Shown one piece after another: positions 1 through 64,000 of a stretch of DNA of 64,000 nt. Source of the stretch: Anaerobutyricum hallii (GTDB lineage: Bacteria > Bacillota > Clostridia > Lachnospirales > Lachnospiraceae); assembly GCF_900209925.1 (NCBI RefSeq), contig NZ_LT907978.1:2513001-2577000 (forward strand), in the 5' to 3' direction. The position numbers were made by a program, and so were the translations under genes. The notes beneath the pieces are model-generated. The model saw nothing but the letters and a program-made list of their open reading frames with translations. It was not told the origin of the DNA and did no database searches. How positions within the stretch are numbered: position 1 is the first letter of the stretch; every line of letters begins with the position of its first letter.

Positions 1-779
1 GCAATCTTTCGGCTAAGTTTGTGCAGATGATCCCTTCGCTGATTCCGTATCTTTTCATGACATCTGGCAACTTTCTTTTTCTGCAGTTCATAATTATGAC
101 TTCCTCGTACGCATCTTGATAACTTTCGCTGCTCCCTTGCCAGTCTTTTTTCATTTTTTCTGAAAAATCCTGCTTCTTCTGTCTCAACCTTTTCTGAAAA
201 CACTGCCATCCCCTGCATTGCATAATCAATCCCAAGTATCTTTGCAGTACTGTAATCCGGTCCAGCAGCTTGGTTTTCACAGCTGTATCCTTCATAAAGC
301 AGGCTTGCAAAATATTTTCCGGATGGTTCCATACTGACCGTCACTGATTTCAGGCAAAGACCTTCTGCTGGCTCCCTGTGTTTTTTCATGGCGATCCATT
401 TTAATTTAGGAAGCCGGATCCGCTTACTTTCCACCAGGATATTTCCATTGACCATATTCGTTGTATAGCTGTTTTTGGAATGATGTTTTGACTTAAACCT
501 TGGAAATCCAATCTTGGGATCCCGAAAAAAATTCTTATAGGCCTTTTCCAGATGAAGCTGGACATTTGCCAGTGCCAGCGAATCTACTTCTTTCAGAAAT
601 GGATATTCCTTTTTATACATGGCCGGTGTATTTTTTAACATTTTCTTCGTCTTTTCATACTCCCGGATCTTATCATTGAGCATCTGATTATACAGAAAAC
701 GACAACAGCCAAATGTTTTGCCAAGAAGTATCTTCTGTTCTTCTGTCGGATAAATTCGGAAACGATATGCTATGTTCAA
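1..779 (-). CDS. tnpB: TnpB, RNA-guided nuclease of IS605 family (C-terminal part missing at window edge)
   Basis: About 259 codons are open from a TTG start at 777-779 to the left edge of the window. The reading matches the intact 367-residue TnpB at 31204-32307 position for position. TnpB proteins are RuvC-like endonucleases guided by an RNA from the element's right end. The N-terminal helix-turn-helix and wedge-like region and the first RuvC part are visible; the zinc finger and last catalytic Asp fall outside. The TTG is chosen because it overlaps the TGA that would end tnpA in the shifted frame, as in the other copy. Whether the complete gene is intact cannot be seen. Confidence 0.85.
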   Translation of the reverse strand, partial: MNIAYRFRIYPTEEQKILLGKTFGCCRFLYNQMLNDKIREYEKTKKMLKNTPAMYKKEYPFLKEVDSLALANVQLHLEKAYKNFFRDPKIGFPRFKSKHHSKNSYTTNMVNGNILVESKRIRLPKLKWIAMKKHREPAEGLCLKSVTVSMEPSGKYFASLLYEGYSCENQAAGPDYSTAKILGIDYAMQGMAVFSEKVETEEAGFFRKNEKRLAREQRKLSRCVRGSHNYELQKKKVARCHEKIRNQRRDHLHKLSRKI

Positions 780-1175
780 TACTTTTTCCCTCCCTGGGTT
801 TCAATGTCTTGATGGATTACTTCTACCAAATCCCCTCCTGCTGTCAGCAGGGCAGAAACTCTGACTCCAAAAGGCTTCTTTCCAAAGCTTTTCCCTGATT
901 TCCGGATGCTCCTTTTTCAATAGTCTGCTACTGGCGCTTTTTCAGGCATTGATAAATTTACCAAGTTCCGTTCTCGACTGCGCATGGAACATTACATACA
1001 CATGATCAATGTCATGATTCCATTCTTCCAGAACAATCCCATACCTTGGAGCAATATGTTCCCATATTCCTTTTGCTCTTTCTGAAATTGGATTATCAAT
1101 GACTTTTCTTCGATATCTCACTACCATGATCAGATGATAGTACATCAGATATACTGAATGCACATTATGATTTAT
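776..1175 (-). pseudogene. tnpA: tnpA, Y1 (HUH) transposase of IS200/IS605, inactivated
   Basis: The frame reads as a short IS200-type transposase with the HUH-type motif HDIDHVYVMF and the conserved N-terminal region YYHLIMVVRYRRKVID. Three lesions are visible. The expected ATG at the N-terminus is ATA (1173-1175). A TGT Cys codon after KFINA has become TGA, ending the reading at 942. An extra C in the segment coding for SQSFC puts the tail one base out of frame. The second and first of these separate: the ATA and the frameshift are shared with the copy at 32304-32703, while the nonsense change is private to this copy. It is therefore a pseudogene, and the element could move only if a transposase is supplied in trans. 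Confidence 0.8.
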
Positions 1176-1402
1176 TTTTCCTTTTCTACTGACTCTATTA
1201 TACCATGGATTGCATTATTGAACAAGTGTTCTCTTTTTATTTTTACGCAATTCATCTCCCACCTGCAGAGGAAGGAGAATTCTTGCTATATTATGTTAAA
1301 ATTCTCTTTCTTCTAATCCAAGAATGTCCCGGAATTCTTAAGCCCCCTGTAGCACCGGTTGGGGCACATCTAATGTATAATTATATATCGAATCTATTTT
1401 CT

Positions 1403-1432
1403 TTGTCAAAGACTTCAAACTTATGTTATAAT
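1403..1432 (+). promoter_or_regulatory. Sigma-A promoter of the S1-domain gene
   Basis: TTGTCA (1403-1408), an 18-bp spacer and TATAAT (1427-1432) with a TG extended -10. It lies 57 bp upstream of the start codon at 1489. The ribosome binding site AAGAGGA follows downstream. Confidence 0.75.
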
Positions 1433-1488
1433 ACTTTTTAAGAAACTAACTGATTAGTAATTTATTTTTAAGAAAAGAGGATATTATC

Positions 1489-2214
1489 ATGAGTGAATCA
1501 ATGGCAGATTTTGAAAAAGAAATTGATGAGTCCCTGAAAACTCTCAACGTTGTAGAGAATGAAGGCGAGGCTCCTGAAGAAGAAACAGGATTTAATGCCT
1601 GGGATAAAGTTCAGCAGTATTTAGAAGATGGCACTGTTCTCTCCTTAAAAATCGGCGGTATCGTGAATAAAGGAGTTATCGTTTATGTAGATGGACTCCG
1701 CGGATTCATCCCTGCTTCCCATCTTGAGATCGGTTATGTAGAAGATACAAACCCATACCTCGGAAAAACGGTAGAAGCAAAGGTTATCACAGCCGATCCT
1801 GAGAAGAACCGTCTTGTATTATCTGTAAAAGAAGTCCTTTACGACAAAAAGCGTGCAGAAAAAGAACAGCGTATCAACGCAATCGAAGCTGGTGCTGTTC
1901 TTACCGGTAAAGTAGAATCTCTGATGCCTTATGGTGCATTTATCGACCTTGGCGATGATATTTCCGGTCTGGTACACATTTCCCAGATTGCACAGAAACG
2001 TATCGAGTCTCCAGCAGAAGTATTAAAAGTTGGACAGGAAGTTAATGTGAAAGTATTAAAAGTTGAGAATGGCAAGATCAGCCTCAGCATGAAAGCTTTA
2101 GAGGAAGTTGCTCCTGAAGAAGAAGATACAAACGGAGAAGAAACTGTAAGCTATAAAGACGAAGGTGATGCAACCACAGGATTAGGAGCATTACTGGCAG
2201 GACTTAAGCTGTAA
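1489..2214 (+). CDS. S1 RNA-binding domain protein with two S1 repeats
   Basis: This is a 241-residue protein with two S1/OB-fold RNA-binding domains at about residues 45-115 and 130-200. The second shows the classic pattern GYGAFIDLG-like (here PYGAFIDLGDDISGLVHIS). An acidic N-terminus and acidic C-terminal tail flank them. Bacterial ribosomal protein S1 has four to six repeats, so this is one of the short Firmicute S1 homologues (YpfD/RpsA-like). The likely role is binding mRNA at the ribosome or in RNA turnover; the exact role is inferred. The gene has its own promoter at 1403 and an AAGAGGA ribosome binding site. It is followed at 20 nt by the long hairpin at 2235-2350, which probably terminates it. 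Confidence 0.85.
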   Translation: MSESMADFEKEIDESLKTLNVVENEGEAPEEETGFNAWDKVQQYLEDGTVLSLKIGGIVNKGVIVYVDGLRGFIPASHLEIGYVEDTNPYLGKTVEAKVITADPEKNRLVLSVKEVLYDKKRAEKEQRINAIEAGAVLTGKVESLMPYGAFIDLGDDISGLVHISQIAQKRIESPAEVLKVGQEVNVKVLKVENGKISLSMKALEEVAPEEEDTNGEETVSYKDEGDATTGLGALLAGLKL

Positions 2215-2234
2215 TCTTGCTTGATTAGACAGAC

Positions 2235-2350
2235 GAAAAAAGAAAATATCCCCTATCCCAGATGCGGCTTCGGAGCGTATTTAAGATGCTCATCCGCATC
2301 TTAAATACGCTCCGAAGCCGCATCTGGGATAGGGGATATTTTCTTTTTTC
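2235..2350. repeat. Long palindromic repeat, family H copy 1 (perfect 55-bp arms)
   Basis: The arms 2235-2289 and 2296-2350 are exact reverse complements over 55 bp around a 6-nt loop TCATCC. An A-rich outer end (GAAAAAAGAAA) mirrors a T-rich outer end, so it could act as an intrinsic terminator on either strand. It begins 20 nt after the TAA of the S1-domain gene. Unlike the other four copies, which have an asymmetric inner left arm (CTCTGTAGTCGCTGT), both arms here carry the right-arm version. Confidence 0.9.
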
Positions 2351-2499
2351 TGACTGTGCAAATCTGCAGTTGGAAACGTAAGTGGTAAATAGTCCGTATC
2401 TGGATTTTACCTCCAACCAGTGCCATAATAGTCCTATGATTATTAAACGTCTTAAAAGTTCAGTACTCAATTTTTAGGACTGGTTAGGAGGCATTTCCT

Positions 2500-2619
2500 A
2501 TGAGTTCTATTACTACAGCGGTTGCTGCTGATTATCATTTACAGCAATGGGTTCAGTTGGTTAAACTGTTGATATGTTTTGACATTAAACAGGCTGAACA
2601 ACCGTTATCGCTCTCCTAA
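2500..2619 (+). pseudogene. Possible remnant of an IS66-type accessory gene (tnpA N-terminus)
   Basis: This is a 39-codon frame with a good ribosome binding site (TTAGGAGG) ahead of its ATG, encoding MSSITTAVAADYHLQQWVQL and about 19 more residues. The start resembles the N-terminus of the small IS66 helix-turn-helix protein, which is normally over 100 residues. It runs out at the end of the neighbouring nuclease gene and overlaps it by 35 nt. I read it as a decayed fragment. A genuine short peptide cannot be excluded. Confidence 0.3.
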
Positions 2620-3400
2620 CCTGTTCTACTGACAGTTTTGTGGTTCGCGATATCTTATCAAGATCATGTTCGCCTTCTGACCACAAATTCAGTGCTATAT
2701 CCATTCTTGCCTTAACATCAGCGTCATCACGCTCTCTGTCTACAATTTTCTGCATCGTTTCACACATTTCAGTCACTCCTTTCGGTTCTTCTTTAAAATA
2801 TCTGACTCTTTCTGCAATCTTAGGATTGTGCATCTCACGATAATCTTTACAGTTAAAATCATGCATCAGCCATCCAACTTTATCGTTTCCTCTATAAGAA
2901 CCATTCACATAAACAATATGTGCTTTGTCTCCGAACAATTCTCCTGTTTCCTGTATGGTTCTTTCTATTGTATATACCGAAAGTCCCCTCTTCAAAACAT
3001 CATTAGATGTAATAAAGATGATGTATGTTTCCGGCATTTCTTTATATTTTTCTCCTGATGTGGTAAGCCTTGAATCAAATAATGCACTGTTAAGTCTGGC
3101 TCGTTCGGGAACAGCACCACTATCATCCTGCTGAACTTCAATATCATACTGTTTCCCTGTAGCATCATTGGCGTAAATATCAAGCCTCACAGATCGTCCA
3201 AACAGATTTCCTATTGTCAACTGTGTAAGTGATTTTGTCACAGATAAATCATTTCTCTTTAATATTATTTTCAAAAGTTCTTCTGTACATTCTAAATCAC
3301 CTGAAAAAACCTGCGTCATAAAGGTATCATCCATTAATGTAAATTTGTTAATAGCCTCCATACGCTCTGTATTCTTTTCTTCCAGATTTAATACCTGCAT
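2585..3400 (-). CDS. PD-(D/E)XK nuclease family transposase (Rpn/PF12784-like)
   Basis: This is a 271-residue protein of the Rpn-like recombination-promoting nuclease / PD-(D/E)XK transposase group. The N-terminal part (KFTLMDDTFMTQVF...) and the core with RLDIYANDATGKQYDIEVQ match the family's D...ExQ nuclease signature, with catalytic Asp and Glu-x-Gln near residues 74 and 87. The C-terminal segment (about 240-265) resembles a short helix-turn-helix. The ribosome binding site is AGAAGGTGAG just before the ATG. Such genes are abundant and scattered in Lachnospiraceae; they act in DNA rearrangement rather than classical transposition. The gene looks intact and sits among degraded mobile sequence. 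Confidence 0.8.
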   Translation of the reverse strand: MQVLNLEEKNTERMEAINKFTLMDDTFMTQVFSGDLECTEELLKIILKRNDLSVTKSLTQLTIGNLFGRSVRLDIYANDATGKQYDIEVQQDDSGAVPERARLNSALFDSRLTTSGEKYKEMPETYIIFITSNDVLKRGLSVYTIERTIQETGELFGDKAHIVYVNGSYRGNDKVGWLMHDFNCKDYREMHNPKIAERVRYFKEEPKGVTEMCETMQKIVDRERDDADVKARMDIALNLWSEGEHDLDKISRTTKLSVEQVRRAITVVQPV

Positions 3401-3430
3401 TTTCTCACCTTCTTTTCTATATTATATCTA

Positions 3431-3787
3431 TTATCTGGTTTTTGCACAACTACATTTTTTGTCCGCTCCATCCCCTTCTAGCCTTGTTTTCCTTTCCTCA
3501 ACTCTCCTTTCCAAGTACCTCACAATACTCCTGAATCTCCTGCTGTTCTTTCCAAGGCCTGTTATTTGAATCCGACTTTTTATCATATCTGATATATCCG
3601 ATGGTATTTGATAAATAGAAAAAATTATATCATCTAAAGATGTTTGTATAGTTTTAATATGTGCACAAATTTCTGAAATTTGTTTTTTCCGTTCATCAAA
3701 TAATGGCAATAACTCCATTTGCTGAGAAGCTGTTAATTTTACTTTTTGCTTTTTTAATCCAACGCAAAAATCCTTATTAAAAATCAC
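3431..3787 (-). pseudogene. C-terminal remnant of a restriction-modification methylase-like protein
   Basis: The middle of this 118-codon frame (KLTASQQMELLPLFDERKKQ, then a helical stretch and DDIIFSIYQIP) resembles the very C-terminus of Eco57I-type DNA methyltransferase/restriction proteins, which end with a helix pair and a short 'YxLY-GLT' segment. No methyltransferase core (no NPPY motif) exists upstream. The last 50 residues after SDMIKSR do not continue that family and are Arg/Lys-rich. I call it a decayed fragment. Confidence 0.4.
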
Positions 3788-3993
3788 CTTATAAACCTTG
3801 TAAAACCTACATTTTTTATGTCAAATTTTATGTTTTTAATAATAAAGAATCGAACTAACGATGCCTTACATAAAACATTTGATTTTAGAACAGATTATGA
3901 ACTCATTACTAAGGCAACCATAAGAACTCTTATCAAAGACACAAAACAGATAAAATCAAAACTGAAATCCTAATTTGTAAATTTAGTATAGAC
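3788..3993 (+). other. Gap with a 47-codon frame, probably a decayed gene 3' end
   Basis: An ATG at 3830 opens 47 codons ending at TAA 3971-3973 (C-terminus KDTKQIKSKLKS). There is no convincing ribosome binding site and I recognise no family. The frame stops exactly 20 nt before hairpin H2, the same offset seen after real genes. That suggests it is the tail of a gene whose front has been lost. Confidence 0.3.
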
Positions 3994-4110
3994 GAAAAAA
4001 GAAACTATCCCCTATCCCATCTGCTCTGTAGTCGCTGTGTTTAAGATGCTCGTCCGCATCTTAAATACGCTCCGAAGCCGCATCTGGGATAGGGGATATT
4101 TTCTTTTTTC
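3994..4110 (+). repeat. Long palindromic repeat, family H copy 2
   Basis: This is a 117-bp hairpin with the loop TCGTCC at 4050-4055. The outer variable stem CTATCCCC pairs with GGGGATAT at one mismatch, and the invariant TATCCCA pairs with TGGGATA. The inner left arm (CTCTGTAGTCGCTGT) does not fully match the right arm, leaving an asymmetric internal loop. A-tract and T-tract borders are as in the other copies. Confidence 0.9.
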
Positions 4111-4329
4111 TGACTGTGCAAATCGGCAGTTGGGAACCATCTTCTGTAGTGAAACTTCCTTGTGGAGATTTTACAAATATTTATTGACTTTTATGTTACA
4201 TTATGTATATACTAATTTTTTAGTAACCATTGCTATATTATAATGAGATAGCGCAAAATGACAGATTCTATGATCTTACATCTAGAAGACTTAGAAAAAC
4301 GCTATTTTTCTTAATTTTTTAACTACACT

Positions 4330-4546
4330 AATATTATGATGTTAGGGTCAAAAAGTATTTTGCCCCTAACTTGATGCCACGAATTACTCCGCAGCTAATG
4401 CAGCTCCCGTAATTCTGAAACATTCAAAATCCGCTGATTTACTACGTAAATCGCTACTTTCTCATGTTCCGCGGGTCCCAAAGTCAAACACCTTATCGTA
4501 CAAGCACGAACGGCGTTTTGACCTTTTGACCCTGACATCATATTAT
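4330..4546. repeat. MITE-like element, family M (terminal repeats TGATGTYAGGGTCAAAA)
   Basis: The left end (4337) TGATGTTAGGGTCAAAA and the right end, read on the minus strand from 4540, TGATGTCAGGGTCAAAA form imperfect terminal inverted repeats. An internal hairpin built from AATTACTCCGCAGC and its imperfect complement lies near 4383-4420. The element has no coding capacity. It lies directly in front of crcB, with the crcB ribosome binding site just outside it. Partial relatives occur at 8614-8676, 30289-30371, about 31005-31035 and about 33950-33993. Confidence 0.7.
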
Positions 4547-4558
4547 CAGGAGACATTT

Positions 4559-4924
4559 ATGACAAATTGTATTGCTGTCGGACTCGGTGGTTTCATCGGA
4601 GCAACACTCCGCTATCTTATCGGATTAATTCCCGTCTGTGAAACCACCCTGTTTCCCGTCAAAACATTTTTTATCAACATCGCAGGCTGCATTGCTATCG
4701 CCCTTGTTGCCATGCTTGCCTCAAAAGGATCCATTTCAAATCCAAAGTTTATTCTTTTCTTAAAGACTGGAATTTGTGGGGGATTTACTACATTCTCAAC
4801 CTTTGCACTTGAATCCACCACTCTCATAAAAGAGGGACATCCTAAGGTGGCTTTTCTCTATATGGTGCTCAGCTTACTTGCAGGAGTATGTACGATTTTT
4901 GCAACGGAGTTAGTTCTAGAATAA
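4559..4924 (+). CDS. crcB: Fluoride channel CrcB/Fluc
   Basis: This 121-residue, four-helix membrane protein is the Fluc fluoride exporter, which works as an antiparallel dimer in the cytoplasmic membrane. Seen in sequence are GGFIGATLRY near the N-terminus, N-x-x-G in FFINIAGC, and the signature GGFTTFSTF around residues 75-83 with its phenylalanine and polar track. The ATG at 4559 is preferred over one 33 nt upstream because AGGAGA sits 6 nt before it. Only one crcB gene is visible, whereas many Firmicutes carry a pair. I do not recognise a fluoride riboswitch upstream; instead the MITE-like repeat occupies the leader. Confidence 0.9.
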   Translation: MTNCIAVGLGGFIGATLRYLIGLIPVCETTLFPVKTFFINIAGCIAIALVAMLASKGSISNPKFILFLKTGICGGFTTFSTFALESTTLIKEGHPKVAFLYMVLSLLAGVCTIFATELVLE

Positions 4925-5096
4925 AATTTTCCATAAGGAACAAATTTCTTGTTGCGGAATATTCCACATCTGATATAACTAAATTTCAAGTATACACAAC
5001 TATTAGAATGTCAGCCTTTTTGGATTTAATTCCATGGAAATCCATATCCTTCTGGAGAATCCCCATTCTTACCTAACTGTGGATTTGGAGTAGACA

Positions 5097-5213
5097 GAAA
5101 AAAGAAAAAATAATATATCCCAGATGCGGCTTGGGAGCGTGTTTAAGATGCGGACGAGCATCTTAAACACAGCGACTACAGAGCAGATGGGATATATTAT
5201 TTTTTCTTTTTTC
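5097..5213 (-). repeat. Long palindromic repeat, family H copy 3 (reverse orientation)
   Basis: Read on the minus strand it has the same layout as copies 2, 4 and 5: A-tract, private stem AATAATA, TATCCCA, the asymmetric CTCTGTAGTCGCTGT arm, loop, right arm and T-tract. The private stem is matched by TATTATT on the other side. It starts 19 nt beyond the TGA of the alsT-like gene, in the sense direction. It lies between that gene and the convergent crcB. The rest of 4925-5232 shows no gene; 5047-5075 carries the border motif CTTCTGGAGAATCCCC shared with the R repeats. Confidence 0.9.
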
Positions 5214-5232
5214 GTCTATACAAAATCTACAA

Positions 5233-6621
5233 TCAAGATTTAATTTTCTGGAATTCTTTCACATCTTTTGCGATTTCCCCACTCATAAGTATCATACAAA
5301 TAAGATTCGGTATTGCCATCAAAGCATTGGCAATATCGGAGAAGTTCCATACCAGTTCTAATGTCTGAGTTGCTCCAGTGTAAACTACAAGTGAGAAAAC
5401 AATTCGATAGATCATATTCCATTTATGGGTTCCCATTAAATATTCAAAAGCTTTTTCTCCATGATATTCCCATCCGAGTATTGTGGAAAATGCAAATAAG
5501 GCGATACCGATTGTTACGAGATAGCCACCTGCTTTTCCAAGTACTGTAGAAAAGGCTGCGATTGTTAAGGCAGAGCCGACATAAAGCTGGCCTGTTGACG
5601 GGTCAATCTGCCCAAGTACACCAGAACTTGCAATAGCAAGACCTGTGATTGTACAGACAACAATAGTATCCCAGAAGGTTCCGGTCATATTGATATATGC
5701 CTGCCTTACTGGATTGTCTGTTGTTGCCGCTGCGGCTGTAATGGCGGCAGATCCCATTCCCGCTTCATTTGAGAAGCAGCCTCGTGCTACACCGTAACGT
5801 GCTGCATTCATCATGGATGCTACGATATTTCCACACAAAGCACCACCTACTGCTTTCACACTAAATGCCATTTTAAATATCATAGCGATTCCTGCTGGAA
5901 GGTTATGTATATTTCCAAGAATGACGATAATTCCAGCAGCTACATAAAAAATAGCCATAACAGGGACTACTACGGAAGAAACTTTAGAAATGGTCTTAAT
6001 TCCCCCAATAATAATTAAAAGTGCGAGTACTGTGATCACGACACCGACCATCGTTACTGACACACCAAAGGTTGCGTGAACGGATGTTGCAATGGAATTT
6101 CCCTGTGTCATATTTCCAATACCAAAGGAAGCGATTACTGCAAACAGGGCAAACAGCCAGCCAAGTACTGCACCTAGCTTTTTATTTTTCAGCCCTTTTT
6201 TCATAGTATACATTGGTCCTCCGGACATTTCGCCTTTTTCGTTAACCTCTCTGTATTTAATCGCTAACATACATTCAGAAAATTTAGAAGAAAGCCCAAA
6301 ACAGGCAGATATCCACATCCATACTAATGCTCCTGCTCCACCAGAAACCATAGCAGTTGCAACACCTACGATATTGCCGGTTCCGATTGTTGCCGCAAGA
6401 GCGGTTGTAAGTGCCGAAAACGGGGAAACATCTCCTGTTCCACGACTCTTTGTTCGTGCCTCTTTACTCAGAGTCTTTTTTAATGCCCATGGAAGATTTC
6501 TCCATGTAAGAAAGTTACAGCGAACCGTTAAAAGTACTCCTGTTCCGACTAAAAGAACTAACATGACTGGTCCCCAGACAAATGCATCAATCTGGGCTAC
6601 CATTTTACTTATACTTAACAT
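5233..6621 (-). CDS. Alanine/glycine:cation symporter (AGCS family)
   Basis: This 462-residue integral membrane transporter is of the AGCS family (AlsT/AgcS), taking up alanine or glycine with Na+ or H+. Family marks are the GTGNIVGVATAMVSGGAGALVWMW stretch (about residues 98-121, including the signature G-T-G-N-I), the SGGPMYTM segment (about 152-159) and SNEAGMGSAAI (about 283-293), which line the substrate and sodium sites. Around eleven hydrophobic helices are evident and the length is typical. A TTTCTCTCCTC stretch on the plus strand gives a GAGGAGAG ribosome binding site. It is separated from the upstream tarJ by a terminator, so it is transcribed alone. The substrate is not resolved by sequence. 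Confidence 0.9.
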   Translation of the reverse strand: MLSISKMVAQIDAFVWGPVMLVLLVGTGVLLTVRCNFLTWRNLPWALKKTLSKEARTKSRGTGDVSPFSALTTALAATIGTGNIVGVATAMVSGGAGALVWMWISACFGLSSKFSECMLAIKYREVNEKGEMSGGPMYTMKKGLKNKKLGAVLGWLFALFAVIASFGIGNMTQGNSIATSVHATFGVSVTMVGVVITVLALLIIIGGIKTISKVSSVVVPVMAIFYVAAGIIVILGNIHNLPAGIAMIFKMAFSVKAVGGALCGNIVASMMNAARYGVARGCFSNEAGMGSAAITAAAATTDNPVRQAYINMTGTFWDTIVVCTITGLAIASSGVLGQIDPSTGQLYVGSALTIAAFSTVLGKAGGYLVTIGIALFAFSTILGWEYHGEKAFEYLMGTHKWNMIYRIVFSLVVYTGATQTLELVWNFSDIANALMAIPNLICMILMSGEIAKDVKEFQKIKS

Positions 6622-6672
6622 CTTTCTCTCTCCTCTCTTTTTTCGGATTTCCTATATATCAGAAAATAACAA

Positions 6673-6700
6673 AAGGAGCAACGAATATTCGTTGCTCCTT
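6673..6700 (-). terminator. Intrinsic terminator after tarJ
   Basis: A perfect 28-nt palindrome built on GGAGCAACGAA and its complement is followed on the minus strand by a T-rich run (TTTTGTTATTTT). It lies between tarJ and the alsT-like gene. Confidence 0.8.
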
Positions 6701-6814
6701 CAACTTATGAATCAAGTATATCATATATGACAAGTATGTCAATATGCAATTTTCACTTAAGATTCCTTCATTTTCACTTTCAGGTTATCTGTCCTGCAAA
6801 AAGAAAAGGATTCT

Positions 6815-7840
6815 CTACTTATTCCATATCATGATAGTTTTACCCATCATCTTATTAATATCCATCTCAAAAGCCTTAGTCATATCTGCAATAGAACTAA
6901 CTTCAACCTGCGCTCCCACGATATTACTAAGGTAACCGAGAATCTCCGGATACTCCTGATATAATTCCACTGTTTTTTCAAAATCAGCTCTTCCGCTTCG
7001 GCTGCTTCCATAAAGATGAAGCCCCTTCTCTAATACCATACGTGTATTAATAGGAACCGCATATTCAGAAACACCAAGAAGTGCGATTGTTCCTTCTGGC
7101 TGAATAAGATCGATCATCTGATCGATTGCCTTTTGGGATGCATCTCCACCTACGCACTCGATTGCATGATCAATCGTCAGTCCCTCTGGAATCTCCCATA
7201 CCAGATGGGTCTCATCGGCAAAAGTGAAGCTGCTAAGCTTATCTTCATTCGTTCCAAAGATAATAAGCTTCGTATCCGGATGCATATACCGGAAAAATAC
7301 AGCGGTAATATAACCAAGATTACCATCTCCCCAGATTCCTACAACGTTCCTTCTTGCATGAGTAAAACGTTCAAATCGGCGGAGAGCATGTACGCTGACA
7401 CTGACAATCTCTGTAAATGCTGCTACAGTTCTGTCAATATCCTGTGGTAAGCGAACCAGTCTGTCTCTGTCTAAAGCGACATTATCCTGCATAAAACCAT
7501 CAAAACCGCTTGCGCGGAACTTAGAACTTCTCAAATAATTCTCTGCAATAATATCATCTTTCTCAACTGGTGTATTCGGAATCATAACAACCAGTTCCCC
7601 TGGTTTAAATTCTCCTGTCGCATCATAAACTACATCGCCAATCGCTTCATGAATCAGAGCCATCGGCAGCTTCTTCGCCATAACATCTGCCGGACGTGTT
7701 CCCTGATAATAGCGCTGGTCCGCATGACAGATAGATAAATGTGTCGGACGCACAACTACCTTGTCACTATTTAAATCAATATCATTAAATGCTACTTCAA
7801 ATCTTCTGGGTGCTACCAGACGATACACTGTATTCAACAT
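6815..7840 (-). CDS. tarJ: Ribitol-5-phosphate dehydrogenase (TarJ-like, medium-chain dehydrogenase)
   Basis: This 341-residue zinc-type medium-chain alcohol dehydrogenase most resembles TarJ, which reduces ribulose-5-phosphate to ribitol-5-phosphate with NADPH. The N-terminal catalytic domain shows SICHADQRYYQG (metal/catalytic Cys near residue 38) and ALIHEAIG (His-Glu). The Rossmann part has GIWGDGNLGYIT at about residues 167-178. It starts immediately after tarI ends (7840/7841), so the two are co-transcribed and translationally coupled. TarI then activates the product to CDP-ribitol. No polymerase or glycerophosphotransferase genes for a ribitol polymer are nearby. Confidence in the family is high; the exact substrate rests on the pairing with tarI. 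Confidence 0.85.
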   Translation of the reverse strand: MLNTVYRLVAPRRFEVAFNDIDLNSDKVVVRPTHLSICHADQRYYQGTRPADVMAKKLPMALIHEAIGDVVYDATGEFKPGELVVMIPNTPVEKDDIIAENYLRSSKFRASGFDGFMQDNVALDRDRLVRLPQDIDRTVAAFTEIVSVSVHALRRFERFTHARRNVVGIWGDGNLGYITAVFFRYMHPDTKLIIFGTNEDKLSSFTFADETHLVWEIPEGLTIDHAIECVGGDASQKAIDQMIDLIQPEGTIALLGVSEYAVPINTRMVLEKGLHLYGSSRSGRADFEKTVELYQEYPEILGYLSNIVGAQVEVSSIADMTKAFEMDINKMMGKTIMIWNK

Positions 7841-8551
7841 TTATTTATCTTCTCCTTTAATCAACGTTTCAGCAACTCGTAAGTCATATGGATAAGTGAT
7901 CTTAATGTTAAAAACTTCTCCTTCTACCAGATGTACATCCTGTCCTTTAATAACAAAAATCTTGCAGGCATCTGTAAGAATCTCTTTCTCTTCTTCTGTC
8001 AGACCTTCATAAAGCTCTTTTAACTTCTTCGCCTTGAAAGACTGTGGAGTCTGTCCCTGATACATAACAGAACGATCAGGAATATTGCTGATGACCTCGT
8101 GACCTACGCTCTCTACGATAGTATCAGAAGCAGGAATAACTGTATCACATGCACCATATTCCTGTGCATAACGAATGTTATCTTCAATAATACGATATGT
8201 CAGGAACGGACGAACGGAATCATGTGTTACAATAATCGTATCATCATCCAGACCATATTCTTTTTCAATATAACGAATAGAGTTCATGATCGTCTCATTA
8301 CGAGTAGAACCACCCTCGATTACTACAATCTTACTATCATCATTAAAGTTCTTCTTCACCAGATTCTTCGTATGGTTAATCCACTGAGAAGGACAAAGTA
8401 CGATCAGCTTCTCAAACTTACTGTTCACATAAAACTTCTCTAATGTGTGAAGAATGATCGGCTTGCCACCAACATTAAGGTACTGCTTTGGCTTCTCAAC
8501 ATTTCCCATTCTGCTGCCGATTCCTCCGGCTAAAATTACTCCAAAAACCAT
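7841..8551 (-). CDS. tarI: Ribitol-5-phosphate cytidylyltransferase (TarI; IspD family)
   Basis: This 236-residue nucleotidyltransferase joins CTP to ribitol-5-phosphate, giving CDP-ribitol for cell-surface polymers. The N-terminal CTP-binding loop reads LAGGIGSRMG (about residues 7-16) followed by KPKQYL. The central HDSVRPF and the later TPQSFK segments are IspD/TarI hallmarks. IspD (methylerythritol phosphate pathway) shares the fold, but the adjoining TarJ-type dehydrogenase argues for TarI. It is first gene of a two-gene operon. The ribosome binding site AGGAGG lies just upstream of ATG at 8551. Confidence 0.87.
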   Translation of the reverse strand: MVFGVILAGGIGSRMGNVEKPKQYLNVGGKPIILHTLEKFYVNSKFEKLIVLCPSQWINHTKNLVKKNFNDDSKIVVIEGGSTRNETIMNSIRYIEKEYGLDDDTIIVTHDSVRPFLTYRIIEDNIRYAQEYGACDTVIPASDTIVESVGHEVISNIPDRSVMYQGQTPQSFKAKKLKELYEGLTEEEKEILTDACKIFVIKGQDVHLVEGEVFNIKITYPYDLRVAETLIKGEDK

Positions 8552-8613
8552 TTGCTCCTCCTTTTGTTCAAGGGAAAAATCCCTTTTTATACATAAAGTA
8601 ATATAGCGTTATC

Positions 8614-8676
8614 AATCAAACATCTTATCGTGCAAGCACGAACGATATTTTGACCTTTTGACCCTGACATCATCAT
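8614..8676 (+). repeat. Partial copy of MITE-like family M (right end)
   Basis: It matches the last about 65 bp of the element at 4330-4546: TCAAACAYCTTATCGT, then CAAGCACGAACG, and TTTTGACCTTTTGACCCTGA. No left end is present. It occupies the gap between tarI and the HD protein, where no gene is seen. Confidence 0.65.
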
Positions 8677-8787
8677 ATACCAGATTAGGGTATCATGTCA
8701 ATTAAATTACTTTTTTAACATTGTCGGTTATTTCTTTATAATTCAGGAATATCTCTATATCTGGATTGCCTGTTATTTTTGAATTTC

Positions 8788-9294
8788 CTAAGACCTTCTT
8801 TCCGTTAAAAATAACGTCTCAAGATACTTCATTCCTGTTTTTGTTTTAAAAATGTTTTCCCTCACTTTTTCGGCTGTTTCTCTGCTGCTTCCGTCTTCGA
8901 ATAGATTTACTAAGAAGTCGGCTTCCACAAGAATCTGATAATCCTCTCCTTCTATTCCTGTATAAGTATGGTGATGAGCGATAAGGAATAGTACCCGGTC
9001 AATGACTGCTTCGTCGTATCCAAGTGCGCATAACATTGGTTCTGCTACAGCCGGACCTTCTTTTTCCTGATATTTTCCGCCAGAACTTCCGTACTTTTTT
9101 TCACTTATTTTAATTCCGATATCATGAACAATCGCTGCGGTTCTGAGAATATGCAGCTTTTCCGACTCTAATTCTTCCGATTCACCAATTAACTTCGCAA
9201 ATTCATACACTTTTAAAAAGTGCTGCACTCTCTTCGGATCTCCTGCATAATATTCCATCATCTTTTCGATTAGTTTTCTGTCTTGTTTATTCAT
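8788..9294 (-). CDS. HD domain phosphohydrolase-like protein
   Basis: This 168-residue protein has an HD metal-binding domain: H in VQHFLKVYEFA, HD in AAIVHDIGI, a paired HH in LIAHHHTYTG and D in ILVEADFLV. This order (H...HD...H...D) is that of small HD hydrolases of the uncharacterised phosphohydrolase type. A substrate such as a nucleotide or ppGpp is not predictable. The ATG at 9294 is preferred over the longer frame because AGGGAGG lies about 10 nt upstream. It stands alone between repeats. Confidence 0.8.
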   Translation of the reverse strand: MNKQDRKLIEKMMEYYAGDPKRVQHFLKVYEFAKLIGESEELESEKLHILRTAAIVHDIGIKISEKKYGSSGGKYQEKEGPAVAEPMLCALGYDEAVIDRVLFLIAHHHTYTGIEGEDYQILVEADFLVNLFEDGSSRETAEKVRENIFKTKTGMKYLETLFLTERRS

Positions 9295-9474
9295 TATATT
9301 ATGTCCTCCCTGGGCTGTAAAACCAACCTTCATCATTTGCATCATATTGATCGCATTTTCCTGATAATCTAAAACATTGATAAAGTAATTTTAACATGAA
9401 ATTTTTCTATCGTAAAATGTATATTTTTCATCATGGTCTCACATCTTAACTATTGATTCGGTTTCAGTAACAAT

Positions 9475-9530
9475 ATGTACTCACGAAATCAAACACAAAA
9501 GCAAGTGCAAGAAAGACTCCGAGAGTACAT
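9475..9530 (+). repeat. Short palindromic element, family P, copy 1
   Basis: This 56-bp unit runs from ATGTACTCACGAA to TCCGAGAGTACAT. Its reverse complement matches the 57-bp unit at 21699-21755 along most of the length, including the inner CACAAAA and CAAG blocks. It ends 8 nt before the ribosome binding site of the DUF421 gene. Confidence 0.75.
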
Positions 9531-9551
9531 TAATTCCTTAAGGAGGTTTTC

Positions 9552-10259
9552 ATGAATATTTTATATGTTATCCTGCTTTCTGTTTTTTCTCTCATTGTTC
9601 TTTTTCTTTTAACGAAGCTCATCGGTTATCGTCAGATGTCTGAAATGAGTATGTTTGATTATATCAGCGGTATTACGATTGGTTCGATTGCCGCTGAGAT
9701 GGCAACCGCTCTTGATTCGAGTTTTTTAGAACCACTTACTGCTATGATTGTGTACGGACTTATAACCGCTCTGCTTGCTTTTATCACAAGTAAAAATATG
9801 AAAATTCGACGTTTTATTTCAGGTTCTCCATACATTTTGTTTAATGATGGACATTTATATGAAGGAAATTTTAAAAAAGGACATATCGACCTGTCCGAAT
9901 TCCTCGTGCAGTGCCGTCTGAATGGATTTTTTGATTTGAAAGAATTACAAACCGCAATTCTTGAAGAGAATGGAAGAATTAGTTTTCTTGCAAAATCCGA
10001 AAACCGCCCCGCTTGCCCTTCCGACTTAAATCTCACTCCTGAAAAAGAATGGCTGCTCCCAACTTATGTAATGGACGGAGAAATTCTTTATGAGAATCTC
10101 CTTCATTCAGGAAAGGACGAAGAATGGCTAAAAAAGCAACTTTCTTCCCATGGATGCAAACGTCTTTCTGATGTTTTCCTTGCAACAGGAAACCAGCAAA
10201 ACACCTTAAATGTTTATTTGAAAAATAATAGAAGCGGAAGCAGTGTCATAAAAGAATAG
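9552..10259 (+). CDS. DUF421 (YetF/YrbG-like) membrane protein
   Basis: This 235-residue protein matches the YetF/DUF421 family. It has two to three N-terminal membrane helices (residues about 5-70), with KLIGYRQMSEMSMFDYISGITIG between the first two, a family hallmark, and a cytoplasmic C-terminal domain with SGSPYILFNDGHLYEGN-type sequence. In Bacillus spores YetF-type proteins contribute to a germinant-related membrane complex (5AF/FigP-type association with SpoVAF); whether that holds here is inference. The ribosome binding site AAGGAGG lies 7 nt before the ATG. The P repeat lies just upstream. Confidence 0.85.
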   Translation: MNILYVILLSVFSLIVLFLLTKLIGYRQMSEMSMFDYISGITIGSIAAEMATALDSSFLEPLTAMIVYGLITALLAFITSKNMKIRRFISGSPYILFNDGHLYEGNFKKGHIDLSEFLVQCRLNGFFDLKELQTAILEENGRISFLAKSENRPACPSDLNLTPEKEWLLPTYVMDGEILYENLLHSGKDEEWLKKQLSSHGCKRLSDVFLATGNQQNTLNVYLKNNRSGSSVIKE

Positions 10260-10301
10260 AGAACTTTATACGATATTTTTGAAAGTTTTTATCATTTTTA
10301 C

Positions 10302-10330
10302 TTCACAAATTGAATCTTCTCTGTTATAAT
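10302..10330 (+). promoter_or_regulatory. Probable sigma-A promoter of the 2-oxoacid oxidoreductase operon
   Basis: TTCACA (10302-10307), a 17-bp spacer and TATAAT (10325-10330). About 210 nt of leader follow before the first ATG at 10544. Confidence 0.6.
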
Positions 10331-10335
10331 TGATT

Positions 10336-10488
10336 CGTTTCTATCATAAATCGGCATTTCTCTTGTTTTTATTTCCTTTATTTTCAGTCCGGTTTATGAT
10401 AGTACATAAATTTTATAAGAATTCATATATAAGGCTTTTTTAAACAATGATTTTTTATGCAATTACCATTGTTTATATTTTTTGCGTC
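10336..10488 (+). promoter_or_regulatory. Structured leader with two hairpins
   Basis: One hairpin is formed by CTATCATAAATCGG and CCGGTTTATGATAG (about 10340-10402). A second is AAACAATG paired with CATTGTTT followed by a T-rich run (about 10443-10483), like an intrinsic terminator. The order suggests attenuation of the operon, but I do not recognise a known riboswitch class. Confidence 0.4.
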
Positions 10489-10543
10489 TTTTTTCCGTGC
10501 ATGGCGGACATGAGTTTTTAATAGGAATACATTGGAGGTTAAC

Positions 10544-11330
10544 ATGAAAGATTTAGTTGAAATCCGTTGGCATGGACGCGGCGGTCAGGGTGCAGGCTTA
10601 CCGCATCGCAGAACATAAAGATGTTCGTCTTCCTATTATGATCTGTCAGGACGGCTTCATCACAAGCCACGCTGTAGAAAATATCGAATTATTAGAAGAC
10701 GATATTGTAAAAACTTTTGTTGGTGAATATGAACCAGAACATTACTTACTGAAAGATAACGAACCATTTGCTGTCGGTCCTTATGCCGTTACAAACTATG
10801 TTATGGAAGCAAAACGTGCTCAGATGCAGGGACTCCGTAATGCAAAACAGGTTACCCTTGATGTGGCAAAAGAATTTGAAAAAATTTCCGGACGTTCCTA
10901 CGGATTATTTGAAGAATACCGTATGGAAGATGCAGACTATGCCATGGTCATCATTGGATCTGCCGCCGGAACAGGAAAAGATACTGTAGATATGCTTCGC
11001 AAACAGGGAGTTCGTGCCGGACTTTTAAAAATCCGCCTTTTCCGTCCATTCCCTGCAGAAGAAATCGCAGAAGCCCTTAAAAATGTAAAATATCTCGCGA
11101 TCATGGATCGTACCGAAGATTACAATGGTCACTGTGGTCCTCTTGATGCAGAAATCAAATCTGCTCTTTACAACGCAGACCTTCACCCAGCTACATTAAA
11201 CTACTGCTATGGTATCGGTGGTCGTGATGTTACTGTAGAAAGCCTCGCTTCTGTTTTTGAAGATTTAAAAACTGTCGAGGAAACAGGCAAGCTCGGTGAA
11301 ACTTACCGTTATTTATCTGTCAGAGAATAG
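10544..11330 (+). pseudogene. porG-porA deletion fusion (2-oxoacid:ferredoxin oxidoreductase gamma start joined to alpha C-terminal part)
   Basis: The ATG at 10544, with ribosome binding site TTGGAGG, begins a gamma subunit (MKDLVEIRWHGRGGQGA). After GGTCAGGGTGCA the sequence jumps to the alpha subunit in another frame: QAYRIAEHKDVRLPIMICQD and on to the alpha C-terminus RYLSVRE at 11330. The gamma frame stops at 10618. What is missing is the rest of gamma, the small ferredoxin-type delta gene that normally lies between, and roughly the first 150 residues of alpha (the pyrimidine-binding half). A continuous frame from a TTG at 10557 gives 257 residues but cannot make a working alpha subunit. 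The beta gene downstream is intact. This is either a real deletion or an assembly collapse. Confidence 0.85.
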
Positions 11331-11341
11331 GGGAAACAATC

Positions 11342-12274
11342 ATGGCTTATAATTTAAAACAAACATTAAATAAAGAAGAACGTTTATCACCAGGCCATAG
11401 AATGTGTGCCGGATGTGGCGCTACCATCGCTGTACGAAATGTACTGCGCGGCCTTCACGAAGAAGACGAAGCCGTTATCACCTGTGCAACCGGATGCCTT
11501 GAAGTATCCTCCTTCATGTATCCATACACCGCATGGAAAGATTCTTTTATTCATAACGCTTTCGAAAATGCCGGAGCAACCTGCAGTGGAGTAGAAGCTG
11601 CCTATCGTGCTTTAAAGAAAAAAGGAAAAGTAAAAAACACTCATAAATTCATCACTTTCGGTGGTGACGGCGGTACATACGATATCGGATTCCAGTCTTT
11701 ATCCGGTGCAATGGAACGAAATCATGATATGGTTTATGTTTGTTACGATAACGGTGCTTACATGAACACCGGTATCCAGCGTTCCTCTGCAACTCCAATG
11801 TACGCTGATACAACAACCACACCTGTTGGTTCCGAATCTGACGGAAAAGCACAAAACAGAAAAGATCTGACTCAGGTAATCGCCGCACATAATATTCCTT
11901 ATGTTGCACAGACCACCTTTGTACAAAACTTTAAAGATCTGCACACAAAAGCAGAAAAAGCAATCTATACCGAGGGAGCCGCCTTCTTAAACGTTATGGC
12001 TCCATGCCCACGAGGCTGGCGCTACAACACCCCTGATATTCTTGAAATATGTCAGCTTGCAGTAGACACCTGCTTCTGGCCATTATTTGAAGTCATTGAC
12101 GGTAAATGGATCGTAAACTACGTTCCAAAGAAAAAGCTCCCAATCGAAGACTTCTTACGTCCACAAGGAAGATTCAAACATTTATTCAAACCTGGAAAAG
12201 AAGAATTAATCGCAAGAATCCAGGCAGAGGTTGATAGGAAATGGGAAGAACTTTTGGCAAGAGCTAACTACTAA
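11342..12274 (+). CDS. porB: 2-oxoacid:ferredoxin oxidoreductase beta subunit (PorB-like)
   Basis: This 310-residue thiamine-diphosphate-binding beta subunit belongs to pyruvate (or related 2-oxoacid):ferredoxin oxidoreductase. It shows the CAGCGATIAVRNV and ATGCLEV segments with the conserved cysteines that hold a 4Fe-4S cluster, and the thiamine motif GGDGGTYDIGFQS...N (about residues 108-140). A later Cys lies in APCPRGW. It starts 11 nt after the truncated alpha frame, so it was the last gene of a gamma-delta-alpha-beta operon. With alpha truncated it has no complete partner in the window; catalysis needs alpha for thiamine binding. It is followed at 20 nt by hairpin H4. Confidence 0.9.
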   Translation: MAYNLKQTLNKEERLSPGHRMCAGCGATIAVRNVLRGLHEEDEAVITCATGCLEVSSFMYPYTAWKDSFIHNAFENAGATCSGVEAAYRALKKKGKVKNTHKFITFGGDGGTYDIGFQSLSGAMERNHDMVYVCYDNGAYMNTGIQRSSATPMYADTTTTPVGSESDGKAQNRKDLTQVIAAHNIPYVAQTTFVQNFKDLHTKAEKAIYTEGAAFLNVMAPCPRGWRYNTPDILEICQLAVDTCFWPLFEVIDGKWIVNYVPKKKLPIEDFLRPQGRFKHLFKPGKEELIARIQAEVDRKWEELLARANY

Positions 12275-12294
12275 TTTGTAGATTTGGTGTAGAC

Positions 12295-12411
12295 GAAAAA
12301 AGAAAAAACACTCTATCCCATCTGCTCTGTAGTCGCTGTATTTAAGATGCTCATCCGCATCTTAAACACGCTCCGAAGCCGCATCTGGGATAGAGTGTTT
12401 TTTCTTTTTTC
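12295..12411 (+). repeat. Long palindromic repeat, family H copy 4
   Basis: It has the standard H layout with private stem AACACTC matched by GAGTGTT and invariant TATCCCA/TGGGATA. It begins 20 nt after the porB stop. The flanks add an outer imperfect inverted repeat (CTAATTTGTAGATTT against AAATCTACAGTTAG). The likely role as porB terminator is inferred. Confidence 0.9.
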
Positions 12412-12562
12412 TGACTATCTAAATCTACAGTTAGTAAGAATGGGGATTCTAGGTTTCTGGATAATCCCCTCTTCCCATCAGACTCCAATACCAATTCCCA
12501 TCTGGAGCCAAAGAACAGAAAAGCAGAAATTTTATATTAAATAGAATGTGATGTCGGAGCAA

Positions 12563-12594
12563 ATAAAAATGCCGAACAGGCATTTTCTATGAAG
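12563..12594 (-). terminator. Intrinsic terminator of the 53-residue gene
   Basis: On the minus strand AATGCC, loop TGTTC, GGCATT is followed by TTTATTT. It sits inside a wider inverted repeat, AAATAGAATGTGA (about 12539) against TCACATTCTATTTA (about 12604). Confidence 0.7.
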
Positions 12595-12614
12595 TGACTA
12601 TCTTCACATTCTAT

Positions 12615-12776
12615 TTAATCCTGAAGACTTGCTTCTATATCTGCAATCTCTTCTAAATATTCTTTTTCGAGTCTTTTGTAATCTCCTTCTCTCAGTACTT
12701 CCAGTTTATTTTTCAGATAAGTAAGCTGCTTTCTCAATTCATGTTTAAATTGCACATCTGTTGGCATTTCAACCAT
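12615..12776 (-). CDS. Small 53-residue helical protein
   Basis: The frame encodes a 53-residue, charged, probably all-helical or coiled-coil protein beginning MVEMPTDVQFKHELRKQLTY. It has a full transcription unit of its own: promoter at 12809-12837, ribosome binding site (AAGGCGG for the first ATG, or AAAGGATGG for a second ATG three codons in), and a terminator. It has length similar to Spo0E-type regulators but lacks their SQELD motif, so I do not assign it. Function unknown. Confidence 0.65.
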   Translation of the reverse strand: MVEMPTDVQFKHELRKQLTYLKNKLEVLREGDYKRLEKEYLEEIADIEASLQD

Positions 12777-12808
12777 CCTTTCACCGCCTTCCAATTATTT
12801 TTACTATA

Positions 12809-12837
12809 ATTATAGCGGATTTAAAATACTCTGTAAA
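12809..12837 (-). promoter_or_regulatory. Sigma-A promoter of the 53-residue gene
   Basis: On the minus strand: TTTACA (12837-12832), a 17-bp spacer and TATAAT (12814-12809), about 33 nt before the start codon. Confidence 0.65.
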
Positions 12838-12993
12838 CTTCTTACTGAAACTTTTATAAGCCCAATCCTTAATTTACATTATATTCCAGTCTCTGTATTT
12901 TGTCAATATTTGTATTCAAAGTGCATTTAGAACTATTTTCATTTTTCAAATCCCATCTCATATTTCCATAGTAAACTCTGATAATATATAAAA

Positions 12994-13062
12994 AATACTT
13001 TCTATAAGATACACGTTACAACTTATAAATGCTTTCTGCAAGATGTGCGTTACAATTTGTAG
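12994..13062. repeat. Two tandem 34-bp imperfect units
   Basis: AATACTTTCTATAAGATACA... is repeated 34 bp later as AATGCTTTCTGCAAGATGTG..., both ending in CGTTACAA and a TTATA/TTGTA. No gene lies here; 12840-13330 otherwise shows nothing I can assign. Confidence 0.5.
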
Positions 13063-13330
13063 GAATTCTTTTTCAGACACGCTCTAGTATAGCATCCATT
13101 TAGTAATAATAGTTTACGGATAGTCATTTGGCAGTTCACAATAAAAGATGCATAAATGAATGTGACTAGGCTATGTCCAACCGTACTTTAGAAACTAGAT
13201 GGATGGAACACTAGCTATTCATTCTTTATGTCAGTCCTTCGAAAATCAACTCCGCAGAAAGTATCAACCTTCTGGTAATTTCCCGAATCCCCCAACATTA
13301 AATAGTAATTTCATCCCCAGCCCAAAAACA

Positions 13331-13457
13331 GCTCACGAAGAGAGAAGGCATCCTATATTTGTGGCCTTAGAACGAGGATTAAATGTAAACGTTTAAGCGA
13401 ACATTTAACCCGCAGTGATAGAGTCACAAATATAGGATGCCTTCTCTCTTCGTGAGC
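13331..13457. repeat. Long hairpin with perfect 33-bp arms (family G)
   Basis: 13331-13363 and 13425-13457 are exact reverse complements (GCTCACGAAGAGAGAAGG... outward). Between them an asymmetric region encloses an inner stem, ATTAAATGT against ACATTTAA. The design (long outer stem, bulge, inner stem, loop) mirrors the H family but the sequence is unrelated. It lies 22 nt beyond the yqeY stop. Confidence 0.8.
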
Positions 13458-13478
13458 GTCTCCCTTGCCTGCGGCAAA

Positions 13479-13925
13479 TTACTTCAACATTGAAGCAACC
13501 ATCTGGTTTACAAGCTTACCATCAGCCTTACCTTTTACCTTCGGCATGAGGTCTTTCATAATCTTACCTCTGTCTTTACCAGTTGGTTCTGTAATTCCAA
13601 GTTCATCAAGTACAGACTGTATCGTTGCCTTAATTTCGTCTTCACTCATCTGCTTTGGAGCAAATTCTTCATAAACAGCAATTCTCAGTTTACACTGGTC
13701 GATAATATCTGTACGGTCTGCCGGAGACATCTCCATCGTATCTTTGCACTGTTTGATTTCTTTTGCAATAATACTATTCTCTTCTGCCTCTGTTAAATCT
13801 TCTCTCTTATCAATTGCCTTTGCCTTTAAAGCACCAAGAAGCATGGATAATGCATCTTTTCTTTCTTTATCTTTTGCTTTCATTGCTGCGTACATTGCGG
13901 TACGGACTTCTTCGATTTTACTCAA
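13479..13925 (-). CDS. yqeY: GatB/YqeY domain protein
   Basis: This 148-residue protein is the same length as Bacillus subtilis YqeY. It is helical with the C-terminal GatB/YqeY tail signature (GKIMKDLMPKVKGKADGKLVNQMVA). Related domains bind tRNA in the GatB amidotransferase; the stand-alone protein is thought to be tRNA-associated, function not settled. The TTG at 13925 is chosen because GAAGGG lies 7 nt upstream and the length then fits the family; an in-frame TTG 18 nt earlier has no ribosome binding site. It is transcribed alone. Confidence 0.87.
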   Translation of the reverse strand: MSKIEEVRTAMYAAMKAKDKERKDALSMLLGALKAKAIDKREDLTEAEENSIIAKEIKQCKDTMEMSPADRTDIIDQCKLRIAVYEEFAPKQMSEDEIKATIQSVLDELGITEPTGKDRGKIMKDLMPKVKGKADGKLVNQMVASMLK

Positions 13926-14039
13926 CTTAAACCCTTCTTTCAAATAGTATAATCGTTATTCAAATAAAACTCTACTACTATTTCCAACCAAAATCAAGGG
14001 GGAATTCTTCAAATACTAATTTGTAGATTTCGTGTAGAC

Positions 14040-14156
14040 GAAAAAAGAAACAATACCATATCCCATCTGCTCTGTAGTCGCTGTGTTTAAAATGCTCGTT
14101 CGCATCTTAAACACGCTCCGAAGCCGCATCTGGGATATGGTATTGTTTCTTTTTTC
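14040..14156 (+). repeat. Long palindromic repeat, family H copy 5
   Basis: Private stem AATACCA is matched by TGGTATT; invariant parts are as in the other copies except one base in the inner stem (AAAATGC against GCATCTT). A TAA lies 20 nt upstream (14017-14019), the family's constant offset, although no complete gene ends there. The right flank (about 14187-14232) is similar to 62198-62250. Confidence 0.9.
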
Positions 14157-14333
14157 TGACTATACAAAACTTACAGTTAGTGAGAATTAGTATTTTTGTT
14201 TGAGGAAAACATGGGGTTTCTCCAAAAGTCTATGGATTTCGTTAGAATGAATATCTCCAGAAGAGGATACTTTCTTACTCGATTGTATAAAAATTATATC
14301 AGATGTGAGATGATTCCCACCTCTGTCTCCTAC

Positions 14334-14712
14334 CTTCTGGAGAATTTTTTCTCTGGTTAACTCTCATAATCTTCTGGAGAATCCCCTTCTCTTTCCAACA
14401 GAAATAACTAATTCGCTATTTGTTGTTAAACTATCAGCCGCTGAAATAAAATTTTATGCTGAATTGTAGGAAAACTATGGTAAAGCAAAAAGAATTGTTA
14501 TAAGTATTGCATTTTGTGACTTTGCGCTGTGGAATTTTGACTCTGAAAACTTCGGACTCATTTTTCCGAAGTTTTCGTTTTTTGAGGCAAAATGAAGCGT
14601 TTAGCGCAACGGAACAAAATCTAACTTATAACCATTCTTTTTTCTTAGAAGACCCCGTACAAGTCAGCTCAATATCTTCTACTAAAGCGGCGTCTGTGTC
14701 CCCAGCAAATTA
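14334..14712 (-). repeat. Large palindromic repeat, family R copy A (abuts leuS stop)
   Basis: It is homologous to 62361-62749. Core stems include AAAAGAATTGTTATAAGT against ACTTATAACCATTCTTTT (about 14488-14646), ATTTTGT/ACAAAAT, TTGCGC/GCGCAA and an apical hairpin GAAAACTTCGG/CCGAAGTTTTC. Outer inverted ends are GCTGAATTGTA and TACAAGTCAGC. Reading in the sense of leuS, it starts within a few bases of the leuS stop codon. No coding frame. Function unknown. Confidence 0.85.
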
Positions 14713-17124
14713 TTATTTAATAACCAGGTTTACGATTCTTCCCGGTACATAGATCTCTTTGCGGATTGTTCCATTGACTTTATCCCCAAGTGCTTCTTTT
14801 GCTTTTGCGAGGATTTCGTCTTTATCTCCATCCGGATTAATGGCGATTGTGCATTTGGTCTTTCCGTTAATCTGTACTGGAATTTCGATTTCATCGTCTT
14901 TCATAGCTTCCTCATCGTATTCTGGCCATGTTGCGTGGAATACAGAATCGGTATGTCCAAACTGTTCCCAGAGTTCTTCGGAAACGTGTGGAGCAAATGG
15001 TGCTAATAAGATAATGTATGTTTCTAATGTTTCTTTATCTACACCGCCTTTTTTCGACAGTTCCATCAGTTTATTGTTGTATTCCATAAATCCACTGATT
15101 ACTGTATTTAAGCTGAAAGTATTCAGACGGTTTGTGATATCATGAACAAGTTTATGACGTACTTTGATTAATTCTGGTGTTGCTTTTACATCTTTATCTT
15201 TGTTATCAAGAGCAAGTTTCCAGAAACGTTTGAGGAAACGGTTTACACCTTCGATTCCCTTGTCATCCCATTCGGAGTCAAGTTCTGGTGGTCCTACGAA
15301 GAGTTCGTAAATTCTTAAGGAGTCACATCCGTAATCTCTTACAAGATCATCTGGAGATACGACATTTCCTTTGGATTTGCTCATCTTGATACCGTTTTTA
15401 CCAGTGATCATTCCCTGGTTGAAGAGCTTCTTGAATGGCTCATCAAAGTCGATTACTCCGATATCATTAAGGAACTTTGTATAGAATCTGGAGTATAACA
15501 GATGTAATACGGCATGTTCTACACCACCAATATACATATCGACCGGAAGGTACTTATCTGCTTTCTCTCTGTTTACTAATTCTTCATTATTCTTGCTGTC
15601 AATATAACGTAAGAAATACCAGGAAGATCCTGCCCACTGAGGCATGGTGTTTGTTTCCCTCTTTGCCGGAGCGCCACAGCATGGACATGTTGTATTTACC
15701 CATTCTGTAATGTCAGCAAGCGGGGATTCTCCTGTTCCGGTTGGTTGGTATTTTTCTACTTCTGGTAAAAGTAATGGAAGGTCTTCTTCTGGAACTGGTA
15801 CTGCACCACACTTTGGACAGTGTACGATTGGAATTGGCTCACCCCAGTAACGCTGACGGCTGAATACCCAGTCACGAAGCTTGTAGTTTACTGTTTTCTT
15901 TCCGATTCCCATCTTCTCGATCATAAGAGGAGCTTCTTTTTTAAGTACAGAGGATTCCATTCCGTTCCACTCGCCGGAATTGATCATTGTTCCTGCTGCT
16001 TCGGTATAAGCTTCTGTCATATTTTCGATTTCTTTTCCGTCTTTGGCAATTACCTGAATAATCGGAATATTGAACTTTGTAGCGAACTCAAAGTCACGAT
16101 CATCATGGGCAGGTACGCACATGATTGCTCCGGTACCATAATCAGCAAGTACATAATCGGATAACCAGATTGGTACTTTTGCTCCATTTAATGGGTTGAT
16201 TGCATAAGAGCCTGTAAATACTCCTGTTTTTTCTTTATCCTGAAGACGGTCTACATTCGACTTCATAGAAGCGTTAAAGATGTATTTCTCTACGTCTTCT
16301 CTTGTTTCATCTGTAGCAAGTTCTTTAGCCATAGCATGTTCTGGCGCTAATACCATAAATGTTGCTCCATGAAGAGTATCTGGTCTTGTTGTGTATACGG
16401 TAATCTTTTCATCTTTTCCTTCTACAGGGAAATCTACTTCTGCACCGTAACTCTTACCGATCCATTCTGTCTGCATCTTTTTAACTTTTTCCGGCCAGTC
16501 AAGCTTATCAAGATCATTTAAAAGACGGTCTGCATACTTTGTAATACGAAGCATCCACTGTTTTAAGTTCTTCTTTGTTACTGGAGAACCACAACGCTCA
16601 CAGCATCCGTCTACTACTTCTTCATTCGCAAGACCTGTCTTACAGGAAGGACACCAGTTAATTGGCATCTCTTTTTCATAAGCAAGACCTGCTTTGAACA
16701 TTTTTACGAAAATCCACTGTGTCCATTTATAAAAGTTTGGGTCTGTTGTATTTACTTCCATATCCCAGTCATAAATTGCAGCGATTTCATTGATCTGTCT
16801 TTTGATATTCTTAATGTTGGATGCTGTTGTAATCTTAGGGTGTGTTCCCATCTTGATCGCATAGTTCTCTGCTGGAAGACCAAATGCATCCCATCCCATT
16901 GGATGAATCAGATAATATCCCTGAAGCATTTTGTAACGGCTCCATACATCACTGATTACATATCCTCTCCAATGTCCTACATGAAGTCCACTTCCTGATG
17001 GATATGGGAACATATCAAGACAATAGTATTTCGGTTTCTTTCCATCATTTACGTTAATCGGGTTTTCTTCCCATTTCTGGCGCCATTTCTGCTCAACGGC
17101 TCTATGGTTATAAGGTTCTGCCAT
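14713..17124 (-). CDS. leuS: Leucyl-tRNA synthetase
   Basis: This 803-residue class I aminoacyl-tRNA synthetase charges tRNA-Leu. The HIGH-type motif is in PYPSGSGLHVGHWRGY (about residues 42-57), the KMSKS loop in GIKMSKSKGNV (about 570-580), with zinc-ribbon cysteines (CPSC...CERC) and the editing domain with TTRPDTLHGATF between them. Start at ATG 17124 (MAEPYNHR) is preferred because GGAGGAAAAA precedes it; the longer frame adds 15 residues that do not fit the family. No T-box leader is visible in the short upstream gap. The 3' end is bordered by repeat R. Confidence 0.95.
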   Translation of the reverse strand: MAEPYNHRAVEQKWRQKWEENPINVNDGKKPKYYCLDMFPYPSGSGLHVGHWRGYVISDVWSRYKMLQGYYLIHPMGWDAFGLPAENYAIKMGTHPKITTASNIKNIKRQINEIAAIYDWDMEVNTTDPNFYKWTQWIFVKMFKAGLAYEKEMPINWCPSCKTGLANEEVVDGCCERCGSPVTKKNLKQWMLRITKYADRLLNDLDKLDWPEKVKKMQTEWIGKSYGAEVDFPVEGKDEKITVYTTRPDTLHGATFMVLAPEHAMAKELATDETREDVEKYIFNASMKSNVDRLQDKEKTGVFTGSYAINPLNGAKVPIWLSDYVLADYGTGAIMCVPAHDDRDFEFATKFNIPIIQVIAKDGKEIENMTEAYTEAAGTMINSGEWNGMESSVLKKEAPLMIEKMGIGKKTVNYKLRDWVFSRQRYWGEPIPIVHCPKCGAVPVPEEDLPLLLPEVEKYQPTGTGESPLADITEWVNTTCPCCGAPAKRETNTMPQWAGSSWYFLRYIDSKNNEELVNREKADKYLPVDMYIGGVEHAVLHLLYSRFYTKFLNDIGVIDFDEPFKKLFNQGMITGKNGIKMSKSKGNVVSPDDLVRDYGCDSLRIYELFVGPPELDSEWDDKGIEGVNRFLKRFWKLALDNKDKDVKATPELIKVRHKLVHDITNRLNTFSLNTVISGFMEYNNKLMELSKKGGVDKETLETYIILLAPFAPHVSEELWEQFGHTDSVFHATWPEYDEEAMKDDEIEIPVQINGKTKCTIAINPDGDKDEILAKAKEALGDKVNGTIRKEIYVPGRIVNLVIK

Positions 17125-17218
17125 AGGTTTTTCCTCCTGCATCATAAAATATAATATAATTATATCCAATTCCTTTTGTTCTTATCTTAATCTTAACAAA
17201 AGGGTGGATGATAGTTAG

Positions 17219-18112
17219 CTACTTCTGTGTTTTTATCTGCGTACTGTCCTTTTCCGGTATTTTCACTTCTGTTGTTGTATTCACTGGCTTTTTGCCAACT
17301 TTAAACTTAAAAGTCTTCGTTACGCTTACGGCTGTATATGGGTCTGTAATCGTACAGCTCACTTTATATGTCCCAGCCTTCTTTGTATTTACACTTCCTC
17401 TTACACTTAATGTTTCAAGTAAAGCGGAGGCGGATGCATACGGCGAACTTACATTTAATACATCTTTTATCTCAAATGTACTTCCGTAATCAATCGTTCT
17501 TTTTCCTTTTTTCTTTAATGTCAACTTCGGACGATATGGATTGCGTGTATCCGGATCGGTTGGATCCCACCATGCTTTACGCTTTGTTGATACCTTTACT
17601 TTAGGGCGTGCCGGTTTCTTTAAGGTACGGCTCTCGCCTATAACAACCTTTGTTCCAATCCTGCAATTATCATATATCCACTTTGCATCAGTAACAGCCA
17701 GGCGGATACATCCTGCCGATGCCTGCACCCCTAACTTATTATATTCCTTCGTGGATACCTTACTCTTATTCACACTATAATACGGTACAGAATGGAATAA
17801 ATAAGGACCATGTATTCTTGTACTGTACTGTCCATATACACCATGTATCAATGCACGCCACTTATACTTTGCTGTTGTGTTATATGTACCGCTTATCGTT
17901 CTGTAATTCTTTCCTGTAGAACAATACATTGCTTTTACAAGCTTACCAGTTCTTGAATCTGTTACATTCACGAGATTTGTCTTTCGATTTACATAAATAG
18001 TATATTTACTTGCAGCCTGCGCATCAATCGTATTAAATCGAAAGCATGCAAATGCAAACATAAGCATCGCTGTCAGTAAAAGTATTCCTTTTTTCTTGTT
18101 TCTTTGCTTCAT
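17219..18112 (-). CDS. Secreted L,D-transpeptidase (YkuD domain)
   Basis: This 297-residue exported protein has an N-terminal signal peptide (residues 1-33, cleavage near AQAASK). A YkuD catalytic domain follows (about 35-165) with HGPYLFHS and the active-site motif SAGCIRL, giving the His and Cys needed to form 3-3 peptidoglycan cross-links. The C-terminal part has a Pro/Lys-rich linker and an Ig-like (DUF5011-type) domain (about 205-280). It probably acts in the cell wall. It is the only gene of its unit, running toward leuS; a hairpin at about 17175-17203 separates them. Confidence 0.88.
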   Translation of the reverse strand: MKQRNKKKGILLLTAMLMFAFACFRFNTIDAQAASKYTIYVNRKTNLVNVTDSRTGKLVKAMYCSTGKNYRTISGTYNTTAKYKWRALIHGVYGQYSTRIHGPYLFHSVPYYSVNKSKVSTKEYNKLGVQASAGCIRLAVTDAKWIYDNCRIGTKVVIGESRTLKKPARPKVKVSTKRKAWWDPTDPDTRNPYRPKLTLKKKGKRTIDYGSTFEIKDVLNVSSPYASASALLETLSVRGSVNTKKAGTYKVSCTITDPYTAVSVTKTFKFKVGKKPVNTTTEVKIPEKDSTQIKTQK

Positions 18113-18227
18113 CTCTTCTCCTTCCTCTCATTATGAAATCTTTCTATTCAGGTAATTACGCAAAACTCCATTTTTATTATATAATCTTTCTGGTTTTTGT
18201 AAAGAAGAAGTTTGTAAATTTGTAAAT

Positions 18228-18256
18228 TTGCCCTGTACGTTCTTCTATGTTATAAT
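18228..18256 (+). promoter_or_regulatory. Sigma-A promoter for the VOC and PBP genes
   Basis: TTGCCC (18228-18233), a 17-bp spacer and TATAAT (18251-18256) with TG extended -10. It is followed by AAAGGAGG and the start at 18303. Confidence 0.65.
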
Positions 18257-18302
18257 ACAAAACATAGCAAATATATGTTTTATATGTTAAAGGAGGCTCA
18301 CT

Positions 18303-18668
18303 ATGATTGAATTTAACCATTTTAATTTTAATGTTTTAGACCTTGAAAAAAGTATTGCTTTTTATAAGGAAGCAATCGGTCTTTCCGTTGTCCGCGAAAA
18401 AGATTCCAGTGATGGCAGTTTCAAAATCGTCTATCTCGGTGACGGCCGAACAGGCTTCAACCTGGAACTTACATGGATGAGAGACAGAAAGGAACCTTAT
18501 AACCTTGGCGATGAAGAATTCCATCTCGCATTTAAAACAGATGACTATGATGCATTCCACAAGAAGCATGAAGAGATGGGCTGTATCTGCTACGAAAACC
18601 CTTCTATGGGAATTTACTTTATTAATGACCCTGACGGATACTGGATTGAAATTGTTCCTGTAAGATAG
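18303..18668 (+). CDS. VOC-superfamily (glyoxalase I-like) protein
   Basis: This 121-residue single-domain vicinal-oxygen-chelate protein has metal ligands recognisable as His in FNHFNFNV, Glu in NLELTW, His in FHLAF and Glu in WIEIV. It fits lactoylglutathione lyase-like proteins; in anaerobes lacking glutathione the real substrate is uncertain. It is preceded by AAAGGAGG and followed after 28 nt by the class A PBP gene, probably one operon. Confidence 0.85.
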   Translation: MIEFNHFNFNVLDLEKSIAFYKEAIGLSVVREKDSSDGSFKIVYLGDGRTGFNLELTWMRDRKEPYNLGDEEFHLAFKTDDYDAFHKKHEEMGCICYENPSMGIYFINDPDGYWIEIVPVR

Positions 18669-18696
18669 GAGTTTCATCCGATAATAGGATATACTT

Positions 18697-21381
18697 ATGA
18701 ATTATAATGAACCATCTATAAAAAAGAAAAGAGAAGAAGTATTCTCCAAAAAGAAGCGAAAGCAGACTACTGCTTCTGCAATTGTTTTTCGAATTGTTTT
18801 GATTTTGATCTGCGCTGTAATCGTCAGTGGAGCCGGCTTACTATACGGCTCCTTTCGAGGAATCATTGCCAGTGCACCAAAAGACTTTTCTCTTGCACCG
18901 AAGTATTCTGCTACCATCGTTTACGATGATGATAATAAGCAAGTGCAGCAGCTTTCTGATTATTCTTCTAACAGAATTCCTGTTGCCTATGAACAGATTC
19001 CCGATAATTTAAAGAATGCATTTATCTCTATTGAAGATGAACGTTTTTACGAGCATGATGGCATTGATTTCAAGGGAATCCTTCGTGCTTTGTGGACAGA
19101 TATCCAAAACGGATCTACTTCACAGGGTGCCAGTACTCTTACCCAGCAGCTCATTAAGAATAATGTATTTGAAGCTGGCGGAGAGACTAATATTATCGCA
19201 AAAGTGAAGAGAAAGATTCAGGAACAATATCTTGCTATAATCGCTGAAAAAAAGTACAACAAAGAAGACATTCTGACCAATTACCTGAACACAATTAATC
19301 TTGGTAAGGGAAATCTTGGAGTGGAAGCCGCTTCAAAGTATTATTTTGGCAAGTCTGTAAATGAACTTACGTTGTCAGAATGTGCTGTATTAGCTGGCAT
19401 CACAAAGAATCCGACTTTCTTAAACCCTGTTGATTATCCGGAAGATAATGATGCCAGACGTAAACTGATCCTGAAAAAAATGTACCAGTTAAACTACATT
19501 TCAGATAAGGAGTATCAATCTGCTCTTGAAGATAAAGTATATGCAAGAATTGCGAATAAAACAGCAAAGGGACGAAAGAATTCTGTATATTCCTATTTTA
19601 CAGATGCTGTAATCACTAAAGTAGTTTCTGATTTACAGGAACAAAAAGGATATACACAGTCTCAGGCTTATCAGCTTGTTTATCGTGGAGGACTTCGCAT
19701 TTATTCCACACAAAATACCAAGCTGCAAAAGATTGCTGATTCTGTAATTAACAATCCTGATAATTATCCGGTAGACACAAAGTTTTCCCTGGAGTATAAA
19801 CTTCAAGTTACACATGAAGACGGCACTACGAGTACTTATACAGAATCCAATGTGGCTGCCTATTTCCGTAAGAAGAAAAAGGACCCAGGTTATAAAACAA
19901 TTTATAATTCCAAAAAAGAAATGAAGGCTGCCGTAAAGGCATTTAGAAAGTCTGTCATAAAAAAAGGAGATACAAAGAAGTCGCAATCCATACACTATTC
20001 TATGGAACCGCAGCTTTCTTATTCTTTAATCGACCAGAAAACCGGTCAGGTAAAAGTTCTCGTAGGGGGACGTGGTCAGAAACAAGATGATCTTGCCTTA
20101 AACAGGGCAACTTCTGTAAAGCGCCAGCCAGGATCTACTTTTAAGATTTTATCGACGTATGCCCCTGGTATTGATACCGGAAGTATGACACTTGCAACCG
20201 TATTTGATGATGCACCTTACCACTATGAAAATGGTCAGAAAGTTACGAACTATGTACCTACCAGCTACAAGGGACTCACGACACTTCGTGATGCCATTAT
20301 CGATTCTAATAACATTGTAGCTGTAAAAGCAATCACATCTCTTACCCCACAGGTTGGATTCGACTTTCTCCAAAAGCTTGGATTTACAACGTTAGTAAAT
20401 AATCGTGTAAATACAAATGGTGCTTATGAAAGTGATGTGAACCAGTCACTCTCTCTTGGAGGAATCACCGATGGCGTAACGAATGTTGAACTGACTGCTG
20501 CCTATGCTGCAATTGCTAATCAGGGAACTTATAACAAACCTGTTCTTTACACTACAGTAAAAGACAGTAATGGTAATGTTCTCCTCAGCAATAAAACTTC
20601 TTCCCGAAAGGTAATGAAAAAGTCTACTGCATGGCTTCTTACAAATGCCATGGAAGATGTTATAAAGAAGGGAACCGGAAAAGAAGCTCAGCTCGATTCT
20701 GATATGGCAGCCGCCGGAAAGACCGGTACTACATCTAATAACTACGATTACTGGTTTTGCGGATATACCCCTTACTACACAGCTTCTGTGTGGACCGGGT
20801 ACGACTACAATACTTCGTTTGATAACGATAAAGATTATCACAAAGTAATCTGGAAAAAGATTATGGACCGTATCATCAAAGAAACGAAACAGTCTGTAAA
20901 AAGCTTTCCTGCATGCAAAAGCATTAAAAAGGCTTCTATCTGTATGAAATCAGGTAAAAAGCCTCTTCCTGATATATGTGCAAAGGATCCTCAAAAGTCC
21001 ATGGTTCGTACAGAATACTTTGCACCCGGCACTGTACCAAAAGACAGTTGTGATGCACATATTGCTGTCACCTTCTGTTCTAAATCTCATTTAGTTGCAC
21101 AGAAGTTCTGTCCTGAAAAGTTCCGATATACTAAGATTTTCCGCGTAAGGCCAAAACATTCTACCGGTAAAACAGAGGATGAACCTTACTTCCTGAATAT
21201 TGATATTAACAAGAAGAAATGTAATATCCACACCAATGAATGGTATTTAAAGAAGCAGGAAAAGAAAAAGAAAAAACAGGAAGATAAACTAAAAAAACAG
21301 CAGGAACAGCAGAACGGCAATAATACTATCACCACTCCAGATGATATAAGCAATCAGATTAAAAAAATACTTAATCAATAA
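18697..21381 (+). CDS. Class A penicillin-binding protein (glycosyltransferase/transpeptidase)
   Basis: This 894-residue bifunctional peptidoglycan synthase has a basic cytoplasmic N-terminus and one membrane helix (about residues 28-50). A GT51 glycosyltransferase domain carries the catalytic Glu in IEDERFYEHDGID (near residue 113). The transpeptidase has SxxK in RQPGSTFK (Ser near 479), SxN in DSNNI (near 536) and KTG in AGKTGTT (near 674). The tail after about 730 has several Cys (PACKS, SICMK, DICAK, SHLVAQKFCPEKF) and ends in a Lys/Gln-rich coil. PBP1a-type role in wall elongation or sporulation is inferred. Ends before a strong terminator. Confidence 0.93.
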   Translation: MNYNEPSIKKKREEVFSKKKRKQTTASAIVFRIVLILICAVIVSGAGLLYGSFRGIIASAPKDFSLAPKYSATIVYDDDNKQVQQLSDYSSNRIPVAYEQIPDNLKNAFISIEDERFYEHDGIDFKGILRALWTDIQNGSTSQGASTLTQQLIKNNVFEAGGETNIIAKVKRKIQEQYLAIIAEKKYNKEDILTNYLNTINLGKGNLGVEAASKYYFGKSVNELTLSECAVLAGITKNPTFLNPVDYPEDNDARRKLILKKMYQLNYISDKEYQSALEDKVYARIANKTAKGRKNSVYSYFTDAVITKVVSDLQEQKGYTQSQAYQLVYRGGLRIYSTQNTKLQKIADSVINNPDNYPVDTKFSLEYKLQVTHEDGTTSTYTESNVAAYFRKKKKDPGYKTIYNSKKEMKAAVKAFRKSVIKKGDTKKSQSIHYSMEPQLSYSLIDQKTGQVKVLVGGRGQKQDDLALNRATSVKRQPGSTFKILSTYAPGIDTGSMTLATVFDDAPYHYENGQKVTNYVPTSYKGLTTLRDAIIDSNNIVAVKAITSLTPQVGFDFLQKLGFTTLVNNRVNTNGAYESDVNQSLSLGGITDGVTNVELTAAYAAIANQGTYNKPVLYTTVKDSNGNVLLSNKTSSRKVMKKSTAWLLTNAMEDVIKKGTGKEAQLDSDMAAAGKTGTTSNNYDYWFCGYTPYYTASVWTGYDYNTSFDNDKDYHKVIWKKIMDRIIKETKQSVKSFPACKSIKKASICMKSGKKPLPDICAKDPQKSMVRTEYFAPGTVPKDSCDAHIAVTFCSKSHLVAQKFCPEKFRYTKIFRVRPKHSTGKTEDEPYFLNIDINKKKCNIHTNEWYLKKQEKKKKKQEDKLKKQQEQQNGNNTITTPDDISNQIKKILNQ

Positions 21382-21440
21382 TTTCACAACACTCAAGAAC
21401 ACCTTGGTATTTTTGCTGTAAGATGCGTGTCAAACAACGC

Positions 21441-21490
21441 AAAAAAATATCCTATCCGGTATTTTTATTATCCGGATAGGATATTTTTTT
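21441..21490 (+). terminator. Intrinsic terminator after the class A PBP gene
   Basis: AATATCCTATCCGG pairs with CCGGATAGGATATT (14 bp), followed by TTTTTTATT. Confidence 0.85.
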
Positions 21491-21698
21491 ATTCTTTCAA
21501 CATTTTTATTTTCATTTTTTCCAACAAAATATCTCTTTTTTTACTACTCGCTTTTCCACTTAAAAAGTTAAACTTGAATTAGTTTTGAAAATCCTTTTTT
21601 TGGTTTGTTTCGTATTGGTATTCTTTTCCTGTAAACAATATAATTATATTATGTATTTCGTATGATGATACATTGACACAGGAAAACCAATTAACCAA

Positions 21699-21755
21699 AT
21701 GTACTCTCGGAATCTTTTTGTGCTTGATTTTGTGAGAAAAACTCCGAGAGTACAT
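21699..21755 (-). repeat. Short palindromic element, family P, copy 2
   Basis: This 57-bp unit has perfect 12-bp terminal inverted repeats (TGTACTCTCGGA). It is the inverted counterpart of 9475-9530. It ends 10 nt before the ribosome binding site of the glycyl radical enzyme. An ATG at 21699 lies inside the repeat and is not the gene's start. Confidence 0.75.
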
Positions 21756-21779
21756 CCAAATTTAAAGGAGGATGAATTT

Positions 21780-24314
21780 ATGTTAGCAAAAGGTTTTTCA
21801 AAACCAACTGATCGAGTTGAACGTCTTAGAAGTATGATTGTTAATGCTGTTCCATGTATCGAAGCAGAACGAGCTGTACTGATTACAGAGTCTTACAAGG
21901 CAACGGAAGGTCTTCCAATGATCATGCGCCGCGCAAAAGCATTGGAAAATATTTTAAATAATTTAACTGTTACCATTCGAGATGACGAACTTGTTGTTGG
22001 TACTCTTACAAAAGCGGTTCGTTCCTGCCAGCTTTTCCCTGAAAACTCTTACAAATGGGTTATGGATGAATTCGATACAATCGAAACCAGAATGGCTGAT
22101 CCATTTAAAATTTCAGAAGAAGACAAGGCTACTTTAAGAGAAGTGCTTCCATACTGGGAAGATAAAACGATCAGCGACCTTGCTTCCAGCTACATGTCCG
22201 AAAAAACACAGGAATGTATTGCTAATGGTATCTTTACCGTAGGTAACTATTTCTTTGGTGGTGTTGGTCATATTATCATTGATTACGATAAAGCTATCCG
22301 TCGTGGTTATAAGGCAATTATCCAGGATGCTGTTGAAGCGCTGAAAAGCTTTGATTGTAACGACCCTGAATTCATTCAGAAAACACAGTTCTGTAAAGCT
22401 GTTATCACTGTATTATCTGCTGCTATCAACTTTGCAAAACGTTATTCTGATAAAGCCAAAGAAATGGCTGCTGTTGAAACAAATCCAACAAGAAAAGCAG
22501 AATTACTTCAGATTGCTGCTAACTGTGAAAATGTTCCTGCAAATGGCGCTACAAACTTCTATGAAGCATGTCAGTCCTTTATTATCACACAGATGATCCT
22601 TCAGGTAGAATCCAGTGGACATTCTGAATCTCCGGGACGTTTTGACCAGTATATGTACCCATATCTTGAAAAAGATCTCGCAAATGGTTCTATTACTAAA
22701 GATTTTGCTCAGGAACTGTTAGACTGTGTATTCGTAAAATTAAATGATCTTAATAAAGTACGTGACCAGATTTCCGCACAGGCATTTGCCGGATTCCAGG
22801 TATTTCAGAATATCGGTGCCGGTGGACAAACTGAAGATGGTATGGATGCAACAAATGAATTATCTTACATGATGATGGAAACAGTTGCCCACCTTCGTCT
22901 TAGCGCACCATCTTTCTCAATTCGTGTATGGCAGGGAACTCCGGATGAATTCCTTTATCGTGCATGCGAACTTGCCAGACTTGGCTATGGACTTCCAGCT
23001 ATGTATAATGATGAAGTTATTATTCCGGCACTTACAAACCGCGGAATCTCCCTTCATGATGCACGTGGTTACGGTCTGATCGGCTGTGTAGAACCTTCTG
23101 TTCCTGGAAAAGAACAGGGCTGGCATGATGCAGCTTTCGTAAATGTTGCTAAGATTCTTGAGATTACTATTCATAATGGTAAAGTTGGCGATCTTCAGAT
23201 TGGACCTAAGACAGGTGAAGTTGATACATTTAAGACTTTAGAAGACTTCATGGAAGCCTTCCAGAAACAGATTGAATATTTTGTATACTACGTAGCTGAA
23301 GCTGATAACTGTGTAGACTATGCACATATGGAACGTGGCGAACTTCCATTCCTTTCAAGCTTTGTTGCAGATTGTATCTCTGATGCAAAAGGTATTTGTG
23401 CCGGTGGTGCAAAATACAACTTTACCGGTCCTCAGGCATTTGGTGTTGCTGATAGTGGAGACTCTGTATACGCAATTAAAAAGCATATCTTTGACAATAA
23501 AGACATCACGTTTGCTGAGTTAAAAGAAGCTATGGATGCTAACTTCGGTTATCCTGTAGATAGTGATACTGCTCCTTGCTCTGCATCCGCTGAAACAGAT
23601 ATCGAAAAAGACTTATATGACCAGATTTGTAAGATTCTTGGTAAAGAAGGTATCAGTTTTAGTAAGCAGTCTACTGCTGCCGCTGCTCCTGCTATATGCA
23701 GCAACAATGAAAAATACGAACGTATTCGTGCTATGATGGATGCAACAGAATGTTTTGGTAATGATATTGACGAAGTTGATATGATTGCAAGACGTTGTGC
23801 ACAAATTTACTGCTATGAAGTTGAAAAATACAGAAATCCTCGTGGCGGTCAGTTCCAGGCTGGTATCTATCCTGTATCTGCTAATGTATTATTTGGTAAA
23901 GATGTCGGTGCACTTCCTGATGGACGTCTTGCTAAAAAGCCTCTGGCCGATGGTTGTTCCCCAAGAGCCGGTAAAGACGTAAAGGGACCTACTGCTGCCG
24001 CTGCTTCTGTTGCAAAACTTGACCACGAAGTTGCTTCTAACGGTACTCTTTATAACCAGAAATTCCTTCCTTCCGCAGTTGCCGGAGACCAGGGATTAAT
24101 GAACTTTGCTGCTGTTATTCGAAGCTACTTTGATAAGAAGGGAATGCACGTTCAGTTCAACGTTGTAGACAAAGAAACTCTTCTTGACGCACAGGCACAT
24201 CCAGAAAACTATAAAGATTTAGTTGTACGTGTTGCCGGCTACAGCGCAATGTTTACTGAGCTTGCAAAAGAAGTTCAGGATGACATTATCAACAGAACAG
24301 AACAGCATTTCTAA
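21780..24314 (+). CDS. Glycyl radical enzyme, B12-independent diol (glycerol/propanediol) dehydratase type
   Basis: This 844-residue glycyl radical enzyme strongly resembles Clostridium butyricum DhaB1 and Roseburia propanediol dehydratase along its length. Active-site Cys436 sits in GCVEPSVPGKEQGWHD, with the following Glu and Asp conserved. The substrate-binding His in GGVGHI and His-Ser in SSGHSESPGRFDQY are kept. The radical Gly, near residue 820, is in RVAGYSA. These point to dehydration of a 1,2-diol to an aldehyde. An insertion of about 55 residues (about 600-655, TAPCSASAET...) makes it longer than DhaB1. Start at 21780: AAAGGAGG lies upstream; the longer frame begins inside repeat P. 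No radical-SAM activase is next to it. Choline lyase is a less likely alternative. Confidence 0.85.
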   Translation: MLAKGFSKPTDRVERLRSMIVNAVPCIEAERAVLITESYKATEGLPMIMRRAKALENILNNLTVTIRDDELVVGTLTKAVRSCQLFPENSYKWVMDEFDTIETRMADPFKISEEDKATLREVLPYWEDKTISDLASSYMSEKTQECIANGIFTVGNYFFGGVGHIIIDYDKAIRRGYKAIIQDAVEALKSFDCNDPEFIQKTQFCKAVITVLSAAINFAKRYSDKAKEMAAVETNPTRKAELLQIAANCENVPANGATNFYEACQSFIITQMILQVESSGHSESPGRFDQYMYPYLEKDLANGSITKDFAQELLDCVFVKLNDLNKVRDQISAQAFAGFQVFQNIGAGGQTEDGMDATNELSYMMMETVAHLRLSAPSFSIRVWQGTPDEFLYRACELARLGYGLPAMYNDEVIIPALTNRGISLHDARGYGLIGCVEPSVPGKEQGWHDAAFVNVAKILEITIHNGKVGDLQIGPKTGEVDTFKTLEDFMEAFQKQIEYFVYYVAEADNCVDYAHMERGELPFLSSFVADCISDAKGICAGGAKYNFTGPQAFGVADSGDSVYAIKKHIFDNKDITFAELKEAMDANFGYPVDSDTAPCSASAETDIEKDLYDQICKILGKEGISFSKQSTAAAAPAICSNNEKYERIRAMMDATECFGNDIDEVDMIARRCAQIYCYEVEKYRNPRGGQFQAGIYPVSANVLFGKDVGALPDGRLAKKPLADGCSPRAGKDVKGPTAAAASVAKLDHEVASNGTLYNQKFLPSAVAGDQGLMNFAAVIRSYFDKKGMHVQFNVVDKETLLDAQAHPENYKDLVVRVAGYSAMFTELAKEVQDDIINRTEQHF

Positions 24315-24420
24315 ATTTTAATCAACACGAACTGAGTAAACAAATATAAACATTTAATTTCAAAAATTATTTTAGAAACTTATTGATTTTTAATTTATAA
24401 TCCTTTTGCATCATAAATTT

Positions 24421-24475
24421 TCTGGGGCTGTCACAGGAGGTCTTATCCTATCCTCTTACTGTGACAACCCCTTTG
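24421..24475 (+). promoter_or_regulatory. Hairpin between the glycyl radical enzyme and kinase genes
   Basis: GGGGCTGTCACAG pairs with CTGTGACAACCCC around a 20-nt loop. No long T-run follows, so it may be an RNA-processing or partial termination site that lowers expression of the regulators. Confidence 0.45.
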
Positions 24476-24498
24476 AGTATTTTAGAAAGGAGATTGCA

Positions 24499-25791
24499 TT
24501 GCATACCGAAAAAGATTTACTTGCCAACAACGATGAAGAAAACAGAGACAATTTTGATACCGATGTCGGCATACTTGAATTATTTGGAAAAGAAACATTA
24601 GAAAACTTACAATCTATTATTGTTAAAGTTACCGGGCTGGGTCTCGTTACTGCTGATTTTCGTGGTGAACCACTCACTACTATGACTTCTTTTACCCCTT
24701 TTTGCAAATTTACAAGAGAAAGAGGAAATAATGGGAAACTATGTAATCTTTCAGATGCGTTTGGTATTGTCCGCTCTGCGATTACCCGAAAATACTGCAT
24801 CTATTTTTGTCCATGCGGATTAATAGAAGTTGCCATTCCCATCATCGTTCATGGAAAGTTCTTAGGCGGCTTTCTTTCTGGACAGGTAAGATGCAACGAT
24901 GCCCCCGACGATATTCCTCGCTTTTCCGGTCTTATTCATCCAGAATATCTCGAAGAAGACCAAACACAGATTAATGAATATTTCCAGCAGCTTCCTGTCT
25001 ATGAATATGAGAAGTTTTCAAATATTGCTGAACTTATTTATCAGATGATAAATCAGCTTGCTGAAAATGAAATGCTCCGCCAACAGCAATATCACTCCCA
25101 CAAAATTCAGGAGAAAAAACTATCTTCCCGAATTGAGGAACTAGAATATGAAAATTCTACTCTTACAAAAGAACTTAATTATATGAAGGCAAAATTAAAC
25201 CCTCACTTTATTCTATCCCTGCTTACTGACATTTCCAATCTTTCTATTTTGGAAAATGCAGTTAAAACAAATCAAATGACCGTTTCACTAGCTCAATATT
25301 TAAAATACAGTCTATGTACTACAGGAGATAATATTTTACTCGCAGAAGAGTTAAAACAAATTGAATCTTATTTCAATATGCTTAAAATCAAATATGAAGA
25401 TGCGCTCACTTATTCGATTACGATAAAAAAGAATATAGATATGTTACGGATACCTTCCCATATCCTTTTTCCTTTTTTAGACCGGGCTACATCATTAATC
25501 ACAGTAAATACCGGACATCTTGACATTGCTATTTGTATCTCCTGTGAGAACGGCTACATAATTATTGATATCGTATCTGATTTTAATCCGGACCAGACAG
25601 AAGACAATCCTGCTTCTTCTTTCAAAAACTTTCCGGATAACACAGCCTTCCACTCTCTGATCAAAAATATCCGCCAGAGACTTCACAGCATTTTTGGTAA
25701 TGATTATGAGATCAAGGAAAGCTATCAGGATAATTCTAAAATCCATGATATAATTAAACTGCCAATATCTCATGAGGAAAGGATTATGTAA
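24499..25791 (+). CDS. PocR-domain sensor histidine kinase
   Basis: This is a 430-residue soluble sensor kinase. Residues about 20-165 form a PocR-type ligand-binding domain with the cysteine-rich pattern FCKFTRE...GKLCNLSDAFG and YFCPCGLIEVAIPI; PocR domains are tied to sensing small diols in propanediol systems. A coiled coil (about 195-225) leads to a LytS-type His_kinase domain with the phospho-acceptor in LNPHFILSLL, then a diverged ATPase domain. TTG 24499 is taken as start: AAAGGAG is 6 nt upstream; an ATG at 24406 has no ribosome binding site and precedes the hairpin. It overlaps the response regulator by one base. Ligand is probably the diol substrate of the upstream enzyme (inference). 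Confidence 0.82.
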   Translation: MHTEKDLLANNDEENRDNFDTDVGILELFGKETLENLQSIIVKVTGLGLVTADFRGEPLTTMTSFTPFCKFTRERGNNGKLCNLSDAFGIVRSAITRKYCIYFCPCGLIEVAIPIIVHGKFLGGFLSGQVRCNDAPDDIPRFSGLIHPEYLEEDQTQINEYFQQLPVYEYEKFSNIAELIYQMINQLAENEMLRQQQYHSHKIQEKKLSSRIEELEYENSTLTKELNYMKAKLNPHFILSLLTDISNLSILENAVKTNQMTVSLAQYLKYSLCTTGDNILLAEELKQIESYFNMLKIKYEDALTYSITIKKNIDMLRIPSHILFPFLDRATSLITVNTGHLDIAICISCENGYIIIDIVSDFNPDQTEDNPASSFKNFPDNTAFHSLIKNIRQRLHSIFGNDYEIKESYQDNSKIHDIIKLPISHEERIM

Positions 25792-26789
25792 TGTATAATG
25801 TATTAATTGTAGATGATGACACATTAATGAGAGATACGTTACGTGCTATGATTTCACGTTTTAAAAATTTTCAGATCATAGGAGAAGCAGCTAGTGGCTC
25901 TGAGGCTGTCTCTATCTGCCGCCATTATCCTGTACATCTGATTTTTATGGATATTATCATGCCCGGAATTACGGGGATCGAAGCCAGTAAAAAAATAAAA
26001 GAAGTTTCTCCACAAACAGAAATATGCATTCTTTCTGCTTATTCGGATTTTCACTTTGCTAAAGAAGCAATGGAACTGCATATAAAGAAATACTTTTCCA
26101 AACCAGTATCCATTCTTGATGTCAATCATTATTTAGAAAATTTTTCCCTTTCTTCTTTTGAAAGTATCTGTCCGCATCTCTCTCTAGCTTTAGAATTGAT
26201 GAATTCTCAGAATTTTTCAAAAACTTATACTGGACTTTCTGATATTATCAACAAGATTTATTCCAATCAGGATACAAACATCGAATCCCTGAAAAAAACT
26301 TTTATCGAAATCGGACAGGGACTCTTAGACTCTCTTGAATATGCCAACCCACAAAATGAAGTCACCGATTTATTTCCTTTACCTGATACCTGGCTTATTA
26401 ATCAGGAAATTATGAAAATATGGCTTTTTAAGATAGCAGATTATATTTATCAGCAAAAGAGTATACGGCGTTACAGTATTCTAGAAGGCGTCTTCCTTTT
26501 TATCGAACAACATATTAAAGAAAAAATCTCTTTAGTACAGATTACAGAAGGCAGTATGATAAGCCAGGGATATCTTAGCCGTATTTTTCGTGATCAGTTT
26601 GGCATTAGTATGATGGAGTATATCCGTCTTCGTAAAATTCAAATGGTTAAGATCAACTTTATTTTTACTACTCATAATACCTCCGATGTGGCTTTCATGC
26701 TCGGCTTTAATGAGAGCAGCTACCTTCAGAAAGTCTTTCAGAAAGTTGAGGGAATTTCCATTCAGGAATTTAAAAAACGATTAAAATAA
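25791..26789 (+). CDS. Response regulator, REC plus AraC-type DNA-binding domain
   Basis: This 332-residue regulator has an N-terminal receiver domain (LIVDDDTLMRD, phospho-acceptor Asp in LIFMDIIMPGI near residue 54, Lys in KYFSKPVS). The linker is helical (about 130-230), and the C-terminal AraC double helix-turn-helix (about 235-332) has QGYLSRIFRDQFGISMMEYIRLRKI. Its ATG overlaps the kinase TAA (TAATG), so they are coupled. Predicted targets are the glycyl radical enzyme promoter and perhaps a diol utilisation regulon elsewhere. Confidence 0.9.
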   Translation: MYNVLIVDDDTLMRDTLRAMISRFKNFQIIGEAASGSEAVSICRHYPVHLIFMDIIMPGITGIEASKKIKEVSPQTEICILSAYSDFHFAKEAMELHIKKYFSKPVSILDVNHYLENFSLSSFESICPHLSLALELMNSQNFSKTYTGLSDIINKIYSNQDTNIESLKKTFIEIGQGLLDSLEYANPQNEVTDLFPLPDTWLINQEIMKIWLFKIADYIYQQKSIRRYSILEGVFLFIEQHIKEKISLVQITEGSMISQGYLSRIFRDQFGISMMEYIRLRKIQMVKINFIFTTHNTSDVAFMLGFNESSYLQKVFQKVEGISIQEFKKRLK

Positions 26790-26824
26790 TCAACATCCTG
26801 TAATAGTTCATCCCTCTGCTTTTT

Positions 26825-27181
26825 TTACTTTTTCATTTTAGGCTGGAAAATAAGTGCTGCCAGATAAGAAAAAATCAACGCAGAACTCGTACCGGCAGCG
26901 GCAGCTTTTAGTCCTCCTTTAAATAAACCAATGGTTCCTTCCTCTTTTACTGCTTCTATCACACCTTTGGATAAGTTGTACCCGAATCCCGATAATGGAA
27001 CACTAGCTCCGCAGCCTGCCCATTTTATTAAAGGCTCGTAAATACCTGCTGCTCCAAGGATTACTCCGGTTATTACGAGTAACACCATTACTCTTCCCGG
27101 CATCAACTTTGTGTTATCCAAAAAAATCTGTACTAATGTGCAGATAATTCCTCCTACTACAAACGCTTTTACGTATATCAT
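26825..27181 (-). CDS. spoVAE: Stage V sporulation protein AE
   Basis: This 118-residue membrane protein with three or four helices, of the SpoVAE (SpoVAEb) type, is part of the channel that takes dipicolinic acid into the forespore and releases it at germination. The segments GGIICTLVQIF, GIYEPLIKWAGCGASVPLSGFG and SSALIFSYLAALIF are typical. The ATG at 27181 is used, overlapping the spoVAD stop (ATGA); a longer frame begins inside spoVAD. Last of the spoVAD-spoVAE pair. Confidence 0.92.
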   Translation of the reverse strand: MIYVKAFVVGGIICTLVQIFLDNTKLMPGRVMVLLVITGVILGAAGIYEPLIKWAGCGASVPLSGFGYNLSKGVIEAVKEEGTIGLFKGGLKAAAAGTSSALIFSYLAALIFQPKMKK

Positions 27182-28200
27182 TTTTTCTCCTTTCCGGATT
27201 CCAGCCATACTGCATGTGCAATTGCCGGAATTGTCCGTCCTTCATTCGCAGAAACCTGAGACAGTAACGCTCCGGTAGGAACAAAAAGAACTTTTTTCCA
27301 TTCTCCACTGGCTATTTTAGGTAAAATCACTGCTGATAACATCAGCGCAGAGCAGGCACATCCGCTGCCACCTGCGTGTGTATCCTGACTGCCTGCATCA
27401 AAAATCTGCATTCCACAGTCCATATGGTTTTTCTTAATATCTTTATGATTTTCATCAAGAAGTTCAAATAACAGCTTCTGACCTACACTTCCTAAATCTC
27501 CCGTAATAATCTGATCAAATTCTTCTGGTTTCATCTCAAAATCCAACAAACTTTGATAAATAGTATCTGCAGCAGCCGGAGCCATACACGCTCCCATATT
27601 AAATGGGTCCTGCACACCGTAATCTTTAATTTTCCCTGTTGTTATCCCCCGAATCTGTACGTCACCTTTTTGTGTATTCAGCAAAAAAGCTCCTGCTCCG
27701 GTCACAGTCCAGGTTGCACTGTACGGCCGCTGACTTCCATATCCAAGAGGAAAACGAAACTCTTTTTCCGCACTGGCGAAATGACTGGAGCAACCGGTCA
27801 ATACCAAATCTGCGAATCCTCCATTTACCGTCATCGCACCAATAGATAAGGCTGCCCCTATACTAGAACAGGCTCCATACACTCCGTAATAAGGGATTTC
27901 CAGTTCAGCAATTCCAAAAGAAGAAGCAATAAGCTGTCCTAATAAATCCCCACAAAAAGCCATTCTTACATCTTCTTTTTTCTTTTTTCCTTTTCTAATA
28001 GCAATTTCACCTGCTGTCTTTAAAAAACTGCTTTCACTCTCTTCCCAATTTTCTTTTCCAAACATCGGGTCATCTACAATTAAATCTAAATGTTTCCCTA
28101 TGGGTCCTTCCCCTTCTTTTTTTCCGCCTACACACGCATGACTCATTATTTTCACTGGCTCTTGAAATAAAATACTCTGCTTTCCTTTCATTTGCTGCAC
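27178..28200 (-). CDS. spoVAD: Stage V sporulation protein AD
   Basis: This soluble thiolase-fold protein of about 340 residues binds dipicolinic acid in the SpoVA complex. Family matches include VYGACSSIGAAL, CSSHFASAEKEFRFPLGYG, MAPAAADTIYQSL and AGGSGCACSALML. Start: GTG 28200 lies 8 nt after AAAGGTGG; ATG 28191 is a possible alternative with wider spacing. The gene begins a separate segment, with truA and a hypothetical gene standing between it and spoVAC, so it probably needs its own promoter in 28213-28500. Confidence 0.93.
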   Translation of the reverse strand: MQQMKGKQSILFQEPVKIMSHACVGGKKEGEGPIGKHLDLIVDDPMFGKENWEESESSFLKTAGEIAIRKGKKKKEDVRMAFCGDLLGQLIASSFGIAELEIPYYGVYGACSSIGAALSIGAMTVNGGFADLVLTGCSSHFASAEKEFRFPLGYGSQRPYSATWTVTGAGAFLLNTQKGDVQIRGITTGKIKDYGVQDPFNMGACMAPAAADTIYQSLLDFEMKPEEFDQIITGDLGSVGQKLLFELLDENHKDIKKNHMDCGMQIFDAGSQDTHAGGSGCACSALMLSAVILPKIASGEWKKVLFVPTGALLSQVSANEGRTIPAIAHAVWLESGKEKK

Positions 28201-28246
28201 AAAAAATACCACCTTTCTATGAAACTTTTAGAAATACTAGTTTTTT

Positions 28247-28313
28247 CAGGAATGTCTCCGCATTCTTACTGCTTGACACCTGTAGAAGTGGGAGTCATCC
28301 CACATATGATATA
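28247..28313. repeat. Two-hairpin repeat, family S copy 1
   Basis: GAATG...CATTC is followed by GTGGGA, loop, TCCCAC and ACATATGATATA. A relative lies at 29379-29434 with a different but still paired second stem. Confidence 0.6.
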
Positions 28314-28392
28314 AAATTTTTATTGAGAAATCGTATTTTCAAATAGTATTTTCCTTTTTTCTTAGATTTATGTATGATATTTCTTAAAAAAC

Positions 28393-28462
28393 AAAAAATG
28401 AATTACAGTATAGTTATCGTTGTAATACTTATACTGTAATCCATTTTAATTCATTTCTTTAT
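28393..28462. terminator. Bidirectional terminator-like hairpin after truA
   Basis: AAATGAATTACAGTATA pairs with TATACTGTAATCCATTTTAA (an imperfect 17-bp stem) with A/T-rich borders. It separates truA from spoVAD. Confidence 0.55.
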
Positions 28463-28508
28463 TTCACTCTTTATTCTACTTTTCATTCGCTTTATCTGTT
28501 TTTCTTAA

Positions 28509-29270
28509 TTAATAATCCACTTTAATCAGACATAGTCCCTGTGGTGGAGCTGTCGGTCCGGCCATCTGCCGGTTCTTTGCCTCAAGGATGTCTGGAATCT
28601 GTTCTGGCTTTATCTTTCCTTTTCCTACTTCTAAAAGTGTCCCAACAAGAATCCGCACCATATTTTGAAGGAAACCTGTTCCATGAAAATCAAAGTAAAT
28701 AAAACTTCCTTTTCTCGTAATTTCGATTTTGTCAACAACTCGTACTGTTGACTTCTTCATCCGGGGATTTCCACAAAAACTTTTATAATCATGTTTTCCT
28801 TCAAGATAGGATGCCGCCTGCTGCATCTTTTCTAAATCTGGTCTTTTTTCCAACACTGTTACATACTTTCTCTGAAATACTGGTTTTACCGGACCATCGT
28901 AACATGTATAACGATATAACTTACCAACCGCTTTATATCTTGCATGAAATCGTTCGGATGCCTCTTTCACTTCCTTTACCGCAATATCATCTGGAAGATA
29001 GCGATTCATATACTCACGAATTTCATCTGGGGTTCGTTCCCTGCCGCCTCTTTCCTTATCTGCTGCATCAAATACTGCATTTGCAACCATTCCTCTGGCA
29101 TGAACTCCTGCATCCGTTCTGCCGGCACCAAGTACATCTATGAATTCTCCACACATTTTCGTTAATACATTCTCTAACTTTCCCTGTATCGTATCTCTGT
29201 CCGGCTGGTGCTCCCACCCATAATACCTGCTGCCATCATAGCAGATTGTTAATTTATAATTCTTTTTCAC
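28509..29270 (-). CDS. truA: tRNA pseudouridine synthase A
   Basis: This 253-residue enzyme makes pseudouridine at tRNA positions 38-40. The catalytic Asp is in GAGRTDAGVHARG (about residues 47-59), with the later FHARYKAVGKLYRY and GTGFLQNMVRILVGTLLEVGKG motifs. A normal housekeeping gene, it sits unusually between spoVAC and spoVAD. Gap 29271-29420 holds repeat S copy 2. Confidence 0.93.
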   Translation of the reverse strand: MKKNYKLTICYDGSRYYGWEHQPDRDTIQGKLENVLTKMCGEFIDVLGAGRTDAGVHARGMVANAVFDAADKERGGRERTPDEIREYMNRYLPDDIAVKEVKEASERFHARYKAVGKLYRYTCYDGPVKPVFQRKYVTVLEKRPDLEKMQQAASYLEGKHDYKSFCGNPRMKKSTVRVVDKIEITRKGSFIYFDFHGTGFLQNMVRILVGTLLEVGKGKIKPEQIPDILEAKNRQMAGPTAPPQGLCLIKVDY

Positions 29271-29378
29271 TATGTACCTCGTCTTTCTTTTTGCCTGATT
29301 CCAGGCTTTTCTCTATTTTACCTGTTTCATTATTTGTATCATATTCTAATTTATATCTCATTCTACATCAAATCAAAT

Positions 29379-29434
29379 TCAAGAATGCCCCGGCATTCTT
29401 GCTGCGAGATGGGAGTCATCTCACATCTGATATA
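29379..29434. repeat. Two-hairpin repeat, family S copy 2
   Basis: AAGAATGC pairs with GCATTCTT and GAGATG with CATCTC, followed by ACATCTGATATA. Its end overlaps the last codons and the TGA stop of the gene at 29421-30251. Confidence 0.65.
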
Positions 29435-30251
29435 TCGCTGATAAAATAATATCTACTTCTTGTTTCATACCGGTAAAAAGGTTACTTCCATTCAGACTAA
29501 TCTCTTCTTCCTGATGATATTCTTTACTATAATCAAAGTCCGATGCCGTAACATTCTTTTCGCCTGTCAGCATCTTGTAACTTGTTCTCTCCAGCTTATT
29601 TACACGTTCTTCTTCCTGCTTTTGTAACTGTTTGATAAATTGACAGGCTTCTTCAAAAAAGATTGTTTCTTTGTCTGCTGTACTTTCTTCTTTTGTGTTC
29701 TGCTCAATCTTCTCTGTTATTTTGCTTAGCATCTTTTTCCCCAGGATATTTGGTGAAGAGATTACCGCTAATATTCCAAGCAGCCTTGCCATACGTTCAT
29801 TATTCATATCGTACTGATTCTTCATCAAAAACATATACCACTGAATCGCCTTGGCTACTTCTGCCGGTCCTCCGTCAGCAATCATAATACTTCCTGTAAG
29901 CGCTTCTACACACTTTTGGTCTGTATATAAATTTCTTACTCCCTCTTCTAAAATTGTAAGACGCATAGAAAGTTCTTCTATACCATAATAGGATGCTGCC
30001 AGTACTGCACCACTTATCATATCCTCCCGACTTTCCATTATTTTTTTAAGTCTTCGTAATAATGGGCCGATGGTCTCATCGGGCTTACCTGTAAAATACG
30101 CTGCTACAAGAAATAACTCATCTCCTTCCCTAAAGCCTTCCCTGAGCATTTCCTCATAATTATCAAATACTTTTTGGTGCAACTCCTTCTTCAAATCCAT
30201 AGATAGGATGATTTTTTCTAAACGTTCTTTCCCTGTCATTTCATTCTCCAA
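29421..30251 (-). CDS. Hypothetical helical protein
   Basis: This 276-residue, soluble, almost entirely helical protein has no signal peptide. I do not recognise a family with confidence. It has a stretch at about residues 75-165 of repeated helices (ISGAVLAASYYGIEELSMRL and following) reminiscent of armadillo/TPR-like packing, and an acidic C-terminal region. Its last residues (IYQM and the stop) are encoded inside repeat S copy 2, so the original C-terminus may have differed. It lies upstream of truA, same strand, 150 bp apart. Confidence 0.6.
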   Translation of the reverse strand: MENEMTGKERLEKIILSMDLKKELHQKVFDNYEEMLREGFREGDELFLVAAYFTGKPDETIGPLLRRLKKIMESREDMISGAVLAASYYGIEELSMRLTILEEGVRNLYTDQKCVEALTGSIMIADGGPAEVAKAIQWYMFLMKNQYDMNNERMARLLGILAVISSPNILGKKMLSKITEKIEQNTKEESTADKETIFFEEACQFIKQLQKQEEERVNKLERTSYKMLTGEKNVTASDFDYSKEYHQEEEISLNGSNLFTGMKQEVDIILSAIYQM

Positions 30252-30288
30252 ATGTTTATATTCAGGGAATCATTTTCCCTGTTATTTT

Positions 30289-30371
30289 CAGAATTACGGT
30301 AGCAGCGTTAGCTACGGAGTAATTCATAGTATCAAGTTAGTGGTAAAATACCTTTTGAGCCTAATATCATT
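30289..30371 (-). repeat. Partial copy of MITE-like family M (left end)
   Basis: Read on the minus strand it matches 4337-4425: GATATTAGGCTCAAAAGGTA, then ACTAACTTGAT and GAATTACTCCGTAGCTAACG. It lies between spoVAC and the hypothetical gene, where no gene is seen. Confidence 0.65.
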
Positions 30372-30440
30372 ATATATTACTGGGAATTACTTTGCAAAAT
30401 ATTTTATTATTTCTGTATTATTTTTACATACTATTTTCTT

Positions 30441-30890
30441 TTATCTAGAAAAGAGCCAATAGATTACTCCTACTACCCAGCTGCTAAATACACCATATAA
30501 AATAACAGGTCCTGCTATTGTAAAAATCTTTACACCGATTCCAAAAACCTGTCCTTCTTTTTGATATTCAATCGCTGGTGAGGCAACCGAGTTCGCAAAT
30601 CCTGTGATTGGAACTAACGTTCCGGCTCCACACCACTTTGCCAGTGGCTCATAAACTTGAAAACCAGTAAGAATCACACTCAAAAATACCAGGCAGATGC
30701 TGGCTACAATATAGGAATTCTCCTCATTTACTCCCACTTTATTATATGCAATCTGACGTATGATTTCCCCCAGAACACAGATGGCACCTCCTGATACAAA
30801 TGCATGCCAGCAATTTGAAAAGGAGCTAAACTTTGGTGTTAACTGCTTTACTCTCTTGGCATACTCCTGATTCGTAAGCTCTTTTTTCAT
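30441..30890 (-). CDS. spoVAC: Stage V sporulation protein AC
   Basis: This 149-residue membrane protein with four helices and an N-terminal cytoplasmic extension is SpoVAC, the mechanosensitive pore part of the dipicolinate channel. GGAICVLGEIIRQ, GFQVYEPLAKWCGAGTLVPITGFANS and the C-terminal helix are typical. The ribosome binding site GGGGGAAG precedes the ATG. It is cut off from spoVAB by the IS605-type element, so transcription must cross or restart after it. Confidence 0.92.
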   Translation of the reverse strand: MKKELTNQEYAKRVKQLTPKFSSFSNCWHAFVSGGAICVLGEIIRQIAYNKVGVNEENSYIVASICLVFLSVILTGFQVYEPLAKWCGAGTLVPITGFANSVASPAIEYQKEGQVFGIGVKIFTIAGPVILYGVFSSWVVGVIYWLFSR

Positions 30891-31040
30891 ATAATTCTTC
30901 CCCCTTTGAAGCCCTTTGTCATTTTTTCAAGAATACCTCTTGAAAGTATCTCCTGATTTTATAAAAGTATTCTTATTTTTGTATTCATTTTTGCAAATGA
31001 CGCTGGGGCAAAAGTATTTTGACCCTGATATCTTACAGAG

Positions 31041-31240
31041 TGACATGCTCCCACCACTTAAATCATAGATTTTGAAGTGGGGGCTTCTTGCTCAATGGCT
31101 CTACTGAGCCAAGTATCTACAAGCTATCCTCGCGTGCCCCGCGATTCTTTTGCCCGGATACGGGCATATTTTCTTATTATCAGCTTGTCCGGATACGGAC
31201 AGTTTATGCTGTCAGCATCCTTCTTGCCTCTTCACGTATG
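31041..31240 (-). ncRNA. Putative omega (guide) RNA of TnpB
   Basis: Downstream of the tnpB coding end the minus strand has a series of hairpins (TGTCCGTATCCGGACA, GCCCGTATCCGGGC, GGCTCAGTAGAGCC and the terminal AAGCCCCCACTT... stem) typical of IS605 right ends. By analogy with studied TnpB systems the guide would be the bases just beyond the right end, here CTCTGTAAGATATCAGGGTC. Extent and function are inferred. Confidence 0.55.
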
Positions 31241-32307
31241 TTGATTGCCGCATTACGATCTCTGTCCATCTTATTTCCACACACACAGTAATAGACTCTT
31301 TCGGATAATTTCAGCTCTTTCTTTATCCTTCCACATTTACAGCATTTTTTACTGGAAGGAAAGAAACGGTCTACCTTTACCATTTTCTTTCCTTTCCATG
31401 CCAACTTATAGTCTAACATTTCCCTGAACATTCCATATCCATTATCCTGTACGCTTTTTCCGAAATGCAGGCACTGACCCATTGCTTTCATATCGATATC
31501 TTCCACTGCAACTGCATCATAACCGTCTGCAATTTTTCGGCTAAGCTTGTGCAGATAATCTTTTCGCTGATTTCGTATCTTTTCATGACATCTGGCAACT
31601 TTCTTTTTCTGCAGTTCATAATTATGGCTTCCCCGTACGCATCTTGACAACTTTCGCTGCTCCCTCGCCAGTCTTTTTTCATTTTTTCTGAAAAATCCTG
31701 CTTCTTCCGTCTCAACCTTTTCTGAAAACACTGCCATCCCCTGCATTGCATAATCAATCCCAAGTATCTTTGCAGTACTGTAATCCGGTCCAGCTGCTTG
31801 GTTTTCACAGCTGTATCCTTCATAAAGCAGGCTTGCAAAGTATTTTCCGGATGGTTCCATACTGACTGTCACTGATTTCAGGTGAAGGTCTTCTGCTGGC
31901 TCCCTGTGTTTTTTCATGGCAATCCATTTTAATTTAGGAAGCCGGATCCGCTTACTTTCCACCAGGATATTTCCATTGACCACATTCGTTGTATAGCTGT
32001 TTTTGGAATGATGTTTTGACTTAAACCTTGGAAATCCAATCTTGGAATCCCGAAAAAAATTCTTATAGGCCTTTTCCAGATGAAGCTGGACATTTGCCAG
32101 CGCCAGCGAATCTACTTCCTTCAGAAATGGATATTCCTTTTTATACATGGCCGGTGTATTTTTTAACATTTTCTTCGTCTTTTCATACTCCCGGATCTTA
32201 TCATTAAGCATCTGATTATACAGAAAACGACAACAGCCAAATGTTTTTCCAAGAAGTATCTTCTGTTCTTCTGTCGGATAAATTCGGAAACGATATGCTA
32301 TGTTCAA
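31204..32307 (-). CDS. tnpB: TnpB RNA-guided endonuclease (intact)
   Basis: This 367-residue TnpB has an N-terminal helix-turn-helix (MNIAYRFRIYPTEEQ...), a wedge region, and a RuvC nuclease split into three motifs: Asp in ILGIDYAMQ (near residue 193), Glu in VAVEDIDM (near 270) and Asp in DRDRNAAINI (near 350). A CxxC...CxC zinc finger (CCKCG, YYCVCG) lies between the last two. All catalytic residues are present, so it may be an active nuclease. Start is TTG overlapping the shifted tnpA TGA. It cuts at target sites adjacent to the element's insertion motif when guided by right-end RNA. Confidence 0.92.
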   Translation of the reverse strand: MNIAYRFRIYPTEEQKILLGKTFGCCRFLYNQMLNDKIREYEKTKKMLKNTPAMYKKEYPFLKEVDSLALANVQLHLEKAYKNFFRDSKIGFPRFKSKHHSKNSYTTNVVNGNILVESKRIRLPKLKWIAMKKHREPAEDLHLKSVTVSMEPSGKYFASLLYEGYSCENQAAGPDYSTAKILGIDYAMQGMAVFSEKVETEEAGFFRKNEKRLAREQRKLSRCVRGSHNYELQKKKVARCHEKIRNQRKDYLHKLSRKIADGYDAVAVEDIDMKAMGQCLHFGKSVQDNGYGMFREMLDYKLAWKGKKMVKVDRFFPSSKKCCKCGRIKKELKLSERVYYCVCGNKMDRDRNAAINIREEARRMLTA

Positions 32308-32703
32308 TACTTTTTCCCTCCCTGGGTTTTAATGTCTTGATGGATTACTTCTACCAGAGCCCCTCCTGCTGTCAGCAGGGCAGAAACTCTGACTCCAAAA
32401 GGCTTCTTTCCAAAGCTTGTCCCTGATTTCCATATACTCCTTTTTCAATAGTCTGCTACTGGAGCTTTTACAGGCATTGATAAATTTACCAAGTTCCGTT
32501 CTCGGCTGCTCATGGAACATTACATACACATGATCAATGTCATGATCCCATTCTTCCAGAACAATCCCATACCTTGGAGCAATATGTTCCCATATTCCTT
32601 TTGCTCTTTCTGAAATTGGATTATCAATGACTTTTCTTCGATATCTCACTACCATAATCAGATGATAGTACATCATATATACTGAATGCGCATTATGATT
32701 TAT
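32304..32703 (-). pseudogene. tnpA: tnpA, Y1 transposase, frameshifted
   Basis: The reading has the IS200 fold signatures (HLIMVVRYRRKV, DHDIDHVYVMFHEQ and the helix with Tyr after KFINA). An extra C after the codons for SQSFC shifts the end, giving PADSRRGSGRSNPSRH instead of a family-like LLTAGGALVEVIHQD. In the other frame the reading would end with a TGA overlapping the tnpB start. The codon where homologues begin is ATA (32701-32703), with an AAAAGGA-type ribosome binding site before it. An uninterrupted frame of 115 codons exists (32329-32676), but the catalytic-Tyr helix may still be complete, so residual activity is not excluded. Confidence 0.7.
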
Positions 32704-32813
32704 TTTTCCTTTTCTACTGACTCTATTATACCATGGATTATATTATTGAACAAGTGTTCTCTTTTTGTTTTTACGCAATTCATCTCCCACCTGCAGAGGA
32801 AGGAGAATTCTTG

Positions 32814-33266
32814 CTATATTATGTTAAAAAGATAAAATTGGATCAGACAACCTATACATTTCCCAAGTGCTGCCGCTTTTACCATATATGGAAATCCTTT
32901 TCTTAATTTTACCCTGCGTGAAAAGATAGGAATAATATTTACCACTTCTGCCAATGCCCCGGCAAGACATCCTGCAAAAATCCCTGTAAATAAACTTGAC
33001 AGGTACATAATGCTGTATCCGGCCGCAGGAAAAATCCAGGAAAATACCGGTTGATACAGAGATAATAAATTAAATAAAAGGATTCCCATAGCCATACTAT
33101 TTTCATAGATCGGGATATGATCTGCTGTTTTTGTAATCCCGGCAAGCCTTGTTACGATTCCGATCAGACTGATGAAGGCAATAAAACCTCCTGCTACCGC
33201 AAACCCGGCACCAAAGGCAATCCAGCCTAAAAGAATCTTATTAATCACGACTGTTACCGGCGACAT
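32814..33266 (-). CDS. spoVAB: Stage V sporulation protein AB (3' end rewritten by the IS)
   Basis: This 150-residue, multi-helix membrane protein has SpoVAB-type sequence: GFAVAGGFIAFISLIGIVTRL, ENSMAMGILLF and GIFAGCLAGALAEVVNIIPIFSRR. It overlaps the end of spoVAA by 26 nt. The last three codons (NII) and the TAG stop are supplied by the left end of the inserted IS605-type element, so the original C-terminus is lost or trimmed by a few residues. Function in dipicolinate transport is probably kept because the change is at the extreme end. Confidence 0.88.
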   Translation of the reverse strand: MSPVTVVINKILLGWIAFGAGFAVAGGFIAFISLIGIVTRLAGITKTADHIPIYENSMAMGILLFNLLSLYQPVFSWIFPAAGYSIMYLSSLFTGIFAGCLAGALAEVVNIIPIFSRRVKLRKGFPYMVKAAALGKCIGCLIQFYLFNII

Positions 33267-33900
33267 CTAGTTCTTCCCCTTTCCTTGAAGCACCCAGTAA
33301 AAAAGTCTGGTTTACATCCTGCTCATAAAGCCGCATTTGCACTTGTATCGGCGTTGGCTCATTTGTAACTTTTTTTCCCGGAACATGATTGAAAAACAAA
33401 AAGACTCCCAATGCCAGTCCTATAGAATAGAACAATTCCACAAAAGTAGGACCGCCTGGTTTCTGGCCCACAAATGTTCTGTACAACTGTCCAAACACTT
33501 TTGCCATATCCACATCGTTGTTATATCCCATCACCGTAATTCCAGTTCCAAAAAAGCATGTGGCACCGATAAATAAAATTTTCGCTGTCTGTACCCATTT
33601 CTTATTCTCTGCATTTTTAGACTTATAATACACAACCATATCCAATTCTCCCACATTGCGAACTTCACCACATGGAATCTGCTCGGATATTTTTTCGATT
33701 ACTAACAAAATCGAAAGAAAAATCCGTCCTTCTTTTTCTTTGTTCTCATCAAACTCATACAAAATAATATTTCTAATCTCCTCTTCCTTCTTCTTATCCC
33801 CACAATAGACAGAAGCAATATCTCCAATATGAATCATTTCATGATCCACATAAGAACTTTGCTCCGCTTTTAAATAAATAATTGTTTTCTCCATACTCAT
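33241..33900 (-). CDS. spoVAA: Stage V sporulation protein AA
   Basis: This 219-residue protein has an N-terminal soluble region (IIYLKAEQSSYVDHEMIHIGDIASVYCGD, a SpoVAA mark) and two membrane helices (about residues 110-130 and 155-175). It is first of the spoVA genes, about 280 bp downstream of sigF and behind a terminator, so it has its own forespore promoter (sigma-G in Bacillus). An AT-rich stretch near 34035-34070 could hold it, but I cannot fix the site. Gap 33901-34121 also holds a partial M repeat (about 33950-33993). Confidence 0.9.
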   Translation of the reverse strand: MSMEKTIIYLKAEQSSYVDHEMIHIGDIASVYCGDKKKEEEIRNIILYEFDENKEKEGRIFLSILLVIEKISEQIPCGEVRNVGELDMVVYYKSKNAENKKWVQTAKILFIGATCFFGTGITVMGYNNDVDMAKVFGQLYRTFVGQKPGGPTFVELFYSIGLALGVFLFFNHVPGKKVTNEPTPIQVQMRLYEQDVNQTFLLGASRKGEELDVAGNSRD

Positions 33901-34121
33901 TTTTTCATGCTTATTTTTTCATCCTCATTTCGATATAAAGATGTCACTAAGTCAAACTCCTTATCGTGTAAACTGACCTTTTGATGCCAGATTGCTATGT
34001 GCTTTGCACTCTCGCAATCTTCAAAAACATTCATTATCCTATATTATACCAATCTTACGCATTTTCATTCCTCGCTCTGACCATATCTAAACAGAATTTA
34101 TTCCTTGTGGTATTCACAAAC

Positions 34122-34176
34122 AAAAAAGAATTTCAGATTGCAGCCACAATACAGCTATAATCTGAAATTCTTTTTC
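34122..34176 (-). terminator. Terminator after sigF
   Basis: AAAGAATTTCAGATT pairs with AATCTGAAATTCTTT, with T-runs on both outer sides. It lies directly after the sigF stop and separates spoIIA from spoVA transcription. Confidence 0.8.
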
Positions 34177-34181
34177 TCTGT

Positions 34182-34901
34182 TTAATTTAAGGAATGCATT
34201 CGTAATTTTTCTAATATCTTCTTTTCCATTCTTGATACTTGTACCTGAGATATCCCCATGATTCCGGCAATAACAGCCTGCGTCTGATTTTGAAAATACC
34301 GAAGTTCAATTAGTTTCCTTTCCTGTTCATTTAATTTCTGCAGTAGTTCCTGTATGTATATATTATCTACAGTCTGCTCAATTAAGTCCGACTGTTGTTC
34401 CAATTTATCTTCTAAATGAATTTCATCTCCTTCATTCTGGTAAATAACCTGATGAAGTGAACATATATCCTGACCGGATTCCATAGCCATAAGGATATCG
34501 GATTCATCCATATCTAAGGTTGCTGCGATTTCTTTTAATGTTGGTTCTCTATTATATAATTTTTCATAATGTTCTTTCTCTCTTTTTATTTTATAGGAAG
34601 CTTCTTTCAGACTTCTACTTACTTTTACAAGGCCATCGTCTCTTAAAAATCGTTTGATTTCTCCCATAATTAACGGAACAGCATATGTGGAAAACTTTAC
34701 TTTTCTCTCAAGATCAAAGTTGTCAATACATTTTAATAGACCAATACTTCCAATCTGAAACAAATCTTCTTTATCATACCCTCGCCCCTGAAAACGTTTT
34801 ACTACACTCCATATCAATCCTGTATTTTCTTCTACTAATATTTCCTGTGCCTTTTTATTTCCTTCTTTTGCCTGCCTGATCAATTCACAGGTCCTCTCCA
34901 C
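34182..34901 (-). CDS. sigF: RNA polymerase sporulation sigma factor F
   Basis: This 239-residue sigma-70 family protein is the first forespore sigma. Region 2 (GYDKEDLFQIGSIGLLKCIDNFDLERKVKFSTYAV) is followed by region 3 and region 4 with the helix-turn-helix QTQAVIAGIMGISQVQVSRMEKKIL. It is the third gene of the spoIIA operon, overlapping spoIIAB by 17 nt. Activity is held by SpoIIAB and released by dephosphorylated SpoIIAA. Typical length. Confidence 0.95.
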   Translation of the reverse strand: MERTCELIRQAKEGNKKAQEILVEENTGLIWSVVKRFQGRGYDKEDLFQIGSIGLLKCIDNFDLERKVKFSTYAVPLIMGEIKRFLRDDGLVKVSRSLKEASYKIKREKEHYEKLYNREPTLKEIAATLDMDESDILMAMESGQDICSLHQVIYQNEGDEIHLEDKLEQQSDLIEQTVDNIYIQELLQKLNEQERKLIELRYFQNQTQAVIAGIMGISQVQVSRMEKKILEKLRMHSLN

Positions 34902-35346
34902 ACTCTTCCCCCTTTCCCATAGTTTTTATGAGTTTTACGCTTGTCCCCTTCCCCGGTTCACTTTTTACGGTTATCTCATCTGAGAAAGCTTCCATAAATG
35001 TAAATCCCATACCGGAGCGTTCTTGTGTATGTAACGTTGTATACAATGGCTGCATTGATTTTTTCACATCTTTGATTCCTACACCATAATCTGTGATGAT
35101 CACTGTAATTTTTCTATTTTCCCGTTTAAAATACGCCTCAATATCTCCACCAGTCTCCGGATATGCGTGAATAATAGCATTGGTAACTGCTTCAGAAACT
35201 GCTGTTTTAAAATCTGAGATTTCTTCTAGTGTCGGGTCTAAGATGGATACAAAAACTGCTGCCGTTGTCCGGACAATTCTTTCATTTTCCGGATGATTTC
35301 GAAACACCATTTTTAAGCTGTTTCCTATTTCTCCTGCCTGTCTCAT
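34885..35346 (-). CDS. spoIIAB: Anti-sigma F factor / serine kinase SpoIIAB
   Basis: This 153-residue GHKL-type protein binds sigma F and phosphorylates SpoIIAA. ATP-binding boxes are visible: N in EAVTNAIIHAYP, D-x-G-x-G in TDYGVGIKDV and G-x-G in RSGMGFTFMEAF. It overlaps spoIIAA by 4 nt (ATGA). Confidence 0.95.
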   Translation of the reverse strand: MRQAGEIGNSLKMVFRNHPENERIVRTTAAVFVSILDPTLEEISDFKTAVSEAVTNAIIHAYPETGGDIEAYFKRENRKITVIITDYGVGIKDVKKSMQPLYTTLHTQERSGMGFTFMEAFSDEITVKSEPGKGTSVKLIKTMGKGEECGEDL

Positions 35347-35678
35347 TCGTATACCTCCTTTACTTCTTCAATCGTATCTAAAACGGTAACTACATTTTGT
35401 ATTCCGGACATTTCCAGCATCTTTCGAACAATTTCATTCCCGCCAAATAAATATACTTTTCCATTAATCGGATGAATCTGTCTCACCCTTCCAAGTATTA
35501 ATCCGATTCCTGAACTATCCATAAATGAGGTGTCCGAAAAATCAAAAATAATATCCCGGATAATAAAGTTCATAAAACTTCTCTCACATTCCTGCCTTAT
35601 TTGCTCCGCCTGACAATGATCAATTTCTTTTGGCAGACGAATGACCAGACATTGATTTTTTACATGACAACAATTCAT
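35343..35678 (-). CDS. spoIIAA: Anti-sigma F factor antagonist SpoIIAA
   Basis: This 111-residue STAS-domain protein has its phosphorylated Ser in FMDSSGIGLILGR. ATG 35678 is chosen: AGGGAGG precedes it and the length fits; the longer frame to 35789 adds 37 residues unlike the family. It is the first gene of the operon; the sigma-H promoter expected here was not located with confidence. Confidence 0.93.
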   Translation of the reverse strand: MNCCHVKNQCLVIRLPKEIDHCQAEQIRQECERSFMNFIIRDIIFDFSDTSFMDSSGIGLILGRVRQIHPINGKVYLFGGNEIVRKMLEMSGIQNVVTVLDTIEEVKEVYE

Positions 35679-35832
35679 TTTTACACTGCCTCCCTTTCTG
35701 ATACTGATTTGTTGCTTGTCACCTACAAAGGTTAAAGTCATCTCATATCTGAGATACTCTCCACTTATTAAAGTGGAACAAGCTTGCATCCGCTTTCTGA
35801 CCTTTTGGTCCTGGTACTATTCTATAAAAAAC

Positions 35833-35873
35833 AAAAAAATAAGTCCGACATATTCTGTCGAACTTATTTTTAT
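35833..35873 (-). terminator. Terminator after the TPR membrane protein gene
   Basis: AAATAAGT-CGACA pairs with TGTCG-ACTTATTT; on the minus strand a T-run (TTTTTTTGTTTTTT) follows. Confidence 0.8.
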
Positions 35874-35900
35874 TTATAATGTTTTTAAAAATAGCAATAA

Positions 35901-37448
35901 TTATTCGTTATCATCAGCAGTATCTGTACTAAAGTCCTCTTCTGTTGTACTCTTTGAACTGCTCTTCTTGGATTCAGAAGAATCTGTGCTGTCATCATCA
36001 CTGTCTGACTTTGAATCAGAAGACTTCGTACTGCCACCCTTTGCTTTAGCTGCCGCTTCTTTTGCAGAATTAATTACCATATCAAGACCAAGATTTGCTG
36101 CCTTACGAATCAGATCACTATCTCCGGAATTATTAATAATATCATAGAAATATTCCTTTGCCTTATCTGTATTCTTATTTAAGTTCTTATAGCACATCGC
36201 AATATGATACTCCGTATTGTAGCTCTTATCATACTTATAAGACTGTTCAAGGTCATCTAATGCATCCTGATATTTATATGCATCAAAAGAAGCCTTTCCA
36301 CTGTTATATAACTGTGTTGCCGCATTCTGGAATGCCTTATCTTTCATGGATGTATATAAATTCTTAGCTGTAGATGATGGTAAAGAGTCTTTATCTACTT
36401 TTAAAAGATGTTTTGCACATTCTACATAGTTACCGCTTGAGTATGCCTGGCTTGCCTTTAAGATGCTGTCATACATACTGTCTTCACCTTTAGAACCTTC
36501 GTAAACTTTAAGACGCTTTGTAAGCTTCTTATTCTTCTTCTGAAGACTCTTCTTGTCATCCTTTAATGTATTGATCTCTGCATCTTTTTTATTGGTTGTC
36601 TGGCTATATTCCTTCTTCAAGTTGTTATAGTCAACACTTACACTTGCCTTAACGCTTGGAATAACAAGTACAAACATGGCAACAACACCGATTGCAAGAC
36701 CAATTAACATATAAACAAACTGTTTCCATGTTTCTTTATTCGGATCTTCATAATGATCTACCGGACGAACATTTTTAAGATTCTCATTATCTGGCTTTAA
36801 AGCATCGGCAGGAATCTTCTCTGCCACTGTTTCCGGATTCTCTCCGATTTCTTTTAAATAACGACGAGCTGTCGTATTATATCTGTCAATCGCAAGGGCA
36901 TTATTTAAATCTGCCTGTGCAGAAGCATTATCACCTGCACGCATATGAAGTAAGGCAAATAATAAATGTGCATTCACGAAGTTCGGAGTGACACTAAGTA
37001 CCTTCTTTACCTGAATCATCGCAAGATCATCACTTCCCTGCTTTGCATAAGAAAGTGCTGCATTATACTTCTTAGCTGTTTCATTAATCTCTTCAAATAC
37101 TGCCGGATGCTCTTCCATCTGTTTGATATAAAGATTCGCGATGTTCTCTTCTACGGAAGAAAGCTTCGCACTGACTTTCCATTGGATATATGCCTTGCCG
37201 CCTTCACCCATCTCATTATAAACAAGACCGAGAAGATTTCTTGCATTCTTATGAGACTTATTATAAGTAAGAGCCTTCTTTAAATATATCTCCGCTCCAC
37301 TTAAATCATGCATCTGCGCCTTTTCAAGACCGATGTTATAATAATAATCTGCAGTATTTAACGCTTTCGCTATGTGTTTATTGTCAAAGCCGCAGGCATT
37401 ACAGTATCTTCCCACACCAACTGGCCGACCACATTTAATACACTTCAT
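35901..37448 (-). CDS. Zinc-ribbon, TPR-repeat membrane protein
   Basis: This 515-residue protein has a short zinc ribbon at the N-terminus (CIKCG...CNACG, residues 3-19), TPR repeats (about 30-210), one membrane helix (about 242-266), a charged coiled coil (about 275-315), more TPR-like repeats (about 320-450) and a low-complexity Ser/Asp/Lys tail. The topology suggests a cytoplasmic N-terminal half and an extracellular C-terminal half. It has no assigned function; the parts suggest a scaffold linking cytoplasm and envelope. Its start is 52 nt after the small 50-residue gene. Confidence 0.75.
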   Translation of the reverse strand: MKCIKCGRPVGVGRYCNACGFDNKHIAKALNTADYYYNIGLEKAQMHDLSGAEIYLKKALTYNKSHKNARNLLGLVYNEMGEGGKAYIQWKVSAKLSSVEENIANLYIKQMEEHPAVFEEINETAKKYNAALSYAKQGSDDLAMIQVKKVLSVTPNFVNAHLLFALLHMRAGDNASAQADLNNALAIDRYNTTARRYLKEIGENPETVAEKIPADALKPDNENLKNVRPVDHYEDPNKETWKQFVYMLIGLAIGVVAMFVLVIPSVKASVSVDYNNLKKEYSQTTNKKDAEINTLKDDKKSLQKKNKKLTKRLKVYEGSKGEDSMYDSILKASQAYSSGNYVECAKHLLKVDKDSLPSSTAKNLYTSMKDKAFQNAATQLYNSGKASFDAYKYQDALDDLEQSYKYDKSYNTEYHIAMCYKNLNKNTDKAKEYFYDIINNSGDSDLIRKAANLGLDMVINSAKEAAAKAKGGSTKSSDSKSDSDDDSTDSSESKKSSSKSTTEEDFSTDTADDNE

Positions 37449-37499
37449 TGAATTCCTCCTAGATCAGACTGTTGTTTCTTTTATTTCTATCAGATGAGC

Positions 37500-37652
37500 T
37501 TACTTAGAAGCTTTCTTTCCTTCACGCTCTGATACCAGTTCTTCTACAAGATCAGTGATATCTTTAACGTCATCACTAAAAAGTTCATCTTCTCCAATCT
37601 CAACACCTACTGCCGGTTTAAACTTCTTTAATTCTAAATCAAAATCAAACAT
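37500..37652 (-). CDS. Small 50-residue acidic protein
   Basis: The frame encodes MFDFDLELKKFKPAVGVEIG plus 30 more residues, very acidic in the middle and Lys-rich at the end. The ribosome binding site GTGAGGAT is well placed, and it begins 15 nt after the folC stop, so it is likely the second gene of a folC operon. I do not recognise a family. Confidence 0.6.
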   Translation of the reverse strand: MFDFDLELKKFKPAVGVEIGEDELFSDDVKDITDLVEELVSEREGKKASK

Positions 37653-37667
37653 GATATATCCTCACTT

Positions 37668-38948
37668 TCAAAAAATTGTTGTCGCAAAATCTTTAATCTC
37701 TCCTGCCAAATACAGTGATCCGAGACATAAAAGATTCTCATATTCTCTATCCTTTAAAGCTGTCTCAAATGCTGTCTTTGCATTATCGTATTCGTATATC
37801 GGACACCCTGCTGTCTCTTCTTTAAAACACTGTTTTACTGCAGCAGTATCCGCTCCTCTTGCGCTGTCAATCTTTGTAATGTATATTCTCTTCCAGGGAA
37901 GCCTGCCTAGTACACGAATCATCTCAGAATAATCTTTATCTGAACAAACTGCAAATAATAAGAGCCACTCTTTATCAGAATCAGTCAAACTGTTATAAAT
38001 CTGATGAACCGCTCCCGGATTATGTGCCCCATCCACATAAACATTCTCTGCAATCTCTTCCATCCTTCCAGGCCAGTACATCTTTACAATTCCTTCTCTT
38101 ATCACATCCTGTGATACTTCCGGTAAAAGAACCTTTACGGCAAGTACCGCTAAGGCAGCATTCTGCACCTGATAGGAAGCATAACTTTTTATTTTCAAGT
38201 TGCTTATCTTATAATAACGGCTATTGATAGAAAAATCAATCGTATTCTCACATTTTTTTAAAATTGTAAGCTCTTGCGATTTCAGCCCATAAACAGGCGC
38301 ATTTTTTTCTTTCGCAGTTCTTTCGATCACTGAAAACGCACCATTTTCTTCATCAATTGCGACAACCGGAATCCCCTCTTTTATGATTCCTGCTTTTTCC
38401 GCTGCAATCTTCTCTATTGTATCGCCAAGAATCTCTGTGTGATCATAACTAATGGAAGTTATGACAGAAAGTACCGGATTTGAAAGAACGGTTGCATCCA
38501 GTCTTCCTCCAAGTCCTGTCTCCAAAATACAATAATCTACTGATTTTTGTGAAAAAATAAGCATCCCCATAAAAAAAAGTATTTCAAAGAACGTAAGCGG
38601 CTGCAAACCTTTCTCCTCGCCCTTCACCATATAGTCTTTTACGCTGCACCAGGCTTTGATCAGCTCTTCATCGGAACATTCTTTAAAATTAATACGAAAT
38701 CTTTCATTAATTTTTATCAAATGAGGCGAAGTAAATAATGCAGTCGTATACCCTGCCTGCCGTAAAATCGAATCAATATACGCACTGACGGAGCCCTTAC
38801 CATTTGTCCCTGCAATATGAATCACCCGGAGATTCCTTTCCGGGTGATTCGCCAGTTCAAGATAAGCGGAAAGATTAGACAGGCTTGCTTTTGCACCGAA
38901 CTTCGGAATCTCGTTGAGTTCCCGTTCCATTTCGCTGTATGTCATCAT
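37668..38948 (-). CDS. folC: Folylpolyglutamate synthase / dihydrofolate synthase
   Basis: This 426-residue Mur-ligase-fold enzyme adds glutamate to folates. The P-loop is in HIAGTNGKGSVSAYI (about residues 44-58), with LFTSPHLIKINERF and the Mur-ligase block DYCILETGLGGRLDATVL. The C-terminal domain has YVDGAHNPGA. Located 23 nt after valS and probably co-transcribed with it. Start is one of two adjacent ATGs; 38948 taken. Confidence 0.93.
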   Translation of the reverse strand: MMTYSEMERELNEIPKFGAKASLSNLSAYLELANHPERNLRVIHIAGTNGKGSVSAYIDSILRQAGYTTALFTSPHLIKINERFRINFKECSDEELIKAWCSVKDYMVKGEEKGLQPLTFFEILFFMGMLIFSQKSVDYCILETGLGGRLDATVLSNPVLSVITSISYDHTEILGDTIEKIAAEKAGIIKEGIPVVAIDEENGAFSVIERTAKEKNAPVYGLKSQELTILKKCENTIDFSINSRYYKISNLKIKSYASYQVQNAALAVLAVKVLLPEVSQDVIREGIVKMYWPGRMEEIAENVYVDGAHNPGAVHQIYNSLTDSDKEWLLLFAVCSDKDYSEMIRVLGRLPWKRIYITKIDSARGADTAAVKQCFKEETAGCPIYEYDNAKTAFETALKDREYENLLCLGSLYLAGEIKDFATTIF

Positions 38949-38971
38949 TCCTAAATCCTTCTTATCGCTAT

Positions 38972-41614
38972 TTATTTCTTAAGCTGAGAAAGACGTTCCG
39001 CAACCTGCGCTGCCATTGCAGTATACTTCTCTAACTTTTCTTTTTCTGCCTCTACCTTTGCTGCCGGTGCTTTGCTTACAAATTTTTCATTAGAAAGCAT
39101 TCCCTTTGCACGCTTAATTTCTCCTTCGAGACGGCCTGCTTCTTTTTCAAGACGGGCAATTTCTTTTTCAACATCAACAAGTTCTGCAAATGGCATATAA
39201 ATAACTGCATCAGGGATTACTGTAGATACTGCATCTTCTGCAATGCCTGCTTTATCTGCCTGTACATGAACTTCACTCGCATATCCAAGTGTTGCAAAAA
39301 ATACTTTAGAATCCTCAAATACTCTGCGAACTTCTTCTTTTTCAGATACTACATAGACACTTGCTTTCTTGCTCGGTGGTACATTCATATCTGCGCGAAG
39401 ATTACGAATATTTCTTACAGCATTCTTAATCATCTCTACTTCATTTTCTTCAGCCTTGAAGTCAAACTCTTCTTCAAAAACAGGCCATTCAGAAACCATA
39501 ATGGACTCTTCTTCATCCTGAAGACTGCAGAAGATTTCTTCTGTGATAAAAGGCATATATGGATGTAACAACTTCAGAGAAATCGTTAACACTTTCTTTA
39601 ATGTAAAGAGTGCTGCTGCTTTTGTTGTATCTTCCTCATTATAGAGTCTTGGTTTTACCATCTCGATATACCAGTCACAGAACTCTTCCCAGATAAAGTC
39701 ATTTAACTTGGCAACAGCAACACCGAAATCGTATTTTTCCATATTGTCTGTCACTTCTTTTACAAGAGAATTCGCTTTGGATAAAATCCATTTATCAGCC
39801 GGTGTCAGGTCCGCAAGAGATACGTTGCTTAAGTCCGCTTTTTCAATATTCATTAACATGAATCTGGAAGCATTCCATACTTTATTGGCAAAGTTTCTGC
39901 TTGCAATAATCTTCTTCTCTGAATAACGCATATCATTACCCGGAGCATTACCTGTTACTAATGTAAGACGAAGTGCATCGGCGCCGTACTGCTCAATGAT
40001 CTCTAATGGGTCGATACCATTCCCAAGAGACTTACTCATCTTACGGCCCTGTTCATCACGAACCAGACCATGAATAAGTACATCACTAAATGGACATTTG
40101 CCTGTCTGTTCATATCCTGAGAATACCATACGGATTACCCAGAAGAAAATGATATCGTATCCTGTTACAAGAACATTTGTAGGATAGAAATAATCAAGAT
40201 CTTCTGTCTTTTCCGGCCAGCCTAATGTGGAAAATGGCCATAAAGCAGAACTAAACCATGTATCTAATGTATCCTCATCCTGTGTAAAATGAGTACATCC
40301 ACACTTTGGACATACGGATGGCATTTCTTTTGCTACAACAATCTCTCCACATTCGTCACAGTAATATGCAGGAATTCTGTGTCCCCACCATAACTGTCTT
40401 GAAATACACCAGTCACGAATATTCTCTAACCAGTGCAGATACGTACGGTCAAAATGGCCCGGTACAAAACGAAGATCTCCGTTCTTTACTGCTTCGATCG
40501 CAGGCTTTGCCATCTCGCTCATCTTTACAAACCACTGTTTTTTCACCATTGGTTCCACTGTAGTATGACAGCGGTCATGAGTTCCTACGTTATGTTCATG
40601 CGCTTCAATACGTACAAGATATCCTTCTTCTTCTAACTCTTTTACGATAGCCTTTCTTGCCTCGTAACGATCCATTCCTGCGAACTTTCCACCATTTTCG
40701 TTAATTGTTCCATCATCATTTAAAATATTGATTTCTTCTAAGTTGTGACGCTTTCCAACTTCAAAGTCGTTAGGATCATGTGCTGGTGTGATTTTTACTG
40801 CACCTGTACCAAATTCTTTATCTACATAGGAATCCGCAACGATCGGAATCTCTTTATTTACGATTGGAAGAAGTACCATCTTTCCAACTAAATCTTTATA
40901 TCTCTCATCATCTGGATGTACAGCGATCGCAGTATCTCCAAGCATTGTCTCCGGACGGGTTGTTGCGATCTCAATACATTTATCTGTTCCAACGATTGGA
41001 TAGTTAATATGCCAGAAATGTCCTGCCTGATCCTCGTATTCTACCTCTGCATCAGAAATAGATGTCTGACATACCGGACACCAGTTGATAATTCTTGAGC
41101 CCTGATAAATATATCCCTTTTCGTAAAGGCGGATAAATACTTCCTGTACTGCTTTAGAACAGCCTTCATCCATTGTAAAACGTTCTCTGTCCCAATCAGC
41201 GGAAGAACCAAGCTTCTTTAACTGGCTGACAATACGTCCGCCGTACTCTTCTTTCCACTCCCAGGTACGCTTTAAGAATCCTTCACGTCCAAGTTCTTCT
41301 TTATCAATGCCTTCTTCTTTTAATTTGTTTGTAACCTTTACCTCGGTTGCGATACTTGCATGGTCTGTTCCTGGCTGCCATAAAGCATTATATCCCTGCA
41401 TTCTCTTAAATCGAATGAGAATATCCTGCAGTGTATTATCTAACGCATGCCCCATATGCAGCTGTCCTGTAATATTTGGCGGCGGCATTACAATTGTAAA
41501 TGGTTTCTTGCTGCGATCTACTTCTGCATGGAAATACTTCTTATCCATCCATTTTTTATAAAGTCTGTCCTCAATCTCTGATGGATTGTAGGTTTTGTTC
41601 ATTTCTGTTGCCAT
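38972..41614 (-). CDS. valS: Valyl-tRNA synthetase
   Basis: This 880-residue class I synthetase charges tRNA-Val. HIGH-type motif in [16 protein letters not shown] (about residues 44-59), editing domain with [24 protein letters not shown] in [14 protein letters not shown] (about 520), a zinc-like CDECG...CPKCGC, and the C-terminal coiled-coil arm (about 810-880). The AGGAGG ribosome binding site precedes the ATG. No T-box leader seen in the 160-bp gap upstream. Confidence 0.96.
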
Positions 41615-41773
41615 GTTGTGGTTTCCTCCTAGTTTTTATCATATATGCCAGGTATTTCTTATTGGTCTATCCCTATAAATCTCCTGACATTCTAACTCTG
41701 ATGTTATGTCGTAAATAACGTACCAGCTACCATAGTATAACTTATTTGCGCATTTGTCACTAATATTTTTTAT

Positions 41774-42604
41774 TTAAATTTCTATTTCTTTGCGAAAATC
41801 GCTCTGCAGGCTTCGAATCAGACGCTTTTTCTTTATTTTAGCCTCTTCTTCTTTTCCATTTTCATTTAAAAATACTATTTTTTTATATATTTCCGATACT
41901 GCATTATATTGAAAATCTTCCTGATATTCTGCAAACTTTTCCTCAAATGCATCAAGTAGCATATCGGAATCCTCAAATTCCTTCAATTCTTCTCCTGCTG
42001 CTTCGATTCCTTCTAACAATGCCGTAATCGCATAATAATAAAAAAGAGATTTCTCCTCACCTAAATGCTGATATGCCTTGATAAAAGCAATCTTTGCATT
42101 CTGAAAACGAAAAAGCTTTGATTCCGCGATTCCAATATTGTGATAGATCCGTCCAATCTCATTTTTTTCCATGTCTTCTTCCGCAAGAGCTGCCTGATAA
42201 CTTTCCAGCGCTCTTGCCGATCTGCCCGATCTTACAAGCAGGTCGCCCATCCATTTTTTCTGCCGGTAAACCGGAGCATTCATAAGGCTTCGATACTCAT
42301 CTAAAATATCTCTTATCTCATCTTCATTAAAATAATGCCCTTCTCGAAATAATGCAGAAAAGTATTTCATCTGGTCCTTTTCCGGATCTGTCAGACGAAT
42401 CAGCTGCTTATATAACTTTTCCAGCCCCAGTTCATCCCTGAGATATATGAGCAGATCCTCTCCGGGAAGTGTATGGATATAGCAGATCATATGTCTTTTT
42501 AAATAATAACAAAGTTCCTCATAGGAAAAAATCTGTATTCCGGTATCTTCAAAATAATATCCTTTTTTTCCAATCTTACCAATACAGATAAGTGACTCTC
42601 TCAT
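41774..42604 (-). CDS. TPR-like protein of the DUF5716/DUF5717-type locus
   Basis: This 276-residue soluble protein has TPR-like helices at about residues 110-190 (GDLLVRSGRSARALESYQAA, IYHNIGIAESKLFRFQNAKIAF). No catalytic motif is seen. It is the third gene in a tight same-strand set with the ASKHA-type protein (52 bp upstream) and the 1166-residue protein, hence probably a partner of both. Function unknown. Confidence 0.65.
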   Translation of the reverse strand: MRESLICIGKIGKKGYYFEDTGIQIFSYEELCYYLKRHMICYIHTLPGEDLLIYLRDELGLEKLYKQLIRLTDPEKDQMKYFSALFREGHYFNEDEIRDILDEYRSLMNAPVYRQKKWMGDLLVRSGRSARALESYQAALAEEDMEKNEIGRIYHNIGIAESKLFRFQNAKIAFIKAYQHLGEEKSLFYYYAITALLEGIEAAGEELKEFEDSDMLLDAFEEKFAEYQEDFQYNAVSEIYKKIVFLNENGKEEEAKIKKKRLIRSLQSDFRKEIEI

Positions 42605-42656
42605 CTTCCTTACCTCTTTCCCTCCGTAATGATCTTTTATTACGAAATTAACTTAA

Positions 42657-43760
42657 TTACGAAATTAATTTAAATGGAAAGACTGTAATCTTTCCTGTTG
42701 CCGGAAACATTTCCCCAAACCCCATATCTTTCAGTAAAATCACTCCCTCAACCGAAGAAGTAAACCGAACTTCTATGCGGATTCTCGTCGTTTTAGGCGG
42801 ACGTTTCGGCAATCCTTTTATATCACAGGCAGCTCCCTCGATTTCATTTTCCTTCGTATTATGATAGAAAAAATCTACCCGCTGGCTTTTATCAAGAATA
42901 ATGTCCACACTGCCATGCGTATTATACCACTCTCTTCCTATGGATGTTATCGGTACATACTGAGGCTTCCCTGCCTCTGTTGTAATCACTCCCACTGTAT
43001 GGTAGACCATATCCGGTCCATCCATGAGAATCATTCCCTCATCCATAAGCTCGATCGGGTGGATTCCCAGAAGACAGGCTCCATTCGCATACAGATTCTG
43101 TCCTAGAAATACTCTTCTTCCGGCACAAAGATAGGTCAGCGTTTTCTTCATCCAGTTTCCTTCAAATCCACTTCCCGTAAGGAAAATAATATTGGCTGGG
43201 TTCTTTACAAGAAAACGCTTCACCATCTGTCCAAAATTCGCATCCTGTTCCGGTGTTCCTTCCACTACCCGATATTCATTAAGATCAATCTGTTTTTCTA
43301 CTGCCCGATAGGCCTTCTGTCTCGAACGGCGTATCTGATCGATCAATACATAACTCAACTGGTTATCATGATAATCTAATAAAAGTGTATTGCGATCCCA
43401 CATAATTCGTTCCTGATGGAATACATATTCTGCAAATGCTCTGAAATGTGTGATGACCTTTACTGTATGAAACTTTAAAAACTCTTCACTTACACTTTCT
43501 TTTAATTTATCTCTGTTTTCTTCGGATGGATCTTGCATGGAAAAATGAACCGCCTGATAATCAGACCATTGATATTCTTTTTCCTTCATATACTCTTCCA
43601 CCAGATGGATTCCTGTCTCTATATATGCCTCTTGCTGCTCTTTTGCTATTGGGAAACTTTCTTCGGACATTTCTTCTTGTCCTTCCCTGTATATGCTAAA
43701 CTGTACAGAAGTTTTCCCCAGATCAATTCCCGCATATTTTTTTGTATCCAGTTCTTCCAT
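42657..43760 (-). CDS. Actin/Hsp70-like (ASKHA-fold) protein, DUF5716-type
   Basis: This 367-residue protein begins YAGIDLGKTSVQFSIY, a phosphate-1 motif of the actin/Hsp70/sugar kinase superfamily. A later NIIFLTGSGFEGNWMKKTL matches the adenosine motif and LLLDYHDNQLSYVLID could be phosphate-2. The last about 90 residues are beta-rich. I believe databases hold it as DUF5716, conserved in Lachnospiraceae next to DUF5717. ATP binding is therefore likely; partner and process are unknown. It lies 53 bp after the 1166-residue gene. Confidence 0.7.
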   Translation of the reverse strand: MEELDTKKYAGIDLGKTSVQFSIYREGQEEMSEESFPIAKEQQEAYIETGIHLVEEYMKEKEYQWSDYQAVHFSMQDPSEENRDKLKESVSEEFLKFHTVKVITHFRAFAEYVFHQERIMWDRNTLLLDYHDNQLSYVLIDQIRRSRQKAYRAVEKQIDLNEYRVVEGTPEQDANFGQMVKRFLVKNPANIIFLTGSGFEGNWMKKTLTYLCAGRRVFLGQNLYANGACLLGIHPIELMDEGMILMDGPDMVYHTVGVITTEAGKPQYVPITSIGREWYNTHGSVDIILDKSQRVDFFYHNTKENEIEGAACDIKGLPKRPPKTTRIRIEVRFTSSVEGVILLKDMGFGEMFPATGKITVFPFKLIS

Positions 43761-43813
43761 TTATATTATAAACCTCTCAATCTGTTTTTCTGAACCACTA
43801 TACACTGGTTTAT

Positions 43814-46800
43814 CTACAAAAGCTTCATACACTGGTCTGCAAAAAAAGTTTTTAAAAGATATTCTTTTAACTCTGGCAGTGATGCTTCTTCCGTATCTAA
43901 ATAATTCAATGTAAAGAAACGGCTTTCCTCTCCATCTTCATATTCAAATGTTTCAAATTCCAGGGCATTCTCATCCGCAACTAGCTTTCCGTCTGCTTCT
44001 AGACGATACTTTACATGATCTCTCTGGAAGAAATTCATATGACAGACATACATTCCCGGAAGAACTTCTTCCAAATTCAGATTACGGAAAGAATATTGTT
44101 CTCCATCAATCTGATAATTCAATGTAACATGCTGCCCCGCACGTCCTCTGTATGTCAGGAATGTCAATTCTCTGTAATAGATTGGAAAATGAACCCACTG
44201 CGCATACGCATGATAAATCGGAAGATAAAACTTTTCCTGCAAAAAGCCTTCTATAATGTATACTGCCGTATCTTTAATGGTATCATACCATTCTTCTCTT
44301 CCGGCAAAATAATACAGGAAATGAATTCTGGAATGTCGGTTTTCCATGCGGCCATTTACAATCTCCTGACCGATCGCCATATGCATAAAGTCATTCAATT
44401 CCATAGAACTTTCTAATTCTTTCATCGATGCATATTCCAGATAACGGTCAATCAGATCATCTCCCTCATTGGTCTGATAGAACGATTCAAATACCGGAAA
44501 TACGCCTTCTGTATCATTACCGGTAAACATGACCTGTTCAAGAATCTTTCGTTCAAAATCAGCCGTTTCCAGGCCAAAGCGCCTGCCTCTTTCCCAAATA
44601 TCCAAAAGTACTGCTGTTTCACCCTGAAAATGCTTCATCAGATACGTCAGTGTATCTTTGTTACACTTCTTTCGAATAAATGCCGCATACGCTAAGGAAA
44701 GTGTTTCCTCATCCTTCTTTCCCTGATAATATTGCGCACCAAAGGATGCCAGACGAAGAATCTTTGCGGAACCCATTATATCACATCCATATAATTCGAT
44801 TCCAAAGAAAGCTTCCTCCATCATGCCGACTTCCATATAATAATCCATTAATGTCTTTCTAAATTCTACAGAAATATTCGAGTAATCAATCTTTCCAAGC
44901 CATCTGGCCAGACTTCGCTTTTCCTGATGATTCTCATAATAGGTAAGCAGCTTCTCAACTGCCTCTGTCTGAACCCAGCGTACAAAATCATCGTTAAATG
45001 TAAGCTGCTGAAGAACGGCTATGCCATCTTCTTTGATTCCCTCGTTCATCTTCTCTGATTCCATTAATAAAATCTTCTTATTAGAAAGGTTACGGCGAAT
45101 CCATTCTTTTTCAAACTGTTCTGTTGATAAGAATGGCTTTAACTGATATGCAATATCTCTGACATATCGCTGCTCATTATTATCTACAAAATAAAATACG
45201 GCTCTGCTATTATATACTTCCACATAGCTTACACCCGCCGAAAGTGGATAGTATCTTTCCTGCTCTGTTTCCGGACAGGAAACATAGACACCGCTGATAT
45301 GCGGATTATTACAGATCAGCTTATGATAAAATAAAATATCACATACTGACTTCCAGTTATCCGGCTTTTCAAGAACTTCTTTTTGAAAACAAGTATACAG
45401 ATATGCCAGATGTTCATTAATTCTTCCTTTTAACAGCTGTTCTTCCACAAATGGAAGCATTTTAGAATAATATGCACCGTACACTTCTTCATAACTTTCT
45501 TTATTACGCAGTACATTACTATAAAGATATGCCTTTTCCAGATAATCAAGGCTGTTACTATAGGTAAAATAAATAAGCACTCTCTGCGGAATAATATCAT
45601 ATGTTGTAAAATCCATACTGCGGATAAAAAATTCATTCAATCCTATGATCTTAAGATTTGCCTCCACTGCAAGACGGAAGTATTCATGGTATTCCTTCCC
45701 TGTTCGATTCCCCTTTATAAGAAGGGAACAGATCACCTGTAAAAACTGCTCATCCGGTTCAACACCATATAACTTCTGTGCAATATAAAATACTGCCTTA
45801 TTATAAAACTTCATCTTTAAAGCAAGCCGGGCAAACTGATAGGAAAGCGCCAGTGAAATATAGCCGTATCTTACTCCCCATCGGAAAATACTGATTTCAA
45901 ACTTGCCAAGCTCTTCCATATAATTTGGATTCTCATTTAAAATATCACACGCTTCAAAGTATAATAAGCTGCTATTATTTCCATCTTCAAATAATTGTCG
46001 TATCGTATCATACTGAAGCCGCTTATTATACACATACTCTCTATCAAGATAAATGAGCATCCACAGCGCCTCTGCCTTATATTCTGATAATTCGTAAAAC
46101 TCTCTTATTCCGGTAACCGCCTTGCTGATCACCTCCGGAGTCCGGTAATACATTGCTTTAAGATAAAGAAAATAATTCGCTTCTAACGGTTTAAAACCGC
46201 CTTTTTGTGCAATCTCTTCTAAAGCTTCCATCGCCGCCTTCGCCTCTTCCTGCTGTTCTTCCATTAACAGGAAATGCATTCGGTAAAGCTTCCATTCATT
46301 CTCTTCAGTAGAACGATACAATTCTTTTAAAACCTGTCCGGAATCTTCCGCAAAATCTTCAAATCCAATACTTCCTGTCCTAAAATACAGATAATTATGC
46401 ATAAGTTCCGCCCGCTTCTTCTTTAATAAAAGCTTCTGTTCTTTATCCTTTATCAAAGCAGAAGACTCTGTCCACCATTCAACCGGAATCTTTATATCCT
46501 GCCGAACTGTATCGATTCGTATAACATCGCTTCCATTCCGAAGATTTTGTTTCTTCTCTATCGTAAATGAAAACGTTCCTTCTGTAAAATCATCACTGGA
46601 AAAACGGCTCACAGATGGCTGAACCTGTCCCTTTTCACTGTAAATTCTTCCTTCTACATACCCTGCTGAAGTAAGTGCTATTGACAAAGTAGTCTGCGTA
46701 TCGCTCTCTTCCATTACAATCTTTTCACCAGATACTTCAAGAAACGTCGGTTCTTTATATCCTGCCGCTGTAAGAAATTCTTCTAAGATAAGACTTCTTG

Positions 46801-47314
46801 ATCTGCTCTTCATGAGACTGTGATATAAGCTCTTTTGTTCTGGAAGATGTTCCAGAAATACTTTTTCAAAATTCGGCAGGAAAAATAATTCCATCGCCTC
46901 TTTTCGATTCTCTCTATAAATATCTACGAATTCTTCCATCGTAGATATTCTTCCCTTTGAAGTTTCTATATATTTATGTATGACCTTGACAGAGTAAGGA
47001 ATCGTATATTCGCCCCCATTAGTAATGAGAACTATGTCTCCTTCAAAACTGCTATCCGCCGTCGCCAGCTTGCCTTTAAAATAAAAAGGAATCTCCTGAC
47101 GGATTCCCGCAAGCCGCTCTACTTCTACTGCCATCTTATCGCTGGTTGTACATACATATCCTTCTATCGGAATCTTATTCTCACTCTCAATGAAAAAGGA
47201 ATCTTTGTAAACTCGTCCCTCTTCCACCTCAATATCCAGACTCGTAATGGAAAGGCTTACGATTGGCGTTGTATCGTTATTCACCTGGTTTATTATATTA
47301 ATTTCTTCTTTCAC
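43814..47314 (-). CDS. Giant helical-repeat protein, DUF5717-type
   Basis: This 1166-residue protein has no signal peptide or membrane helix. Residues about 15-110 and 190-280 look like beta-sandwich domains (ISLDIEVEEGRVYKDSFFIE; TLSIALTSAGYVEGRIYSEKG). The middle (about 300-970) is a long run of helical, TPR-like repeats rich in Tyr and Leu. The C-terminus (about 1040-1140) is beta-rich again. It lies first in the three-gene set and has the ribosome binding site AAGGGAAGGA. I know it only as a conserved Lachnospiraceae protein, probably DUF5717. A large scaffold for the ASKHA protein is the best guess. Confidence 0.7.
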   Translation of the reverse strand: MKEEINIINQVNNDTTPIVSLSITSLDIEVEEGRVYKDSFFIESENKIPIEGYVCTTSDKMAVEVERLAGIRQEIPFYFKGKLATADSSFEGDIVLITNGGEYTIPYSVKVIHKYIETSKGRISTMEEFVDIYRENRKEAMELFFLPNFEKVFLEHLPEQKSLYHSLMKSRSRSLILEEFLTAAGYKEPTFLEVSGEKIVMEESDTQTTLSIALTSAGYVEGRIYSEKGQVQPSVSRFSSDDFTEGTFSFTIEKKQNLRNGSDVIRIDTVRQDIKIPVEWWTESSALIKDKEQKLLLKKKRAELMHNYLYFRTGSIGFEDFAEDSGQVLKELYRSTEENEWKLYRMHFLLMEEQQEEAKAAMEALEEIAQKGGFKPLEANYFLYLKAMYYRTPEVISKAVTGIREFYELSEYKAEALWMLIYLDREYVYNKRLQYDTIRQLFEDGNNSSLLYFEACDILNENPNYMEELGKFEISIFRWGVRYGYISLALSYQFARLALKMKFYNKAVFYIAQKLYGVEPDEQFLQVICSLLIKGNRTGKEYHEYFRLAVEANLKIIGLNEFFIRSMDFTTYDIIPQRVLIYFTYSNSLDYLEKAYLYSNVLRNKESYEEVYGAYYSKMLPFVEEQLLKGRINEHLAYLYTCFQKEVLEKPDNWKSVCDILFYHKLICNNPHISGVYVSCPETEQERYYPLSAGVSYVEVYNSRAVFYFVDNNEQRYVRDIAYQLKPFLSTEQFEKEWIRRNLSNKKILLMESEKMNEGIKEDGIAVLQQLTFNDDFVRWVQTEAVEKLLTYYENHQEKRSLARWLGKIDYSNISVEFRKTLMDYYMEVGMMEEAFFGIELYGCDIMGSAKILRLASFGAQYYQGKKDEETLSLAYAAFIRKKCNKDTLTYLMKHFQGETAVLLDIWERGRRFGLETADFERKILEQVMFTGNDTEGVFPVFESFYQTNEGDDLIDRYLEYASMKELESSMELNDFMHMAIGQEIVNGRMENRHSRIHFLYYFAGREEWYDTIKDTAVYIIEGFLQEKFYLPIYHAYAQWVHFPIYYRELTFLTYRGRAGQHVTLNYQIDGEQYSFRNLNLEEVLPGMYVCHMNFFQRDHVKYRLEADGKLVADENALEFETFEYEDGEESRFFTLNYLDTEEASLPELKEYLLKTFFADQCMKLL

Positions 47315-47474
47315 GTCCTATATCCTTCCCTTTTCCATGATATGTCATATTATAGCAAACATTGCTCTATTTTTAAACAGATACAAAAGTTTTTTCCTAA
47401 TTTATTTTTAAATAAATTTCTAACATTTTTCATAACTTTTTGTGCTATTTTAGACAAATCCAAATGATTGTCCT

Positions 47475-47503
47475 TTGACATTAAAAAGGCTTCGTCTTAG
47501 TAT
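47475..47503 (+). promoter_or_regulatory. Sigma-A promoter of nhaD-type gene
   Basis: A consensus TTGACA (47475-47480), 17-bp spacer and TAGTAT (47498-47503). Transcription would start near 47510, leaving a leader of about 133 nt. Confidence 0.75.
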
Positions 47504-47509
47504 TGATTT

Positions 47510-47642
47510 AGTTATTTTATTATTTTGGTGAAGTGCGCCCATAATAAGATTATGGCAGTTTCACAATACCGTTTCATACGAAGGTGTACCGTATTAGTGA
47601 AGCTACAATAAGTACCAAGCCAAGATACAGGAGGTTGAACAA
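47510..47642 (+). promoter_or_regulatory. Structured leader of the Na+/H+ antiporter gene, candidate cation-responsive element
   Basis: GTGAA (47528-47532) pairs with TTCAC (47560-47564), enclosing CCATAAT/ATTATGG (47539-47545/47549-47555). A second GTGAAG (about 47597) could pair with the same GTTTCAC, giving a mutually exclusive fold close to the ribosome binding site AGGAGG (47629). Known sodium or lithium riboswitches (DUF1646, nhaA types) control such transporters, but I cannot match this to their consensus. Confidence 0.4.
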
Positions 47643-49073
47643 ATGAAAAAACTATTGACCGGACTTTCTGCTTTTCTGCTGTTTAGTCCACTCCATGTAT
47701 TTGCTGCTGACGGAGCGCTCTCTGATACTGCACTTGGAACTACACTTCCTCTTTGGAGTTGTATTCCTTTTGCTGGAATGCTCCTGAGTATTGCCATATT
47801 TCCTCTGATAAAAGAAGAATGGTGGGAAAAGCATAAACCCTGGGTCGTTGCTTTCTGGTCTCTTTTATTTCTCATTCCATTCGCTGTAATCTTCGGTGGA
47901 CATATTGCATTAGAACATTTAATAGAAGTAACACTCGGTGATTATCTTACCTTTATTGTTCTTCTGTTTGGTCTGTTCTGTGTTGCCGGTAACATCAGTT
48001 TACAAGGTGATCTGACCGGTAACCCAAAAGTAAATGTTGTATTACTCCTCATCGGAACCCTGCTTTCGAGCTGGATTGGAACAACCGGAGCAAGTATGCT
48101 CATGATCCGCCCGATCATAAGAGCAAATAAATGGCGGCAGCGCAAAGTGCAGATTATGGTATTTTTCATTTTCCTTATTTCTAATATCGGCGGCTGTCTC
48201 ACACCGGTAGGTGATCCGCCTCTTTTAATGGGATTTATGAACGGTGTTGGATTCTTCTGGAGTCTTAATCTGCTTCCTGTAATGCTCCTGAATGTTCTTA
48301 TCCTGCTTACTCTGTTTTTCCTGATTGATACAAAAGCATACAAGAAGGATATCGCTGATGGTTTTAAACCAGAGATTCGTCCGGAAAGCGAGCGTGTTAA
48401 ACTTCACTTAGATGGTGCTCACAACATTGCCTTTATGCTTATCATTGTTGCAGCAGTTATTTTAAGCGGTGTCCTTCCTACAACATTTCCTGTTTTCAGT
48501 GAAGGACTTACGATCATGGGAGTAACCTTATCCTATGCTTCCATTATCGAAATTATAATGATACTTGCTTCCGCCTATCTTTCTTTTAAAACAACAAAGA
48601 AAGAAATCCGAGACAGCAACCACTTTACCTGGGATGCCATCGAAGAAGTTGCCATTCTTTTCATCGGTATTTTTATCACCATGATCCCGGCACTTCTTAT
48701 TCTGAAAGCACGAGGTGCTGATCTTGGACTGACACAGCCATGGCAGTTCTTCTGGATAACCGGAGCACTATCAAGCTTCCTTGATAACACGCCAACTTAC
48801 CTGGTATTCTTTACTACCGCAGCTTCTCTTGGATTTACCTCCGGTGTACAAACGCTAACCAGTTTTATTCCGAAGGCGGTTCTGATGGCGATTTCCTGTG
48901 GTGCCGTATTTATGGGTGCCAATACCTATATCGGTAACGCTCCAAACTTTATGGTACGCTCTATTGCAGAAGAAAACGGTATCAAGATGCCATCCTTCTT
49001 TGGATATATGTTCTGGTCACTCAGTTGTCTGATTCCGGTATTTTTAATCGATATGCTGATTTTCTTCCTATAA
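47643..49073 (+). CDS. NhaD-type Na+/H+ antiporter (ion transporter superfamily)
   Basis: This 476-residue polytopic membrane protein has about 12-13 helices and a signal-like first helix. NhaD/CitMHS_2-type landmarks are GTTGASMLMIRPIIRAN and NIGGCLTPVGDPPLLMGF in the first half, and FLDNTPTYLVFFT and GANTYIGNAPNFMVRSIAE in the second, forming the inverted repeat with the ion site. The family exports Na+ (or Li+) for H+. It has its own promoter and structured leader. Transcribed alone. Confidence 0.85.
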   Translation: MKKLLTGLSAFLLFSPLHVFAADGALSDTALGTTLPLWSCIPFAGMLLSIAIFPLIKEEWWEKHKPWVVAFWSLLFLIPFAVIFGGHIALEHLIEVTLGDYLTFIVLLFGLFCVAGNISLQGDLTGNPKVNVVLLLIGTLLSSWIGTTGASMLMIRPIIRANKWRQRKVQIMVFFIFLISNIGGCLTPVGDPPLLMGFMNGVGFFWSLNLLPVMLLNVLILLTLFFLIDTKAYKKDIADGFKPEIRPESERVKLHLDGAHNIAFMLIIVAAVILSGVLPTTFPVFSEGLTIMGVTLSYASIIEIIMILASAYLSFKTTKKEIRDSNHFTWDAIEEVAILFIGIFITMIPALLILKARGADLGLTQPWQFFWITGALSSFLDNTPTYLVFFTTAASLGFTSGVQTLTSFIPKAVLMAISCGAVFMGANTYIGNAPNFMVRSIAEENGIKMPSFFGYMFWSLSCLIPVFLIDMLIFFL

Positions 49074-49120
49074 TATTTTAAGTAAAATTTTAGGCAGGCT
49101 TTTAAAATATAAAAATAAAA

Positions 49121-49290
49121 ATCTCAGTCGAGAAGACTCCCACCTCTTTCAGGTGGTGAGTGACAGCAAATTTGTCTCAGTGGGAGTCCAATCTCCGACT
49201 GAGATAAACGCTCCGCGAGGATGCGCAGTGATTCTGTAAAGAATATGTCAGCTTACGCTGACCAGAATCACGCGCCAAGTCTCGCAGCAG
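49121..49290. other. Structured intergenic region of two long hairpins
   Basis: Hairpin one: ATCTCAGTCG (49121) with CGACTGAGAT (to 49205), enclosing GACTCCCAC/GTGGGAGTC and CCACCT/AGGTGG. Hairpin two: GCGAG/CTCGC around GTGATTCTG/CAGAATCAC and TCAGC/GCTGA (49210-49290). It has no coding frame. It lies between nhaD and the convergent HD gene. It could be a terminator pair, an RNA, or a relic of a mobile element end. Confidence 0.5.
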
Positions 49291-49348
49291 CTCGACTTGA
49301 ATTACACTCCTTCTTCTTATTAACACGAAAGCTACTTACCTTACATTA

Positions 49349-49999
49349 TTATTCCCGAAGAGAATCATCTTTTATCGTACCGTTTTTCAAAAATGGTTCT
49401 ACAAGCTTCTCCCACTCGTACTGCCATAATACCTCAGAACCCTTTGGTGTATCTTTCTGACGCCCCATAAACTGGCTGAGATATACTCCATGTTCCTTCC
49501 AGGCTTTCCCGTTTGTCGCAGCATTTAGTATGACCGGCTGCAAGTTATCCATCGTATGTGCAAATCTGGATTCCGGTGTATTCTTTGCCTCGAATTCTTC
49601 CCAGATTGCTTTTAACTTTGCTCCCTGATCTTCCGGCAAAAGACCATACAGCCTTTTGGCTGCCTTCTGCTCTCTTTGAGCCTGAGTCTTCTTTCCTTCT
49701 TCATCATAAGCATATGTATCACCGGCATCAATTTCAACTACATCATGAAACAGTACCATGACCATTGTTTTTAATACATCAATCGGTTCATTGGCATATT
49801 CTGATAGAAGGAACGTCATTAATGCCAGATGCCATGCATGTTCCGCATCATTCTCTTTCCTCTTTCCATCTGATAAATAAGTCTGCCTGCCAATAAACTT
49901 TTCTTTATCCATCTCGCGGATAAAGTTGATCTGCTGTTCTAATCGTTTTGTCTGTTCTGAAAATGTATTTGTATTTTCCGATTGTTTTTCTGTATTCAT
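49349..49999 (-). CDS. HD-domain phosphohydrolase (YfbR/HDDC2-like)
   Basis: This 216-residue HD protein resembles 5'-deoxynucleotidase YfbR and HDDC2: RQTYLSDGKRKENDAEHAWHLA gives the first His, VLFHDVVEIDAGDTY the HD pair with the following E-I-D-A-G-D hallmark, and HTMDNLQP the last Asp. It likely dephosphorylates deoxynucleoside monophosphates. It precedes the subtilase gene by only 31 bp in the direction of the minus strand (downstream of it), possibly one operon. Confidence 0.85.
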   Translation of the reverse strand: MNTEKQSENTNTFSEQTKRLEQQINFIREMDKEKFIGRQTYLSDGKRKENDAEHAWHLALMTFLLSEYANEPIDVLKTMVMVLFHDVVEIDAGDTYAYDEEGKKTQAQREQKAAKRLYGLLPEDQGAKLKAIWEEFEAKNTPESRFAHTMDNLQPVILNAATNGKAWKEHGVYLSQFMGRQKDTPKGSEVLWQYEWEKLVEPFLKNGTIKDDSLRE

Positions 50000-50030
50000 T
50001 CTTACTTTTTTACTCTCTTCTAAGGTTTCC

Positions 50031-52061
50031 TTAACGTATTCTTATCTTTCGGATTTCTGACCAGCCAGACCAGGATTTCACCCCAGCCTTTTTATAAGAA
50101 TAGCGCACCCGAAAATAATATACTTTCTTTTTTAACTGTTTAGTAATAAGGCTCCCATTTTTACGGCTTACCGATACTTTTTTTGCCTTTTTAAAACGAG
50201 CGTTTGTCGCATACTGAACCTGATACGTTGTTGTGTATGTTCTTTTTTTCCAGAAAACCTTTGCTTTTCTTTTGGTGTTGCGCCGTACCTTTACTTCTTT
50301 CAGTGGCTTTAAGAAATATGCTTTCTTTACTGAGCTGAATCCTCCAAACACGCCCCCGTTATATGCCCGTACTTTATAAGAATACTTCTTACCCTGCTTA
50401 ACCTTTTTATCAATGTAAAAATCTTTTGAAGAAGACACGACCGCTACCTTTTTCCATGATCCCTTATTCTTTCTTCTATAAACATAATAGGAATCTGCAC
50501 CGTATGCCTTTTTCCAGCTAACTTTGATTCCCTTCTTTACATTGGATACACTTTTCAGTGTTGTACGGAAAATAACGATATACCGCTTATGGGAGATTCC
50601 TCTTTGAAACAGATTCGTCATGATCGGACAGCCCCATCCATAATAACTGTCCTTTCCTTTGGAACCAAGATCCCTGCAGTATAATTTTAATTCCCGATAA
50701 ATACCATCTACCGATAAATTAGACTGCATCATTTTTAAATAAGCAATCGCCGCTGTAATATGAGGTGCTGCCATAGATGTTCCTGACATTGTCGCAAAGT
50801 TCCCTTTATAGTAAGCGCTGACAATACCACTTCCCGGAGCCGTAAAGTCAATGGCACTTCCACGATTGGAATAATTGGCAAGCTGCTGGCTTGAATCAAT
50901 TGCTGAAACAGCGATCGTTTTACTATAGCAGGCTGGATAACAATAACGAACATCCACACCTTTACTTCCACCTTCTCCATTACCGGCAGCGCAGCAAATA
51001 GGAATCCCTCTATTATATGCCTTATCAATTGTCGAATCAAGATAATCATATAAGCTGGCATTCACATCAATAAATCCCATACTCAGATTTACGACATCTG
51101 CATTTTTGCTGACAGCGTACTGCAATGCTGTCTTTATCGTCAGCAAAGAAGACTTTCCTTCATTATTAGATACTCTAAGTACTAGCAGTTCAACATTTGC
51201 CGGTGTAGCATCTGCGATAATCCCACTTACATGGGTACCATGTCCAAAGGTATCCTGTACATTATGATTATTCCCAAAGAAATTATAACTTTGTGAAGAA
51301 ACTTTTCGTCCTGCAAATAAAACATTGGAAGTATCAATTCCTGTGTCAACTACCGCAACAGTGACACGTCTTGTATACCCGTTTGAAGCAGCCTGCTTCT
51401 TCAATTCATTCAATCCCATATAATCGCTTCCCCAGGAATAGGTTCCCTGGCCATTCTCTCCCCCCTGAGAAAGAGGAAGTCCCATCGTAGAATCTTCAAC
51501 AGAAACTACTTTATCCGGATAACAGGATGAATAAGTCCGGCTTAACTGCTGAAAGGCTTCTTCCGTTTTTTCCTCTGAATCATACTGTAAAATCGTTTCA
51601 TGATCCATTTCATTGACATAAACTTCTGATGCACCACAAGTATCCTTTACCTGATCACTTTCCACAATAAGACGCTTCGTCTGATATGGTGCGGTCACTT
51701 CTAAATCTCCGTCCGTATTCTCTTTAACTTCATATACGCCATCCTGCTTATCAAGATAATTATCTAAAACATCTTCTGACTTTGTTATACTCTTTGCTTT
51801 TGAAGAACTAACATCAAATGTATCTGAAACCTGTTCCTGTTCTCCATCTTTTTCCATCGTATCTGTTCCCGGAGTAATTACCATTTTTTCAAAGTAATCA
51901 TCATCCCATGTATCTGATATCAAAGCGGATATCTGTTTATAATCCGTAACATCCCGTTCTATTCCTGATACTTCTGCTGCATCTGTAATACGAAAAGAGA
52001 AAAAAACACACAGTATACAAATCATCGTTACAACTGTTATTTTCTTCCACATGTTATTCAC
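50031..52061 (-). CDS. Secreted subtilisin-like (S8) serine protease
   Basis: This 676-residue exported protease has a signal peptide (residues 1-29, ending TDAAEV), a pro-region (30-200), and a peptidase S8 domain (about 225-500) with Asp in VAVVDTGID, His in FGHGTHVSGI and Ser in MSGTSMAAPH, plus the oxyanion Asn in AAGNGEG. Behind it lie two Lys/Tyr-rich fibronectin-III-like modules (about 515-676). Works outside the cell, possibly attached to the wall through the basic modules. The related tail on the C69 peptidase at 56216 suggests a shared anchoring mode. Confidence 0.92.
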   Translation of the reverse strand: MNNMWKKITVVTMICILCVFFSFRITDAAEVSGIERDVTDYKQISALISDTWDDDYFEKMVITPGTDTMEKDGEQEQVSDTFDVSSSKAKSITKSEDVLDNYLDKQDGVYEVKENTDGDLEVTAPYQTKRLIVESDQVKDTCGASEVYVNEMDHETILQYDSEEKTEEAFQQLSRTYSSCYPDKVVSVEDSTMGLPLSQGGENGQGTYSWGSDYMGLNELKKQAASNGYTRRVTVAVVDTGIDTSNVLFAGRKVSSQSYNFFGNNHNVQDTFGHGTHVSGIIADATPANVELLVLRVSNNEGKSSLLTIKTALQYAVSKNADVVNLSMGFIDVNASLYDYLDSTIDKAYNRGIPICCAAGNGEGGSKGVDVRYCYPACYSKTIAVSAIDSSQQLANYSNRGSAIDFTAPGSGIVSAYYKGNFATMSGTSMAAPHITAAIAYLKMMQSNLSVDGIYRELKLYCRDLGSKGKDSYYGWGCPIMTNLFQRGISHKRYIVIFRTTLKSVSNVKKGIKVSWKKAYGADSYYVYRRKNKGSWKKVAVVSSSKDFYIDKKVKQGKKYSYKVRAYNGGVFGGFSSVKKAYFLKPLKEVKVRRNTKRKAKVFWKKRTYTTTYQVQYATNARFKKAKKVSVSRKNGSLITKQLKKKVYYFRVRYSYKKAGVKSWSGWSEIRKIRIR

Positions 52062-52081
52062 CTCCGGGGATATACCATAAT

Positions 52082-53062
52082 CTACTGCACTCCTGCTTCT
52101 CGGAAAAGAGCGTTCACGATCGTACGGTATTCCGCAACTGTCTTTGCCTTCTTTATCTTCTTTCCATACTTCTCACATTCCGGGAAAAGTGGAATCATAT
52201 AAGACCATACTTCTTTTAATTTAAACAAAACATTTCTTCCGCCAGACATAATATATTCATATCCATAGCACAACTCATCCAGAAATGCCTTCCATCTGGC
52301 ATAATCTATGTCTTCTTTTGAAAATTCTAAGCTTTTGTCTCCTGCACAGTCAAAACTTTCTGTAAGCTGAGGATTCGCGATCATTCCCCGGCCGACCATC
52401 ACAGCCGACAGTTTAGGAAATCGCTTTGTTACTTCCTGTATATCCTGCGCACAAAATATATCTCCGTTATAACAGACTGGATGTATACTTTGTGAAAAAC
52501 CTTCTGCAAAAGCCTCGTAGTTTACCGGATTCTTATAGTAATCTTCTCTTACCCTTGCATGAATGATCACTTCCGAAACCGGAAACTGATTATACAGAGA
52601 GATCAAGTCTTTTATTTCTTCTGGCTTCTCCATGCCAAGTCTTGTCTTTACAGAAACAGCTAGGTTCACTCCCGAAAAAACTTCATCAAAAAAAGCTTTC
52701 ATCCCATCAAGATCTGACAAAAAACCACTTCCCTTTTTCTTAGAAACAACCGTTCCGGATGGACATCCCAGATTAAGGTTCACTTCCTTATACCCAAGCT
52801 CTCCCATCATCTGTGCCACTTTTATAAAATCTTCTGACTTATTCGTAAGAATCTGCGGCACAACTACGATATCCTGATTATGTTCTGGCAAAATGTCATT
52901 CTTCTCTCTGGTATTTAAGCCTTTTTTCGGTTTTGGGGTCACAAACGGAGTAAAATATTTATCTACTCCATGAAAAAACTTATGATGTGCATTACGATAA
53001 ATATACCCGGTAATCCCTTCAAGAGGTGCAGCGTAACACTGCACCTTATGTTTGTTTTCCAC
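52082..53062 (-). CDS. dus: tRNA-dihydrouridine synthase
   Basis: This 326-residue flavin (FMN) enzyme reduces uridine in tRNA D-loops. Visible are APLEGITG near the N-terminus, NLGCPSGTVVSKKKGSGFL with the catalytic Cys near residue 99, VKTRLG and MVGRGMIANPQL. The GTG start shares its last base with the pepD stop, so translation is coupled. It belongs to the pepD-dus operon. Confidence 0.92.
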   Translation of the reverse strand: MENKHKVQCYAAPLEGITGYIYRNAHHKFFHGVDKYFTPFVTPKPKKGLNTREKNDILPEHNQDIVVVPQILTNKSEDFIKVAQMMGELGYKEVNLNLGCPSGTVVSKKKGSGFLSDLDGMKAFFDEVFSGVNLAVSVKTRLGMEKPEEIKDLISLYNQFPVSEVIIHARVREDYYKNPVNYEAFAEGFSQSIHPVCYNGDIFCAQDIQEVTKRFPKLSAVMVGRGMIANPQLTESFDCAGDKSLEFSKEDIDYARWKAFLDELCYGYEYIMSGGRNVLFKLKEVWSYMIPLFPECEKYGKKIKKAKTVAEYRTIVNALFREAGVQ

Positions 53063-54531
53063 TATTTAAGCCTCTTTAATACTTCTACAGTATATTCGTA
53101 AATTCTCTTTGTACTTGAAATGGAGAGACGTTCCTGTGGTGTATGAATGTCAAAAATGTCTGGTCCATAAGATACACAATCAAGACCCGGCATCTTCTCG
53201 GAGAATAATCCGCACTCAACACCAGCATGGATTACTTCCATTACAGGCTCTTTTTTATACATTTCACGATAAGTATCTCCCATTAAAATACGGAGCTTGG
53301 AATCTTCTACATATTCCCATGCAGGATAATCACCGGAACGGCTTACCTTTCCGCCAAGACTTTCTGTCAAACATACTAATCTATCATAAAGCTCTTCTTT
53401 CTCACTTGCTACGCTGCTTCGTACAGAAAATACAAGAGAAACGGTATCTGCTTTTGTTTCTAAAATACCAGGATTTAAAGAAGTCTGTACAAGCCCTTCC
53501 ATATCCTTACTCATCTTCTGCACACCCCAAGGGAATGTACGAAGTGCTGTGATTACTGCATTACCACAGACATCCGTCATAGGAAGCACACCGTCAACAC
53601 TTTCTGCATCCTCTTTAGAAAGCTCTAAAAATCCTTCAATAGACATGCCTGCATCTGTCTTATGGTATTCTTTTTCAATGATTCCCTGCTGTTCCTTAAG
53701 GATATCCATGAAAAGATCTTCCTGACCCGGTGCAAACATAAGGATTGCTCTTGCACTTCTTGTAATCGCATTATCTTTTAATCCACCATCTACAGATACA
53801 ACTGTAAAATCAGCCTTTTTCTTTAATTCATAAAGAACTCTTCCAAGAACAACATTCGCATTCGCTCCCTGTTTCTGAATCTCTACACCGGAATGTCCAC
53901 CTGTCACGCCACTTACGTGAATAGAAACCAGCTTACCGTTCCAACGTCTTCTCTCTGCCGGGAATTCACAATCCACTCTCATTCCTCCGGCACATCCAAC
54001 AAGAAAATGTCCCTCATTCTCAGAATCCAGATTCAGCATAAGACGAGACTTCAAAGAAGAACAATCCATTGCTACCGCACCAAGCATACCAATCTCTTCA
54101 TCTACAGTAAATACTGCTTCGATCGGTGGATGTTCCAGCGTATCATCATCAAGAATCGCCAATGCCATTGCTACCGCAATTCCATCATCTCCACCTAATG
54201 TAGTTCCTTCTGCATAAATATAGTCACCATCGATTGCTAAAGATAATCCATCCTTCTCAAAATCAATCGTACAGTCAGCTTCCTTCTCACATACCATATC
54301 CAGATGTCCCTGAATAATTACCGGCTTGGAATCCTCATATCCTTTTGAACCATTCTTTAAGATAATAATATTATTCTCCGCATCCTGATGATATGCCAAA
54401 CCTCTTTCTTTTGCAAAATTCACACAATAATCACTGATTGCTTTTGTATTCGTTGAGCCATGTGGGATATTGCAAAGCTCCTCAAAATAATAAAACACCT
54501 TTTCTGGCACTAAGTTGTCTAAAACTCTCAT
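53062..54531 (-). CDS. pepD: Aminoacyl-histidine dipeptidase (PepD, M20 family)
   Basis: This 489-residue zinc dipeptidase hydrolyses Xaa-His and other dipeptides in the cytoplasm. Metal-ligand blocks are IIQGHLDMVCEK, GTTLGGDDGIAVAMALAI, TVDEEIGMLGA (catalytic Glu) and NLDSENEGHF, with the last His in DIHTPQERLS. ATG 54531 is used: TAGGAGGA precedes it; a longer frame adds 9 residues only. Confidence 0.93.
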   Translation of the reverse strand: MRVLDNLVPEKVFYYFEELCNIPHGSTNTKAISDYCVNFAKERGLAYHQDAENNIIILKNGSKGYEDSKPVIIQGHLDMVCEKEADCTIDFEKDGLSLAIDGDYIYAEGTTLGGDDGIAVAMALAILDDDTLEHPPIEAVFTVDEEIGMLGAVAMDCSSLKSRLMLNLDSENEGHFLVGCAGGMRVDCEFPAERRRWNGKLVSIHVSGVTGGHSGVEIQKQGANANVVLGRVLYELKKKADFTVVSVDGGLKDNAITRSARAILMFAPGQEDLFMDILKEQQGIIEKEYHKTDAGMSIEGFLELSKEDAESVDGVLPMTDVCGNAVITALRTFPWGVQKMSKDMEGLVQTSLNPGILETKADTVSLVFSVRSSVASEKEELYDRLVCLTESLGGKVSRSGDYPAWEYVEDSKLRILMGDTYREMYKKEPVMEVIHAGVECGLFSEKMPGLDCVSYGPDIFDIHTPQERLSISSTKRIYEYTVEVLKRLK

Positions 54532-54764
54532 TTTTATCCTCCTATATTTACCGGACATTTTTCGCTGCTTTATGTTCTAAAAATTATCCATTCATTCCGG
54601 CATATTATTACTTATTATAACTCAAATTCTATCTTTACGCAATTTCTATCTTGTCCCAATTAGCTTTTTTGCACTTGTATTTGTAAACTTAACCCACTAT
54701 ACTAAAAATATGAACGAAATTACGACAATACAAATATTTAAGGAAATTATTGAGGAAATCATTT

Positions 54765-55538
54765 ATGGAACAAAAACAATTTTCACCTACAGATTCACAT
54801 TTTAAACATAGTTCTTTTCAACATTCCCCCAGCACCCCTGCCGCTTCATTATCACTGCAGCCGATTGCCTATATTCACTCTGATTTTTCAGAAAAATTTG
54901 GCATTCCACGCCAAAGCGGTTTAGTAAACAGCCTGCAGGCTAAAATCGTATTTACAGAACCATTTCGCAATCAGGACTGCATCCGCGGAATCGAAGAATT
55001 CTCCCATCTATGGCTTATTTGGGGGTTTTCCAAAAATCAGCGTGACAAGTGGACACCAACCGTCCGCCCGCCAAGACTCGGCGGAAATAAAAGAAAAGGA
55101 GTATTTGCCAGTCGTGCGCCTTTCCGCCCAAACCCTCTTGGACTATCCTCTGTACGCTTAGAAAAATGTATCCCCACTTCTCCGGAAGGACCACTGCTCT
55201 ATATTTCCGGTGCAGATTTATTAGACGGTACTCCAATCTACGACATCAAACCATATCTTGCTTTTACCGATTCCCATCCGGAAGCTTCCGGAAGCTTTTC
55301 CACAAAAGCTTTAGAGCACCGTCTTGTCATCCACTGTCCTGAAGGATTACTGCACCTTATCCCCATAGAAAAAAGACAGTCTCTCTTAGACTGCCTTTCC
55401 CTTGACCCACGACCTTCCTACCAGCATGATCCAGAACGAATCTACGGCATGAACTACGCAGGTTTCGATATTCACTTCAAAGTAAATCATAATGATCTCT
55501 TTGTTACAGAGATTATTCCTTCTCACGAAATACAATAA
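54765..55538 (+). CDS. trmO: tRNA (N6-threonylcarbamoyladenosine(37)-N6)-methyltransferase TrmO-like
   Basis: This 257-residue protein has the TsaA/TrmO beta-barrel domain: QPIAYIHSDFSEKFGIPRQSGL, EEFSHLWLIWGFS, KRKGVFASRAPFRPNPLGLSSVRL and ISGADLLDGTPIYDIKPYL are diagnostic. It methylates t6A37 of tRNA-Thr using S-adenosylmethionine. The extra about 25 N-terminal residues are unstructured. ATG 54765 (GAGGAA upstream) is taken over TTG 54750. Its last 26 bases overlap the convergent gtrA-type gene. Confidence 0.9.
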   Translation: MEQKQFSPTDSHFKHSSFQHSPSTPAASLSLQPIAYIHSDFSEKFGIPRQSGLVNSLQAKIVFTEPFRNQDCIRGIEEFSHLWLIWGFSKNQRDKWTPTVRPPRLGGNKRKGVFASRAPFRPNPLGLSSVRLEKCIPTSPEGPLLYISGADLLDGTPIYDIKPYLAFTDSHPEASGSFSTKALEHRLVIHCPEGLLHLIPIEKRQSLLDCLSLDPRPSYQHDPERIYGMNYAGFDIHFKVNHNDLFVTEIIPSHEIQ

Positions 55539-56028
55539 GCTTACTGATAATATAATTCAGTACAACTACGACAAACTGTGCTGCAACCTTTACTAAAATA
55601 CTGTTGAAGTGCAGTTTGTTAATAAAGATCAAAAGAATCACTTCCTCGACAACTAATGTAAACAAACGTCCGCCAAAGAAATTGATGATTTCCAAAAACA
55701 CTTCCTTTACTCCATGTCTCTCTGCATTAAATACCCATATTTTATTCGTTACATAAGCAAATAATACCGCCAGAATCCATGAAATAATATTCGCTACAAG
55801 AGGATTCATATGTAATGCCACATCACAATAACTATAAGAACCAATACTGATGACTGTAGTTAACCCTCCAAAAAATAAATATAACAATACTTCTTTATAT
55901 TTATAATAAATGCTCTCAAAAATATTCAATCCCGGAAGCGCCATAATCTTATCAAAAATATCTTTCTTTTGTATGTTCTTTTCTACTTTCTTTTCTATTT
56001 GCTTTTCTATTTGCTTTTCTTGTTCCAT
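55513..56028 (-). CDS. GtrA-family membrane protein
   Basis: This 171-residue protein has a Lys/Glu-rich cytoplasmic N-terminus (IEKQIEKKVEKN) and four membrane helices with the GtrA pattern FFGGLTTVISIGSYSYC, FAYVTNKIWVF and NYIISKLIVF. GtrA proteins are thought to move lipid-linked sugars or assist glycosyltransferases in wall glycosylation. No glycosyltransferase is adjacent. The 3' end overlaps trmO convergently. Confidence 0.88.
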   Translation of the reverse strand: MEQEKQIEKQIEKKVEKNIQKKDIFDKIMALPGLNIFESIYYKYKEVLLYLFFGGLTTVISIGSYSYCDVALHMNPLVANIISWILAVLFAYVTNKIWVFNAERHGVKEVFLEIINFFGGRLFTLVVEEVILLIFINKLHFNSILVKVAAQFVVVVLNYIISKLIVFREKE

Positions 56029-56104
56029 CTCTATTCTCCCACTATTTTTTCTAACAATACACTTGTGGAATCATAACATAAGATTTATTTTTTTTCAATA
56101 GACG

Positions 56105-56155
56105 AAAAATAACTTTCTCCCTTACAGTAAACGTAAAAGAGAAAGTTATTTTTCT
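56105..56155. terminator. Bidirectional terminator
   Basis: AAAATAACTTTCTC pairs with GAGAAAGTTATTTT, with A- and T-runs on either side. It lies downstream of the C69 peptidase gene. Confidence 0.8.
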
Positions 56156-56215
56156 GTTTTTGATAAATTTGAAAGGATACTGATCTATACTATTATATTC
56201 TACTTACTTCGTAAA

Positions 56216-58081
56216 TTATTTCTTAATAACTACTTTCTTTATAAGACTCCATTTTCCATAAACTTTTGTCTTACCATCTAATTTGTAAGCTCTTGCCTTG
56301 ATATAATAAGTCTTTTTCTTTTTCAGCTTTCTGATCGTCTTTGTAATCTTTGTGGTAGAAACTTTCTTTGTCGCTTTCTTTGTAAAGTTCATATTTGTAG
56401 AGTACATAATTTCATAACCACTTGCCTGTGCCACTTTTTTCAGATTTACTTTTGCCTTTTTGCCTTTTAAAGCTTTCGCTCTTACTTTTACACGAGCTGG
56501 TGCAGCTACCTTCTTTATCTGTGTATCCGGCTTTGTCACAGTTATACTCTCTGCCTTCTTAGCCGGTGCAGCTACCATAGATAAATCATAAGTAATATCA
56601 TCTGCACTTAAACTGGATACTTCATATGTTGTTCCATCTGCTTTACATGTCTGGATATCTGCATACAGTGCCTTGGCAAAATCCATTGTTTCATCACCAA
56701 TCGCGATACCCAGCTTTGTTGCATAATATTCTAAGTTTGCTTTGTCGTTCTTGTAAACATTAAGCATCTGTGCATTTACATTTTTCTGAAGTTCTTCCAT
56801 CTTTGTCATATATGCAGTATAGAACTGTTTTACACCTTTTCCATATGCCGTTCTATTATCCCCATCTTCACATAAGAAACCTACATTACGGAAAATCCAA
56901 TAAGCAGCACGGGAATTATAATTGTGTGCTTCCATCTTATATGCTCTTGATACATCTGTTAATAATGCTCCATAGAATGGTACAAATGTTGACATATCTG
57001 CATTACCCATACATACCCACTGTACCGTAGCAAGTTCTGCCGGCATAGATGAATCAATCTGGAAAATATGACATTCCGCTGAGGACTTCACGCCAATTAC
57101 TCGTGAAATATCTCTTCCGAAGTTCATGTTCTCATAACGATATCCAGCTAATTCATATAACTTTTCTACAGTAACATTCTTAACATTAATGAAAATATCC
57201 TGATAATCATCTGTATAAATGGCTGTGTTATCCTGTCCGTTTAACAAATACTGTCCACCACGAATTCTGTCTGCATTCCCAGCACTATATCCCTTACCTG
57301 TGTAAGATAACTTCACATTAATATCGCCCTTTCCGTCCTGTGCTGGAACATAGAATCCATTATTCTTTGCAACTTTTACAAGGTTTGGAGAAGCAATAAC
57401 ATTCTCTTTATCACTTAAATCCACATCTCCGATGACCAGACAGTTTGGAATAACTGCTGCTTTATTAGAAGGCATTTTAATTGCACAGTAATTATGACCC
57501 AATAACATTTCGAAATACCATACTTCATTCTTATCTGCTATAAAAAGTCCATTCCCTTCGCCTGCACCAATTGTATCCATTACATCAGCTAAAATCTCCA
57601 CACCTTCACGTGCTGTAGATGCCTGACAGAGAATATAATCTGTAAGATTCTCTTCTGTAATACCTGTATTCTTTACATATGGATCGTACTGTCTGATACT
57701 CCTTGCAGCAGATGCTGATGTCGTTGCAGACATTGTAACACCTTTACTGTTTGTACCGAATTCTCCAAAATATCCATCTTCATCTCCCTCATTATCACGG
57801 CAGATCGTATAACGGTACGTTGTATCGACTTTAATCGGTGCCTGAAATTCTGTCGCACCTGATTCATCTTTATATACTGCATTCTTCCCAACATGTTTGG
57901 CCTGAATTACTTTATAAACTTTGTCCTTACGGGAGGAAATATCCTCTGTTCGTCCATACATCGTTGTTCCGTCTTTTGTACAATCTTTACCTACATAATA
58001 AGATGTACATGCCTTTGCCGGTAATGCTGTAAAAAGCATCATACCTGCAATAGAAAGCATTGTTAACACTAATTTCTTCAT
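56216..58081 (-). CDS. Secreted C69-family dipeptidase with fibronectin-type tail
   Basis: This 621-residue exported Ntn-type peptidase has a signal peptide ending at PAKA, immediately followed by the would-be nucleophile Cys25 (CTSYYVGKDCT), as in the C69 / PepD-like family where the Cys becomes N-terminal. The catalytic domain runs to about 470, including YGRTEDIS, EFGTNSKGVTMSAT and GNGLFIADKNEVWYFE. The Lys-rich fibronectin-III-like tail (about 525-621, ending KWSLIKKVVIKK) resembles that of the subtilase at 50031. A role in digesting small peptides outside the cell is likely. Confidence 0.9.
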   Translation of the reverse strand: MKKLVLTMLSIAGMMLFTALPAKACTSYYVGKDCTKDGTTMYGRTEDISSRKDKVYKVIQAKHVGKNAVYKDESGATEFQAPIKVDTTYRYTICRDNEGDEDGYFGEFGTNSKGVTMSATTSASAARSIRQYDPYVKNTGITEENLTDYILCQASTAREGVEILADVMDTIGAGEGNGLFIADKNEVWYFEMLLGHNYCAIKMPSNKAAVIPNCLVIGDVDLSDKENVIASPNLVKVAKNNGFYVPAQDGKGDINVKLSYTGKGYSAGNADRIRGGQYLLNGQDNTAIYTDDYQDIFINVKNVTVEKLYELAGYRYENMNFGRDISRVIGVKSSAECHIFQIDSSMPAELATVQWVCMGNADMSTFVPFYGALLTDVSRAYKMEAHNYNSRAAYWIFRNVGFLCEDGDNRTAYGKGVKQFYTAYMTKMEELQKNVNAQMLNVYKNDKANLEYYATKLGIAIGDETMDFAKALYADIQTCKADGTTYEVSSLSADDITYDLSMVAAPAKKAESITVTKPDTQIKKVAAPARVKVRAKALKGKKAKVNLKKVAQASGYEIMYSTNMNFTKKATKKVSTTKITKTIRKLKKKKTYYIKARAYKLDGKTKVYGKWSLIKKVVIKK

Positions 58082-58277
58082 CTTTCTCTCTCCTCTACTT
58101 CAATAATATCAATACTATCCCACAAATCGTTTAAAAATGAAAATCTTCGTATGCTTCTTTGCATTTTTATGTATATTTTGTGGTCTTTTCTATGTATAAT
58201 AATACTTTATGCATAATTAGTCAATATTTTTTGCATAATTATTTACACAATCACTGTTTTGCACAGTTATAAATAAA

Positions 58278-58334
58278 CAAAAAAACAGAGAACTTAATCA
58301 ACACCTTATCTTGTTGATTAAATTCTCTGTTTCT
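58278..58334 (-). terminator. Terminator after the 453-residue membrane protein gene
   Basis: AACAGAGAA-TTAATCAAC pairs with GTTGATTAA-TTCTCTGTT, followed on the minus strand by TTTTTTTGTTT. Confidence 0.85.
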
Positions 58335-58337
58335 CTC

Positions 58338-59699
58338 TTATTCTTCTGTTACTGTATCTGTTGTTTCCTGAGAGAAATCTTCCACAGTATTCCCTTCTTC
58401 TGTCGTCTCTGTCTCATTCTTTACTGTTCCGGTATTCTTTTCATCTTCCGATGCCGCTGTTGTAGCGGAACTACTTGCTGTTGTGGCTGTCGCTGTACTT
58501 TCATCCACCGCTCTTTCCAATGTGATTTCCGATACGGATTCTCCGTCCGCCATTGGCATTTTAACGGTATCTTCTTTTATCCTCTTGCTTGTATAGCAGT
58601 AGATTCCATCCGCATCTTTTTTAAAGCCGGCCTTCTTTAATTCCTTTTCCGTACTGCTAAAAGTCAGATTACCCGGCAGCGTAATCTGCCCATCAAACAT
58701 TTCCTTACTAAAAGAAAGCTTCGTTATGATACAATTACTTACCTTCTGATTCTTATCACTCATATTTCGAATAATCACGCCAATCTTCTTTCCATCTGTA
58801 TTCGTAAGATAAGCATCTTTTTCAAGCTTTCCTCCCGGAACAAGTGTCGCATTTTCATTTCGAAGTGCCTCTAACTTCCAGCCATCCTTTGTAAAATCGG
58901 ATACCTTTCCTAATAATTTATACTCTTTATCTCCTACTTTTACAGAAGAGAACATCTTATCTGTGTTCACTACAACACCATCTTCGTTCTTTGTCTGTAA
59001 TGCCTGTTCCTCCGAAGCCTGTTCTGCCTGCTTTTTCTCCTTTTTCAAGGCAGAAATCTGCGTTTTTAGCTTCTGATTCTGTTTCTGAAGAGACTGATTC
59101 TGATAACCTAAACCGGCAATAATAAGTACAAGAACAATTCCGATTCCAGCAGCAAATACTTTCCCCATATTGCCTGACTTCTCTGTTTTATCTGATTGTT
59201 CCTCACTTCCGGCTTTTTTTGTTTTTTCTGTTGTTACTTCTTTAAAATCTACTTTCTTAACTTCCGGATGCTTCTCCTGCGTTTCTGGTGTATTCTCAGG
59301 ATCTGGTGCTGCCTTCTTATCTTGACGTCTCTTTCTCCTATGGAACATCGTTCCCTCTTCATCATCTGCACCTACAACTTCCTGTCCTACCTCTTGTACC
59401 AGCTGTTCTACTTCTTCATCACGACTTAATCTTCTTCTCCTGCCTCTTCTGTTTTGCTTAGATTCTATGTCTGACTCTGTCTTCTCTTCATTACTGTCCG
59501 AATACAATCCGTCATTATCAGAATATATACCGGAATCTCCTGCAGCATTCCTGTCATGATGAATAGCTTCCCTGTCTTCTGACATGGACTCTACATTCTC
59601 GCCTTCCTGTTCTTTCATGTAAACCTGTGTATCATCCAATTCCTTATCAGACAACATAATCCAGCTCTTCATTGTTGACTTTATTGACTTATCTTTCAT
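58338..59699 (-). CDS. Single-span membrane protein with long acidic cytoplasmic arm
   Basis: This 453-residue protein has a low-complexity charged N-terminal region (about 1-180, with an RRGRRRR basic patch), one membrane helix (about 182-203), a coiled coil (about 204-235), a small folded domain (about 240-395) and a Thr/Ser/Glu-rich tail. The outside domain contains paired elements such as KLLGKVSDFTKDGWKLEAL. No family recognised. It shares its design with the proteins at 60792-62072 and 35901-37448 (cytoplasmic arm, one helix, extracellular domain), and lies downstream of the amidase. Confidence 0.65.
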   Translation of the reverse strand: MKDKSIKSTMKSWIMLSDKELDDTQVYMKEQEGENVESMSEDREAIHHDRNAAGDSGIYSDNDGLYSDSNEEKTESDIESKQNRRGRRRRLSRDEEVEQLVQEVGQEVVGADDEEGTMFHRRKRRQDKKAAPDPENTPETQEKHPEVKKVDFKEVTTEKTKKAGSEEQSDKTEKSGNMGKVFAAGIGIVLVLIIAGLGYQNQSLQKQNQKLKTQISALKKEKKQAEQASEEQALQTKNEDGVVVNTDKMFSSVKVGDKEYKLLGKVSDFTKDGWKLEALRNENATLVPGGKLEKDAYLTNTDGKKIGVIIRNMSDKNQKVSNCIITKLSFSKEMFDGQITLPGNLTFSSTEKELKKAGFKKDADGIYCYTSKRIKEDTVKMPMADGESVSEITLERAVDESTATATTASSSATTAASEDEKNTGTVKNETETTEEGNTVEDFSQETTDTVTEE

Positions 59700-59838
59700 T
59701 CTCTCAATCCTTTCACGAATAAAATACTGCCAAAGGCTTTTCCTCTTTTGCGAAAATCGACATTATTTTTTCGTTTATTATAACACATTTATGCCACAAA
59801 AAAACAAACTTTCGTTACGAAGTTTTTCTTTTGTTTAC

Positions 59839-60789
59839 TTAATCACAGGAAATATGCATTGAAATCACGTTTTCATTGATATCCTTTGTTATCTGGTCAA
59901 ATGTTTCCATATCATAGGGCAGTTGTTTACTTTCTTCGCCATAATATGTCTTATAGCTAATCTCATTATGCTTTGCATTCCCATCAACTACATGTACAAG
60001 CTTCTCCTTATACTCTTTCAAAGGTTCCAACAGACATTTTCCATGATTCACTGTATCTTCCTGGCTTTTCTTAACCAACTGATAATACCTGGCAATCCCC
60101 GTTGCATCTGCACAGGCAAGACTTTTCAACTTCTCATCACTGCTCAGATACGCTTTATAATCACTGTTACTGTCAATAAAGGCATGTTCTACAAGAACAG
60201 TCAGCATATCATTCTCTACCCCGCCTCGGATAATTGCATAATAATCTGCAAGCACTTGGTTTGGATAGCGTTCATCCGCCTCGGAATCCCGCGTCAAAAT
60301 TCCCTGATTCGTAAGTCCAAGCTTCGTAAGTTCATTTAAAATATTACAGGAAAGCTCTTGTCCTTTTCGCGCAAGAGCATCTTTATAACCATCTTTTGCC
60401 GCAAGCACTGTACAACCATGATCATATGCCGCACATGGACCAGCCGCGTTATTATGAAGACTAATCAGTGTATCTGCTCTTTTCTCTACCGCAAACTGTA
60501 TCCTCTCCGGAAGTTCTATCTCTTCATCTCCCGTCCTTGTAAGGTAAACCTCTGTATTCTCATACGATTCAAGCTCCTGTTTCAAATATACAGCAATCTT
60601 TAAATTTAAATCCTTTTCCTCCACCTTTTCATTATCCCTTGCCGCCCCGGACTGACTGCCTCCATGTCCCGGATCAAGAACAAGCACAAGAGGCTTTTCC
60701 TTCGCCCGCACCTCTGTTTTCTCTTTAAAACAAAAAACTGTACTTATCACAAAAACTATTAAACACGTAACGATAACATACTTTCGCAT
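59839..60789 (-). CDS. N-acetylmuramoyl-L-alanine amidase (Amidase_3)
   Basis: This 316-residue exported zinc amidase cuts the bond between MurNAc and the stem peptide. Signal peptide (1-30); zinc ligands in LDPGHGGSQSG (His), VEEKDLNLKIA (Glu) and SLHNNA (His), with the catalytic Glu in VEHAFIDS. The C-terminal about 90 residues are unassigned. It begins 2 nt after the end of the zinc-ribbon gene, so the two are co-transcribed. Spore cortex or vegetative wall use cannot be told. Confidence 0.9.
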   Translation of the reverse strand: MRKYVIVTCLIVFVISTVFCFKEKTEVRAKEKPLVLVLDPGHGGSQSGAARDNEKVEEKDLNLKIAVYLKQELESYENTEVYLTRTGDEEIELPERIQFAVEKRADTLISLHNNAAGPCAAYDHGCTVLAAKDGYKDALARKGQELSCNILNELTKLGLTNQGILTRDSEADERYPNQVLADYYAIIRGGVENDMLTVLVEHAFIDSNSDYKAYLSSDEKLKSLACADATGIARYYQLVKKSQEDTVNHGKCLLEPLKEYKEKLVHVVDGNAKHNEISYKTYYGEESKQLPYDMETFDQITKDINENVISMHISCD

Positions 60790-60791
60790 TA

Positions 60792-62072
60792 TTATTTTTT
60801 CTTCCCCATATCGTCTTTCAAAAATTGCTGATATGTCCTTGGGCGATACGTTCCTCCGCTAAAAGAGCAGTAACGATACACACAATCCACAACATAATCA
60901 ATCGCATTATAATCATCCTTCATATCCGGATCCGGATATGTAAACTTCAAAATATAATTCTTCTCCCCATCATTTGCTGCAATAATATATACCCCTGTCG
61001 TCTCTGAAGAATCTACGGAAGCCCCGATCAGGGTGCGCGCCATTCCTTCGCTGTCCGTCCTTGTCGGCTGCATCTTAAAGTAAATCTTATTTACCTGAGA
61101 GGAAAATCTATCATAAAGCTGTTTCGCATTCTCTAATGCATTCCCTTCATTCTCCTCTGTATAAACAGCAAGTTCTGCTTTTTTCTCTTCGCTGCCTTCT
61201 TTATATGTAAGACTGTACGATGTCCCTGATGCATTCACCTCACTGTGATTAAACAAATACTTCGGATATCCAAAGCTAAAACTTCCATCTTCTGAGATTA
61301 CTGTATTATATGCATCCGTACTGAGGCATTCCTCCACACTCATATGCGAATTCTCTGTATCCTCAAGCATATGCTCTGCTTCCTTCTTATCTCCTGTCTT
61401 ATCTGAAGTGGTGTTATCTGTAGTTTTCTTATCTACCTCCTTCTTATCTTTACCACCCTTTGACGGAGTATTCTTCTTAGAATCAGAAACAGAAGAACTT
61501 TTATGAATACTGTCTATCAGCATCTCCGGAAATCCACATTTATAAAGCGCAAAACCTCCGGCTAAAACAATAAATAAATAAAGCAGAAACGGCATCGAAG
61601 ACTTCTTCTTTTTTTGCGATTTAGCTTCCTGTCTCTTTTTCGTCGATTCCGATGCCGCCGTTCCTGAGCTAGCATCATAACCTCGATATAACTTCTTAGC
61701 TTCACTCTCCTCCTGCTTTTTCACAAATTCTTTCCATCTGCGCTGTTCCTCTTCATACCGCCTGCGCGATTCTTCCATGATACGCTGTTCCTCACGCCGC
61801 TTACGTTCCGCCTCTTCTCTGGCATAGTTCTCCTCAAGAAGTTTTCGTTCCGCTTCTTCCTTTGCCGCCTCTTCTCTTTGTCTCTCTTCTTCTTTTTTCT
61901 TTTTCTTTATCTCTTCGTACTCTTTATCATCAATCTCTCTATAGTATGCATCTTCCGTTTCATTGTTATTCTTCTCTTTTGCAGATACATCCTCTCTCTC
62001 TACCTCTCGTCCACATCCTGAACAAAATCTTGCATCATCCGGCAAGTTGGTACCACAAAATCTGCACTTCAT
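60792..62072 (-). CDS. Zinc-ribbon, coiled-coil membrane protein
   Basis: This 426-residue protein has an N-terminal zinc ribbon (CRFCG...CSGCG, residues 3-20), a Glu/Arg/Lys-rich helix (about 45-130), one membrane helix (about 162-182), a Lys/Thr/Ser linker (about 185-235) and a C-terminal folded domain (about 245-410) with VISEDGSFSFGYPKYLFN. Topology: ribbon inside, domain outside. It is the first gene of the unit with the amidase and could link a cytoplasmic signal to wall hydrolysis. No family recognised beyond the ribbon. Confidence 0.7.
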   Translation of the reverse strand: MKCRFCGTNLPDDARFCSGCGREVEREDVSAKEKNNNETEDAYYREIDDKEYEEIKKKKKEEERQREEAAKEEAERKLLEENYAREEAERKRREEQRIMEESRRRYEEEQRRWKEFVKKQEESEAKKLYRGYDASSGTAASESTKKRQEAKSQKKKKSSMPFLLYLFIVLAGGFALYKCGFPEMLIDSIHKSSSVSDSKKNTPSKGGKDKKEVDKKTTDNTTSDKTGDKKEAEHMLEDTENSHMSVEECLSTDAYNTVISEDGSFSFGYPKYLFNHSEVNASGTSYSLTYKEGSEEKKAELAVYTEENEGNALENAKQLYDRFSSQVNKIYFKMQPTRTDSEGMARTLIGASVDSSETTGVYIIAANDGEKNYILKFTYPDPDMKDDYNAIDYVVDCVYRYCSFSGGTYRPRTYQQFLKDDMGKKK

Positions 62073-62360
62073 ACTGGGTCACCTCTCTCATTCCTTCATG
62101 TACTCTTTCAAATTTATATTATAACAGGAAATGGAGAGAATGGGGGATTAAATACTAATTTATTTGAGGGGCTAAAGAAACGAAAACCAGAAGGAAATTA
62201 GTATTTTCGCTTGAGGAAGAATAAGGGGATTGTCCAGAAGGCTATGATTTTTAATCAGAGAACTATTTATCCATAAGAAAATAACAGTGAAATCCACGCC
62301 TTCTACTTAATTCGTTTTCTTTCACTATAATATCCTTACAATTCTGTAAGAAGAAATTTC

Positions 62361-62749
62361 TCTTCTGGAGAATTTTTCTCTGGTTAACTCTCAGAATCTT
62401 CTGGAGAATCCCCTTCTCTTTCCAATATAAATCACTAATTTGCTATTTGTTATCAAAACCAGACAGCCACTGAAATAAAATTTTATGCTGAATTGTAAGA
62501 AGACTATGATAAAGAAAAAAGAATGGTTATAAGTATTGCATTTTGTGACTTTGCGCTATGGAATTCTGACCATAGGAACTTGGGACTCGTTTTTCCCAAG
62601 TTCCTGTTTTTCTGGGCAGAATGGAATGCTTAGCGCAACGGAACAAAATCAAACTTATAACCATTCTTTTTTCTTTAGAAGACTAACTACAATTCAGCAC
62701 AATATCTTCTACATAAAGCGGCGTCTGTGTCCTCAGCAAATTAGTATTT
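62361..62749 (-). repeat. Large palindromic repeat, family R copy B (abuts purC stop)
   Basis: It is homologous to 14334-14712. Outer stem is a perfect 20 bp (AAAAAAGAATGGTTATAAGT against its complement). The apical hairpin is GGAACTTGGG/CCCAAGTTCC and the next stem ATTCTG/CAGAAT; both differ from copy A but stay paired. Inverted ends TGCTGAATTGTA/TACAATTCAGCA. It starts at the purC stop, in sense. The gap 62073-62360 has no gene; 62150-62256 resembles the right flank of H copy 5. Confidence 0.85.
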
Positions 62750-63616
62750 AAATTCTTCACCTGTCAGCTGCTCATATGCTTCTTTATACTTTGCAACTGT
62801 CTTATCAATAACTTCTTCCGGAAGATTATAATCGCTGTCCGGATTCTGTTTTAACCAATCTCTTACAAACTGTTTATCATAGGAAGGCTGTCCCTTACCT
62901 GCTTCGTATCCTTCTCTTGGCCAGAAACGGGAGCTGTCTGGTGTGAGCATCTCATCACCGATAACGACTCTGCCCTGCTCATCAAGACCAAATTCAAACT
63001 TAGTATCTGCAATGATGATACCTTTTTCCCAAGCATACTCCGCACATTTCTTGTAGAGGGAAATTGTGTACTCTTTTAAAATGTTTGCGTAGTAATTACC
63101 CTTGCCAGGATATGCTTTTTCAAGGATTTCTACTGTCTTATCATAAGATACGTTCTCGTCGTGATCTCCAAGATCAGCCTTTGTGGAAGGTGTATAAATC
63201 GGTTCTGGCAGTTTCTCAGATTCCTGTAATCCTTCTGGAAGCTTAATACCACAAACGGTTCCGTTCTCTTTATAGCTTTCCCAGCCGCTTCCTGTTATGT
63301 AACCACGAACGATACATTCGATTGGGAACATCTCAAGCTTCTTACACATCATGCTGCGTCCGGCATATTTCTCATTCTGGAAGAATTCCGGCATATCTTT
63401 TACATCTGTTGAAATCATGTGGTTCGGTACTGTGTTCTCTGTAAGATCAAACCAGAACTTGGACATCTGGGTTAAAATAGCACCTTTGTCTGTTACTTTG
63501 TTTTTCAAAATTACGTCAAATGCTGAAATTCTGTCTGTGGCAGTGATAATTAAGCTGTCCCCGTTATCGTATACTTCGCGGACTTTTCCTTCTTTGATTG
63601 GTTTAAATTCTTTCAT
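62741..63616 (-). CDS. purC: Phosphoribosylaminoimidazole-succinocarboxamide synthase
   Basis: This 291-residue SAICAR synthase joins aspartate to CAIR with ATP in purine synthesis. GKVREVYDNGDSLIITATDRISAFD at the N-terminus, FPIECIVRGYITGSGWESY and IIADTKFEFGLDEQGRVVIGDEMLTPDSSRFW are diagnostic. ATG 63616 (MKEFKPIKEGK) is used with AAGGATGG upstream; an earlier ATG at 63625 sits on the ribosome binding site. It stands alone, apart from other pur genes. Confidence 0.95.
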   Translation of the reverse strand: MKEFKPIKEGKVREVYDNGDSLIITATDRISAFDVILKNKVTDKGAILTQMSKFWFDLTENTVPNHMISTDVKDMPEFFQNEKYAGRSMMCKKLEMFPIECIVRGYITGSGWESYKENGTVCGIKLPEGLQESEKLPEPIYTPSTKADLGDHDENVSYDKTVEILEKAYPGKGNYYANILKEYTISLYKKCAEYAWEKGIIIADTKFEFGLDEQGRVVIGDEMLTPDSSRFWPREGYEAGKGQPSYDKQFVRDWLKQNPDSDYNLPEEVIDKTVAKYKEAYEQLTGEEFKY

Positions 63617-63738
63617 GTTGTCCATCCTTTTTCCAATGTGATAAGTTATAGTTTTCCTCAATTCACATCCTGCATTATTGCAAAGACTGACTTGCTGAAA
63701 TTATTTTACTACAAATTTTCGCTTTGCACAATTCCCTT

Positions 63739-64000
63739 TTACTGCTTTTTTTCTTTCATATAAGAAGCATACGACTTACAAACGTCAGCGAGACAGCATT
63801 TTTCACAATAAGGTGTTGTTCTTGCCGTACAAACTTCTCTACCATGATACACTAAACGATGGCAAAAATCGCTTCCTTCTTCCGGCGGTATAATTTTCCA
63901 CAAAGCCATCTCGACCTTCTTCGGATTTTTCTCATTGTCAACCAGACCAATCCTGTTGCAAAGGCGAATGCAGTGTGTGTCTGTTACGATTGCCGGCTTT
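63739..64000 (-). CDS. nth: Endonuclease III (C-terminal part; rest beyond window)
   Basis: The last about 87 codons of a DNA glycosylase/AP lyase of base-excision repair. The catalytic Asp appears in PAIVTDTHC, and the C-terminal iron-sulfur loop has four Cys in VCTARTTPYCEKCCLADVC. The spacing between the first two is seven residues, one more than the classic six. Stop TAA at 63739-63741. 5' part lies beyond 64000. Confidence 0.88.
   Translation of the reverse strand, partial: KPAIVTDTHCIRLCNRIGLVDNEKNPKKVEMALWKIIPPEEGSDFCHRLVYHGREVCTARTTPYCEKCCLADVCKSYASYMKEKKQ

Follow-up and report, generated by a model that had tools for sequence, protein, structure and literature searches.

The window analysed here, a stretch of 64,000 nucleotides of Anaerobutyricum hallii, was found to contain five copies of a long hairpin (family A), all present where a preliminary description of this DNA had placed them, the first being 116 bp and the others 117 bp in length. 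Copy 1 (2235-2350, minus strand, oriented by its flanks) lies 20 bp past the stop codon of the gene at 1489-2214, which encodes an S1-domain protein. It was found to be fully symmetric, with 55-nt arms that are 100% complementary, so that the left half exactly complements the right and the internal loop is matched as well. It gave a weaker match to the covariance model, on both strands, and its left private segment (2246-2254) pairs with 2331-2339, the arms being identical once complemented. Copy 2 (3994-4110, minus strand, the strand bearing GGAGC..AGCGACTA) contained one outer-stem mismatch, and no open reading frame of at least 100 aa was found to terminate beside it. Copy 3 (5097-5213, plus strand) is a model match located 19 bp past the stop codon of the sodium:alanine symporter gene at 5233-6621 (minus strand); the same site in the sister species was found to be without an A element and the gene end there was different. 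Copy 4 (12295-12411, minus strand), again a model match, lies 20 bp past the stop codon of the gene at 11342-12274, which encodes a TPP enzyme, and the gene-side end of the copy, ACTAATTTGTAGATTT.. (12266-12290, plus strand), includes the TAA stop of this upstream gene (12272-12274); the stop codon at this site bears a D-type hairpin in the sister species. The RNA fold of 12270-12440 had a z-score of -12.8, and none of 200 shuffles was equally good. Copy 5 (14040-14156, minus strand) also matched the model and was the exception in placement, being located upstream of a YqeY-like gene (13479-13943, minus strand). The outer 25 bp of the arms contained 0, 1, 0, 0 and 0 mismatches in copies 1 to 5, respectively, as the earlier account of complementary arms with one mismatch in copy 2 had stated. 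Its count of four independent private segments did not hold, since copies 1 and 2 were found to contain an identical right arm and are therefore not two independent segments.

Three further types of element were found in the window. A family C copy (core 12537-12614, plus strand; model R1 70.5 bits, E 9e-17) was located by pattern and arm search. A family D copy (13331-13457, plus strand; 33-nt arms 100% complementary; R1 76 bits at 13350-13434) has a private stem distinct to it and lies 21 bp past the stop of the YqeY-like gene. A family E repeat with a different core and a T-tailed apical hairpin (14485-14644, unstranded) was found downstream of leuS, where the sister species carries a D element, and a second E repeat is located at 62514-62673 (unstranded).

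At least 130 copies of family A, the five of the window included, were found in this genome. This is far beyond the five first described. A covariance-model search gave at least 150 matches here and at least as many in A. hallii DSM 3353; 395 further genomes of the bacterial family, with 12 candidates scored per genome, gave none. In genome-collection scans, which may omit the window's own genome, the A pattern was found in A. hallii DSM 3353 only and the C/F core pattern in none. The A element had no match in phage and plasmid records, and pattern scans of viral contigs found nothing apart from the D-core pattern in two contigs; these were judged to be chance, and model R1 finds no element in either. 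With Rfam, no hairpin family reached the curated score in the window, the sole match being Clostridiales-1 (4372-4540), and element matches in seven loci searched by E-value were all below the curated score and mostly to microRNA families. The fetched loci together with the window yielded 135 family A copies with a normal core, of which 130 belong to this genome and five to the sister species; the parse demands both normal core anchors, and symmetric or strongly changed copies (window copy 1, L095, L055) stand outside this number. Three of the 135 were unparsed. The 132 parsed copies contained 65 distinct left-arm strings, with no arm mismatch in 89, one in 24, two in 7, three in 1 and arms of unequal length in 11.

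At least four hairpin families (A-D) were found in the genome, each about 117-136 bp in length with a conserved internal loop. Their stems differ between families; the GAGC-like/AGYGA internal loop, the unpaired end motifs CA..CGTC and the location near a stop codon are common to all four. The superfamily alignment (A1) comprises 31 hand-picked sequences, and family E, covered by inspection, has 62 entries, many of which are one copy read on both strands. Among the window copies of family A, matching sequence was found to run past the hairpin borders (172 nt in one match). The outer end CGTCT was conserved in 128 of the 132 A copies; among stem-extendable copies, GTC followed the stem in 26 of 29 (B) and 22 of 30 (D), and the 36 C copies contained 13 GTC and 11 GTT. 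The C of this end motif is also able to form a pair with the G at the opposite end, where CA was frequent and preceded by a variable base, as CAG in 129 of 132 A copies and, among stem-extendable copies, as ACA/GCA in 27 of 29 (B), ACA/CCA in 25 of 30 (D) and ACA/GCA in 23 of 36 (C).

Of 132 A copies examined, 112 had an open frame that could be scored, and in 87 of these a stop codon lay no more than 38 bp away on one side; on the opposite side, a stop within 40 bp was found in 1 of 78. Stops within 60 bp were found in 10 of 14 (B), 15 of 24 (C) and 20 of 25 (D) copies, with 26, 38 and 31 examined, and on the opposite side in 2 of 20, 0 of 25 and 1 of 20, respectively. Families A-D are usually located within 40 bp after a stop codon and mostly in one orientation to the gene. 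Since family A, read from the gene, is a long hairpin with a 3' arm ending TTTCTTTTTTC, the hairpins probably act in transcript termination or in protection of the mRNA 3' end. They resemble intrinsic (rho-independent) terminators in the combination of a stable hairpin and a T-tract just past the stop codon; however, intrinsic terminators contain an unpaired U-tract after the hairpin, whereas the nearly invariant T-tract of family A lies inside the stem and pairs with an A-tract. A simple terminator consensus scan, the rules of which suit short stem-loops, did not flag the A copies.

The nearest known kind is the CGTC-tagged REPs, which are far shorter. As described in the parts of Di Nocera et al. 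(2013, PMC3733652) consulted, these are palindromes bounded by CGTC on one side and by a CA/CCA-like tail on the other, present in many copies and several families per genome and located near the 3' ends of ORFs; no dedicated transposase is known for them, and the ends of the GTAG type supply stop codons. Their unit is 20-40 bp with a stem of 8-9 bp and a loop of 4-5 bp, whereas the hairpins here carry an internal loop and span about 117-136 bp; Firmicutes or clostridial genomes are not mentioned, and arm-by-arm compensation is not treated, in those parts. ERIC-like stem-loop families (Cozzuto et al. 2008, PMC2267715) are likewise dispersed, mostly intergenic and of common secondary structure, and the portion consulted of that survey of 40 genomes contained no mention of compensation or covariation.

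Pairing was found to be conserved although the paired sequence varies, as had been claimed from five copies. In alignment A2, which comprises 101 of the 102 distinct 117-nt A copies (L074:1071-1187 was left out), 99.0% of the cells were paired, G-U included, and 21 of the 38 pairs were changed on both sides. The covariation was 0.205, compared with 0.077 in shuffled alignments (0 of 500 reached the value) and at most 0.042 with slid partners. This alignment omits 27 of 129 copies, as duplicates or of other length, and so favours arms of equal length. Varied stems with retained pairing were also found in families B, C and D. In the 129 A copies of this genome, out of 132 aligned, on which the haplotype and diversity figures also rest, the private segment contained 3.7% mismatches, against 34.9% under random re-pairing of arms. 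Its diversity (pi) was 0.355 on the left and 0.347 on the right, with 0.01-0.05 in the border, TATCCC and internal loop, and 0.324 and 0.405 in the flanks, where it is raised because they mix two alternative contexts.

According to the first explanation that was weighed, the hairpins are terminators or mRNA protectors under selection for pairing alone, each pair being restored by a second mutation and unpaired intermediates being purged. The strong covariation, the placement at gene ends and the near-invariant T-tract would all be expected in that case; a paired segment as diverse as its unpaired flanks would not. Pair 12/106 was UA in 44, AU in 43, CG in 9, GC in 3 and other in 2 of the 101 copies; the presence of all four pair types at one position, with few mismatches, was counted for template switching. 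Among the 43 fully paired A haplotypes, single-pair steps (unpolarised) were of transversion type in 35 cases and of transition type in 20, which is contrary to a path through G-U and speaks against stepwise restoration. Transition-type and transversion-type steps numbered 6 and 2 in C, 3 and 1 in D, and 2 and 3 in B, all small numbers; the transition-type lead in C and D was counted against template switching, the reading preferred below. Outer-stem mismatches contained no G-U bias on the mRNA strand (28 vs 23, p 0.58, over the nine segment positions of A in 132 copies and families B-D; 32 vs 29 when all 25 outer A pairs are included), and this absence of preference also disagrees with selection on the transcript. 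The 25 outer pairs of A by themselves contained 20 G-T and 15 A-C mismatches. On the GGAGC strand of the A inner stem, 70 G-T and 15 A-C mismatches were found, possibly from few events. This one-strand excess resembles pairing selection on that strand and was counted in its favour and against template switching; however, the strand is antisense to the adjacent gene, so the mRNA of that gene would bear A-C mismatches, which argues against pairing selection. A compensated indel at an orthologous site (L212/L166, one base vs two on both arms with pairing intact) and the converted loops described below are likewise unexpected under pairing selection, which was regarded as the strongest competitor of the preferred reading and rated as rather unlikely to be the whole explanation.

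The left and right arms were found to vary together (r 0.88 in A and 0.954 in D). The arms and the enclosed core were uncorrelated in A (r 0.018, 178 of 500 shuffles as high) and in D (r -0.028, 280 of 500), so linkage does not explain the match of the arms; the low value in A is weak evidence alone, as its core contains few variable sites. Arms were linked to the core in B (r 0.705, 1 of 500) and C (r 0.208, 0 of 500), as if stems were copied along within subfamilies, an observation that was counted for pairing selection and against template switching. In B, C and D, these correlations and the cell counts drop copies with more than six mismatches (1 of 30 in B, 5 of 40 in C, 3 of 33 in D) and use identical copies once.

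Exchange between copies was considered as a second explanation, in which ectopic gene conversion swaps whole stems or elements, or a subfamily pool supplies them by re-insertion, and old compensation is merely reshuffled. Orthologous sites read in the sister species were found mostly to hold another family, and no clean empty site, as needed to see a MITE-type target-site duplication, was obtained; in seven cases the two species were seen to bear different hairpin families at one orthologous gene end. Such replacements, the end motifs common to the families and chimeric copies such as L055, which contains two right halves bearing different arms, are what exchange would leave. However, a partial swap would leave the arms mismatched, the arms of A and D show no linkage to their core, and exchange does not explain the origin of the 43 fully paired A haplotypes. 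In the D orthologs L151/L152, 10 positions were found to differ per arm; both species retain pairing at 8 of these, and the core shows few changes. The paired changes on both arms were counted, like the indel of L212/L166, for template switching, and the retained insertion junctions speak against exchange. Exchange was regarded as unlikely, and the possibility of ectopic conversion between copies was counted against template switching.

Selection and mobility were the only alternatives implied by the preliminary description; the copying of one arm from the other in DNA synthesis was found to fit better than either. In the preferred reading, to which we give a probability of about 50%, these are REP-like, terminator-type gene-end hairpins whose arms are mainly re-copied from each other by template switching, and selection keeps the loop, the A/T-tract and the ends. 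The hairpins are dispersed through the genome, mostly just 3' of stop codons. A strand that folds back during DNA synthesis would allow one arm to be re-copied from the other (quasipalindrome correction), and a mutation or indel in one arm would then be written into the other in a single step, as the sequence pattern suggests. Selection, or the need to stay mobile, would hold the A/T-tract, TATCCC, internal loop and ends constant, and the sequence of the mid-stem would drift freely while its pairing would not. The marks of such correction, namely replacement of an arm or loop side and loop inversion, are present and few. In window copy 1 and L095 each half complements the other, the internal loop of the E copy L193 was found to be erased likewise, with one side complementary to the other, and one apical loop was inverted in L047. 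Template switching ought to erase the asymmetric loop, and only two A copies were half-matched, so the loop would have to be strongly maintained. Multi-base compensation, stem fixing and loop inversion by one templated event have been described by Monttinen and Loytynoja (2022, PMC8794818); in the parts consulted, rRNA and other RNA genes were studied, whereas here hundreds of parallel non-coding copies lie in one genome, and the strongest evidence for stem maintenance by template switching is called circumstantial by those authors. A terminator and a stem-rewriting palindrome, the two alternatives first proposed, can both be true together.

Arm writing could also take place during mobilisation, if a single-strand intermediate folds and is copied and the insertion inherits one arm and the loop. 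The symmetric copies with the tract ending at the border (window copy 1, L095), the consistent orientation to genes and the likeness of the ends to tagged REPs, as far as described in PMC3733652, are in keeping with this, but a fold-back starting at the apex would remove the internal loop every time, and insertions that share their junctions were found to carry different stems, for which no new insertion is required. Y1 transposase matches numbered seven in this genome and six in the other carrier, and the genes occurred in 16 of 24 genomes of the genus, not just in the two carriers; the explanation was judged highly improbable. A Y1 transposase as mobiliser, of the kind that is flanked by its repeats in REP/RAYT (REPIN) systems, was not supported: none of the four inspected genes (L206, L197 and two in the window, out of 13 carrier matches) was flanked by elements, the nearest element being 1.1 kb off. 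That no transposase could be tied to the elements was also counted against the preferred reading. A broader form, in which the stem sequence of a mobile hairpin is not inherited as such, was held to be quite unlikely. Only the loop, the ends and a single arm would be transmitted, and fold-back copying, either in place or during mobilisation, would supply the second arm from the first; if true, shape would be heritable and sequence free-running, and gene ends would swap hairpins like cassettes.

Whether compensatory stem change proceeds by stepwise selection or by a single templated event is still debated, and hairpins with copy-specific yet matched arms are a natural test of paired-sequence co-change. 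As one genome contains well over 100 parallel family A stems, and more in the other families, in which conserved stretches adjoin free ones, the two models give different, countable predictions. Strong covariation, the usual support for functional RNA, may come from DNA copying and calls for caution. For genome biology, corresponding gene ends of two close species were found to bear different hairpins, and the elements are possibly a long form of tagged REPs in Firmicutes.

Uncompensated copies were found to persist, the left segment differing from the right in both L056 and L094, and one A-G mismatch type was common in family B (11 cells). The persistence of L055, L056 and L094 and the recurrent mismatch in B were both counted against template switching. 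Uncompensated stem segments, which the preliminary description had named as evidence against its proposal, were found in this minority of copies (L055, L056 and L094), and most copies were found to be compensated.

The five family A hairpins were found where the preliminary description had placed them, at window positions 2235, 3994, 5097, 12295 and 14040, with 0, 1, 0, 0 and 0 mismatches, respectively, in the outer 25-bp arms. The hairpin strand was found to fold much more strongly than shuffled sequence (z about -12 to -14). Around the places of pattern and blast matches, 100 stretches were fetched, 91 from this genome, which is a single 3.52-Mb contig, and nine from the sister genome A. hallii DSM 3353. 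These loci (L numbers below) and the window contained 135 normal-core A copies (130 in this genome and five in the sister genome), of which 132 were parsed. The search for the core with paired arms yielded 113 hairpins of family A plus 34 with stems unlike those of A. The latter belong to families B, C and D and a singleton F; one of the 34 that had been labelled F (L042:1437) is an A-like variant.

In the 132 aligned A copies there was almost no variation in the A/T-tract, the TATCCC motif, the terminal bases of either end or, one C/G site aside, either side of the internal loop. Variation was found in the flanks, in the apical loop and in the segment that separates the A-tract from TATCCC. 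Pairwise diversity among this genome's 129 copies was 0.355 for the left and 0.347 for the right segment. The two flanks, where two contexts are mixed, gave 0.324 and 0.405 and the apical loop 0.248, and values of 0.01-0.05 were obtained for the border, TATCCC and internal loop. The ends of the A element contained CA before the stem and CGTC after it, mostly likewise in B and D and less so in C. The 31 hand-picked superfamily elements, aligned by structure, shared an outer stem, an internal loop, an inner stem and an apical loop; the left side of the internal loop carried an invariant GA.C and the right side an invariant AG.GA. In this alignment 82.1% of the cells were paired, both-side changes were present in 20 of 27 pairs, and the covariation score of 0.418 exceeded that of shuffled alignments (0.151) and of slid partners (0.133 or less). 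Among five covariation measures one, further pair types, was not above the shuffles (33 against 36.4, with 487 of 500 as high). A subfamily of A with one additional base in the left arm (AAATAATACATCCC type) was represented by 12 copies, seven of them perfectly paired, in loci L014, L015, L030, L056, L060, L066, L082, L083 and L097, among others.

Pairing was found to be held in family A despite sequence change, as had been proposed from the window copies: across this genome's 129 copies, 3.7% of the segment cells were mismatched, with G-T counted as a mismatch, against 34.9% when left and right arms were re-paired at random between copies. Over the whole A structure, 99.0% of the cells were paired in 101 equal-length copies (G-U counted as paired), with both-side changes in 234 cells. 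Pairing in family D was as strong, the 33 copies containing 29 distinct left arms, all four pair types at some positions and 23 stems perfect over 26 bp. Stems also varied while remaining paired in B, where 14 of 30 copies were perfect over 26 bp, and in C, where 20 of 40 were; 12 copies in each family had one mismatch. The left and right arms were correlated in A (r 0.88) and D (r 0.954), and the arms showed no linkage to the core (r 0.018 and -0.028), whereas simple co-copying of stems predicts such linkage, the core lying between the arms. In B (r 0.705) and C (r 0.208) the arms were linked to the core, so some stems have spread as subfamilies, which counts against one simple rule.

The elements are best read as long REP-like gene-end hairpins in which the arms would be re-copied from each other while the loop, tract and ends are held fixed, and template switching is probably the main cause of arm matching. 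Such re-copying is known as quasipalindrome correction. The copy at window 2235 and that in L095 each had one half that complements the other, internal loop included, with the tract stopping at the border. L095 retained an inner-stem G-T mismatch, so copying probably started further out. In L193, a copy of the E repeats with a different core, the asymmetric internal loop was replaced by the complement of the opposite side, and in L047 one apical loop was inverted (1 of 132 aligned A copies). These footprints are the traces expected of template switching, few in number. Template-switch compensation has been described in RNA genes (PMC8794818).

Under the main rival explanation, stepwise selection for pairing, the arms would stay matched through successive selected changes. 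One-pair neighbours among the fully paired A haplotypes were separated by 35 transversion-type and 20 transition-type steps, and the small counts in D (1 against 3) and C (2 against 6) were opposite to A. The outer-stem mismatches showed no G-U preference on the mRNA strand. The inner stem of A contained 70 G-T against 15 A-C mismatches on the GGAGC (reference) strand, which is antisense to the adjacent gene; this excess, if due to selection, would imply selection on that strand as RNA or single-stranded DNA, and it may stem from few events. Template switching and stepwise selection may also act together.

At seven orthologous gene ends, this genome and the sister genome were found to contain different families, located at the stop or up to a few tens of bases from it, namely at the TPP enzyme, S1-domain protein and leuS genes and at L095/L163, L022/L226, L179/L161 and L237/L190. 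Same-family copies at the same site contained stems that differ between the species. The D copy L151/L152 contained ten differing positions per arm, eight of them paired in both species, with unchanged junctions; L212/L166 contained one base against two in both arms, still paired, and the A copy L069/L101 contained two adjacent compensated transversions plus some uncompensated changes. L055:981-1150 of this genome, orthologous to L100 of the sister genome, contained two joined right halves with unmatched arms, possibly through deletion between two inverted copies.

Placement was examined for 132 A copies with the GGAGC strand as reference and open frames of at least 300 nt. On the right, a frame end was found within 38 bp in 87 of 112 copies with such a frame, against 1 of 78 copies within 40 bp on the left. 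Families B, C and D contained the same polarity relative to genes, and the stop codon lay inside the repeat's own end in several copies. Of the five copies in the window, those at 3994 and 14040 broke the placement rule. The hairpins may serve as terminators, and the elements may also be mobile. The nearest known kind is the CGTC-tagged REPs (PMC3733652), which are similar in end tags and gene-end placement and have no known transposase, but contain stems of 8-9 bp in contrast to the long hairpins here. None of the titles and abstract openings covered, few of them from subscription journals, described these elements or any repeats in this genus.

The E repeats contained an apical T-tailed hairpin resembling an ordinary terminator (e.g. 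window 14544-14577), which differed among copies with pairing kept. Inverted A pairs about 440-760 bp apart were present in L010, L014, L052, L074, L090 and L094, where the copies flank a C hairpin in L010 and, in L094, an E repeat.

The covariance model of the shared architecture found at least 150 matches in this genome and at least 150 in the sister genome, all 150 candidates tried passing in each. With 12 candidates scored per genome under stricter filters, it found no match in any other genome of the 397 sampled from the family (395 others) or the 392 sampled from the order (391 others). Anaerobutyricum is a genus of gut commensals, and among the 23 other genomes of the genus searched, the element was carried only by the sister genome. 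The strict core pattern was found 56 times here and once in the sister genome, with no match in 22 other genus genomes or in the reversed control; a few genus genomes are near complete, but many are fragmented, which makes the lack of matches there weak evidence.

At E up to 0.01, all seven window elements found by the shared model lay within the first 14.2 kb, followed by 50 kb (14200-64000) with none. Between two A copies, the window contained a PD-(D/E)XK nuclease family transposase gene (2585-3400, minus strand; Pfam PF12784) and, between two A copies as well, a Clostridiales-1 RNA (4372-4540, minus strand; Rfam RF01699, 116 bits). Stretches neighbouring or overlapping this RNA recurred at 8616-8678 and, inverted, at 30286-30375. 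Matches to Y1 (IS200-type) transposases were found at 852-1157, with an in-frame TGA, and at 32380-32685, and near them window 1-300 and 31529-31828 were 96% identical.
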